Assembly: GCA_903813345.2 (NCBI GenBank)
Contig: CAIIXF020000011.1
Span: 31,240,166-31,304,165 of the forward strand
Direction: 5' to 3'
DNA: 64,000 nt
From: Owenia fusiformis
Taxonomy: Eukaryota > Annelida > Polychaeta > Sabellida > Oweniidae
The translations under genes were made by a program, and so were the position numbers. Below the pieces are notes generated by a model. It was given only the letters and a program-made list of their open reading frames with translations. It did not search any database and was not told the origin of the DNA. Every line of letters begins with the position of its first letter. Position 1 is the stretch's first letter. This document shows positions 1 through 64,000 of the stretch, piece after piece.

Positions 1-530
1 AGATATGCCAATCAGCAAATAAACCCCCATGATTGGTTAATTACTGTTTCTGGCCAGATTGGGCGGAGTTTCTGCAATGGAAGTTTGTTTAGATAAAGAT
101 GCGGCTGGCCACGCAGTTTCGGCAACTATATTACTTATGTGCTTCTGAGTTAGCCGCATTCGAGTTGAAATCTCACCAGTGCTATATACATTTATTTGGC
201 AGAGAAGCAGGCGTGAAAATAAACAGTAAACAAAAAATAAGAACTAGAACATTTTTCCTGAATAACTAGTATCACTTATAGATCTGCATCAGAGACATAT
301 AAAACATTTACCAGGAGTTACTTTTCGTGTAAAACTTAAAAGATTTGAGGATTTGTTTCAAAGAAATTTCCTCCAGTCGTATAATCCCCACGGAATACGG
401 GACATAAATTAAGCGTCGGGAGAATCGGAGGCTCAAAAGGAAATCACACAGAGACACCAATAGTGTAAAGCGGACGAAAATTCCCAGGACAATATTTACG
501 CGTACCTTATGGTTTGTTGCCAGCAGCAGA
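1..530 (+). promoter_or_regulatory. Upstream/5' UTR region of the VGLL gene
   Basis: This is the stretch before the first coding exon of the Vestigial-like gene. No other coding region is visible. A TATAAAA-like string lies at about 298-304, which would give a leader of roughly 200 bases. This is only a motif match and the transcription start cannot be fixed from sequence alone. Confidence 0.3.
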
Positions 531-3500
531 ATGACATGTGTTGACGTTATGTACCAGCCTTACACGTCCTACTTTCCTTATCAGAGACCCCATCCCACAT
601 ATGAATATCCACAAAAGGTATGTTAGCATATTTTTGGAGTTTAACTGATTAGAATCGTTAAAGAGTATACTTGTATTGATGGTAAGTAATGATTAAAAGT
701 GCCATGACAATGTCTTTTAAAGTGTAAATAAAATGTTCATCAATAGAGTTATCCGGTCACTCGAATCAATCCTTATATTCTGTATAGAATAGGCCTGTGG
801 AATACATGTAGGCAAGCATTGCATCTAAACCATATTATGTCATAAAATCATTTTTATTTTATTTTTCAATATCAGAAATTTCGACCAGATCCTCTGGATA
901 CAAGCAGCTTCGCACTGGGAACACCTTCGTCGTCCTTGGCAACGCATCTTAGCCACAGTCTAGCATCTGTATCCACCGCCGCTTTGGTCACCCCCAAGCT
1001 CGAGGACACACCTCACACGCATGCGCACCATACAACCGGACTCTCCGTCAGTCACGGTCCACAGCCACACGCAACTCGAGATGATCCGGAAATAAAGCCA
1101 AAAGACACTCGTTACCTCAGTGCGAATTGTGTATTATTGACTTATTTTAATGGTGACATTGCTACAAATGTAGATGAACATTTCACAAAGGCGTTGAATC
1201 AGCCGAGCAGTTATACACCGGACAATCAAGGGAGTTCACCGTCATCTTCCAACAGCCCACCTCATAGACCTAAAGGTACGTAGATATGGATGAATCTCAG
1301 GGGCAAAGTCTTAGACCCCAAATAAAACTGGTGGTTGGTATAGGTTGAATTTTGGAAGTCTAGTCACACTTCTAATGAACTATCTCATATTATTTTCAAT
1401 TTCTTTTTTTTGAATTATGTTTAGTAATTATGTCCATTTGTCAAACTTTTGTTTTGGCCCCAATAACAGTGAAGGAATCGTTGAACCAAGGTGCAACTGA
1501 GGAATTTCCAATATAAATGCCTTGGAGTTGACAAATTGTGTCTCCTATTGCCGAGTTCTTCTTTTTTGGCTTATGTGATGGGTCTAAGGAGCACAGATTC
1601 TTCCAAATAAGATATGAAATCAAAAACAATTAAAATCAATGATTGACCTCATAAAAGATCATCGTAGCTGACTAATAGTGATGATCATATTTCAAAAGAT
1701 AAATTCTTATCTAAATTATCAAAAAAGTAGTTATAAAACCGAGGGTTTGAGCGCAGTGAGAACAGTTTTCTGTAAACCCTGGACTAACATTGACTCGTAT
1801 TTTAGCGATGAGTGAGAACTATGTGATGTTTTTTCTCTGGAAGAGGGTTAATGGTACACACCTAGTTATAACTACAACTTGCGCCTCTACAAATATTTTT
1901 CCTCGGTTCCATACTCCGAATATTATTTATAGTGAGTTCAGAAGATGAAAAATTAGCACGCGTGCGGTGTCGAAATCTTCTCTCTGAAACTTCTAACCTC
2001 AAAGTTTCTTCATCTCTAATGAAGGTGGGCATGTTCTTGATCCGCATTTGATGTTTTGAAACTAATATGACTTCGGGAGATGAATCCATACTGTTCAAAG
2101 TATACTTCTGGGTGAAACCTATAACTTCGGTTTCCATCCACGCGTTTCTCAGGCTTGTCAATGTTTGCATTTGAATTATTTCCATGTGTTAAATAAACGA
2201 ATGAACGAGAGGCTTACAAATGACAGAAAAATTCGAAAATCCCAGAGTAAATAACATTTCTGAAAACAATAGCTGAAGTTAATGCTCGGAACGTTAGACG
2301 AGACGCGATATTTAGTTATTTACAGGTTTTACAACCAGAGATCATATCTTCTAATTCAGGCTTGCAGACATGTAGCTTGTTTATGATAATGTGTTTACAG
2401 GTCTGTTTAAAACTCTGCTCTGGTTTCATAACTTTCCCAACTACTTTTCACTCTTCAACCATTAATCTCGTGTCCATATATATTACATCAAACTAATAAG
2501 TACCTGAGTTTAGTTCATGTTTATGATAATCTGTACTCGTCAAAAGTTTATTAATTATTACTCTGAATCAATTACGGTAATTAATCAAATTATTAATTCA
2601 ATTATTTTTTTTAATTTTCAGATTCCACTTTGATGTCTGAACGAAATTTCCCTCCTTCATTTTGGAATAGTTCTTACCAGCCTACTCCCGTGCCTCCTCC
2701 TCACGATCCTATTCAATTCCCTACAGACTCTTACATGTCGTCATCGTTACATGGCATGACGTCATCACTCCATGGTGACCCATGGCACTACCCACTCGGG
2801 TCCAGTAGTCACACATATAGCAGATCCATGCACGACTTAGCATCGTATTCGAGTATGGGATCTAGGAGTTTCAATCCTCATTATGGCTCCCTGCTGATGC
2901 AACCCTCTCTTCGTACCCCCAGGTTGGGTCAGTGTGACCTTTCTAAAGTGTCCGATGCTTGGGGTTCTCGCTATGGTCACACAGAGTCCAGCATAACAGA
3001 TCATCTTGCACACCCTCATACACAGACCTCTTTATCAGGTAAATATAAATATACACCTATTTATATTGTTTTCAGGGTTGCAATTCAGACAATCCAAATC
3101 TAGTTCACTGAAAGATATGTAAATATATTTTTATGTATTGATTCCTCTTCAAAAAGTGGTACACTCGCATTTCTACAAAAGAAGTAAGATTAACTTGTAT
3201 GAAAATATGTAAAATGCACACGATTATTCTTCATAATAAAACGAACTGGCAAAGAAAACCATAGAACGTAAAATTGGTGATTTTTACGAGAGTCGCCAAG
3301 CAACTGAGCATAGAAACCGGATGCATAGAAACCGATGAAAATCTCCCGAACAATACACAATTTATTGCAAATCACGTAATAAAATAGTTCTCTAGCTTAG
3401 ATCATGTGAAAGAAATCAAGAACAATCTGCAATTAATGAAAACAATTAGCACATCTATAAACGGTTAAGGAAATTGAACTCGTGTCTATTATGCCCCGAG

Positions 3501-4190
3501 TTTATTGTTTTCTGCGGGAAAGAATAGTTCACGCCTGATTAGATGAGGTAGTTATTACATTAATCGAAGTTGTAATTAATTATCATCTTGAGTCTTGACA
3601 ACACATCAGAGCCATTAATCATTTATCGCTAAATTCGAGGAAAACTGTATTTGATATTCCCCATAATTTTGTATTTTTTTCTTATTTTAGAAATACATTT
3701 GTTACACTGATTGCACGAAGTAATCTGGAATTTTAATGATTATAAATCCAAGTCCTCCTTTCTTGAACCTGTTTAGATATTTACATCAGCTTTGGCTCAT
3801 TGCCGAAGACTTTGCGCATTTATAATATAAAGAAAAACAAATACGACAGTAAAATACGTGCGTCAAACAAGTTTTCATGAAATAATATGATTCCTTAAAT
3901 CTATTGATCAGGTATGATAATTTATACCCTTTACATTCGTTCGATTTCGCTTCTTATCGAGAGCTTTGTCTTAGTTTATAACTAGACTCTACGCCCACAG
4001 GGTAGATAATTTAAAAACAAACTTCAAACAACCTTCCCTTGCTTATTTCTTGTGAACTGGCGAGATTTCTTTTTCTTTGTTGTTTCATGTTTATATTTCA
4101 TCATAACTTGATGTTTATGATATTTTGTATTTATTTCCAGCATTGGAAAGCTCATCTACGGAAACAAGTAAAGATTTGTACTGGTTCTAG
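531..4190 (+). CDS. VGLL: Vestigial-like (VGLL) transcription cofactor, four coding exons
   Basis: Coding exons are 531-617, 876-1275, 2622-3038 and 4141-4190, giving 317 aa with consistent splice phases and GT-AG ends. The protein begins MTCVDVMYQPY, close to the conserved MSCLDVMYQ start of vertebrate VGLL2/VGLL3, which supports this start. Exon 2 carries the TONDU (TDU) motif at residues about 108-137 (RYLSANCVLLTYFNGDI, then VDEHF), the segment known to bind the TEA domain of TEAD/Scalloped. Exon 3 is rich in Ser, His, Tyr and Pro and contains HYGSLL, as in VGLL2/3. Exon 4 adds 15 residues ending KDLYWF. Family role: nuclear, non-DNA-binding cofactor of TEAD factors, with roles in muscle and appendage development in flies and vertebrates. 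The exact VGLL subtype is not settled here; family assignment is firm. Confidence 0.93.
876..1275 (+). CDS. VGLL: VGLL exon 2 with TONDU (TEAD-binding) motif
   Basis: The acceptor is the AG at 874-875 and the donor is AAAG|GTACG at 1275. The exon enters in phase 0 and leaves in phase 1. It encodes a Ser/Thr/His-rich lead-in followed by the TDU core at about 1050-1140 with invariant-type residues (YLS.NCVLLTYF.GD and VDEHF). The final codon G|AT spans the junction with exon 3 and reads Asp. Confidence 0.92.
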
Positions 4191-4842
4191 AAGTTTGAAC
4201 AGAAACGAACTGAACTATCTCGAAGATCATGCACTGTCTACGTGCCCTACGAACGCAAAGCTCCCATTGTGTCCAAATCTCGTCACTTGAAGATGGCCAT
4301 TGTCGAATATCGATCAGAATCAGAACTCACGGGTCACTTATTCTTCTTCATGGGAGATTGGACTGGCAAGCAAATTTTGATGACTGAGCTGAAAATGAAA
4401 GTGATAAAAATATTTGAATTGTTTTTACAATTTTATCTTCAATTGTGCTCACATTCAACACCTGTTACCATGTTTTCAAAGATAACAAATTTTTCACGTA
4501 CAGCTGAGATTTATAATTAAATACTGGTAGAGCAAAGGATACCAGTTATAATTTATTGAATGGTGAAATAATTTTATCATAGAATATTAATTATAATTTA
4601 TTTTATTTATTTATGAAATCACACAACAAACATCATTCACAAACTAAGTTTGGACTGTGTTGTTTTTATGTCTTGTTAATTTGAAAAATCAAAAATGATA
4701 ATTGTACATAATTGATAATATTATTTGTCATTTTGTCAAAGTTTGTTGTATATAATTATTAAATAAACATGCATTGTATATGATTTACATGTTTGGTTGT
4801 TGTTTTAAAGGACTAATCGCTGTAATCTCCATCCTAAATAAA
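4191..4842 (+). terminator. VGLL 3' UTR with polyadenylation signals
   Basis: After the TAG at 4188-4190 the sequence becomes very AT-rich. AATAAA occurs at 4762-4767 and again at 4837-4842, so the 3' UTR is probably 590-670 bases. The small open frames inside it show no coding character. Confidence 0.5.
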
Positions 4843-6168
4843 TGTATAATATTTTAAATTTATGATGATATCATGTGCATTATACAATCGATAGACTAGG
4901 GCATAAATCTTCTTTTCTGAAAGTATAAGTAGTAAGCAGCATGAAACGTTCTAAATTGATGACTACTTGCATTTTTTCGATTTTAGCTTATTCACTTTCT
5001 TTGCAAGAAATCCTTAAAAGTAAATTATTTTAAATTAACACACCACAATAAAACATATAGGGACTGATTTATTTCAATAGAACCATTTAATAGTCATGTT
5101 AGAGAGATTTCCTAACTCACTTATATCATGTTCATTATTCCCGTTTAACTTATGAAGCGTTTGATTACGTCATCATTTATTGCGCAGCTCTATACGTCCA
5201 TAAGTGTGATATTCTTATAAATCGTCGTCTATACGTAAATAATAAACATGCTATAAGTGAGTTGCGAAATTCCCAAGTATTAATATTTTTACATTTTTGA
5301 AGTAATGTCAACCTGTGTCATTCTCAGTCATTTCTTTACTCCATTTCTATTTGTCTCACCTTATATGTGGCACTTCTGTCCAGTTAAATCCATCACATAT
5401 GCTCTTGGGAGCGTCTTGTATTCATTGAATGTCACGTATCTTTTTCAAAATAGTAATAAATATCTGATTCTTAGTCAGAATGTACAATCGTAAAATGTCT
5501 CGGTGATTATTTTTGTGATTAAATACAAAGAGAAAAATCATAAAAGAATCACCAAATGTATGCAATATCAAGTATATTCCCAAGACAATCAAATCGACAG
5601 GCTTAAAAGCTTCCAAAGCGCCATCCTTTGTATTAGACATGTTCTTAAAGGTGTCTCGATTCACGAACCATAGTAACTTAGTTTGTGTCAGTGATCGAAT
5701 GCTCGAGTATCTAGCCAAATTACTTGCAACACAGTGGAAGCCGTGAGAGCATTTTAGAGCTTCGCAGCCATCAATTCACGTTCCTACTTTTCTTTTGGAT
5801 ACTTATTGTGAAGTTTGGCTCACCATCTAAAAGTCAAGTAATATATTTTTGTGATGGCCTCCATTGAAGCGTGTCCAACTTTTCTCTGGGTTGGCATCTT
5901 GTTGACGAATCTTCTTCGATCACTACGAAGGCGACATCTTTCAAAGCATTGCAGAACCACCATGGAAACGAGCTCTTCGACATCTTTTATTGATGCTGGT
6001 ATTCACAATCATTGAAGTTAGAGATATTAGCTTCACTGATATAACAAATAGAGTATTTTGGTATTCATCTATTCGTCAATATATCTATCTTTAATTGAGA
6101 GAGAAAGCATTAAAGGCAACATATTTCGCGAAGAGCTATTCATCAAGAACAGTCATCATAATAGCGGG

Positions 6169-6560
6169 AAAGGACGATTCTCGGTTTGGAGAACAGTCTC
6201 CTGGGCTAATAATTTTTTTCATGAAAAATATAGAAATATTACCCAAATTAAACTATGAATATTCAAAAGAGGACATTTAAATCTACAAGATGTAAAAATA
6301 ACAAATTGGTCTGAAGCAGGGATAATACTCAATTAGACCGATTCAATAAAATACAAGTCTTGATTTTGGGGAAAGAAGTTCATCAGTGTACTGCGCTAAT
6401 ATTTTTTTGCGAAAAATCTAAAAATATTACCCAAATTAAATTATGACTATCCAAAAGAAATTCAAATCTATATTATGTAAAAAAATCAAATTTGTCCGAA
6501 ACAGGGATAATGCTCATTTAGATTGAAGAACTTCGTTCTCCAAACCGAGAATCGTCCTTT
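6169..6560. mobile_element. Small inverted-repeat element with internal duplication
   Basis: A 26-bp arm at 6169-6194 (core GGACGATTCTCGGTTTGG) is repeated in inverse orientation at 6535-6560. Between the arms, about 120 bases around 6213-6330 recur in direct orientation about 186 bases later (6399-6524), with substitutions. No coding capacity was seen. This looks like a decayed non-autonomous DNA transposon; ends and target duplication are not clear. Confidence 0.5.
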
Positions 6561-7769
6561 GTTCGGATTGGAAGGTGTTCGCTGTTCGGATTGGAAGGTT
6601 TCACTATTATATTATAGTTTAGTTTATTTCAAACAAATAAAAGCCTCAGGCCCATAGTTTTACAAAAATAACAATACATGATATTTACATAAATTTAGTG
6701 CGACTCCTGCCTTTAATTAAATTAGCTAAGTTACATAAATCATTTACAACTTTTGTAAACATTAGATCTAAATTAATATACTTTTGTTGTGATGGTAAAA
6801 TACAATAATCCATTTTGATGTACACTTCCCTTATATCAATATATGACAGGTAGATTAAAATAAGATGATATTCATCCTCCAAAAGAGGGCATTGCGATCC
6901 TCTTTTTGACATATTTTGATGTCTACCAATTTCAATTTTCAGTTTATGATTGGAACTTAGCCTTGTTAAAGCTCTTCTATATTTGACACTATTTAACTGA
7001 TAAATATGTTTCGACTTCTAATATACAATCTACATGTATAATGTAATATGTAAAACCAATAGCACACAGAAAAACAATTAGTAAATTACCTTGGGAGATA
7101 AGTATCAGAAGACCTCAGTTCCTCTTGTCAATACGTCTTCGTAGCCATCAAGAACTCTGTTTATGGATGTTTTGTTTATATTAGGTTCTCTAAGATATGT
7201 CGCCCGTAGCAACATCACTTAGGTCATTGTTCAATTTCATTATTTAATGACGTCATAAACCTTGTACGTAATTTTCCAATGTCATTATGACCTCCATACA
7301 GTATGAAGTCACTGTTCGTTGCCATAGAAAGTGTATATGCTGTTTTAGCTTTTTCCAATCGTATTAAACGGTAGACATGGAGAGTTATTTGCAATGTTTT
7401 TCACAAGGTAACCGTGACTGGAAAGTAAATGATTCAATATAGTAATGTGTCTAGCGCGCATGTAAAACAAACGGCAATCAGTCAGATACCCGTTCATTTT
7501 CAGTGTGTTTAGAATGGGAAATTTCACGTTGGTGTCAACATGGACTTCTATTCATTTGAAGTCCATGGTGACAACGGGAATCATTATACTCATGTCTATT
7601 GAATACTATCCTTGCAATTTTGATTTCGATGCAGTCGTAATGCGTTCTGGAGAAAATGATGTATGTTATACATGTTTTAGCTCCAAATATCTTACGAAAC
7701 GACCTTGTTTAAAATATGTATCATCAGCTATATGATTATCAATGGCATATTCATTGGTATTTAAGTTAT

Positions 7770-8090
7770 CAAAGATTACGCTTTTTACGAAAAATGGCCG
7801 CCATTTAGATATTTAGCAGCCATTTTAAAAATCTCTTCTTCAGCAAAGCTCCTTTGTCCTTTGGAATCAGCACATAAAATTTGAACCTAATCAGTCAACT
7901 TGTATTTGAGTTATCAAAGATTGGCGGCCATTTTGAATTGAGCGGCCATATAGAAAATTCCTTCTCGAGCAGAGGTCATATACCCATTAGACATAAGCCT
8001 TTAAAATTTGAATTAAATCCGTCAACCGATATTTGAGTTATCGCCCGGACAGACGGACGAACGGACGTCTTTAAAGCGCCATCAAAGCGC
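7770..8090. repeat. Degenerate copies of the GCCGCCAT / GGACGGACG repeat family
   Basis: The motif GAGTTATCAAAGATTACG, then ATGGCCGCCAT, then TCGCCCGGACAGACGGACG matches the units and tail of the array at 33820-34920. Two or three degenerate units are present here, so this is a dispersed family and not a one-off. Confidence 0.6.
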
Positions 8091-9036
8091 CGTTGGTGTG
8101 AACTTAGCTTTACATATTATTCTTTGTTGTCAAAAAATCAAAATCCATCTCTTTATCAATGGAGTTGCAACTTATGTGCCTAAAGCTTTAGACCGGTGTG
8201 TTGAGTAAAATTTGCCCATACCCCGTTATTTCACACTGGCTTTTATTTAAACGCCTATGGACGTATATTAAAACGGAAACATTGTTTTGCATATGTTCAT
8301 GACAAACCGATATCTTAACTAAATAGAGAGTACAACCAATGTCTCATTATTAAATAAATCATTTCGGTTATTTAGGATTATAATCAAAGACATTAACTTA
8401 ATATTAAAAAAGAAAAATAATCATTTACATAATATATTATATTTAGTAACACAATATTCATAATTTACAATATAAATATTTAAATACATGTACTAAAATT
8501 CAGCTGTACATGTTGTAAAACATGTAATCATTTCAGTGATGCAAAGTGAGAATGTCAACTATATTCAACAAATTTTGAAACACAATTATGACTTCCTAGT
8601 AATTTTCTACGCCACCAGATATTTCTATGCACCCAGACTGCCAGAGCTTTTTTCATGTTACAGACTTTATTAATTTCAACATCAAATATTCTATATTTAC
8701 CTTGACAATTACATCAATATCACAATATATTTACATACACAATAAAAATATTCCTTCTCTACAGGGCTTCCAATTGCAATCCATGGGTTCTGACTCTTCA
8801 AAAGGAACTAAAGCACCCTTAGGAGAGTGGAAAAATATCACGATACATTTTTCATCTTACTGAACTATTTGAATTTCAACATCTAACAACATTAATACTG
8901 TATGACGAATGTTGTGCACTTGTTAAACTACGCCATCTATTGTGATGATACCTACGTACTGCATGCACTCGTCTGTTAGTTAGTGACTTATTATAACTTG
9001 TATACCACCATGACATCTATAAAAGCCATAAAAGAT

Positions 9037-9089
9037 CCCATTACACTAGGAATACATATTCAGCCCATTACACTAGGAATACATATTCA
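9037..9089. repeat. 27-bp tandem duplication
   Basis: The segment beginning CCCATTACACTAGGAATAC at 9037 is repeated identically from 9064 with one base between copies. It has no evident function. Confidence 0.7.
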
Positions 9090-9914
9090 AAATCCCTGCT
9101 AAAATTAGTTGGAATTCTTGGATACCTGCTTATTAAATCCTCTCTATCATAATTTAACCATTGCAGGTTTCCGTTCGGCTAATATTCAAAGAAACCCTCA
9201 TGAGTCATATATAGAAGAGGGATCAAGTTCTCTGATGGATATTGCCCATGCGGCACCATACATGGTCATTCCACATGATACTTTGATTTTTTGTTCAAAT
9301 TAATTCACTTTACTCAATAAATATAAATTGATTTAATATTCGATCACATTAGATCTCCAATTGGCACCATAGTTCAACCATTTTTAAAGGCTGGCTCAAG
9401 ACAACATATTGCAATTATTCTTACAGTGTTTTGGTCAATAAGGAAAACTCGAACCCAAAAATGTATAATAGTAAGTAAATGGATAGATAGATGTACATGC
9501 ATACTCTAAGCTGTACACTGTTATATAGTAGTTGAAAGCCCATGCTTTCAGCAACAAAGGAAAAACTGAATAAAAAAATAATCTGAATAACTGACACTCA
9601 CAGATAATTTGAGGATCATCATATTTTTTCAGACCCTAAAATGCTCATGGTATGTTGAGGCCTGATTTTGTCCATGTGGTTTAATTTTTATGGCTTTTTA
9701 CAGAACAATGCCTCATTATAGACACAGATATTTTGAGTGAAAAATAACATGATCATCAATTCCTTCTGACATTAATGTGATGAAAAATTGGAAATAATCC
9801 TCCTTGGGTTTAATTTGTATAATTCCCTTGTGTGTTCATAATGCCCGATTGGAGCTCTTCCTCATTGGGTGTTACTTATTTTCTATAATTTCCTATTGTA
9901 TTTATGACCCACTA

Positions 9915-12900
9915 TCATTCATTGGGATCTCTAGCATCAGCTATACCTCCTGGCACTGTCACTACTAGTCCTTCCATGTCCTTTGATACACAAACCTGAC
10001 AACCTAGTCTAGATCTGGAAATATATACGTAAATCAGCTATAAATAGTACTTTATTATAAGTCTTCAATAAATACTAATTAGCTACAACATGTACTATAA
10101 CTTTTTATTATTCTGATTCATTTTTCTACTGTCTATTATTGAGTGATCTACTGTATTGTGAGAGTCAGAAGTCTGCAACAATGGGGAGGGACGGGTACAA
10201 GTGGGTTAGGCCAAACTTGGTTGACAGTACAAGGCATGTGAGCAGTGGAAATCTTCCCAAAAATAGTATTTATGGATGAAGTGCATGCAGAAACACTAGA
10301 CGTTAAACCTATTGAAAATGACACTAGCGTATCATAATCTAAAATGTACATTTTCATTTTAACTATAGTGACTCGGTAATTTTTACAGATATTTTCATCA
10401 TATCTCTTTTAGTATTAGTGGGATCTAGATCTAGAGTACTTTACTTTTTACCAAAAATATTGTTAACTTTTCTTGTCTGCTATGGGGGACCATCAGCTAT
10501 GGGGGATCAATTTCAAATATTAAATTCATGATAAGTATATATAATAATTACATCGTTTATAACAACATCTTAAAAGCTGGAATGCATCAGATCCCTCAAA
10601 ATATGATACATACTCTGTGAGTTGAGATGTAATAAATGTACAGAATTAAAATTCAGTAAAATATATTACTGAACATACATGTACTTCTAAACAAAAAAAT
10701 AAATTTTGAGTTTTTTTATTTATTATGTATAGTCAGTTTCGGATGCAGGGTTTATCCCTATGGAAATATATTTATCTACCCGGGATACACATATTTCCCT
10801 CAGGATAAACCCTGTATCCAAAACCTCCAATTACATATTCCTTATTTACTTACGTATCAGTTAAACCATAAGCTAAATCTAACATATCAAGTTCTTCATC
10901 TGTCGGTTCCTCGGGGAGTTTGTCGTAATCTTTTTGATCAAATATTAGATGACATGTTGAGCAAGCCAAGGTCCCTTCACAAGCACCTGAAATTTGATGC
11001 ATTTTCTTTATAATATACATGTATGGTATGTATATGTTTATAAGTAATCAAATGTTTTTCATTTTTTATATCCTACACATTTCAGATCATTTCTGATCAT
11101 GACAATGCTAAAACACCTTTTATATGATATATGACATATTTTCACGAGAAAGATTTGGGTTGGATAAAAATTTAATTCTAATGTATGTGATTGAATAGTA
11201 ATATATGTATATGCAGGTTATCAATAAATAAATAAACAAACATTTGGAATTCTAATGTTCACATAATTGTATACAGGGTGTCAAATGGCGATGTGAACCC
11301 CTTCCACAGCATAAACTAGGAGAAGTACATATACATTATATATTTCATTAGAAAGAGCATTCAATTCTGGATAAAATAAACCCTAGATGACTAGGGCAAG
11401 ATATTGCTACATGGTTTCACATGCATTTGAAATACACCAGTATTGTGCTATTTTTATTGATTTTTAAATATTCCTGCATAGACTTTTTTGGTTTTGGTGA
11501 ATACCCGAGCAAACAATTCTGACTCGAATGCTTCAGTTCAAATTGAGCCCATATTTTGTATCATGCATCTTCATCTTTTCACACTCTAAGAACAATTAAA
11601 TGCTCTTTCCAATGGTATATAGTATGTATGTGTACCTCTTCTAGTTTATGCTGGAGATGGAGGGGGGGGGACACAAAGTCACTTGACACCCTGTACTAAT
11701 GTGTATTGGATTAATGTTTACTGAAACTTTTTTGACTCAATAAAATCTTGTTGAACTTTGCTATACCTTCTAATATAACGTTGCATTTAATTTCAATGCA
11801 CAATACTAAAGTAGGATATTCCAGTGTTTAGATAATTACAATCAGCAAGAAGGTACATGCATTTAATTAAATTCCCACCAGGGTGTTTAGAAATGTCTGA
11901 TTGTTTCATTTTCTACTCACCATGTAGCATCAGTAAGATAATAATTTAATGAATTATGACGTTATTTTCACTGTTGTATTGATTTCTAAGACAGGCAATA
12001 TTATAATTTCAAGTTGTATATTAGTTTAAAGTTTCGGTTCTCAATGCGTGATATAATACATAGTAGGTCCAAAATAATTTCTATGTGATGTTACTCAATT
12101 TGTTTAAATTATATTGACATTTTTACATGATACATGGACATATGAAATTGGCATTTTTCAAAAATGAAATGGCCACTCTAAAAATTAAAATGATTTTCAT
12201 AATTTGTTGTCGACCAAACAGCTTTTTACTATCCACTTGCTAAACAAAAAATATTTCATGTAAAAAAAATTTGAGATGGTGCCTTAGTGTTTCACTTACC
12301 AAATCCATCAATATCTATATCATTTTCTATGACAACATCTAGTAGGTTATCACCAACTGTGGCTTTCGTAGACATTTTGGTACCATCTGCATCAATGAAG
12401 TTTATCGTAACCCTGGAAACAGCAAATGTATACCTCAGTATTCTTTGTAAGATTTTTTCATCAAGTGTGTGCAACATTTGTATTTCACCATTCTGACCAA
12501 AGAGCCAAACTCATGATTTTTCTCATTTTTTTAAATGGGTGCAAATTCATGCCCGGTAATTGGACAAAATGAACAGTTGGTTTCTGCTAGAAAATCTAAC
12601 AAATCCGTAAGATTTATTCTATCAGGAGAAAGTTTACTATTGAATTGTTAAATGAATTGGCACATGGTAATATGGTAAAATATGTTAGGTCTTCTAAGAT
12701 TTTTTTGAACCAATATGAATATGATATGAGATGTATTGAAAAGGACGAAAGCAACTGGGGTCTACTCAAACTGTAATAAACACCTGATATCATCACAACT
12801 TATTTATTCAGGGATATATAATAAGAAAAAATATGTTTTCTTGTTTCCATTAGAACACTACAATTAACAATGTGACAATACATATCATAAAGTTAGAGTT

Positions 12901-14300
12901 TTGTAAAAACAGTACATAATACGTGTAAAAATAGTATATGACTGGACTATGCTATAAAATAAGCATTTAAAATTACTGTCACCCTTACATTCTTTTGAGC
13001 ATTTAAAACATGTAAAATTCATCTACTATAGATTGCGTTAATTTGGCGCTACTTAATTTGGCGATGTTGCCATTTTTGGCGGCTTTTTAATTTGGCGGAT
13101 ATGCAAAAAAATGTTAAACCTATGCGCTGTTTGCGAATTACCATGTAAATGGGCATGTTTGGCTTTGTTCATTTTTTCTTTTGAGGACCACTGGCGATAT
13201 TCACCATGTTTGTACATTTTTTTAGATCATCCTTTACATTTTGCACCTCGATCGATGCTGCTACTATACTGCGCTTTTCCTTTCTAGTTTTTCCCTGAGT
13301 ATTAATGAGTGACTGATAGTGGTCGGACTTGTCTGAAAATCTCCACTCGAGTGGGCCATGAAAAACCACGATTATAATCACGATTTGACTTAGTTGAGTT
13401 ACTTCCGGTTTCAGTTTCCCAAGTAGCGGCATAGCACCCTATAGATAGTTAAAGTTCACCCCTAGTCCCCTATAGATAGTAAAACTTACCGAATAAATAG
13501 TGAAAACAAACTTCGTCAATCCAGAAAGTTCCAGGATGCACCGCGGTAGATAAATATTTTAAAATTCCCGGCTGTTGGATATTCCCAGAATGCATCAAAC
13601 CGGAAATGAAACTTTTGCATAAAAATAACGAATGCAGAATAAAATCCGAGTATGTTTGTCTTCTGTACATGGCATTAAATAGAAAATAAGTTGTATTCTA
13701 AACAGATTAAGCAGAACATTACAACTATAAGCATGGAAATTGCGAATAGGAGAGACAAATCGCGAGTCAAGGTAAGGTGAAAACGAGTGAAAAATATTTT
13801 TTTGGTAAAATTTCAAATCGCATTTTCAAGTTTTCAACTCGATCAATTGATTTTTAGGACAAATGCGAGTAAAACTCGAGTACACGAGTCAGTCTTCCAA
13901 CCACTAGTGACTGACCACCTACATAATTTGCGATGACACCAAAGACGCAATAAAAGATCTATACATATATGAAATAGCCTCTTCTTGACGAAGTGCTGAA
14001 ATGCACAATTTAACACGCATCCCCTAAATGGAGCAAAAAGTAGGTTGTGTTAAGTTAACCCACTTCAAGTTCAACTTGAAATGATTTCTTCAGATTTTCT
14101 TGACTTTTAAAAATTATGAAATAAAATCTAACTTACTTTTCCTTGTTTGCTTTAGGTTTTGAAGTGCAAAGTTTTGGTCCAACTGTTGAAATACATCTTG
14201 GTATATTTTTCGCACCTACTTTCGTGAGTATATCAACTGTTTTGGTTGTAGTAGATCGAAATAAAGAACGACACAGAATGTTTCCAACTTTCGCAGCCAT
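9915..14300 (-). CDS. FDX1: Mitochondrial [2Fe-2S] ferredoxin (adrenodoxin type), four exons
   Basis: Minus-strand coding exons are 14300-14137, 12412-12300, 10986-10854 and 10014-9915, giving 169 aa with all splice phases in register. Exon 1 is a basic, Ser/Thr-rich, acid-poor leader ([20 protein letters not shown]) typical of a mitochondrial targeting peptide. Exons 2-4 form the ferredoxin fold: [41 protein letters not shown] and SRLGCQVC. The four cluster ligands are Cys95, Cys101, Cys104 and Cys142. [12 protein letters not shown] matches FDX1 more closely than FDX2. The protein passes electrons from ferredoxin reductase to mitochondrial P450s and to lipoylation/Fe-S pathways in the matrix. 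Its first exon is head-to-head with RSPH3. Confidence 0.95.
10737..10825. repeat. Short hairpin-forming inverted repeat in FDX1 intron 3
   Basis: The arm GATGCAGGGTTTATCC near 10742 pairs with GGATAAACCCTGTATCC near 10803-10819, enclosing a short loop. It lies about 30 bases downstream (minus sense) of exon 3's donor. Probably a tiny MITE remnant. Confidence 0.5.
11274..11693. mobile_element. Non-autonomous TIR element with TA target duplication
   Basis: The ends CAGGGTGTCAA... and the reverse complement ...TTGACACCCTG are flanked by TA on both sides (11272-11273 and 11694-11695). Inverse similarity extends inward to GCATAAACTAG/CTAGTTTATGC. No transposase is present. A TA duplication and CAGGG-type end suggest a Tc1/mariner-mobilised MITE sitting in FDX1 intron 2. 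Confidence 0.7.
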
Positions 14301-14836
14301 ATTGAACTTTGACCTCTAAACCACTTCCGGTTCAGATTTTTGAGCAAATACTTTATTTTTCGTACTTTTTATGGGGTACAAAAATATACTTTTAATTTTT
14401 TATTGATTTTATTATATCACTGGATAGTTCTGTATTCTTTTCACTTCGCAATATTTGCACAAATTATTTTCCTCGACTTTGGGAGAAGTGCAAGAGATTA
14501 GTTATTATTGCCTAGCAACCAGTATTGACGTAAACATTGAAAGTGATTCCGATTTAAGAAATAGTTCTTATATTTTCTTATGTGTTTTATCTCTTTATCA
14601 AATAAAAATATTCATAAAATAGACGGATTAAATAGTAATCGAAAATATGAGTTGATATTTTCTTCAAATTAGGCTACAACCTTTATTAAAATAAGCAGAA
14701 AGAACTACTTTTGCTTCTTGCGCGTTCTTGAGAAAAGAGTAAATCGGCAAGCAACAAGAAGGATACACTAAGATTTGGAAGAGAAGCATTAGAAACACTT
14801 ATATTGTCAAGAACTACTCACTAAAATTCCCCAATC
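14301..14836. promoter_or_regulatory. Divergent FDX1-RSPH3 promoter region
   Basis: Only 536 bases separate the two start codons, which face away from each other, so regulatory sequence is probably shared. On the FDX1 side CCACTTCCGG (14321-14330) is a textbook ETS/GABP core, common at genes for mitochondrial proteins. On the RSPH3 side an RFX X-box match lies at 14507-14519. Assignment as a promoter is inferred from gene arrangement and motifs. Confidence 0.6.
14507..14519. promoter_or_regulatory. RFX X-box match upstream of RSPH3
   Basis: ATTGCCTAGCAAC fits the X-box consensus RYYNYY-N(1-3)-RRNRAC with a one-base spacer and no mismatch. It lies 318-330 bases before the RSPH3 start. RFX factors drive many ciliary genes through such sites in nematodes, flies and vertebrates, and RSPH3 is a motile-cilium protein, so motif and gene fit each other. 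Confidence 0.55.
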
Positions 14837-17353
14837 ATGGCTGCCATACTTCCCCCAAAACAACAAGGAACATACACATTCGCTAGTCAACCGAGAGCAG
14901 TAAGACAGAGAAAGAAATATAGGGATGGAGAAGAAGAGTAAGTTTTACTTTTACATTTTGAAACATGATCAGATTTTGAATTTTCACTTTTCAGATTTCA
15001 GCATTTGAGTTAATTGTTTCAACATCTACTTTGAATGGACCTTGAAGAACAATGTCAAACTATATAACCTGTCAGCCTTTTACAATGAATGAAAGGTTCC
15101 AATTCCAAGAAATGTCACAATTGTTGTGTGTTGAAATGAAAATACTGTCTGCTGTTTTATGATTTGGTTCAGTGTTCAATTTTGCCTTCCAAGTTTAATT
15201 AAGATACGTAATCTTGTGTTAGTATACTCAGTATTTACAAGAAAGAATTGAGGTTAAATGATTCGTTATTATTTCTTGTCATTTAAACATAATTTATTTA
15301 TTTTTCCAGTCCCAACAGCAGCCAGTATGGAAACATCATGTACGACAGAAGAATTGTGCGTGGAAACACATATGCCCAACACACGCTACCAGCTACAGCC
15401 CAGCCAGATCCTATTGAACTTCAACGTCAACAAGAACTGAGGCGTCGTGCAATGGCTAGGAAACGTGCAAAGGAACAACTTAGACCAAGATCCCCTGAAG
15501 CAGTCGAAGGACGAAAACACATAGATGTCCAAACAGAACTGTACCTAGAAGAATTAAGTGATCGTGTTGAGGAAGCTGATGTTGATACTCAGACAGATGC
15601 ATTCCTGGACAGGCCCCCATCTCCCATGTTCATTCCAGCAAAGACTGGTGTTGATATTGAAACCCAGATCTTAGAGGGAGAACTTTTTGATTTTGACATT
15701 GAGGTTAAGCCTATTCTTGAAGTCCTAGTAGGTAAAACTATAGAACAATCTCTTCTTGAAGTAATGGAAGAAGAGGAATTAGCTAACCTTAGAGCACAAC
15801 AGAGAGCCTTTGAGGAGCTGAGAAATGCTGAACTTGTTGAACAACAGAGACTTGAAGAACAAGAGAGACGTCATCGGGAAGAGAAGGTGATTGTCCTCTT
15901 CAGAATAAAACATATTATATAGAACTTTAACAAGTTAATAAATGGCATCCTTATATTTTTAAAGATATTTATCAAGATTATGCGATATCGTTATTTGTTT
16001 TATGCATATAAATTATTTATTGCTGCAGAAAGCAAATTAAAATATTGAGATTCCTCATTTAGTGTAAGAAATCCACAATTCAATATGGATCTTAAAATAC
16101 GGAATATGAAATTTTCTATAAACAATTCATTTCTTTAAATCAACATAATTTTTATCTTGTAGGAGAGAAGAATGAAGCAACAAAGAGAAATTCTCAGGAA
16201 AGAAAAAGAAACTGCAGACAAAATCTCAGCTCGTGCATTTTCTCAAAGCTACCTTGCAGATCTCGTACCCTCTGTATTTGGAACACTATCAGATAATGGT
16301 TACTTCTATGATCCTGTAGAAAGAGGTAAGGATTATTAAATTATTTTCTAAGCTTCACATATTTCAGGATCATAATTCTTGGCATTTAAATTCATTCGAA
16401 ATGTCTTGAATAAAAACCTGTACTCATGTATATGTAATAAAGTTGCTAAATTATGTATTTGAATCATTAACTGGCTCACAGTCAATTATCAGAATTTTGT
16501 AATAGCTATCACCGAAACAATGTTATGTATAGCCTTAAATGTTCCTTATAATTAAGGCTTATGGCTTTTGGCTTTTCTTATAGCTCTCTATATTGATGAA
16601 AAAACTTTGAATTTCAGATTGTGAACAAGGTTTTATGCCATGGCTGATGGATCGTGTTGAAGAACAACTGGAGAAGAATGTGAATGGACGTACAGTACTC
16701 GATGGAATTCTCCGAGCAGTTGTCCAGTCTCGTCATGAGGCATTTAAAAAATTAGAAGATGCAATAAGGCAGCAACAGTTAGCTGAGTTAGCAGCACAAC
16801 AAATAGCAGAGGAGAAAAATCGACCTGTTAGTGTAGAAGGTAGCAAGGCTGCTACAGAATCTGGAGAAACTGAAAAACCAGAGGTAGGCTGACATTATAA
16901 ATGTTGTGACATCTGTAAATGTGAAAAATTATTACTTTTTTTTATCATTTTTTATCAATTTATTTCATCATATATGGAGTGCCAATCGCTTTTTAAAGCA
17001 TTATAGACTGAGTTAGCAAGAAAAACTCAAAATAGTTTTGAGACAAATTTGATTTATTGTATTAGAAAAATCAAAAGGCAAATGTTTAATGTAACTGGTA
17101 CAGCAATGAACTTTTACAGAAATGAAGTTGATGGGATATCCAAATATGAGATTACACCATGTGCACATTTGTTTTGACAAGTGTTCTTGGATGTTCATAC
17201 TGAATCATATTAGCATCTAATCAACCGCTTTTTTGTACACTTCAGAGTGAAAAACCTGCAGAAGATGAGACAGCAGCTGTAACAGAGCCAGATACAGAAG
17301 TAGAACAAGAGCCGGAGGGAGGAGTAGGGGAGGAGGAACAGCAGGAGGAATAG
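14837..17353 (+). CDS. RSPH3: Radial spoke head protein 3, five coding exons
   Basis: Coding exons are 14837-14937, 15310-15886, 16163-16325, 16618-16883 and 17246-17353, giving 404 aa with GT-AG ends and matched phases. Family signatures include YGNIMYDRRIVRGNTYA, DVQTELYLEEL, DTQTDAFLDRPPSPMF, TGVDIETQILEGELFDFD and PWLMDRVEEQLEKNV. The predicted amphipathic segment around residues 172-193 (VLVGKTIEQSLLEVMEEEEL) lies in the conserved region that in Chlamydomonas RSP3 carries the helices binding RIIa/DPY-30 proteins. Long Glu/Arg-rich helices follow; the last exon is an acidic tail. The protein anchors the radial spoke to axonemal doublets and acts as an A-kinase anchoring protein in motile cilia and flagella. 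The start is the first ATG of exon 1 (MAAILPPKQQGTYTF). Confidence 0.95.
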
Positions 17354-17591
17354 CCACTGTCCTACCTCCCACTTGAATAAAAAAAATTGTAAAAAGACAT
17401 TGTAAATAGTCATAATGTTATTTCAAAGTCCACTAGTTTAGGACAATTATTTTCTAAAAATATTCTATGTTCATATATTCCTTACTGACAATCAAAATGT
17501 TAAATGTATAAAACTGTTGAATGTTCAGATTGGCCTATAACTTACAGGCCCTGACACCTAATACATCTATGCTGATGTCAGTGAAAATAAA
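17354..17591 (+). terminator. RSPH3 3' UTR with polyadenylation signals
   Basis: AATAAA occurs at 17376-17381, only 23 bases after the stop, and again at 17586-17591. The second is the more usual distance for a 3' UTR end. Confidence 0.5.
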
Positions 17592-17599
17592 TATCTATT

Positions 17600-20500
17600 A
17601 AAAACAAATATTTGTTTGGATTTGTCTTGGATTGAAAGATTATCTGGGCTGCATTTGCAAAACCTAAAGTAAAAAATTAAGTCCCAAATCAATTGACAGA
17701 TCAGTAGATAGCACTAAACATGATGTCATAGTAAAAGAATAATAGACATACACAATTACACATGTAGAAATTCTTAACTTTGCAAAGGTACAGTAAATGC
17801 GGAACAGGATCAAGGAAGCCCCCCCCCCCTAACATATACATGAGCCATTAAAGAACTGAATAAAGCCTGGTTTCATCCATTTCATACTTTTGGATTGTTT
17901 TAACACGAGAATCACCTATCATATCCCAGTGGCTAGTATAATTATGAATTTCATTTTTTATAGTCCTCAAAAAATGTGTCACAAAATGTCCCAAATGCTA
18001 GTTTGTGTTATAAAGAAAAGTCAAGTTGCGCATCAATGATATGGCTGTGCATGAAGGAGAAGGCAATAACTGATCAAGGTTGTTGCATACTTATTACCTA
18101 TTATATGAACTAGTCTGCCAGTAGCTTTCAAAATCTTTTTTGACACCAAGTAAATTAAGTCAATCTGTTTTTGTATAAAAATTTATTCAGTTTTATCTAC
18201 AATAATCACATGCAATGTACACCCTATAGTATATTATTCCTAAAATAACCTTAAATTGAGAAGTATTATTTCGTCATGTTTGAGACCATTGTGTATGGAA
18301 TACTGATAGTACTACACAAATCAACCTTACTATTTTTTATCAAAGTAGGGTGAATGACATGGTTCTCAGCAAAACTGACATTTCCATATCCACATATTAG
18401 CAGTTTACAGATCACAGTATATAATGATGGATTTATGTCATATTTACATGCATTTTAATTTTAACATGCTTTCTGAAGCATCTGAAATTAAATGAAAATA
18501 ATTCAATCACTGATGACACTTTATCATAGAATTGCGGAATTTAAAGGCCATACAACTGTATTTATTTTTAGAAAATAGACATGACAAGGAATGATATGAT
18601 ACAAGTAAACTTAAAAAATCTAACTTCAAGGCAGAATCAGATCCAGCAATTACTTTGCTGCTTCACCTTGATGAAAATTGTTACAATTTTAGAATATTTT
18701 GGGTTCATATCATTCCTTGTCATGTCTATTTTCTAAAAATACACCAAATATATACTTTATTTGAAGAAAACTAAAGATTTTTACAATAATGCAATCATTT
18801 GTCTATAAGAATGGTTACAATTCTTATTATTTGGGAGAATTTAAATATTTTTCCACCATTTTTGCAAATTGAATGTTAAATAACTTCACCAATTGATAAC
18901 ACATCACAGAGATATTTGGGAGTTATAATATTTGAGCTTGACAGGAATGAATTGGTAGATCAATTATACATATTGCTTGCAATTTTGTCACTCCCTATAG
19001 ATCTGATTCAGCCTTTAAAAATATCCTCATTACAATACACTGAATCGTAACTGGATATTTCATGTTTTTACAGGGTGATTCAAACAAACATTGTTTTAAA
19101 AACATATGCAGAAACTTCATTTGTATTTTTGTAGAGAAATATTTTTTCACATGCATTTAAGTTGTGTTCTACCTTTTGGATCACCATGTAAATAGATACT
19201 CGTTTAGATGCACTTAGAACAGGCAAACGATTTGGTGATCTTGCTTTCGGGGAAAGGAAATAGTTACTGGCTCAACATGCAAGCTTACAAATTCTCCTTC
19301 CCCCATTCAGTGAGTTTATTAATATTTGTATGGCCACCTATGGGGTATATTTACAGGACCTGGGAATTTGCCATTTCCCCATTGCTATACAATGCCTGTA
19401 ATTTGATTTATACTCCATCCACTTATTTGTTAAGGGATCTTGTTTTTAATACAGGGGCACACATAAATTAACTGTGCAATTATCAATATTTATATGGGCT
19501 GGGGGATTGAGACAAGGAATCAAAGACTTTTGTTTGCTTTTGATGTGCCAAAATCGTAATTCTTATGTGGACCATAGTTTGTGTCTTAAAAATTTGAATA
19601 TGCGGAAAGCTTTTATACTTGTGAACAAATAAAAGTAATTATAAAATAGAGTATCACTAATAAGACCCTTTAACATATAAATGATTGCAGAAAACCAATA
19701 CATGAAAAATTGGATTTAATGGTACAAATCTTAAACCTGCTTGTGAAACACTAAACTGAATATGACAAAATTACAATATAAAAGTAGAACATAATATATA
19801 GATGTAATAAAAATGTATAAAATAACTTACAAACAAATTACAATGCTCAATACAATACAATTGTACAATGCTGTTTCTCACTAGTCTCACACTGTACATG
19901 TATATACGGATTTAAAAACCAAAAAAGGTCAATTTTTGTTCACATATTACGCACAAAAAAGCTCATGGTATTTTCTCTTTGGTTCTGGTAACATGTACAT
20001 GTATTAATATCATGAGCGTTGGGCTATATTTTGAGTTGGTACGCCCACTTGGAGATGTTTGATAGCATTGCCGAAGGTCGTGCATCTTGGGGGTCCAAAA
20101 CATTTTTTTCGAAGATGTTAATTGATGCAATCTGAGCATTTTTATCAACATTAGATAGTTCTATTGTGATAAAACTAAATCATCAATAAATGTGCAAACA
20201 ATTAAGCATTTTGACACATTTTTATTTTTTTCAAATTCATTTGGTGCACCCCGGCATACTGTGCGTAACAGGCGCTACGCCCATGAATATGACTCCTTTT
20301 GAATGCCAACATGAATAAAATTATAGAGGCAGATAAAGAGTAAAATCTTGTGAATTTATCATGCAAGTTTTGTAGAAAAAGTATCAATTTCTATCACCTC
20401 ATTGAATTTATTTATGTCAGCATTCAAGTAAGGTTTGTATCAATGCAGCAGTGTATATTTAATAATATTATATACCCCATATGTATTCTAGATGCTCATT

Positions 20501-21777
20501 GGACAGGATATTCCCTTGGGAAAAATATTTTGCACTATTTCCCTCAATGGCAGTCACTATTTGTATACTATTCACAATTTAAGAATATTGATGCAAAAAC
20601 CTTTTAAAACTGATAGATTATATCGAGAGAGATAATGAGATTCATTAAATTCAGCTTATTGAGTTATCGCTCTTTTATACAAGTACAATAGTACGGTTCT
20701 TAATCCGTGAGAATGTGACCACTTTTGAACTTCAGTAAGCCATCCAAATAACACAAACATGTTTTATCTCATTGCATTTCCAACCATTTCAACAGCTGAG
20801 TATAATAAAAACTGAGGAACTGAGTTGTTAAAGATTCACTTATAAAATAAACTCAATGTTACAGATTAAAAATTTCCAATATGAATAAATAAAATAATTC
20901 TTTTGGAACATGCTTCTTACATAAAAATCTCATCTCAGATTGTCCAAAAAGTAAACCAAACCCATACCCGGCTATAACACTGAAGCACATTCATGTTAGT
21001 AACAATTTTGTAACAGTACTACATGTATATATTATACACATACAAATGTTATACATATTATATTGCCACAATTAATTATGGATTTAGTCTTGCAACAAGC
21101 CTTTATAACCCCAAATTTCCTCTTTTACAATCTGCGATAGATAAATTGGGGAGGAGGTTATGAGACTTGACGCAAGACTAAACTGGATTGTACTTTATAT
21201 TATTGCTTCATATACATTATATACATGTACTTATACTGAAGGAAACTTGGTGTTCTTCACCAAAGGGGTTTTCAGTGCAAAATTCTGATTTTACTTTTTT
21301 AGATAAGATTGTCAAAATATGACAATTTGTTATGAATGCTCATTTAACTTGATGTTGGAAATATCACTGTAATTGATAACATATTCAGTCTTGCACAAAA
21401 TATATTCAAGAAAGAGAATATTGAAGAAAAATTAGATGCAAAGTTACTGTCACATATTATGTCATGGATTCTTGTCACACATTTTGTCATGGATTATTGC
21501 AACCTTCATTTTGTCAAATATGTAATGTAATGCTTGCTGTATCACATATTATTTTTTTATCACACATAACCTACATTACTGATTATCACGATGCACTATT
21601 GGAATTGTTCTCTCGTGTCATCTGCTCAACAAATATTTCTTAGCAGTTACCACATATTTTGGTGTCACAAATTATTTTTACTCTTGGCAATCCTTGCAAT
21701 TTCTGTATCACATGATCAGGTATCACACATTATTCCTGCATCACATATAATTCTTGTGTCACACATTTTCAGACTTG
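17600..21777. other. Intergenic/3' flanking region between RSPH3 and the SLO channel
   Basis: The two genes converge here, so this stretch must hold the channel's 3' UTR as well as spacer. It is AT-rich with scattered TTTATT strings (AATAAA on the minus strand), and no single polyadenylation site can be chosen. It contains the inverted repeat at 18563-18742, a CAGGGTGATTC-type fragment near 19073, and a CATTTTGTC/CACACATTATT-rich patch at about 21450-21770. No coding exon was supported. Confidence 0.55.
18563..18742. mobile_element. Short MITE-like inverted repeat
   Basis: The arm at 18563-18600 (core AATAGACATGACAAGGAATG) recurs inverted at 18706-18741 around about 105 bases of unrelated sequence. 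It has no coding capacity. Probable foldback MITE. Confidence 0.6.
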
Positions 21778-21855
21778 TCAGACATTGCTTGTTTTTATAT
21801 CGGGTTCTTCCTCAATGTGAGTAGGTCCTGGTGTGAAAGGGTGAAGGCAGAAAAT
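21778..21855 (-). CDS. slo: SLO channel last exon, short C-terminal tail
   Basis: The acceptor TTTCAG precedes [11 protein letters not shown], which aligns with the end of RCK2 in BK (LIFCLMQFD in human). It then runs through an acidic stretch to the stop at 21780-21778. The protein ends DIKTSNV. Ser at position -2 and Val at 0 fit a class I PDZ ligand. The tail after RCK2 is only about 20 residues, shorter than the Ser-rich vertebrate BK tail. Confidence 0.88.
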   Translation of the reverse strand: MFCLHPFTPGPTHIEEEPDIKTSNV

Positions 21856-24800
21856 CTGAAATCACCAACAAGTTGATATTTACATGTGTATTGGATGTTT
21901 TCTGACTAGGGCTGGTTCATTAGTTCATCTCCAACATAAGACAAAATTCTGTGTTCAGGACTGTACTGTAATTTGAAAAATTAGCAAAATAGCAAACATT
22001 TATTTTCTTCATTTGACAAAATTTTTACCAAAATGTTACCTTCAGACAATGCACATCCATTCCTGTCTTAGAGTTTAATAAAAATATGAATTGCTTCGTT
22101 TTCTGAGGTTTCTGTTCAGCTAAGAGTGCTGACAACATATTCGTGAAGTTTTGGATTAATTTTACAGGTAATTTCTTACTCCAAGATTTTATTTAAAACT
22201 CTTTAATGCTGCAGAATTTACTCATTGGATAGGTGCAATGAAAATTCCAGTAGAATACAAGGAGGATGGTGTCCATTTGTCACTAGCTGTGGGCAAACAA
22301 TGTTAATTTTAGATGGAAAAAGGAAAAGGAACATTTAAGCTATAATGATTTTCATTATACTGCAAATCAAAATTTTAAATTTTGTAATATTGGATGTTAA
22401 ACAATAATGAAAATAACCAGGACTGTAGCCAGGATTTGCCAAGGGGGGTTCAGTTTAAAAATTTCCAGGGGGGTTCACATTTGACAACTTTGGCCCAAAT
22501 ATGGTTAAAATCACTTGAGAAGTGCTCAAAATGGTGAAAAACTGCATGATTTTGAAAGAATTTTTAGCCAGGGGGGGGGGTTCGCCCGAACCCTGCAAAC
22601 CCCCTGGCTACGGGCCTGATAACTTTTCCACATTTCCAACATCCCTAGAACAAACATACCTTGTCAGATGGCAGCAGTCTCATGTTGTAAGCAGGATTGG
22701 TGAGTACGTAGCGCTTGGCAACCCGGTCTCCAAATCCTGCTGGGGGATTCACCAAGCGATACAATCCCAAACACATGATACCATGGAAGCGCAAAGTCCA
22801 CATGAATAGGTTGCCATATGTAGCATCTATCTGCAAGTGGGGAGTAAATATTCATGATTATCAAAATGTGTTGAAACATTTCATGAGGTATTCATAAAGA
22901 TGCATATACTTTCCAAGGACTGTTGGCACAATTTTGTGCAAAAGAAGTCTGAAGTACAATGTATGATTAAAAAATTTATTTTGAAGGAAGAAAATGACAT
23001 TCAATGTGTTAATCAAATAAACATGTATAAATTAAATGTGGGATGTGTTTTTACAGTTATTTATCCTCGGAATTCTTCATCATACATGATTAATCCCACT
23101 TTGGGTTTTGAAAAGATCTAGTTCAGACATTAGGACATCATTCATAGTTCTTTATACATGTAGGCCACTTTAAACTCACCCCAACTGCAAATTGAGTGAA
23201 TGGGTGCTCTCCAAGACCCATCTGCGCCACCCTGCAGCGATTCCTGTTTGAGAGGGTCTCAGTGGTGGGGTACCCTGGGACCATTCCCAGGCCCTCAGCC
23301 AGCAGCTGTTCCAGTTCCACGGTTGCACCCCCCGTGATGAGCGTTCGAATCAGAATCAATGTGTTACGATTGAAATATGTCTGAAAAGATCGAGGCAAAT
23401 GGATTTTATAATCGAGTATTGCTTTCAATTTGTCATAGTTCTTCAATATTAAATGATTCTATCAAAAGTTCATCTATCACAAACATTCTTAAGGTAAATC
23501 GTACGTAAAATATTTCGTCTAGCGATGATAGATGAACTTTTGATAAATAGTGACAGATTCACTCTCAATATTAAACGAAATAAATATAATTATAGTATAT
23601 TAAAACAGGGGACAGCATTCAGCTACATGTAATACACTTTATTTAAAATTGGAGTGCATTTTCAATTAAATAACGTTGACCTCGAGGAGGATCCATTCAA
23701 TACTCCATTTTAAGCCTACATGTAATTTACTGACCGTGCTCATGAGTGAATCCAGAACACTAGCAGCAAAGACACGTCCACATGCAAATGTCTCAGTATT
23801 ACATAGAGGTATGTCAGGGTCATCAGCATCATCCTGCTCCAGAAACTGACAGTTTGAGTCATTTTCTGCAAAATATAATGAAAGCATATCATTATTTAAC
23901 TTTACCTAGAGGCCAAGAGGATAATACTGCAAATGCATTGATTTTGTGAGAGCAATTTTCACGGATATGTACATTAGTTTCGTTTCACATATGTATGTTT
24001 TCACAATTTTTGAGAGTGCCTCAATTTGTACCAGCTATACAATTTTAAAATATTCCCAGCATCCTGAATTCAGGATTTTATACTCACACAAATATACACA
24101 ACATGGCTACGAATTTAATGTCATGAATGTTAAAGTTTGATAATATCGGTGGGTCAATGTGATGTCACAATGTTTTAAACAAGACACACAGTGGTTGGTG
24201 GTAAATATTGCATTTTGAATAGCAAAATGTCCTCCATGCAATTTATCCTGCAGGCCCAAAACCAGATCAGTTCTTGGCATTATAGTCTGCTATTTCATCT
24301 GTAAAAATTTCAAGTTGAACTGATGAGCAGTTTTACTGGGATTTTGATGCCAAGATTTATGTGACACCCACCATACGCCCATTGATATATTTTTTAAATC
24401 TATAGTAGGCTACTCACCCAGATCTGTTATCATAGGGATTGTATCACGGCCTAGCTTGGACCAACGCCGCATCATATCTAGTAAAGATGCTCCTAAAATT
24501 GAAATAATTAAGATACTGAAAATTCAGTAATTAAGTCTAGTACTGCAGGAAAAAATATAAATAAAATTTTTATTTTCCTCTTGATATTCTTTTGTTGCAT
24601 ATTTAAGGGTAGACAAGACATCAATATGTATTAATAATATTGAATTCATAATATAACATGGTGACCACAATGAAAATCTTAACATAAACAGCAAGGTCAA
24701 TATTAGATAACAGAATTAATTGTGTAATAAATTATATTTTCAACAAAAATTTAAAAATATTGATATTGTCCCTAGGTAAGCATGGATTTACCAAATTTTA

Positions 24801-27800
24801 AATTATTGATATGGTCCTTAGTGAATCATGTATTTACCCTGTGAAACCATTGGTGGTACTGTTAGGGGATCTTCAAACCTCATTTTCTTGATATTCAATG
24901 AGCACAATATGGCATCCTTATCTTGTAGAGTTGGCTCGATAGAAGACCCCTTATTTGCTGAGAGGACAACACACATCTTGCAACGATTTATCCGCACACG
25001 TCGTAAATCTGCCCGACACAATGGTGACCCCTATAGTAAAAACAAATAACTATAGATGAAAAAGTAACTGACAGTATACAATATAATTCGATAACGCGAT
25101 CTACGATAATAAAAGTAACAAATCCTTAGATTTGGTTTAGTTGGCATATTCCCTGACCCAAATTCAGAATGGACAACGCTTTCAAAATAATGAACAAAAT
25201 CAATCCTGTTGAATCTGTGTAATAACGATTGGCATCAAATAATAGTTGTCAATATTGTTAGAAACCATATTCTAAATCAAGACTTCTTCTCTCAACAATC
25301 TCTATTTATCCAGGTAAAGTAAAAAAGAGGTTAACACATTAATTTGCAAGTCACAATGAAACTTTGACAAAATGCAGCTCAACAGCTAACAATTTAAATT
25401 GACATAAATTCAAACTTACAGGTAAGATATATACATCAGGAAAGTTTCCCAAAGTTTTCCACTCCTTTGAGAGGTAAGAATGATGCCCTACAATGACAAC
25501 TGGCTTAAGTTCTGTAAGACGTAAACTACTGGCACGTAGCGGCATGACAAAGTTTGAGAGGCCTATAACAGGAGAGTCGCTGTCTGAGAGGACACAGACA
25601 ACAAAGTGGTCCCTCAAGTTTTTCAATATCAATTCATTTTTCTGGTTGATCTGAAAAAGAAGCAATAGAGAGAAATAAATGCTTGAATAATGAATTAAAC
25701 CGCCAGAAAACTAGATCATTTCAGAAAACTGAATACTTCAATAAAAATAGATGATACAGCTAAAACTTTTAAAGCGTGAATAATGAAAAAGAACACATTA
25801 TGTTCTCCTACATTCCTAAAAATACTTAATTTTCTTCAGAAACAGAATTCTCTCAAACAACTGAACCACATCTTTTGTGATAGCACTTACAATGTTACTT
25901 TCATCTAAGCTAGAGTCTGGGCACCAGTAGAAACACCCAGTAGCATCAAACTGCTCTTTGCTCTCCCTAACCTCAAGGTAAGGCTTATTGTCTTCAAAGT
26001 TAGCATCAATAATCCTACAACATAGAGTAGCTCAATAATCAACCATCATACTGATAATCATCCTTCTTCAAGGGACTTCATTTATGTTTAAATTCAGAAA
26101 ATAAGTGAAATACCCTTGGACCAGGGATGACTTATAATGTCATTTGCAATGTTTATCCAACCCCATGGGTTCAATCTTTTGGAATTACATTTTAAAGTTA
26201 AAACAGTACTGATACAACTATGGGGTACCTAGGAAGCTTTATACAACAATACGTCATCAAACTACATGGTCAAGCAAAAACAAAATCAATTAATGCAAAA
26301 TTAAAGTTAAATTAAACGGCAACTTAATACAGAAATCAAAATTCTTACGTAATTGGAATGTCGCTACCACCAGGACTACTTTTTTCACTCTCGCTATGAC
26401 TCTCTGTAGCACTGGTAGCGCCACCTTGAGGCACATCAATGTGAATTATTGCGGGTGATACGGCTCCACTCTCTGTTACACTATTTGTGCCATCAGATCT
26501 ACATGAAATCAATTCACTAATAACAACAACAAAACCAAGCATGACGAAATAAAAGTACAAGTTACATAAAATAAAGCTCATATTTCGACAGGCATGAAAA
26601 CAATTGGTTCGAATATGACTCAAAATGGTGTCTAATTTGGACTTTGACAGTTTGGGGAAAACGCAAAATTTGTTTTCAGGCCTGAAGTATTAAAACAATA
26701 TATCACTTAAACAAAACTAAAATAATTTCAACTCTTTCAGCAACACAAAAGTATAATGTAAAAATACCACGACAAATTATTTATACAAAATACAATTATA
26801 TCTTAAAATTAATAGGTTAGTATCAAATAATGTACTTCCAGCACCAGGTTAGTTGATAAGTCATGAAAAAGTATCTCAAACTTTTTATTGAGTATTTTTG
26901 CTTGAACATTCTCTTCTTGTAGACCATGCAACATTTTCAAATTACATCTTTGATTAAATGCTCAGTATTGAATTGAAACTTTTTCAGAACCTATAAAAAT
27001 ATATTTTATAGAGTAAGTGCATAGCTATCAAGAGTCTGAGCGAAGGAAAGATCGTGTATTCTAGAATCTTCAAAAAACGTTCAACTCTAAATCTAAGTTC
27101 TACATCTTTCAAAGTAATCACACAAACATTTTCCAAGAAAAAATATATTTTTAGAACATGTATTATATTGTTAATAATCTATTCGATAGGATACGGCCAA
27201 CACGTCACATACATGAGCATTGCACACCTTAACCTAAAAAGAAACTATGAAGTCAGCTTTAAATATACTTCTCCCTCATATCCATAGAAGCCTAATAACA
27301 GGCCTGCTCTCTCGGCAATCAAGGAGTTAAAGTTTTCAGTACATTACATTATGTGTATTCTTTATTATCTAAACTGAGCCCATCAAGAACTGGAACCTCA
27401 ACCATGGAACCTTACCCCATGACTAGGCTCAAGTGGACCTTAACCCATGACTGGACTTAAACAGTTCTTACCTCATGACCTAAGTGAGGCCTAAGTAGAC
27501 CTTACTTCATGACACGGCTCAAACAGGGGGTCATTAATAGAAACTTTGTAAAGTTAAGAATTCTCAAATCAATTGTTTTAACCATGGATATAATGACTTC
27601 ATATTGAGAGAACAATGGATTTTAGGAATTCCCAACTTTACTAAGTTTCTGTTTATGATCCCAGATCTTACCTCATGGCTAGGATTAATCACACTTTAAA
27701 CATTAACTAGTCTTAAACATACCTTACCTCAAGACTAGGCTATTAGCGTACCTTAACCCATGGCAAGGTGAAAGTGGAAATTACCTTATGACTAGGCTAT

Positions 27801-30800
27801 AAGCGTACCTTAACCCATGGCAAGGCCTAAGTGGACATTACCTTATGACTAGGTTATTAGCGTACCTTAACCCATGGCATGGCCAAAGTGGACATTACCT
27901 AATGACTAGGCTATTAGCGTACATTAACACATGGCAAGGCCAAAGTGGACATTACCTCATGACTAGGCTATTAGCGTACCTTAACCCATGGCAAGGCCAA
28001 AGTGAACATGACCTCATGACTAGGCTATTAGCGTACCTTAACCCATGGCAAGGCCAAAGTGAACATGACCTCATGACTAGGCTATTAGCGTACCTTAACC
28101 CATGGCAAGGCCAAAGTGAACATGACCTCATAGTCATGACTAGGCTATTAGCGTACCTTAACCCATGGCAAGGCCAAAGTGGACATTACCACATGACTAG
28201 GCTATTAGCGTACCTTAACCCATGGCAAGGCCAAAGTGGACATTACCTCATGACTAGGATTAAGCGTACCTTAACCCATGGCAAGGCCAAAGTGGACATT
28301 ACCTCATGACTAGGCTATTAGCGTACCTTAACCCATGGCAAGGCCAAAGTGGACATTACCTCACAATTAGGCTTAAGCGTACCTTAATCCAAGACCAGGC
28401 CTAAAAAGACATTACCTTATAACTAGACTTAAACGTAGCTCCCGTTCTGCTTCAAGTGACAGTCTTTCATTTCCTTCTGTGTTAGTAAAACATAACATAT
28501 TGGTTAAAGCAAACTTGACATAAGTATTCTTGCATAGAGTATGTGGTCCCCCACATATCTAATCTGGGGGGTGTTGATGCAACACTAAGATTAGTATTCT
28601 AACACTCACAGACATGCAATTTTGGTACACTAGAATACATTAACAAATAGCTAGGCATGCATTACTACATTTTGACCAATTAGAATGCAGTACATGCTTA
28701 TCTACAGTATGTCTAAGTGTAAGGAGTATTACCTACATTACTTCATAGTTTGAACACTTTCTAAAAATTGCTTATGATAATGCATCCAACTACAGTACTA
28801 TTTTACTAACTATACAACTACAATTATTATGAAAATGAAAGAGTAACTATGTAACATTAGAACTTAGGCTCCTATGATGTATTCAAGCATCGCAATGACC
28901 TGAAAGAATGGCCCACATGCTCTATCACAATATTCTTTAATTCTGAATAATAATTCTGAATTATACTTAAATAAAATGTGAAGCTTTATACAGGATGAGT
29001 ACAAAAACACCCTTGGTATACGCAGCTAACGAAAATTTCGGTACGGGTCAAAAGCTGGACCGGTACGGGTTAACGGTTTTATTTGAATTTAAAACAGCCA
29101 TAACTTGCTCAATATTGACTTCCTCGTGTCTAATTTGAAATATATGATGCCTCCCGATGCTTTTAAGTACCCCAATTTTTTACAGATTTTTAAACGGACC
29201 AAAACTCTCTAAATGCGCATTTATGCTCTTTTCTCTCGAGAACGACTGTCTCATTTTCACGATAACTTTTATTTAGTACTTCTAACATATAAGATCTATT
29301 TTTCCCCATCAAGGTATGATTTAAATGACATGCTATTTACATCTTGTGAGTTTCAATGACGCGCGTTTGATTTTATAAAAAATGCCAAACTTTGTGACAA
29401 AGAATTTCATCAGCTATTGCCCCGAACCGGTCCGTCTTCTCGCTGCAAGTAGATTGCCCCGAACCGGTCCGTCTTCTCGCTGCAAGCAGGATGAAATTCT
29501 TTGTCACAAAGTTTGGCATTTTTCATAAAATCAAACGCGCGTCATTGAAACTCACAAGATGTAAATAGCATGTCATTTACATCATACCTTGATGGGGAAA
29601 AATAGATCTTATATGTTAGAAGTACTAAATAAAAGTTATCGTGAAAATAAGACAGTCGTTCTCGAGAGAAAAGAGCATAAATGCGCATTTAGAGAGTTTT
29701 TGTCCGTTTAAAAATCTGTAAAAAATTGGGGTACTTAAAAGCATCGGGAGGAATCATTTATTTCAAATTAGACACGAGGAAGTCAATATTGAGCAAGTTA
29801 TAGCTATTTCAAATTCAAATAAAACCGTTAACCCGTACCGGTCCAGCTTTTGACCCGTACCGGTCAATTTTCGTTAGCTGCGTATACCAAGGGTGAAAAA
29901 TGGTATCAAAATAATTCATATATCATCTTGATTTTCTCTTGAATTGTACCCATCAGTGCACTATTCATGCATCAGATCTTGGGGGTATTAGATTTTGAGA
30001 TATTGTATCTAGTATCATAGGAGCCTAGCCTCAATTAGAACTATATTATACTAACTATTGTGAAATCACAATGCACGATGCCTGTCTATATCATAAGAAC
30101 TTCAATACAAGCACACCTACCCAGTGTTGTTATTCGGGCGTTTGAATAATTTGTTTGATAAAAATCCACCATCAGCTTCCAAAGGGTCAACCACTGGGTT
30201 ATTATGAGCATTGATTAGGGTGCCATCTATAAACAAAAACCCACACCAGGCATGCATTCACGTGTGTTAGGACATAAATTCACATTCATTAAATAATTCC
30301 ACAATTTTTTAACAGAGGTTAAAAGTAGTGAATATTTTTTGTACATTTCTATATTTCAATAAAGACTAGATTAGGTATATCACCAAGGTGCTAAATACAA
30401 ATTCAATTTGAGTCATTTTCCAGGAACTCTTACCCTTTTCCTTCTCTGCCATAGGTAAAATGCCAGCATAAAGAAAGATTAAATTGAACTGACCACTTTA
30501 ACCTCAGTAAAACAAAACAAAATGCACACAGCAGTGTTGTAAGAAATAATGATGTTATATACACAACATTTTACAAAATTATGGTAATAATGTCACAAAC
30601 TGTATAAAATACATTTACAGAATCATGTTACCAGAACGAACAAGAGTTGGTTGATTACCTGTTGAGCAAGTGCAGTCTTTAATGCGTTTCACACCAAATA
30701 GCTGACCATGGCATAGTGGGCAGTATATTGATGCTCTGGAATAAAACACACAAATATGTGAGCACAATTTTGCCAAAAATGCGAAATTTATTTTAATCTA

Positions 30801-33800
30801 TTTCAGAAACATAGCAATACAGACATACTGCATCAAGTCTACTAGCCCTTCACTACTTATCATCCACCAAGAAAGAAGAAAGGGATTAACATGGAAAATA
30901 TCACAACCTAACATTTGTTACAGACACTGAAAAAAGTTGGAGATTATAACAAGATGTCACAACTTGTGGTGGTGACATATAATAGGGGGATTTCTTTGAA
31001 ATCTATGATGCAGACACAAAGAGACTGAAACAATTTTAAACATTTCAACATTAAAAATCTTGATCTCCTTTTTATTTAGAGATTAACTACTTGTTTTAAG
31101 TATATTATTTTCATATTATTCATATACCCTGATTAGGGTTTCAAAATCAACAAACTTAAACTAAGTGAATGATTCATTCATCACCTGTATGCTTCCTCAC
31201 TTGACTGTGCCACAAAGAAGCCTTGCATCCCTCTTTGTATTTTCACATCTGGGCCTGGATTGAGGAGAACTACTGCCTTGTCTTTGTGAGACACCTCTAG
31301 GCCTATCACCAGCATATGTAGCTTAGTAAAACACACCCTAAAACAGAAAAAGTATATGAAAAACATTTTTAGGATAAATAACTTCATCCTAATCCTATAT
31401 ACGAGGGGTGGTCCAAAAGTCTTGGACGCCCCGCTCTAACTTTGCTATTTTCTAATATAATTACATGAAACTTTCAGAAAATAAAGATCAACATCTTAAC
31501 AACTTTGTGTATAAGTTTCACCAGAAATAATATATTTTAGCTACTTTCCTAAATATTTTTTGATACCGGGTCCTTGCTACCCGGAACGGTATCTAAATAT
31601 AGGAAATCACGTCACAACTGTTATAATATGGCAAATACTTTAGGTGCAGGTGCACAACCTAACACCAGTCATGATATGAGAGAATTTCCGATTTTCAGTC
31701 TGAGTGTCATCTGCCGTCATCATCTTCACATATTAAGACCTACTTTTCAACATATTTTCCGCGAATTTGAACACATTTTTCATACCGCTTTACCAATGAA
31801 TGAAAGACATTTATGAAACCGCCATTGCTTATGTGATACAAATGCTGCTGGAGTGCCACTCTAAACCTCATCCAATGAGTAAAAAACATTTTCTTTCAAC
31901 CCTCCTTTCAACTTGGAGAAAAGAAAGAAAATCACATGGAGCCATATCTAGACTGTATCGTGCATTTGTTAGTTGCTCAAGGTCAATAATAGTGAAAATA
32001 TATTGTAGTATTCTTTGTTTCACTTTGATTTCTTTCATGTTCTGCATTTCAGCAGCCATCTTGGAGCAAAAATGATACCAGAATGAGGGTTGATTGTCTG
32101 ATGTCATTTTCTTAGAACTTGACATATACGGCCATTGTCATATGTGACATTATGATTAAAACACAATTAATTGGTTGCCTAGTAACAAAAGAAACTAGCA
32201 TAAAATATATCATTTCACCTTGAAATTGATACACAAAGTAGTTAGGTTGTTGGTCTTTATTATTGGAAAGTTTAAAGTAATTTTATCAAAAACCAACAAA
32301 ATTGGAGCAGGGCGTCCAAGACTTTTGGATCACCCCTCGTACTATAATTCATCTTTGCCCTTTCCTAAATGGGACTTTATACTGAGGTCATCCTTTCAAG
32401 ATATTGTGATATCCTTCTTTAGTACAAACAAGGCACAGACGTGAACAATATCGTACCTAAAACACAGCATTGTGGTCTTGTTGACCAAGAAAGCAAGATG
32501 GCCGCAGAAAAGTTAATCAGCTCTAGAACTTATCACTGTGTAACATATGTAAAAATTTGAACGGTTTGGCTGGAAACCTGTAGACCTTAAAATTTACCCA
32601 GAATGCCCAAAAACCAACAATCAGCTCTTGACGTTGATATGTAGAAGCATCCCTGAAAATTTCGGATGAATCCCTCAAATGGTTTGGCTGAAAATCTGTA
32701 GACAAGTCTTGAAAGTGAAGATTTTAGGACGGAAAATCCAAAATGGCCACCTTAAAATTTACTCACAATGGCCAAAAACTAATCAGTTCTTGACGTTGAT
32801 ATGTAGAAACATCCCTGAAAATTTCAGATGAATCCCTCAAATGATTTGGCTGAAAATCTGTAGACAAGTCTTGAAAGTGAAGATTTTAGGATGGAAAATC
32901 CAAAATGGCCACCTTAAAATTTACTCACAATGGCCAAAAACTAATCAGTTCTTGACATTGATATGTAGAAACATCCCTGAAAATTTCAGATGAATCCCTC
33001 AAATGGTTTGGCTGGAAACCTGTAGACAAGTCTTGAAAGTAAAGATTTTAGGACGGAAAATCCAAAATGGCCACCTTAAGATTTACCCAGAATGCCCCAA
33101 AACCAATCAGTTCTTGACGTTGATATGTAGAAACATCCCTGAAAATTTCAGATGAATCCCTCAAATGGTTTGGCTGAAAACCTGTAGACAAGTCTTGAAA
33201 GTGAAGATTTTAGGACAGAAAATCCAAAATGGCCACCTTAAAATTTACCCAGAATGCCCAAAAACTAATCAGTTCTGGACGTTGATATGTAGAAACATCC
33301 CTGAAAATTTCAGATGAATCCCTCAAATGGTTTGGCTGGAAACCTGTAGACAAGTCTTGAAAGTAAAAATTTTAGGACGGAAAATCCAAAATGGCCACCT
33401 TTAAATTTACCCAGAATGCCCAAAAACTAATCAGTTCTTAACGTTGATATGTAGAAACATCCCTGAAAATTTCAGATGAATCCCTCAAATGGTTTGGCTG
33501 AAAACCTGTAGACAAGTCTTGAAAGTGAAGATTTTAGGATGGAAAATCCAAAATGGCCACCTTAAAATTTACTCAGAATGCCCAAAAACTAATCAGTTCT
33601 TGACGTTGATATGTAGAAACATCCCTGAAAATTTCAGATGAATCCCTCAAATGGTTTGGCTGGAAACCAGTAGACAAGCTGAAAAGTGAGACGCCACCCG
33701 CCACCCGCCGCCCGTTAAGCTGACTACAATATTGCACCTCTTGTTAGGTACGATAAAAACAATATACAACTAGAAAAACAGCAACTCCACGGAGTAGCAA

Positions 33801-36800
33801 ATCCCACCGAACGGCAGTTGAGTTACCAAAGATTACGAAAATGAAAATGAAAAATGGCAGCCATTCTGAAGATCAGCCGCCATCTTAAAAAAATTTTCTC
33901 GAACAGAGCTACTGTGTTTCTAGGCATCAGCATATAAAATTTGAACCAAATCTGTTCACTGGTATTTGACTTATCAAAGATTACGTTTTTTCTTATGAAA
34001 AATGGCTACCATTTTGAAATTCAGCCGCCATCTTGAAAAAATTTTCTCGAACAGATCTACTGTGTCCCTAGGAATCATCATATAAAAATGAGCCAAATCT
34101 GTTCACTGGTATTTGAGTTATCAAAGATTACGTTTTTTACGAAAAATGGCGTCCATTTTGAAATTCAGCCGCCATCTTGAAAATTCTTTCTCGAACAGAT
34201 CTCCTTTGTCCCTAGGCATCATCATATAAAATTTGAGCCAAATCCGTTCACTGGTATTGAGTTATCAAAGATTACCTTTTTTACGAAAAATGGCCGCCAT
34301 TTTGAATATCAAGCCGCCATCTTGAAAATTCTTTCTTGAACAGATCTATTGTGTCCCTAGGCATTATCATATAAAATTTGAGCCAAATCCGTTCACTGGT
34401 ATTTGAGTTATCAAAGATTACCTTTTTTTACGAAAAATGGCCGCCATTTTGAATATCAAGCCGCCATCTTGAAAATTCTTTCTTGAACAGATCTATTGTG
34501 TCCCTAGGCATTATCATATAAAATTTGAGCCAAATCTGTTTACTGGTATTTGAGTTATCAAAGATTAAGTTTTTTTACGAAAAATGGCTGCCATTTTGAA
34601 ATCTAGCCGCCATCTTGAAAATTTTTACTGGGACATATCTACTGTGTCCCTAGGCATCAGCATATAAAATTTGAACCAAATCCGCAAACTAGTATTTGAG
34701 TTATTAAAGATTACATTTTTTACGAAAAATGGCGGCCATCTTGAATTCAGTGGCCATATTGAGAATTCCTTCTCGAGCAGAGGTCCTACACCCATAAGGC
34801 ATAAGCCTATAAAATTTGAATCAAATCCGTGAAACGGTATTTGAGTTATCGCCCGGACAAACAGACGGACGGACGGACAGACGGACGGATGGACGAATGG
34901 ACGGATGGACGGACGGCTTTCCTATATCCCTCTCGAACTTCGTTCGGTGGGATAACCAACCTAGGTATAATCTGTATCATCATCTAATCATATCTAATTC
35001 ATCCCACTTTCATACTCACTCTACAGCTTGGGGGAATGTCATGCCATAGAAGGCTCTGGAGAAGTATTCCGTATATAGCTCCATACCAAGTCCACTAAAG
35101 TAATTGTTCTTCCATTCATCATATCTGGAAGACTGGAAAATATGAACACATTTATGGATTACAACAATCAGGAGGGATTGAGGTATAATGACACTGACGA
35201 AAATACTAATATACTCCTTGGAGCACATTTTATTCCATCAAACTGGTAGATAATGAACAACTATAAATTTAATTAGCTTGTAGACTCAAATTCATGTTTG
35301 CTTTATATTTAGCCTATCGTTTTAAACCCTAATCCACATTTGACCTTGACCTTCCTTCTTACATGCTAATTCAAACATTACACAAATTACAAACACTCGT
35401 ACTCCAGTATACATACCTTTTTATGTGATGTCATCATGAAGAGATTCGCCATGAGAGTTGAGAATCCAGGCGCAAGACAGGCCTGGGCTATAAATCCTAA
35501 CTTCATCTCAGCCAAGCAGATAACACTGTCAGACTGCATATGCCAGTCAGGGATGTTGAGCAAATAATTCTGAAAAAAAGTACAAAGTTCACCTACCAGA
35601 ATAAACAGTGCAAGAAGATGTCAGAATAAAAGTGGCAAAAATGAAAAGTTGCAATCTTTTCTGCATTAGATAATAATTTCCCAGCACTGTGTAAATGTTG
35701 TAATGCTTTAAAGGGAGTGATGGAATTTACATCACTATGGTGACCCTTGACACTGATGACACTTACTTTATTATGATATTGCAGCAGTTGTATGATGATG
35801 CTCACATCACCATGGTAATCCTTGATGCTGATGACACGCATGATGTTGGCAGCATCCTCAGCATCAGGATTATCACAGTGTTTATTTGCCAGCAGCAAAA
35901 CAGCATCAGCCTCTTTTAACTGAAAAACAAATATTATATAGCGGATTCTGAAACAGTAAATATTTTTAAAATTATGAAAAACTAAATATGAACAAGATTT
36001 GATTTATGCGGCACCCATCTGCCCATCAGCACAAGAGGACAGCAATATAGCACTTTTTCAAAGTGCAATAAAAAGGGAAGATACTTAAGATGCTTATGAA
36101 ATGGCAAAGATTCATATGTACATTGTATATTTTTCTGTGTTATTACTGTGAAATATTACAAACAAATGTTCTGGACGAATAATCTAAAGAGATATCATTG
36201 GAGCTGTTAAGCTCAATTAATGTTTCTCATTTAATACCTTGACTCTATCTAAGTCCTCAGACACCATGACAGAACCCTCATAGAACCGCACATGTGTATA
36301 GTGACGTTTCATCAGGGCTTCAAGTTCAAGGTTTGGTGGCTCTCTGTAAATATATATTCATATGTTGTCAAAGACATATATTTAAAAATAGTGTTCAGGT
36401 GTTCTTGTTTTTAACAGACCAAAGTATTTAAGGTTCTTCATGATATAGAGATATAAGTCTTCCATGATATAGAGATATAAGTCTTCCAAAGACTATTTTT
36501 AATCAGAAAAGAAACATTGAATGAATTCTGAATCATGATCTTCAAAAAGATAATTTACACATTGAACAAAAAGAATAAGAAAAATACAACAAATGCCTCA
36601 AAATTGGCTGATCTGCAATAACAGTTACATCTATGTCAAAAAGATGACATGAAAAATGTAAATTAGACTTACGTGTGTAGGAAAACGATCATGACATCTC
36701 TGTCTTCTTGGTCTTGATGAAGGAACTGAGCAAGAAATTTTTCAACTGTTCGAGTACTTATGTGACCACACACAACTATGTGCCTAAAATATAGAATATT

Positions 36801-39800
36801 CATACATAACAAAATTTTGTTTTATTTCAGTAAATCGAGGATATTTCATTCAAAGAATTAATAGGTAGTGAGGTAGCACCGAAAAATGTACCCGCTTCTG
36901 AACAAATTGAAATTACTTGTTTCTTATGTATTTTTATGTGAAACTTCAGAAAATTTTTGTCTGACGCGCCATATCCGGGGCGAAAGTTGTCAAAATTGGG
37001 TTTTTGACCCTAAAAAGGAAAATTACAGGGGGTACATTAACATCATTGAATAATTCATTCAGTTAGTCTTCAATCATCATAATGATTTTATTGAGAGTTG
37101 ATGAGATCATTTTAAGGTAGAATGCAAACTTTCAATGGTCTGTCACTCGTGGTTGCCATGGAAACCACAATTTTTGCTGAAAAAATCCTTAATTTTGGTA
37201 AAACCTGTACCTGTACATAATATAGAATGTGGATTATTTTTCAAATCAACAGATATCAGAACATTTTAGCACTCTAAAAATCACCAGGGCTGTCCAAACA
37301 TTTGTTTAAAGAGAAAGAATATTGCAATTTATATGACTGGTAAGTGTCAAAGACCATACAATTACATAAGCGGTCAAAAGTGGGCGTCACCCTCATAATA
37401 GTAGTTGATTGCCATTCTCTATAAATACAGAGTTTTACTTGACTTTTGAGATACATTTATATTGAATTTCTTTGGTTATACTTAATATCAAGCATTTTTA
37501 CATCTAAGTGTTATAGTTATTGCATGGGGATACAGGGGGGAGGGGGGAGGGGGGGGGGGTAGTAACAGAATCTGGAGGGGGCAGAGCTTATCAGCCTTAA
37601 GTGTAAATCTCATCTATATGGTTCTAGATTTCATAGAGTACAGCTTCTGGGTCTTATTATATTCATCTCAATATATAAGATATAAGAATTTACATGGTTG
37701 GTAAGTGTCAAAGACCATAGAATTACACATGTGATCAAAAGTGGGCGTCGCCCTAATCATAGTATATGGTTCATTCTCTATAAATACAGAGTTTAACTTG
37801 ACTTTTGAAGTACATTTACTTAAAAACATCTTTTATTTATACTTAATGTCAAGCATTTCTGGTAAGTTATATATGTACATCTAATTGTAATAGTTATTGT
37901 CTGGGGGTGGAGGAGGGGGGGGGAGAGTAACAGAATTGGAAATGGGCAGAGCTAATAAGTCTTAAATGTAAATCTCATTTATTTAGTTCTGGATTTCAAG
38001 GGGTGCATCTTCTGGGTCTTCTTCACATTCATGTCAATATATGGGATATTCCAATTTACATGATTGGTAAGTGTCAAAGACCATACAATTACATAAGTGA
38101 TCAAAAGTTGGTGTTGCTCTAACAATAGTAGATAATTCATTCTCTATGAATATGGAGTTTAACTTGACTTTAAGATTTATTTTTTAAATTAAAACTTCTT
38201 TGATTACATTTAGTATTGTAATAGTTATTCCCTGTGGGGGGGGGGGCAAGGGGGGTAGTAGCAGAAATGGGAGGGGGCAGAGTCAATGGCCAGTCAGTCT
38301 TAATATCATAGTCTGATCATTTTCATTCACCTCCCGGTGTTAATATATTAACAATATCATGTGGGAGAATATACCACTACACTTGCAGATTTGAGAGTCA
38401 TTCAGTTGAGTGTATCTATATGGCGCTCCACCTTTGCCTTTTAAAAAGGTGCTATTGCTATTGCCCCTTCTGCATGGCACTTCATCTGTGAATGTGTGAA
38501 GTGCTAGGAAGGCTGCATATATGTCAGGGTCTATATTGGAGGAAATACCACTGAAATCAGTCTTCATTTGTTTCCAACTCAAGTATCCAGCAGCACACTT
38601 TGCTGTATTTGCTTTTTGTTTTCATCATCATACAAGAACTAATTCCAATCTTTAGGGACTCGTGTTTTCTACCCTCTTTCAGGTTCCTTTATAGAATTTT
38701 TGATGTAATTATCACATACAAAAACTAATCTACTGCAATTGTAGAATCTTGAAACAGTCTCCGCCAGATCCAGAAACAAAACTACCTTTCAAGTTGAATT
38801 ATGGTTTGGGATAGTTGGGGTTTGTTTTCCTTATGACTTGTATACATTTAGAAGTTTTCTTTTTCTTGCTGGGTTCTATTACAAATTTTGGTCCTTTCCC
38901 TTTGGCACTTGTGGGTACACGTTCATGCATAAGAATGCGTTTCTCTGTTCTTGCAAGAAGTCCAGTCAGTGTTCCTAGAGCCCAAGGCACAGGGCTCAAT
39001 AAGAACTGCAGGAGACATTCTAGGCTAATTTTATGTTCTTAGCAAGATCAAAGCTGTTCAAAGATGTTTCATTCAGAATGTATTTGTATAAGCTTGTTCT
39101 GAGTACTTTTTTACTGTCACTGTCACTGTTGCTGCTGTAGTTTGCTGCTATAGTTTTCAATTTCATATGTTTTATTAGATCATGGAATCTTTTTTTCAAC
39201 TAATCTCAGATGGTATCTCTTCATGCAATTTCCCCTTTTGACTTAAATTAGATGAGATCTGCAGCGACATCATTTGGCACAGATTTTCCTTATGATACAC
39301 CGTAGAGATGACCTTCATCCTCAATGGTAAATGGATCAAGGAAGTCTTTGATTGCGGTTTTTGTCATCTTTATGTCTTTTTCTATACTTGCTATTTGTGC
39401 CTTTCCAAGGTCATTATGGGTGTCACACTCATCTCATCTCTAGATAATAGATTGTTGTAACCATCTCATCCATATAAAGCACTTATTGTCTGTATGGCCC
39501 ATATTGCAAATCCTCGTAGTGAACCACCAGATGGACTTGAATGGAAACTAAATGACTCCATATCTTTCCAGTGGGTATTGACTGATATTCTCATACAAGA
39601 GATTGGTGATATAGCAACACCAGGAGATGAATCAGAAAACTCCAGAAGATGTACCCTATGAAATCCAGAATTAAAAAGATGAGATTTATACTTAAGCCAG
39701 ATTAAATCTACACATTCTAATTCTGTTACTACTCACCCCTGCCCAAATGTAAAAACTATAATACTTACACAGATGTATTTACCAGAAATGCTTGACATAA

Positions 39801-42800
39801 ATTATAATAACAACAGTTCAGTATAACTATGAATGTATCTCAAAAGTCAAGTTCAATTTTGTACAAAGAACCAATCATCTACTATTGTTAGGGTGACACT
39901 CCTTTTGATCATTTATAAATATGTAATTGTATAATGTTTGACAAATCCTGTAAATTGTAATATCCCATATATTGAGATGAATATGAAGAAGACCCAGACG
40001 ATGTGTCCCATGAAATCCAGAACTATGCAGATGAGATTTATACTTAAGACTGATTACCTCTGCCCCCTCCCAATTCTGTTACTACTCTCCCCCATCCTCC
40101 CCCAGGCAAGAGCTATTACAATTAGATGTGTATTACTAACCAGAAATGCTTGAAATTAAGTATAATCAAAGAAGTTGTAATGTAAATGTATCTCAAAAGT
40201 CAACTTAGACTCTGTATTTATAGAGAATGAATCTATGATAAGGGCGACGCCTACTTTTGATCACTTGAGTAATTCTATGGTCTTTATACTTACCAATCAT
40301 GCAGAATTATAATATCCTATATGAATGTGAAGAAGACCCAGAAGATGTACCCCATGAAATCCAGAACTATGTAGATGAGATTTATACTTAAGGGTGATTA
40401 GCTTTGCCCTCTTCCAATTCTGTTACCCCCCCCCCCCATCTACCCCCTCCCCAATGCAATAAGTATAACACTTACATGTACATTATTTACCAAAAATGCT
40501 TCATATTTAGTATAACCAAAGAACATCATTATAAATGTATCTCAAAAGTCAAGTAAGACTCTGTATTTTTAGAGAATGGCAATCATCTACTATGATAAGG
40601 GCGACGCCCACTTTTGATCACTTATGTAATTGTATGGTCTTTGACACTCCCCAGTTATATTAATTGCAATATCCTTTATATTTAAATAAATGTTTGAACT
40701 GCCCTGATAATTTTGAAAATGCTAAAATGTTCTGATATCTGTTGATTTGAAAAATAATCCACATTCTATATTATGTACAGGTACAGGTTTTACCCAAATT
40801 AAGGATTTTCTCAGCAAAAATTGTGGTTTCCATGGCAACCACGAGTGACAGACCATTGAAAGTTTGCATACTACCTAAAATGATCTCATCAACTCTCGAT
40901 AAAATTATTATGATGATTGACGACCAACTGAATGAATTATTCAATGATGATAATGTACCCCCTGTAATTTTCCTTTTTAGGGTCAAAAACCCAATTTTGA
41001 CAACTTTCGCCCCGGATACGGCGCGTCAGACAAAAATTTTCTGAAGTATCACATAAAAATACATAAGAAACAAGTAATTTCAATTTGTTCAGAAGCGGGT
41101 ACATTTTTCGGTGCTACCTCACTAACTATAAGGAATGAATTATTCAAAAACTTTGCTAAAATAAAACACTTTCCATATACAATTTAATAGTACCATGCAC
41201 CATATTATGATACAGTTTTGTCAATTAAATGATTTAATCAAACATACTTTCCAAATCCTCTGTCATATGAGCCGCCATATTTCTTCCGCATTCCTAATAT
41301 GGTGATCATCTCCGGAATCACACTTGTAAACATAGCCTGAAATATACAACTTTTTAAAACATATTGTTCATATTTTATAAATCTGATAAATAATGGTCAA
41401 TTCATCAAAAATGTGCTGCAAATCTCCTTAAGTTATTTGTGAATTAGAATACTCACTACGGAGAAAAAACAAAACAAAATCGAACTTGAATTTCAATACA
41501 GGTTAATTAGGTTATCTTTGAAAAATTGCACAACAAAGACAAGCAAACTCAACTCTGTCAAAATTAATTTTGGACTTAAGAAATAATGAAATGGAAAAAA
41601 GTTAATTATCATGTTAAAACATATTTTGAATTACTTCACATTATATGACTGTTTGATGAATTGACTTACTAAAGCTCCTATGATGAAGAATACAATAAAG
41701 ACTTTCCCAATCACTGTTTTACAGTAGAGGTCACCATAGCCGACAGTTGACATGGTAACCATACATATATAGAGACAGTTCCAGTAACCAAGGGGCTGGG
41801 AATTACTAAAGTCTAACGGATCACCAGAGTTTTCTACCTAAAGTGTAAAATGAAAACAATATGATTCACAATTGGTTATTTTAAATAATTCATTTAATAA
41901 AATATAGTAATTTGATTTATTATTCATCTATAAAACATTATAAAACAAACATCACAAGCAATTAGCTTTGATTTCCAATATTTGGAAAATCCTCTTAGTA
42001 ACACTATCTCTAGGTTTATGATATCATATTACATAGTAGTAGAAACTGCTCAGTGGAACACCTCTATAAGTGGAACACCTCTGTTAGTGGAACATCTCTG
42101 TAAGTGGAACACCTCACAAGCCCAGTGACTCCTTGTTAATGAACCCTCTCTAAGAGAAACAACTTGCAAGTGGAACACCTTTTTGTGGTCCCTAGGGTGT
42201 TCCACTTACACAGGTTCCACTGATAACAATTAATCAGATTCTCATAACCGCATACATGTACATGTACACACATACCAAATGTATGAATCCAGCACCTGCC
42301 AGCCAAACACTGAAGAAGACCATGATCAGCTGCCAGAGGCGAATCACAGAATTCTTCTTTATAAGACCAAGAAACTGCATCACATCAGGGAAAGACTGTA
42401 GGGCCAAGGCTCGCAGGAATCTCAAACCTAAAATGTAAATTCAAAGACAGTTTAATTTCATATAACCAATGATGTTTCTTGCATCACTTGATTTGTACCT
42501 TGAAGGTATTGCCAGGATCAAAGGGAGTGTTTCTTTGTTGTACATATATCAACCAGTCTAAAATGAAATCAGAGATAGCGTTGATACTATAAAGCATAGG
42601 GCCTAGGTGTTCAATTTCCAAGTAGAATGATAATAATTTTTAATTTTCATTACTTTTCTTATTTTCAAGTGGGTGCAATTAGGTTTTCAAGTGGGTGCAG
42701 GACTATTTTCAACATCTCAAGTGGGGCAGCACCGTTGATTCATTGATGGAGATCAATGTTTGTGGTACATAACTTATTCCATGGTCAATGCGAGAAAGCA

Positions 42801-45800
42801 ACATCTTGCTGAAAGGCATCATTGCAAATGTTGCGTTTAATAATATGGAATTGGATTGATGGTTAAGGATCAAGAGTGGAAACATTATGAAGAACTTCAA
42901 GAATGTCAGACAGGAATTTCATCTAAATTCATAAGATTATATTTAGAATACGTGCACTGTAATATCAATCTTGCATGCATGTTTACAAATGTAAATGATA
43001 AAATGGATTTTATTTTCAAAATTTCACAATGGATTCCAAAATGATCAGAGATGTTGCATATGTGTGTATATTTTATAATAAAAACAAAAAGTTAAATTAA
43101 TTGTTTTTCAAACATGCGTTTTAACAAAATCAAATCAAATCATTTTTAACTAGTATTCAAGGCTGATACCAAAAAACTTTTTTGTAAATGCATGTTCACA
43201 CACCTCTGGTTAGTGCATATAAAAATGTGTCTGTGTGTCTCTGGTCAAACACGAACAATGCAAACGATCACATGAGAACGATAAAGCTTACAAGCTGTAC
43301 TAATCCACTAAATTCTATAATCCATTAGGCTTCAAAAAATCACTTAAGATTCTTATTGAAAGAAAATTCTGACATAGACACACAAAAAAACGCAACAAAT
43401 TGTTATCTCGGAAAAGCACAAAACCAGTGATAACAGCATTGATTTCATTTAATGTACCACAAGCCATGTGTCTCCTCTTTCCAATGGTATATCATTTGTT
43501 GATATTGGGTCAAGGTTGGGCGAGTAATCATTCCTTTTGCCATGTTTGCAAAGTGGGTCAAAATTAGCTTGGGACCAAGTTATAAAATTGCGAAAGTCAG
43601 TGTACGGGGCCCGATGCAATATTGGAAGAAAATATAAAACCAATGATGATGGCACACTTTTCATTCAATCTACCAAAAAGCCAAATTATTCATTCTCACG
43701 GAGTTATGGATGGCCAAATGATCATTAATTTCGCAAAGTGAGGCAAAATTCAGCTCGGAACCAAGTTGTAAACATTGCAAAAGTCAGTGCATGGGGCATA
43801 ATTGCTATTGGAAAAAGGTGTGGCAGGTGTGACATAGACAGTAAAAAGTTCATACTCATATTCTTGCAAGAATACATCCTATACCGCTCCAAATGGCAAC
43901 CACTTCTTTGCACAAAAAGATGCGCTCATCTCTCCATGTCATGCATGGTTAAGCCTTGAGTCATCTGTAGATTAAGGCAGGGAACAGCAGCCCAATAAGG
44001 CAATTATTTCTCAAAGTTTTGTAATATCTGGTGGAGAAATGGTTAACACTCTGCTCCTGAGATAGCTCCGAAAGAAAAAGTCACAACGATTCAGGTCAGG
44101 AGGATTTCCATTAGCACTAAGCCCTTGCACTGACTTTTGCAATATCTGAAACTTGGTCCAGAGCCGACTTTGATCCACTGTGCAAAAGGAAGGATTTCTC
44201 ATCCACCCATGACCACATGTGAATGAATGACATATCATTGCAAAGAAAAGGGATGTGGCTTTATGGTACATTAAATGAAATTGATGTAGTCATCACTAGT
44301 TTCGTGATTTTATGAGATAACTGCTTGTTGCGTTTTTTTTAGATGCCCTGTATAGGACTTGCTGATTTTCAAATGCTACCATTGTGACATTTTTCTTTGG
44401 GAATTCAGTATAACTATGAAGTATGTTGGAGAGATTACATCATTAAGAATAGTAAATTATGATATTTTCACTCGAAAATGGTCACATGACATGACTGTTT
44501 TGATTAAAATTCCAAGAAGAAAATCTAAAAAAATTTTGTTTGTTTATATACATACAAAGTTCTAAGATTTCTAGCAAATAAAGAAGACATCAGATCAAAT
44601 CTAATCATTTTCAAAAGGACAATCAAACAGACCATGAAGGGTTCTTCAACAAACGAGTCACAGAAACTTAACATCCTTGGGAAGTAACACATTGTTTTGT
44701 GTCAATGACAAATGTAGAATATAAAAATTGATATTCTATAGTACTTCTGAGAGAGACTCAACTGACAATTGTCTAGAACATTTCAAGTATGATTGATTTC
44801 CAATTACACATTATTGAACAAAATAAAACAATGCCAGACATTAATGCCTACTTCATTATATTATAAACTTAGAGTACAGAACAAATAGAGAGTATTAACT
44901 ATAATGTGACTTAAAGTGGCAATCATATATTGTAGAAGATATTAATTATAATGTGACTGATTATAAGTGGCAATAATAAAAATGTAGAGGATATTGTATT
45001 TTGTCTTAAAGTGGCAATAATATATTGCACAAGATATTAGCTATGTTTTTTAAGTAATATAAATATCTCAGTTAAGGATCGGGAAACCACCAATCAATGG
45101 TATTTTGATTTAAAGTTTTAAAGTGTGGGTGTTTTAGTCAGAGGAATAACTGACTTAATTCAATTGAATGATTTTCTAAAAAGAAATTGAATGATGGCTT
45201 CCCTTACATGCTTCCGGATCTGTGATGATTTGAAGATAAGATGAAAGTCAAATGTTTGACTGACGACTTTTCAACCTCACCTCTATAGAAAAAAAATACA
45301 GACAATTTTCATAGATGCAACCTTTCTCTAAGACATTTCTGACATTCCTGTAATATACTTAATCTAAACAGCTAGACAAGGTTAATATACTTAATAACTA
45401 TGTCATTCTGTATTCTCCCTATTTAACGCACATGTCAATATTTGCCAGATGCACTTATTAGCCTAAAAAATATGTTTCCACACATGCCCGTATGTATTAT
45501 TTTTCTTCAAATTAATTTTCAACAATTTTGAATGTTAGCTTCATGCCAATCGATTCAAAACTTGGTTATGATTAGTCAACCCCTTTTCATCTTATTTTGA
45601 GTTATATTTGTTCAAAATGACTGTGCGTTTTTTAGAGAGAATATTCTATTCTACACTATTGACACTTACTAGGGAATCCTACAGCAGTTAATCATAGGTT
45701 TTCATAGATATTATGTTAAATAGTAGATTAACATACTACTACTGCTATACTTATTCATGCATGGTTGGGTATTACAAATCTGTTCTAGTATTTAAAATAA

Positions 45801-48800
45801 ATAGAATGAAATAAGGTAGAAAGCTGGGATTGGGAACCTTGAATTGACGGCTCCCACATGACAATGGCATCATTGAGGCATGCCAAAGATTATGTATTCC
45901 ACTCATTCTTAACCTACTGGGTGTGGCATAAGTGCTGTCAAAGAGACCTTAAGCCAAATCGAACAAATGCAAAAAAATCTCTGCAATGTGTACCTTTCTA
46001 TATGTAACAATTTTCAAAAGAAACAAATCCCACTGACTTACAGACTTAGAACTCTCTTTGAAGGGATCAGTCTATAAGGAACAATTTTTGCTAATACTGA
46101 GCATGTTTCATATAAAGAAGTTTTATTGAATACAAAAAAGTATCCCAACTTCAAAGGCAGTTTACTAAAATTCTGAGCAATATTTCTGAAATAAAAAGGT
46201 AGCAGTAAAATGCTTAGTTTGTCCTCTATCAAATGGTACCTAGATCATTATGTAACTGTCATGAAAGACTTCAAACAATTATGACTTTTTTATGGACTGC
46301 CTGAATAGGAAAATAACACAGAATCTGGTCAAGAATTCAATTTTACCTATAGGTCTACAACCCTTTTGATGCACCTTGTTCTGAACTGTCATTATCATAG
46401 AGTCATAAAATGAGTTTTTGTCAAATGAGTGCATACTTTTAATATTAGCAAAATTGGAACCCCAAATATACAACGTACATGATTTTGGAAAACTTACCGA
46501 GCCAGTTTCTGTTGAGATAGACAGCAACAAAGACAGGAGGAACTGTGAAGTAATCCACTATGGAATATATATCTATCCAAAACATCAACTTGTCATTGGC
46601 TGCTACAAACTGAAATGTACACAAAGTATAATAATTATGATTGAAAACTTTAAAGAAAAAATGGTACAAAGGATAACTTCATTACTGCTGGTAAGAGAAC
46701 TTGATACAGTAACATTACAAAAGAGACCTTGATACAATACTGTTATGAAAGAGAAGTTGTACTTTTACAAAATAAGACATGATAAGAAGTGATACAGAAA
46801 AACTTGATGCATTACTGTTACAAAGAACTTAATAGCGTCCCTACAAATGAGAATTGGATGAAAAGTTTTTTACCAGGAATATCTATCATGATTTCATTTA
46901 AACCATTGTTCTATACTGAATTTTAAAACCACACTGAATTTATATTTTTTACATGCGTTTGACAAATGTTAGTATTTTTTAAAATAACAAACTTACCCTG
47001 ATGAAGAAATAGAGAAGGAAAAATAAATTGATGGCAAGGTCTATTTGTTGGGTATAACTCTCTAACCATGGAGTGCAGTCTTCTACATCATGCCTATAAC
47101 ATTAATATAAATACAGTAAGGTCTATTTGTTGGGTATTACTCTCTAACCATGGTGTACAGTCTTCAACATCATGCCTATAACATTAATATAAATACAGTA
47201 AGGTCTATTTGTTGGGTATTACTCTCTAACCATGGTGTGCAGTCTTCAACATCATGCCTATAACATTAATATAAATACAGTAAGGTCTATTTGTTGGGTA
47301 TTACTCTCTAACCATGGTGTGCAGTCTTCAACATCATGCCTATAACATTAATATAAATACAGTAAGGTCTATTTGTTGGGTATTACTCTCTAACCATGGA
47401 GTGCAGTCTTCTACATCATGCCTATAACATAAATATAAATACAGTAAGGTCTATTTGTTGGGTATTACTCTCTAACCATGGAGTGCAGTCTTCTACATCA
47501 TGCCTATAACATTAATATAAATACAGTAAGGTCTATTTGTTGGGTATTACTCTCTAACCATGGAGTGCAGTCTTCAACATCATGCCTATAACATTAATAT
47601 AAATACAGTAAGGTCTATTTGTTTGGTATTACTCTCTAACCATGGAGTGCAGTCTTCTACATCATGCCTATAACATTAATATAAATACAGTAAGGTCTAT
47701 TTGTTGGGTATTACTCTCTAACCATGGAGTGCAGTCTTCTACATCATGCCTATAACATAATATAAATACAGTAAGGTCTATTTGTTGGGTATTACTCTCT
47801 AACCATGGTGTACAGTCTTCAACATCATGCCTATAACATTAATATAAATACAGTAAGGTCTATTTGTTGGGTATTACTCTCTAACCATGGAGTGCAGTCT
47901 TCTACATCATGCCTATAACATTAATATAAATACAGTAAGGTCTATTTGTTGGGTATTACTCTCTAACCATGGAGTGCAGTCTTCAACATCATGCCTATAA
48001 CATTAATATAAATACAGTAAGGTCTATTTGTTGGGTATTACTCTCTAACCATGGAGTGCAGTCTTCTACATCATGCCTATAACATTAATATAAATACAGT
48101 AAGGTCTATTTGTTGGGTATTACTCTCTAACCATGGTGTACAGTCTTCTACATCATGCCTATAACATTAATATAAATACAGTAAGGTCTATTTGTTGGGT
48201 ATTACTCTCTAACCATGGAGTGCAGTCTTCTACATCATGCCTATAACATTAATATAAATACAGTAAGGTCTATTTGTTGGGTATTACTCTCTAACCATGG
48301 AGTGCAGTCTTCTACATCATGCCTATAACATTAATATAAATACAGTAAGGTCTATTTGTTGGGTATTACTCTCTAACCATGGAGTGCAGTCTTCAACATC
48401 ATGCCTATAACATTAATATAAATACAGTAAGGTCTATTTGTTGGGTATTACTCTCTAACCATGGTGTACAGTCTTCTACATCATGCCTATAACATTAATA
48501 TAAATACAGTAAGGTCTATTTGTTGGGTATAACTCTCTAACCATGGAGTGCAGTCTTCGACATCATGCCTATAACATTAATATAATATAAATACAGCAAG
48601 GTCTATTTGTTGGGTATTACTCTCTAACCATGGAGTGCAGTCTTCGACATCATGCCTATAACATTAATATAATATAAATATGGTCAGACAAAATGTCAAC
48701 ACCTGGTATTTCAATGGTAAGTAAAGTGACAAAATGTCAACACATGGTATTTCAATGGTAAGTAAAGTCTAACAGCTTGTTACAGATGGTAAAGTTGTAC

Positions 48801-50570
48801 TTGTATTAACATTGAGCAAGAAACATTGAAACATGAACTTGTCTGACAACAATCAACGATGATGCTGAACATTGACCACTAGGGATGGGACACAGGCCCG
48901 TAGCCAGGGGGTTCGATGGGTTCAAGCGAACCCCCCATGCCAAAAAAATCTTTCAAAACCATGCAGTTTTTCATCATTCTGAGCACTCTTAAATGATTTT
49001 TGCCATTTTTGGACCAAAATTGTCACAAGTGAACCCCCCCCTGGAATTGTCACAAGCGAACCCCCCCTGGAATTGTCACAAGCGAACCCCCCTTGGCAAA
49101 TCCTGGCTACGGGCCTGGGACAGTTACCCAAAACTGTCCTGTTCTGCAGCAATGTATTTGGTTTTGGTATCAGATCTCATCACATAAGGTAGCACTTTAG
49201 GAATGGGAGAGGACACATCAATCCCTTTGATGCCATTGTCATATTTGCTTCTGTCAATCTTTGACACCGATGCCTGGCCGATGAGTATTTTGTTAAAAAC
49301 TGAATGCAATTTGAACAAAATACTTATTGGCCAGGCGCAGGTACTAAAAATCTAAGGAAACTCTTCTTAAGACCCTTAACAGGTTTTAAGAGGGTTATAA
49401 AATTCCATACCCCTATTTGAAGGGCTTTTAAGGTCATATCTGAAAATAATTGCTGCTGTTAACATGGCCAAGGGGGACACATTGACTAGTAATGTGGTGT
49501 AAAATTGAACTTTATTTTGACAAAACACTAACTTTTAAAATAACTGTAACTTTTTCTCATTAGGGAATTAAACCATGATATTTGGCAGATTAATGTAACT
49601 TTGGATAAGCTTTAAGATGATATATGACACATACTATGAGGACACTGGAAAATGTCTGTCTAGGGGGCTCCATACTTTCGGGACACCCTGTACAATGTAT
49701 GATGTGATGACAATTATGACATATTAATAATACACTTACCAGCTTGCATCAATTAGATAAAGCACCAGTGAACTTAGACTGAGAATACATGACAGGGTCA
49801 CCTGGAAGCAGAAGAGTACAAACATCCTAAAGACATTTAGACAAGTTTGTAGAACCATGATTGTCAGGCCAATAAAGAAAGATTCATTCCCCTTACATAT
49901 TTCATGACAACCTGCAGTTTACCCCATTTAATTGAAACTTCATGCAAGACTAAAATCTTAAGAAAATATTTCGAAAAGACACTGTATATTATATATTACA
50001 AAACGTATAGAAGCTAAACCTACAGTTATATGCTACATGCTGTATTTTGCTTTGCTCACTTTATGTAAATGATTTAATATTTTTGTACAAAATTCAATTT
50101 ATAAACATTTTTATGCATTAGATTAATATTCAAAAGAACCAAACATATATTTTTGAAATAATAAAACTTACCAAGACTCGTCCTGTGACTGTTTGCCCAG
50201 ACACTAACTCAGCAGCTCTGCTATGAGCCATTGTGCCAAGAGTCGCCTCTGCAGGCTCCTTAGCACTAAGACGACGAAGGTCATTTTCATTATTAAGAAC
50301 ACCATTCTCCTTCTTGGTATTTTTCAATATCTCAATGGTACTTGTTTGAAAATCAACGTTTTCATTGACATACTCCAAGGGTTGTGTGGATTTTAGTCTA
50401 TTTTGGTGACGCAGTTTTTGCTGCAGTCGACAAAACTGGATCAGGCGTACAAGAAGAATAAGAATGAGGCCAGCTACGAAGGCAACCAAACTGGAGGCCA
50501 GGAAGTAGTACCAGTGCCGATTCTGAAGGCATTCTTCCTTCGGGGAAAGTGAAGTCCCGTTATCACCCAT
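21778..50570 (-). CDS. slo: SLO/BK-type calcium-activated potassium channel alpha subunit, 24 coding exons
   Basis: Minus-strand exons: 50570-50172, 49801-49740, 47093-46997, 46609-46498, 42427-42276, 41837-41670, 41336-41248, 36783-36673, 36343-36238, 35919-35767, 35569-35417, 35132-35020, 31337-31185, 30735-30659, 30226-30121, 26498-26349, 26014-25891, 25650-25420, 25030-24838, 24492-24418, 23865-23735, 23380-23180, 22830-22660, 21855-21778. Phases agree throughout and the frame yields 1134 aa. Order: extracellular N terminus with an NGT sequon, S0 (about 20-42), S1-S6, filter TVGYGD (305-310), KHIVVCGH opening RCK1 (360 on), RCK2, calcium bowl [11 protein letters not shown] (949-959). This plasma-membrane channel couples voltage and Ca2+ to K+ efflux. 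S4 reads [12 protein letters not shown], so the arginine equal to human R213 is alanine. The tail is short and ends TSNV. BK-like family is certain; it is probably a divergent paralogue, not the canonical slowpoke orthologue. Confidence 0.94.
22418..22618. mobile_element. 201-bp TIR element with 5-bp target duplication (copy 1)
   Basis: The ends CAGGACTGTAGCCAGG and CCTGGCTACGGGCCTG are inverse repeats. The flanking pentamer ATAAC is duplicated (22413-22417 and 22619-22623). The element sits about 36 bases downstream of the donor of the channel's penultimate exon. A related copy lies at 48893-49117 in opposite orientation. Confidence 0.75.
23460..23545. repeat. 86-bp hairpin in SLO intron
   Basis: TATCAAAAGTTCATCTATCA at 23460-23479 is exactly inverted at 23526-23545 (TGATAGATGAACTTTTGATA), leaving a loop of about 46 bases. 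Likely a very short MITE. Confidence 0.65.
23735..23865 (-). CDS. slo: SLO exon encoding the calcium bowl
   Basis: This exon encodes [12 protein letters not shown] followed by [18 protein letters not shown] in RCK2. The aspartate string matches the BK calcium bowl (human QFLDQDDDDDPD), including the distal D...D positions that bind Ca2+ in BK. The donor is GTCAGT, less usual than the GTAAGT found at most other exons of this gene. SLO3 channels lack an intact bowl, so this argues for the calcium-gated SLO1 lineage. Confidence 0.9.
27690..28440. repeat. 57-bp minisatellite in SLO intron
   Basis: About twelve tandem units containing GACTAGGCTATTAGCGTACC and CCATGGCAAGGCCAAAG repeat with a 57-bp period. 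Degenerate units extend upstream to about 27370. Because 57 is a multiple of three, open frames run through the array on both strands (a 19-residue repeat beginning [11 protein letters not shown] on plus). These are not taken as genes. Confidence 0.85.
29008..29895. mobile_element. 888-bp near-perfect palindrome (foldback element)
   Basis: The ends CACCCTTGGTATACGCAGC and its inverse bound two arms of roughly 400 bases that are almost exact reverse complements. The centre (29419-29490) holds a twice-repeated CCCCGAACCGGTCCGTCTTC segment. AAAAA flanks both ends and may be a target duplication. No coding capacity. High arm identity suggests a recent insertion or active arm homogenisation. Confidence 0.8.
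31402..32339 (-). pseudogene. Mariner element with internally deleted transposase
   Basis: The TIRs CGAGGGGTGGTCCAAAAGTC and GACTTTTGGATCACCCCTCG are flanked by TA (31400-31401, 32340-32341). The minus strand encodes an N-terminal fragment from about 32125 joined to a C-terminal mariner motif (SLDMAPCDF), then stops and frame breaks. The middle of the transposase, including most catalytic residues, is missing. The element lies 65 bases upstream (minus sense) of SLO exon 31337-31185. Confidence 0.75.
32540..33690. repeat. 162-bp satellite array in SLO intron
   Basis: About seven tandem units, each with TGGTTTGGCTGAAAACCTG, GACAAGTCTTGAAAGTGAAG and CAAAATGGCCACCTTAAAAT. The spacing between the TTTGGCTG motifs is 162 bases. 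Units are highly similar; the first near 32520 is more diverged. Confidence 0.85.
33820..34860. repeat. About 146-bp satellite array with repeated GCCGCCATCTTG
   Basis: Seven tandem units begin GAGTTATCAAAGATTACG and contain ATGGCCGCCATTTTGA, CAGCCGCCATCTTGAAAA and GTCCCTAGGCATC. The array ends in TCGCCCGGACAAACAGACGG and a (GGAC)n tail. Single degenerate copies occur at about 7770-8090. Confidence 0.85.
34858..34920. repeat. GGAC microsatellite
   Basis: A run of GGAC/AGAC/GGAT tetramers follows directly on the 146-bp satellite. It is the recurring end of this repeat family. Confidence 0.85.
36868..41122. mobile_element. 4.25-kb foldback transposon with TA target duplication
   Basis: The ends GTGAGGTAGCACCGAAAAAT and its inverse are flanked by TA (36866-36867, 41123-41124). 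Terminal arms of about 400 bases are followed inward by units of about 360 bases (motif AAGTGTCAAAGACCAT at about 37347, 37704 and 38071, inverted on the right side). A unique centre at 38330-39660 carries decayed coding sequence. The element fills nearly the whole intron between SLO exons 41336-41248 and 36783-36673; the remaining intron sequence is only about 200 bases. Confidence 0.8.
38340..39450 (-). pseudogene. Decayed transposon-associated ORF inside the foldback element
   Basis: On the minus strand, in order, broken frames give [19 protein letters not shown] with DFLDPF, then [18 protein letters not shown], then [16 protein letters not shown] and LKGKG. I recall the order (DLG...NPF...PVPW.LATPDG...LLGLHAFTG...KGK) from a widespread invertebrate transposon-linked protein family that I cannot name with certainty. 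Several stops and frameshifts are present, so it is inactive. A further frame on the opposite strand at about 39480-39660 ([17 protein letters not shown]) resembles the C-terminal part of the same family, implying an internal inversion. Confidence 0.45.
41670..41837 (-). CDS. slo: SLO exon encoding pore loop and selectivity filter
   Basis: This exon encodes [10 protein letters not shown], then [19 protein letters not shown], then S6 up to FFIIGAL. TVGYGD is the potassium filter. The S6 glycine pair of BK (GG) reads GA here. Acceptor and donor (TTAG/GTAAGT) are canonical and both phases are 0. Confidence 0.93.
42046..42235. repeat. GTGGAACACCTC repeat with inverted end
   Basis: Several direct copies of AGTGGAACACCTCT, followed by an inverted GGTGTTCCACTTACACAGG. 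It lies just downstream (minus sense) of the S4-S5 exon. A related pattern of GAACACCTCTC occurs at about 60590-60690. Probably a decayed MITE. Confidence 0.5.
42276..42427 (-). CDS. slo: SLO exon encoding S4, S4-S5 linker and S5
   Basis: It encodes [18 protein letters not shown] and, after KKNSVIRLW, an S5 ending AGAGFIHL. Ungapped alignment to human BK (LRFLRALRLIQFSEILQF) keeps R207 and R210 equivalents (R226, R229), changes R213 to A232 and E219 to D238. Confidence 0.92.
43384..44340. mobile_element. TIR element of about 0.96 kb in SLO intron
   Basis: The left end AACGCAACAAATTGTTATC and a right end whose inverse reads AACGCAACAAGCAGTTATC begin arms of about 95 bases or more, both containing ATTTCATTTAATGTACCA. 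Inside, a segment with ACCAAGTT and GCGAAAGTCAGTG is repeated in direct and inverted orientation. No intact ORF. Confidence 0.6.
46997..47093 (-). CDS. slo: SLO exon encoding S1-S2 loop and S2, parent of the 82-bp minisatellite
   Basis: The acceptor TTATAG is followed by G|CAT, giving [20 protein letters not shown] and the S2 sequence [10 protein letters not shown], with donor GTAAGT at 46996-46991. It is the only one of the repeat copies that continues into a full S2 and a good donor, so it is taken as the functional exon. The D153 and R167 equivalents of human BK are retained. Confidence 0.92.
47039..48685. repeat. 82-bp minisatellite derived from a SLO exon and its splice acceptor
   Basis: About twenty tandem units with an 82-bp period. 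Each (plus strand) contains AGGTCTATTTGTTGGGTAT, CTCTCTAACCATGG, and CATCATGCCTATAACATTAA. Read on the minus strand, each unit contains the acceptor TTATAG plus the first 58-59 bases of exon 47093-46997, then diverges to intron-like sequence. Unit one is the real exon. The last units carry a 5-base insertion. Confidence 0.93.
48685..48770. repeat. 41-bp tandem duplication
   Basis: Two adjacent copies of a segment starting GACAAAATGTCAACAC and ending GGTAAGTAAAGT, directly beyond the 82-bp array. Differences are minimal. Confidence 0.7.
48893..49117. mobile_element. 225-bp TIR element with 5-bp target duplication (copy 2)
   Basis: The ends CAGGCCCGTAGCCAGG and CCTGGCTACGGGCCTG are flanked by GGACA on both sides (48888-48892, 49118-49122). 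It is the same family as 22418-22618, in opposite orientation, with a short internal duplication of AATTGTCACAAGCGAACCCC. Confidence 0.75.
50172..50570 (-). CDS. slo: SLO first coding exon (N terminus, S0, S0-S1 linker)
   Basis: The start at 50570 sits in AAAAATGGG. An in-frame TAG lies 11 codons upstream, and a 3' splice site (TTTTTCAG) ends at about 50604, so this is not the first transcribed exon. The peptide begins [14 protein letters not shown], with the extracellular sequon NGT, then S0 and a cytoplasmic linker of about 85 residues that ends GQTVTGRVL, matching human AQTLTGRVL. Confidence 0.92.
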
Positions 50571-50781
50571 TTTTATGGATTCAGTGTGATATAAACACTA
50601 CATCTGAAAAACATGATTATAAAGCATGACTACATATACGAGGGTGGTTCATAAATTAAGGTGCACTTTGATCTCATTTGAAAACTATACATTCAATCGA
50701 TGTTAAATTTTCAGATTTGATTATTTATGAAAGTTATGAAAGTTGCAACATTTCTGTGAGGTTTTGTAACTTATAATACCT

Positions 50782-52320
50782 CTAGACGAGTAGGGATTTG
50801 CAAAAAATAAAATAAAAAAGGATCGACTGACCCTGTTGGGTTTCTTGGTATTTTTGGAAAGCTGTGCATCACCACAACATCTTCTACTTAATAAGAAGTT
50901 CTGAAAATGGTCCCGTTGCCATGGAAACGGACGCTGAATAAAATACCTGCTATTAACAGTATTCGAATCACCAATAACATGTTTTGTTATATAACTATTC
51001 CATTTCTTATCTGTTTTAAATAATCTTGGTACCAAATGAAAGCATATTGAGTGCCCTTTCAGATAAAGTATAATTTATGCAAATCAGCTCATTTGCATAT
51101 CTTCTGTGACGTCATAATTGTGATTTTTCCTAATATTTTGAGCAAGTTATTAAAATACATGTTATAAATACCCCTTTGAATTAAATAAGTGTAGTAAAGT
51201 TGTATATATTCATAAAATACAAATGTAGGAGAACCAGGCTTTATTTTGATATACATAACATATCTCAATCAGTTAAAGCGATATAGCCCACGTCCTTTTA
51301 ATTAGTACATAACTGGAAAAATAACAGCAAAAGTAGACCTATTTTATGGTACAACTTGTATTTTACAAAATATGAACTAGCCTTATGTAAATTATGGGGG
51401 GTTGAGACGGTAAACGCTGATATTAGCAGGTAGACCTCAGACCATACTGGGTATCTTTAGAAAGCTAAGGCTCTACTATATCTTCCACATAATGAGAAGT
51501 TCTGAAAATGGCGCCGTTGCCATGGAAACGGACGCCGTTTAAAATACCTGCTATTAATAGTATAAATATCACCAATAACATGATTTATTTGATAACTTCT
51601 CCATTTATTATCCATTTTAAATAATCTTGGTACCAAATGAAACCATGTCGAATGCCCTTTCAGAAAAATTACGATTTATGCAAATTAGCTCATCTGCATA
51701 TATTTTGTGACGTCATAATTGCAATTTTTCCTAATATTTTTTAGCAAGTTATTAAAATACATGGGATAAATAACCCCTTTAAATTATATAATTGTAGTAA
51801 AATTGAATATCTTCATTGAACACAAATGTAGCCTAGACAGGCTTTATTGAGATATATAGATCATATTTCAATCAGTCTGGGAGATATAGCCTACATCTCT
51901 TTAGTTAGTACATAACTGGAAAAAATACAGCAAAAATAGACCTACTTATGGTATTTTACAAAATATAAACCAGTCTCATATTAATTATGGGTGCTGAGAT
52001 GGAAAACGCTGATATTAACAGGTAAACCCAAGACCTACTGGGTCTCTTGGTATCTTTAGAAAGCTAAACATCTTTACTCAATCTTCCGCATAATGAGACA
52101 TTCTGTAATTGGTCCCGTTGCTATGGAAACGGACTAATAAAAACAAATAAAAATAATACACTAGGTATTGGCAATATCGTGATCATGAAAAAAATGTTTG
52201 TCTCAAAACTTTCCTATTTATTATCCATTTTGAGTAATATTGGAATCAAATAAAAGCTCGTTATTTCAGTTACAGTGCAATCTATGCAAATTAGCTCATT
52301 TACATATCCTTTGTGACATC
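50782..52320. repeat. Left arm: tandem repeat of about 600 bp
   Basis: Two full units and one partial unit carry GTTGCCATGGAAACGG, AATCTTGGTACCAAATGA, CATTTGCATAT...TGACGTCATAAT and AGGCTTTATT. They recur in inverse orientation in 55200-57096. The outer edge TAGACGAGTAGGGATTTGC matches the inverse at about 57088. Confidence 0.75.
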
Positions 52321-54150
52321 ATAATAGTATAGTTTCTTGGGGCCATTGGAGGCCATCGTACAGCTTCTACTAGGGGCTATCATATAGCTTCTGGGTCTAC
52401 TGGAGGCCATTCTATATCTTCTGGGGGCCACCGTATAGCTTCTGGGTGCCACCATATAGCTTCTTGAGGCCATCGTATTGCTTCTTTGGCCCACCATGTA
52501 GCTTCTTGGGGCCACTAGGGGCCCCTGTATAGCTTCTGGGGGTCACTGTAAAGCTTCTTGGGGCTATTGGGGCCTACCATATAGCTTCTAGGGCTACTAG
52601 GGGCCCTTTGTATATCTTCTGGGGGCCACCATATAGCTTTCCGGGGCCACTGTATAGCTTTAAGGGGGCACTAGGGGCCACTGTATAGATTCTGGGGGCC
52701 TTTGGGGCCCACCGTACGGTTTCTCGGGGCTATCATATAGCTTCTGGGGCCACTGGGAACCATCATATAGCTTCTGGGGGCCACCGTATAGCTTCTTGGG
52801 GCCATCATATTGCTTCTTTGGCCCACCATGTAGCTTCTTGGGGCCACTAGGGGCCCCTGTATAGCTTCTAGGGGCCACTGTCAAGCTTCTTGGGGCTACT
52901 GGGGCCCGACATATAGCTTCTGGGGGCTACTAGGGGCCCTCTGTATAGCTTCTGGGGGCCACCATATAGCTTTCCGGGGCCACTGTATAGCTTTAGGGGA
53001 GCACTAGGGGCCACTGTATAGATTCTAGGGGCTACTTAGGAGGGCCCTGTATAGCTTCTAGAGGCCATATTGGGGACCACCGTACAGTTTCTGGGGGCTA
53101 ACATATAGCTTCTAGGGCTACTGGGGGCCATCGTGTAGCTTCTGGGGGCCCTTTGTATATCTTCTGGGGGCCACCATATAGCTTTCCGGGGCCACTGTAT
53201 AGCTTTAAGGGGGCACTAGGGGCCACTGTATAGATTCTGGGGGCCATTGGGAGCCACTGTACAGTTTCTGGGGGCTATCATATAGCTTCTGGGGGCTATC
53301 ATATAGCTTCTGGGGGCTATCATAAAGCTTCTTGGGGCTACTGGAGGCCATCCTATAACTTCTGGGGGCCACCCTATAGCTTCTGGGGGCTACTGGAGGC
53401 CATCCTACAGCTTATTATAGCTTCTGGGGGCCATCAAATAGCTTCTTGGGCCCACCATATAGCTTCTTGGGGCCACTAGGGGCCCCTGTATAACTTCTGG
53501 GGCCACTGTAAAGCTTCTTGGAGCCACTGGGGGCCACCACATAGCTTCTGGGGGCTACTAGGGGCCCTCTGTATAGCTTCTGGGGGCCATCATATAGCTT
53601 TCCAGGGCCACTGTGTAGCTTTAGGGGAGCACTAGGGGCCACTGTATAGATTCTGGGGGCTACTCAGGAGGGCCCTGTATAGCTTCTGGAGGCCATATTG
53701 GGGACCACCGTACAGTTTCTGGGGGCTAACATATAGCTTCTAGGGCTACTGGGGGCCATCGTGTAGCTTCTGGGGGCCCCTGTATAGCTTCATGGGGCCT
53801 CCTATAGCTTCTGGGGGCCACCATATAGCTTCTAGGGGCCATTTGGAGCCCCTATGTAGCTTCTGGGGGGCCCTGTATAGCTTCTGAGGGTCACCATATA
53901 GCTTCTAGGGGCATTTAGAGCCCCTGTATAGCTTCCGGGGGCCAACATATAGCTTCTGGGGGCTACTAGAGGCCCCTGTATAGCTTCTGGGGACCACCTT
54001 ATAGCTTCTTGGGACCATTGGGGGCCTTTGTATAGCTTCTGTGGCTACTGAGGGCCACCATACAGCTTCTGGGTCTGGGAGCCACTATTTAGCTTCTGAA
54101 GGCCACTTGGGGCCCCTGTATAGCTTCTTGGGGCCACTGGGGACCTAGTA
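52320..54150. repeat. GC-rich minisatellite at the palindrome centre
   Basis: About 1.8 kb of variable units built on TATAGCTTCTGGGGGCCAC with interspersed CTAGGGGCCCCTG. Higher-order repeats recur, for example the block near 52480-52700 again at about 52810-53030 and 53430-53660. Composition differs sharply from the AT-rich surroundings. Open frames through it are repeat artefacts. Confidence 0.85.
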
Positions 54151-55199
54151 AATTAATGTATTTTGCCAGTTTCACCAAAATAATCAAATTGGTGGCTGGC
54201 GAGATGGGGTAAAATTAAGTTATAATCTTTTGAACAAATTCATGTGACTATTTATCTCTAAATCAGCACTTTCTTTTACCTAGGGAGCATAACCTTTTCA
54301 AGAAGTGTTATTTTGGACCACCTTTTTAAAGAAATTGAAATGTAAAAACCTGATTTTCAAGTGATGTTACCATAGCAACTGAAATGTTATATATATTACA
54401 TAAACCATATGATGAATTATTTCATCTTTACTTCTAATCATGTATATAATAGATAAGTATATACTTCAGATGCTTTAAGAATCAAGAATATGAAGAAAAT
54501 TATGAAAATCAGCAAAATAATGCATTCTACGGTCACAAATAGTGTTCTGTTACTGTTGCTATAGCAACAGATTAAGATTTTTTCTTGATTTTTGTCACAC
54601 ATATCAAGCATCATACTAAAACTAATTCAAGTTAATATATTTATTAGTGTCTGAGATATGAGGGTGCCTTATAGTACCCCCTGTATATTTTATCAGGGGG
54701 TTATAAGAAATGCTCTGTAGAGAGTTGCCCAATTTGTGTAAATTTGGAAATATTTGAGCAATTGTGTAAAAAAATATGTGATATTTTGTGAAAAGTGTTC
54801 AAATTAGACAGGTTAATTTTTTGAACATGAGTGTTCACTATTCGAATTTGGAGGTGGTCAGATTTCAATGGGAGGAAAAAATGAGACCAGAAAAAGATGT
54901 TTGGATATGCCTTTGATTGAGGCAAACTAATACTTTTCCTATAATACCACAAAATATATGTAAAGTTTGGTCTATATCACTCAGGAATGAATAATTGAAC
55001 TATTTAAAGAGGGTACATTCTGTATTTCCTATCCTGGTGGAGATCTACTCTATTTATCAAAATGATGATGTGTTGTGTTACATTCATCATATCGGCATAT
55101 GGAGATATGACAGGTTTACTACACTTGTTTAATAGAAGATGATTTATGACATATATAATAAGTTGATAAAAATGGTATAAAAATATCAAATATGATTAT

Positions 55200-57096
55200 T
55201 TAAAATGGATAAGAAATGAAAGAGTTATACAAAGCAGTTTATTTGTGATTTAAATAGTGTTATTAGCAGGTATTTTAATTAGTGTATGTTTCCATGACAA
55301 CGGGACCATTTTCAGAACTTCTCATTATGTAGAAGATGTAGTCGAGATGCTTAGCTGTCAAAAGATATCATCAGCGTCTGGGGTCTACCTGCTAATATCA
55401 GTGTTTTCCATATCAGGCCCACATATTTTATTTAAGGCTGGCTCATATATGGTAAAATACCATAAAATAGGTCTACATTTTGCTGTTTATTTTCCAGCTA
55501 TGTTCTAATTAAAAAAGATGTAGGCCATATCATCTAGACTGTTTGAACTATGTTCTATATATCAAAATAAAGCCTGTCTGTCCCATATGTATCTTCTATG
55601 AAAATATTACACGTTTACTGCGCTTATTTATTTCAAGTCGATATTTATAATATTATATTTTAATAACTTGCTCAAAATATTAGGAAAATGGCAATTATGA
55701 CGTCACAAAAGATATGCAAATGAGCTTATTTGCATAAATTATACTTTAACTGAAAGGGCATTCAACATGCTTTCATTTGGTACCAAGATTATTTAAAATG
55801 GATAAGAAATGGAAAAGTTATAAAATAAAACATGTTATTGGTGATTTAAGTACTGTTAATAGCAGGTATTTTAATCAGCGTCCGTTTCCATGGCAACGGG
55901 ACAATTTTCAGATTTTAGCATTATGTGGAATATGTAGTAGAGATGCTTAGCTTTCTAAAGATACCTAGAGACCCAGTAGGGTCTGGGAATAACCTGCTAA
56001 TATCAGTGTTTTCCATCTTAAGCCCAGATAATTTATATAAGGCTGGCTCATATTTTGTAAAATACCATAAAATATGTCTATGTTTAGCTGTATATTTTCC
56101 AGCTATGTACTAATTAAAAAGGATGTAGGCTATATCATCTAGACTGATTTAGCTATGTTCTATATATCAAAATAAAGCCTGTCTGTCCTACATTTATATT
56201 CTCTGAAGATATTACACTTTTACTGCGCTTAATTAATTCAAGGGGGGTATATATAACATGTATTTTAAAATTTGCTCAAAATATTAGGAAAAATTGCAGT
56301 TATGACGTCACAAAAGATATGCAAATGAGCTAATTTACATAAATTATACTTTAATCGAAAGGGCACTCAACATGCTTTCATTTGGTACCAACATTATTTA
56401 AAACGGATAAGAAATGGAAAAGTTATAAAATAAAACATGTTATTGGTGATTTAAATACTGTTAATCAAATTATAATCTACAGTGTACTCTATGTGGTAAA
56501 AGGGAACCTGAAACAATGGAACATTTCCTGTTTCAATGTGATGCATTCCGCTTCGAGCGTTTGCAAATGAATAATTTATATCATGGAACATTTGACAACG
56601 TTTATAATATGAGCAATGAGTTACGTGTAAAACAAATATTTGGTGAAAGTACAACCGAAATTCAGTTAAAAACAGCAGACATAATTCTGGCTATGCAAAT
56701 CAAAAGAAATTCGTTGTTGGTGTGACAACTCTATTTTGGTCCTGAGCTATCGACCTTGGGGAAGATGGCATCGGTCACTATAGAGGCTTTATCTTAACTT
56801 GGGATATATATTTCTTCATTATTTTGAATATGTTTGTTTTTATTCATTATTTCAATTTGTAACTTTATAATTGTAACTCTCTAGTGATTAGAGGTAAATA
56901 AATATACAATACAATAGTAAGTATTTTAATCAGCGTCCGTTTCCATGGCAACGGGACCATTTTCAGAACTTCTCATTATTTGGAATATGTAGCAGATATG
57001 TTAAGCTTTCCAAAAATACCAAGAAACCCAACAGGGTCAGTCGATCCTTTTATTTCTTTAAATAAGCACTTTTTGGCAAATCCCTACTCGTCTACT
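55200..57096. repeat. Right arm: inverse copies of the 600-bp repeat
   Basis: Units inverse to the left arm, with GTTTCCATGGCAACGGGAC at about 55288 (variant), 55884 and 56939. The outermost unit ends in a mirror of the left edge (GACCCTG...CAACAGGGTC). A LINE fragment splits one unit. Confidence 0.75.
56466..56915 (+). mobile_element. 5'-truncated LINE 3' end inserted in a repeat unit
   Basis: An open frame to the stop at 56723-56725 reads CTLCGKREPETMEHFLFQC, a C-x2-C...H...C zinc-finger-like motif found at the C terminus of many non-LTR retrotransposon reverse transcriptases. About 190 bases of 3' UTR follow, ending in ATACAATACAAT. The neighbouring repeat unit shows the empty site (GTTAATAGCAGGTATTTT), giving the insertion limits directly. 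Confidence 0.7.
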
Positions 57097-58606
57097 CCTT
57101 ATTTGGTAAAATTATGGTTGCTTTGGCAAACAAAATTAGGGTACCGTGTGCTTTTATGATGTCATAAGGTGCTTTGTGTATGGAATATCATTTTGACAAA
57201 AAAAGCAATTTTGGGTCAAAATGGAAGGCCAACTAAAAATAAAACAGGTGCTTTGGGTTTGCTAGAAAGAATGTGTACAGGTGGTACAAACACTTTAAAT
57301 AAGGAGGCACAAGAATTCTCCATTTCGCTGTTCGCTCTTTGAATCAGAACGTTCGCATATATGGTGCATATATGTACTCAAAAAGGACAAAATTTGATTG
57401 GTCAATATTTTTCAACGATGCATTTCGTGTAGCTATTTGTGAGACCCGAAAGTTCTAAATCAAATTAATTACGCAATTTTGTTTTTACACCCGCAAGCTA
57501 AATAAAAAAATGACACCATCGGAATTCTTCTTCTTTGTCATTGAATTAATAGTCAGTATACCAGATTTAATCAATAAAAGATTATACAATTAACAACAAA
57601 ATTCGGAAACGAGTATGTAAGATTTGCTTTCGAACCACTAAACTTGACCTAGATAATAGCGACGTGTCTTCTTTGGTCAAATGCTCAGTTGTTTGTGGGT
57701 TTTCAACGTAACTCTATAATGTAATATGAAGATGAGTACTTTTATTCAGTTGTTGCATCGATGTTACAGTTTGTAGTGCGGTAATATTGGCATGAACGTG
57801 TTGAAAGTCGAATGGAATTGCTTTTTCCAATATGGCGACTAGTCACGTGACTTCTTCTCTTCCGGAATATACTCCCATTTTCAATCATTGTTTTCACCCC
57901 GTTAGGAGCCAATAAAATGAAAAAAAATATATGTTATATAAAGATTATTAAAAGACTAATTGTTTCTGATAGTTTGTTTTCTCCGATCGCATGGAGATTC
58001 GATCGAAAATATCGCTTGAAAAATGGGTATGAAAATCCCCATGTTAAACCAACGGGGAAAAACAAGGTAGAAAAATTTTGTTCCCCCGCGAACTGCATCA
58101 TGGGAAATATTTTGACCTTATAAGGAAAAACTTTCGCGCCATCTTTATTAGAGATTCAATACTACCGAATCCGCGATTTTAAGAATTGAAGATTTGCCCA
58201 GATCTGGCAGGAACACTCTCATCACACCTGGAATTATCAATGATATAAAGATGAAGAAGTCTGAGTCCTCCAGACCCAGACCTACAAAGCAGTATTCAGT
58301 TCTTGGGTAGCAAAACACAAGAAATGTATATCATATGGAGGTGCTTAGTTTGTAGAAAAACCAATAGAGAGCCGAATAATCATTCCAATTAAAATATTTC
58401 AATAATAAGCCGCTAAACTAGCACACTTGAAAGTGACCTGACCTACCTGCGTCACAAGCACGGAAACATGTCTCATTTAGATAGTTTATGACTTTCACTG
58501 GTGAAAATTGTAGAAAACATTCCTTGATATTATGGTAACATAAATATTAGAAACTCTTAAAATGAGATCAAAGTGCACCTTATTCTATGAACCATTCTCG
58601 TATATT

Positions 58607-61600
58607 TCATTGAATTGATCGATCAAGACACTTTTTAGCAAAATGAGTCATTTTATACAATGGAATAATAACATTTCCCCACTGATTAATAATATTCAAC
58701 TTTTTTTTCTCAAGACTTCATTTTGCATGTAAATATAGGTTGGTTTCTCAAAAGTTAATGTGACTTTGAAAGTATTTCATATTCTTCTACAGACTTCATT
58801 AGAGATGCATCAATCCTATGGGTTTGTAAATAAAGATATAAATAAAGATACAATGAATCTATACACCGTTGTTGTTCTACGTATGTATCTGGCTGTTGAT
58901 GAATTGATTGGAATTGCTTGTAACTCCAGGTATGTCTGTATAATCAATAGAGACTTCCCTTACATAATTGATCACCTTCTTGAAATCAAGAAGATGGGTT
59001 TCATAATGTATAGCTGCATACTTAGGATTAATTTTCATTTTTTGATGAAGCTATAAATAATGGATATGACACTACATGCACTTGTATATACAGTACTTGA
59101 ATTACTAAAACAAGTAATTCAAAATTGTTTCTGTTTGGAATTCTTTGTAAGAATCAATTGAAAACCTGCTGCGAGGTGTGAAACAAAACCAATTCTCTTA
59201 GAATTACTGTTATTATAATACAGCAAATTCTTAAGTTCACTGATGTTCATCCATGATACTGTCAATAATAAGACAATAGACAGTTCTGTTATAATACAAT
59301 ACAGAAACAATGAATTGAGTTTTAAAATGGATCAGGAGAATTTATTTCCATCCTCCAAACACAGGCCTCCAGAACTCATACCTCGTTCTTCTGGAAGAAA
59401 GGAATGTAGTGGATGGTGACTGGAGCCCTGTTTTCGAAGGATGATTTATTTCCAAAGAAATGTAATGATGACGTGGTGTGAATTCTGCAATTAACCTGTA
59501 ACCATTCCTGCAGAATTTGATTGAGTATTTCAACTTGATCAGAAAGCATACTTTTTCATGAATACTCATCATATACTACTACATCAACCATTCAAAATCA
59601 AAATTATGTGTACAACCAAAGGTGTATCACTTTTAACTCCTATGACTTAGGTATATTCTGACATATTCTGAATATGAACATACATATTATTAACATACTG
59701 TACTTCTACTTAATTTGGCGGCTATTCTAATTTGGGGGATCCGCCAAATTCAATATTTCATATTTCAATCGTGAATATACAAGGGCCGATCCAGAAGTTC
59801 TGATAAAAATGCTCTAACTTAAACGTTTATCATTCATTTTCTACAATATTTTCAGAGTAACTGGGTCATTCATTCCCTCATAAGATATAAAAAATTAAGT
59901 AGCTTCAAATTAAGTAGAAGTACAATACAGTACAAAGACATGACACACAACCTTTATTACTTTTTCTATCCTTATAAGATCTTAAATCATGTCATGAAAA
60001 TATTTGTAAGCACAAGTGCCTGAAGGGGAAATACCAAAAAGTATAAAAATACTTTTAGGAAATAAACAGGGTTAAGTGCATAACTGATCACACGGATCAA
60101 ACCCACAACATACAAAAAATGCCCTAACATGCATGAAAAATGTCTATTGACCCACTCCTGAAAATATAAGTAAATCTTATATTCGAATCCTATTTGCCAA
60201 TAGATTAAATACAGCTAGATAGCATATTCAACTGCTTGGAAAATTACAAAAATAAATTTTCCTCAAGAAATCAAGAAAACAATCCAGTGTATCAATTGTT
60301 AGGATGAATTATCATTTTGCCAGACAATACTACATGTGTAATAATTACATCTTTAATTTGATTTACGGCACATTGATGCAAACCAATCAAATTATCTCAA
60401 GTTCTGTTCTGTAGAATGTGGAATGTCATGAATGTGGAAATACATCTTGGATTTCTAAGATATGAAACCAAACTGTGGTCATATTCATTTACAATGTATT
60501 AAGGTAAAGTTTCTCGTGTAAAAATAAATCTTGCAGATTTGTTGAATTTTCTACCTGATTTACCTGAACTTTATAGACAGAACATCTCTGAGAATATAAT
60601 CGAAATCGAGTGATCTGCACAGGTTTGTATCGCAAAACCTTTCTGAACACCTCTCTAAGCTGAACACCTCTCAATGTGAATGCTTTCTCAATCCAAAATT
60701 TTTCTCCCAATGATTCACTTATTTAAACAATGCATTAACATACAAAATGTCACCACCTGCCATTTGTTACAGATGTCGAACACCAACCACCAGGAACCGA
60801 ATACCAACTGCTGAACAATGTCCACAAAAAACTGATTTTTAACAGCTGCTTATCCGAACACTTTTAGCCAGTATCCAGTGGTGTTTTGATAAGACTGGTT
60901 TTACTGTATTTTTTTCTTTTATGTGTTCTTTTCTGTTTGAAAAATGAAAAGGTTACCTCGAGTTCAAACATTTTTCTTTAAGTTTAAGGACACTTTGATA
61001 TGGATCTTGTGAATTCATTGTTTTTGCAGTAAAAACGAATTAGTTATGAGTCACTGAGTTCAATATTTATTGAATGCCTTTTACAATAAAAAAAATTCAT
61101 AAAAGTCAAATTAATAGACCAATAAGCGAATGAATTTTAATGTTTCCTTAAATAATGGTAAATGGGCATAAAATACATTTTTATACTTTAGTATTGAGGA
61201 GATCAACTTGAACCTTAAATGTACCATGGTCATAAAAGTTTTTATAGTTGTTTTGACCACTTTTCTCTGACCAGGGCCATGCAATTTTTACCTATCATTC
61301 AAAATGATTTACAAGTATGTAAATACAATCCCACCCCAGTGCAGGTGCTTCATACATTCATATAGTAGCCATATATTTGAGAGAAATATCACAATTATCA
61401 AAAAATACACTTAATATAAATTATTTGTAACCCTTTTACAATGCATATCTGTGCATGTATATACATACCAGTAAAAGCCAACCAAGTTATTTTCCATAGA
61501 GCCCCTGACTTAAAACTTCAATAAAAATAGGTCCTAATGAAGCGCTGCCCTGGTTCAGTGATTCTAGTTACATGTACTCAGTATAGAAAAATCACTAAAC

Positions 61601-64000
61601 AAGATTTTTTGCTCTGGTGGTTGCAAAATGAATATAGTCCCCGATCTGATTTCCAAAAGGGCTCTAGAAAAGGGGTTTTGTTGTCCGGTACTTTCCCACA
61701 TAAAATGATTGTACCGTTTGAAAGAACAGACTTCCCTCTTAAAGAAAACACCTCTTCTATTGATGTAAACAGGGGCAAAAGGCACCAAAACGGGGTTAGA
61801 CAAGGTGGCATTCTGAAGTCTCACTTTCTTGTCATCACGATTCCAGGTAAACCATTAGACGGATTTACTTCAAATTTTCACACATGTTACATGGTAAGAA
61901 GTTCTAGAGCTGATTAACTTTGCGGCGGCCATCTTGCATTCTGGCGGCCATCTTGGAATTTTTTCAGATGAATATTGTCATCGCGATTCCACAAAAACCA
62001 CAAACCAGATGTACTTCAAATGTTCACACATGTAACATGGTAAAAAGTCCTAGACCTCATTATTTTTTCGGTGGCCATCTTGCATTCTGGCAGCCATCTT
62101 GGAAGTTTAAAGATAAATCTTGTCATCACGATTTCAGGAAAACCAAACGGATTTACTTCAAATTTTCACACATATTACATGGTAAGAAGTTCTAGCGCTA
62201 ATTAACCTTCGGTGGCCATCTTGCATTCTGGCGGCCATCTTGGAAGTTTTTTGGATAAATCTTGTCATTGTGATTCCAGGAAAACCACTTTACTGATTTT
62301 CTTGAAACTTTTACACATGTTACAAGGAAGGTTACATGCTACCTTTAATATTGATATAAACAGGGGCAAAAGGCAGTAAAGTGGGGTTACACAAGGTGGT
62401 ATTCTAAGGAGAATGTTATCTATTTTTCTGTATTTTAAACCACATAATTTGACATAAATGCATATTTGGTGTATGATATCATGTTTTATATTGATAGAAA
62501 CATGGACAAGAGGCGCTACAATGGAGTAACACATGGTGATATTCTAAAATACATATTTTTACTCTGCTTCTGTACTTTATACCACTTAAATGCATTTTGT
62601 GTATGACATCGATTGATTTTTAGAATAAATAACTATATTTCATCAAAAGATTATTGAAAACGTCAAACATTTCTTTGAAATCCATTATTGCACAGTGATT
62701 TTTGAGAGCGAAATGTATGCTAAATTGGCCTTGATCTGAGTATATAACGGAATTAAAGCTCTTTTAAACGAAAATGTAAATGTGTGGAAAACCTTTCACT
62801 GTGCATCATGTCAACAAAATGTTCTTCATGCAGTTGAATTATCTTCTGGACAGGTGATCACACAGAAGGAGAGACCTGCGTATCATATCCTTACTAAATA
62901 TAAACAAAAATGACAAATGAGAAAGGAATAAAGTGTAAAGCAACCTAGTGGGAAAAGCAAACTGTAAAGTGTAAAACTGGCAAACAAAAATTAAACCTGA
63001 ATATCCCAAGATAATAATCTAATATGGGATTAAAATTGAAAATAATGATATCCAATACTCATAAGATCAAAAATAGTTGTAGATACTATAGTACTCATAA
63101 AAGCTGCAGATAACGTTTCTTCATCGGGAAAGCAAGCTGTCTCTTAGTCAGATATTAACTAACGAGCTGGTTCAGATCACCAACATGTCAAACTATGTGA
63201 ATGGGCTCTGTATCCACAATGTTGCGAGTTCGAGACACATGTGCTCTTTGCGTTTAAAAATCAACAAAAATCACTTAAACCTGCACTAAAACTGTGTGTC
63301 AGATCGATATAAGTATAGGGTTTGGAAACTAATTGTACCAACAAAAAGAACTTAAAAAACACTGCTACAATATCAACATAAGATTTCAATAGTAGTGACG
63401 ATGCAGAAACATGCAAAATGTCACCACACCTTGTTAAGTATACAGTACACATTAACTACTGAACAGTGTCAAGATAAACGTTCGAAGACTATATAATTTA
63501 ACAGTCATAAAAGTAAAATAAACCTGTTTATAAAGTGGTCTTAACAAGACTAGAATTTAACAGTCATAAAACCTAAAAAAAAATATACCAGGAAGGGACC
63601 ATTGTGAATGTAAATGTATAAAGCACGGATGCCATAGGAAACGGAACAAAAGTTATAACAGAACCTAGCATGGAGAAAGAATAACTGGTAAATTGTAATA
63701 AAAATAGTACAGATCATGATCTAACATGACATAGTATGCCTTACAACTCATCCTCCCTAACATTATTAAAGACTACTAAAGTATATTATAGTGATCCACT
63801 CGATTATGCTGGTTACCTAAACGGTTTGTTTCGGTAACAAAATGTGGGAACATCGAAGGTATGATTTTTCCTTTCACACTTTGTAGGCAGAATTCCCACG
63901 ACATTTTTTCTCACAAACGTGTATCAGTATCATATGTTTAAGAAAGTGTGCATATTTGCAAACAAATAGTTCAGAAGACAACATAATCGTACATTTAATT
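58607..64000. other. Repeat-bearing region with no supported gene
   Basis: About 5.4 kb upstream (minus sense) of the channel. It may contain non-coding 5' exons or promoter sequence of that gene, but none can be identified. It holds AATTTGGCGG fragments near 59715, GAACACCTCTC repeats near 60590-60690, and the CGGCCATCTTG array at 61750-62530. Open frames here are short and lack family features. Confidence 0.55.
61750..62530. repeat. Tandem repeat with GGCGGCCATCTTG pairs
   Basis: Units of about 145 bases contain GGCCATCTTGCATTCTGGC, GGCCATCTTGGAA and CACACATGTTACATGGTAAG at about 61922, 62070 and 62212. A second motif, AAACAGGGGCAAAAGGC...CACAAGGTGG, recurs at about 61757, 62350 and, diverged, 62490. 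Confidence 0.7.

Follow-up and report, generated by a model that had tools for sequence, protein, structure and literature searches.

The minus strand of the window (the whole stretch of DNA that we analyzed, 64,000 nucleotides) contains a gene for a Slo1-type (BK-type) calcium-activated potassium channel. Directly upstream of its S2 exon, inside the intron that precedes this exon, lies a tandem array built from the exon's own 3' splice site and first bases. We think that this array is a minisatellite of the mirage type, that unequal exchange among its copies is probable, and that its resemblance to coding sequence is mostly due to inherited sequence and chance (with a probability of roughly 0.75 for this reading).

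The channel gene was identified from translations. Three of the seven translated pieces that we tested have matches in Pfam: to the ion-channel pore, the Slo RCK domain, and the BK alpha family. The protein joined from the S1 to the pore exons matched the slowpoke chain 7pxe (phmmer, E = 6.6e-79), including across the spliced join, and it also matched the BK chain 5tj6 and alpha-1 chains. We take 7pxe to be from the fly, 5tj6 to be from Aplysia, and the alpha-1 chains to be mostly human. The phases of the S1 and S2 exons agree: the final TG of one and the first base (G) of the other form a Trp codon across the splice. The window has a GC content of 34.5%, and GC3 is 30-43% in three coding pieces (30% in the radial spoke protein 3 piece described below); the low GC of the window and of this piece would argue against Branchiostoma. 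The features in and around the array are as follows, with slashes marking splice junctions.

49740-49801, minus strand: S1 exon, which ends in TG; donor CTG/GTAAGT; phase matches the S2 exon
48687-48768, no strand assigned: 41-bp two-copy tandem repeat that adjoins the distal end of the array (TRF)
48683-48687, minus strand: CTGAC, which resembles a branch point and precedes the most distal copy; presumably native; putative role
47094-48679, minus strand: 19 decoy copies, each with an AG acceptor, 58-59 bases from the start of the exon, and about 24 bp of intron (more before copies 1 and 2)
47116-48513, minus strand: CTTAC, which resembles a branch point and is present at all 18 unit junctions that precede copies 3-20; putative role
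46997-47093, minus strand: true S2 exon (copy 20 of the array), 97 nt; donor AGG/GTAAGT
46498-46609, minus strand: the next exon (S2-S3), which ends in G; donor TCG/GTAAGT

TRF reported a tandem array at 47036-48672 with a period of 82 bp, 19.9 copies, 96% matches, and 0% indels. Our direct parse found 20 copies of the exon start, namely 19 intronic copies and the true S2 exon. Both results bear out the first-pass annotation, which had described a minisatellite made from a channel exon at 47039-48685, with about twenty copies on the minus strand and an 82-bp unit that contains the splice acceptor as well as the first 58-59 bases of the SLO exon (the S2 exon; ATAG is present in all 20 copies).

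By its anatomy, the array fits a rarely described kind of minisatellite that is known from amphioxus, and would be a well-preserved member of it. In the available portions of two papers (PMC3087553 and PMC3902484), "mirages" are minisatellite-like tandem repeats over an intron/exon boundary; they were named in amphioxus Adh (both cite Canestro 2002 as the original paper on Adh3) and are also described in the globins BflGb6 and BflGb9, PGBD5, and troponin C. In the Slo1 array, too, the unit crosses the boundary: the direct parse found ATAG/GCATGA and exon bases in all 20 copies. The copies are spaced by 82 bp, with two exceptions (87 bp from copy 1 to 2 and 81 bp from copy 11 to 12), which is within the 10-160 bp given for mirage units in the text of PMC3087553 available to us. 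The authentic exon is intact at one end of the array, where copy 20 runs on into the full 97-nt exon and its donor GTAAGT.

The closest match in layout is BflGb6, whose unit combines the 3' end of an intron with the 5' part of an exon, as far as the accessible text of PMC3087553 and PMC3902484 describes it. The same portions of these papers state that many mirage copies, though not all, keep their splice signals, and that cluster edges escape homogenization. In the Slo1 array, the intronic part is longer in copies 1 and 2, which form the distal edge, than in copies 3-20. The Slo1 array differs from the amphioxus mirages, as they appear in those portions, in lying in a channel gene and in having 20 copies, versus 6 and 3 repeat units in the BflGb6 haplotypes (PMC3087553, PMC3902484). 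In the literature that we searched, with subscription papers mostly beyond reach, we found no like array in a potassium-channel gene or outside amphioxus.

We also compared the array to two other systems. First, in the model of Rogers (as cited in the available part of PMC3087553), introns are gained by tandem duplication of proto-splice sites. The Slo1 array likewise repeats exon DNA together with a splice signal in tandem, but its unit contains an acceptor and no strong donor, so nothing points to a new intron at present. Second, some genes contain tandemly duplicated, mutually exclusive exons. The Slo1 array resembles these in that exon sequence of an ion-channel gene is repeated in tandem, but its copies are near-identical, truncated exons that lack the native donor.

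The first-pass annotation had proposed that the copies are or were used as exons, which is improbable. When we joined each decoy acceptor to the true donor, translation reached a stop in all 19 cases (at codon 27, 28, or 55), and the stop was mostly the TAG contained in the acceptor of the following copy. An array of alternative exons needs a credible donor in each copy, but the best donor-like site in the unit, ATG/GTTAGA, scored just 3.4, whereas the true donor scored 10.5 and four other donors of this gene scored 7.7-10.8. (Scores from this donor matrix rank sites and are not calibrated.) We also considered whether the Asn variant described below creates a new donor, AGA/GTAATA: it scored 0.39, compared to -4.3 for the Tyr form, which is far under the gene's donors.

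The branch-point-like CTTAC begins 26-27 nt before the exon start in copies 3-20. Copy 1 has CTGAC, a good branch-point motif, 28-32 nt before its exon start, and the junction before copy 2 reads CTTGC, which is not branch-point-like. Because CTTAC is present at 18 of 18 junctions, while elsewhere on this strand only 89 of 3358 AGs have CTNAC 20-35 nt upstream, the real S2 exon probably uses a branch point that derives from the array.

Across the 20 copies, five of the 58 exon-derived bases vary. Three of these are synonymous third positions: site 10 (Val), with A in 11 copies, T in 7, and C in 2; site 19 (Cys), with C in 16 and T in 4; and site 22 (Thr), with T in 14 and A in 6. The other two sites are non-synonymous: site 38, which encodes Asn in 18 copies and Tyr in 2, is recurrent, and site 44 encodes Gln in 19 copies and Lys in just one. 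These counts agree with the earlier description of repeated, synonymous variation at the Val, Cys, and Thr sites, and with its statement that the only amino-acid changes are the Tyr/Asn split (Tyr in two copies) and one Gln-to-Lys. The further claim that the recurrent variants are all synonymous was incorrect: Tyr/Asn recurs as well (2 of 20 copies), so synonymous sites make up three of the four recurrent sites and three of the five variable sites. At the Tyr/Asn position, the slowpoke chain has Ile and 5tj6 has Thr, and among these sequences the residue does not look conserved. At site 10, the change from GTC to GTT falls in a CpG (GTC GAA, so GTCG to GTTG), a context that may make it mutable. 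The intronic part of copies 3-20 has one substitution and one deletion, each confined to one copy.

To compare these counts to chance, we used sites or variant types, not copies, as the units of evidence: descent or exchange has given different copies the same variants, which leaves five sites as the evidence instead of twenty copies. There are 174 possible single changes in the exon part (with TG/G as the first codon), of which 30 are synonymous and 144 are non-synonymous. The probability that at least three of five variable sites would be synonymous was 0.039, 0.063, or 0.081 (for kappa of 1, 2, or 3). For at least three of four recurrent sites, it was 0.018-0.039, and for at least four of six variant types, it was 0.010-0.027 (both for kappa of 1 to 3); all of these P values are post hoc and take the events to be independent. 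If the genetic code is ignored, then finding at least three of five sites at third codon positions has P = 0.22. A larger proportion of the possible synonymous types than of the non-synonymous types was used (4/30 versus 2/144, Fisher P = 0.009, or P = 0.037 with copies 1 and 2 omitted). The synonymous proportion was also above that in the intronic part (1/72, P = 0.025), with P = 0.06-0.075 in sensitivity variants (0.075 without copies 1 and 2). These counts are small, but they lean toward the first-pass annotation's view.

Purifying selection should lower the non-synonymous rate. However, this rate (2/144) equals the rate in the 24 intronic bp of the same units (1/72; P = 1, in a comparison with low power). 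If the junction base is counted, then the non-synonymous rate is lower, but not significantly so, than the intronic rate, which becomes 2/72 (P = 0.60). The intronic yardstick is from copies 3-20, as the intronic part of copies 1 and 2 is longer, and the substitutions tallied there exclude the one-base deletion before copy 12. What stands out is the high synonymous count, rather than a clearly low non-synonymous one. Thus, when the synonymous count is set against a random expectation, as the first-pass annotation had proposed, there is a marginal, suggestive excess of synonymous changes, but the expected depletion of non-synonymous changes is absent. The claim that this is intronic DNA with a coding signature is not sustained, since non-synonymous changes are not depleted relative to the array's own intronic part; the coding signature among the copies is weak, and the array carries little weight as evidence for coding selection in intronic DNA.

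In the preferred reading, the array would have begun with a tandem duplication of a segment that contained the 3' splice site plus 58-59 bases from the beginning of the S2 exon. CCAT is common to the exon and the intron near both breakpoints and may represent microhomology, although the junction itself differs at two bases. The array would then have grown to 20 copies and been partly homogenized by unequal exchange or conversion, as suggested by the near-identity of the copies and by their four-gamete combinations. These combinations are found at two of six pairs of sites (10 with 19 and 10 with 22), within 9-12 bp. Exchange between copies is likely, but repeated mutation at site 10 would give the same four-gamete result. 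A test of copies 3-19 (17 of the 20; lags 1-8) gave no spatial autocorrelation (lowest P = 0.06), so neighbor-to-neighbor duplication is invisible in the order of the copies. A period-4 or period-5 order was suggestive by eye, but the permutation test was null (its lowest P, 0.06, came at the last of the 8 lags). Finally, the recurrent synonymous variants would represent a few mutations, one of them possibly at the CpG (GTCG to GTTG), that were spread by exchange, and their synonymy would be mostly chance.

As for splicing, the decoy copies would be intronic, and under exon definition the cell would take the last acceptor because it is 97 nt from the only strong donor. A decoy that was joined through to the true donor would, by translation, yield a truncated protein. 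The CTTAC at the junctions (versus CTTGC before copy 2) would place a branch-point-like site at 24 nt from the start of the exon in 18 units, including the true exon, and splicing of the real exon may now rely on DNA of the array. For BflGb6, the authors took their RT-PCR results, together with data for Adh3, to indicate undisturbed regular splicing, and they also noted that the copies could serve as cryptic sites (in the available text of PMC3087553 and PMC3902484).

We considered three alternatives to the mirage reading. First, the first-pass annotation had suggested that variants arose in the constrained exon and spread by exchange, so that synonymous alleles of the exon seed the array, which then shows variants that passed selection. 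Exchange is likely, as discussed above, but an origin of the variants in the exon seems unlikely. Three of the four recurrent sites are synonymous, as this explanation would have it, but the exon in the window has none of GTT, TGT, or ACA. Also, the exon and copy 19 agree at just one of the five variable sites, so the exon is not the recent source of its neighbor. (The 5-bp difference in length between copies 1-2, which are long, and copies 3-20, which are short, could have arisen in either direction and so is not proof that the exon joins in the exchange.)

We also ran two simulations of a 20-unit array. These were simple single-lineage models with parameters that we chose, and runs were kept only if they had 4-6 variable sites (195-1444 runs per setting). 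The synonymous fraction was 0.16-0.17 without constraint and 0.19-0.23 if amino-acid changes in the exon were rejected; it reached 0.38-0.39 only if a large extra supply of synonymous polymorphism was given to the exon. Patterns of the observed type (at least three synonymous types and at most two others) arose in 1.0-2.8% of neutral runs, in just 1.9-4.5% of retained runs with exon constraint and no extra polymorphism, and in 19-20% of retained runs with copying from the exon and a high supply of polymorphism. When all new copies came from the exon, 79% of recurrent variants were synonymous, but three recurrent synonymous types were seen in 0 of 937 runs. Because the simulations need large added polymorphism in the exon, the observed pattern favors exon-seeded exchange only under a generous assumption.

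Second, a shorter repeat might have been inflated or reshuffled during assembly; a similar amphioxus array was apparently misassembled in a genome draft (according to the accessible part of PMC3087553). We consider this improbable: the copies differ in their combinations of variants (9 distinct haplotypes among 20 copies), the proximal end continues into the intact exon, and the window contains no Ns. The distal flank is not a firm anchor, as it is itself a two-copy repeat.

Third, and very improbably, the array might be a bank of 19 frame-keeping, 27-nt microexons (acceptor AG/GCATGATG..., donor CCATG/GTTAGAG) with mini-introns of 54-60 nt, in which selection on the peptide keeps the variants synonymous: in all 20 copies the 27-nt stretch keeps the frame, matches in phase, and encodes a single peptide, and it contains all three synonymous sites, while the Tyr/Asn and Gln/Lys sites lie outside it, in the would-be mini-intron; but this reading was found post hoc, the donor is weak (3.4, versus 7.7-10.8 for five donors of the gene with the same matrix), scores as high are found at 14% of the 3584 GTs on the minus strand, and a frame-keeping GT of that score is available to 382 of the 3489 AG starts there. 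If it were true, then each inclusion would add nine residues (HDVEDCTPW) in frame to the S1-S2 loop of the BK channel, the length of the minisatellite would set the length of the loop, and changes in the mini-intron would go free.

To look for further arrays, we compared 23 approximate exon regions (with bounds set mostly by eye) to the window. The S2 exon region matched its array. Among the other 22 regions, 17 had no copies elsewhere in the window; four matched nothing beyond short inverted or distant stretches (the ferredoxin-like C-terminal piece, the second RSP3 piece, and pieces at 25.4 and 23.2 kb); and one, the RCK1 exon at 35.8 kb, was copied in direct orientation in the intron beside it:

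35729-35837, minus strand: decayed exon-edge duplication at the RCK1 exon of the same gene (exon part 35804-35837, intron part 35729-35762)

This duplication covers 34 bp at 85% identity (29/34) with an offset of 75 bp, and the intron copy begins just past the donor. In 200 mononucleotide shuffles, the maximum was 23/34. Because the decayed copy beats all 200 shuffles, exon-edge duplication has probably occurred twice in the channel gene, with the RCK1 duplication being the older one.

There were no matches to Rfam and no tRNAs, and a scan of viral contigs for the array unit gave no matches. Upstream of exon 1 of the channel, a GC-rich region (52400-54100, about 51% GC) contains degenerate 20-31-bp repeats (of the GGGGCCACCATATAGCTTCT type). 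Another minisatellite, with 12.3 copies of a 57-bp unit, lies at 27724-28426 between channel-exon-like pieces, and open reading frames cross parts of it on both strands. The gene for radial spoke protein 3 (RSP3) is at 15293-16892 on the plus strand. We take the minus-strand pieces at 10850-14315 to resemble mitochondrial ferredoxin; the two of these ferredoxin-like pieces that we tested had no match in Pfam. Similarly, by its translation, a plus-strand piece at 846-1283 (YLSANCVLLTYFNGDIATNVDEHFTKAL) presumably resembles the TDU motif of Vestigial-like proteins.

With 19 near-identical acceptors before one exon, the Slo1 array offers a natural test of 3' splice-site choice by the spliceosome. 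If the host is not an amphioxus, then mirage arrays would reach beyond the animals covered in the available portions of PMC3087553 and PMC3902484.
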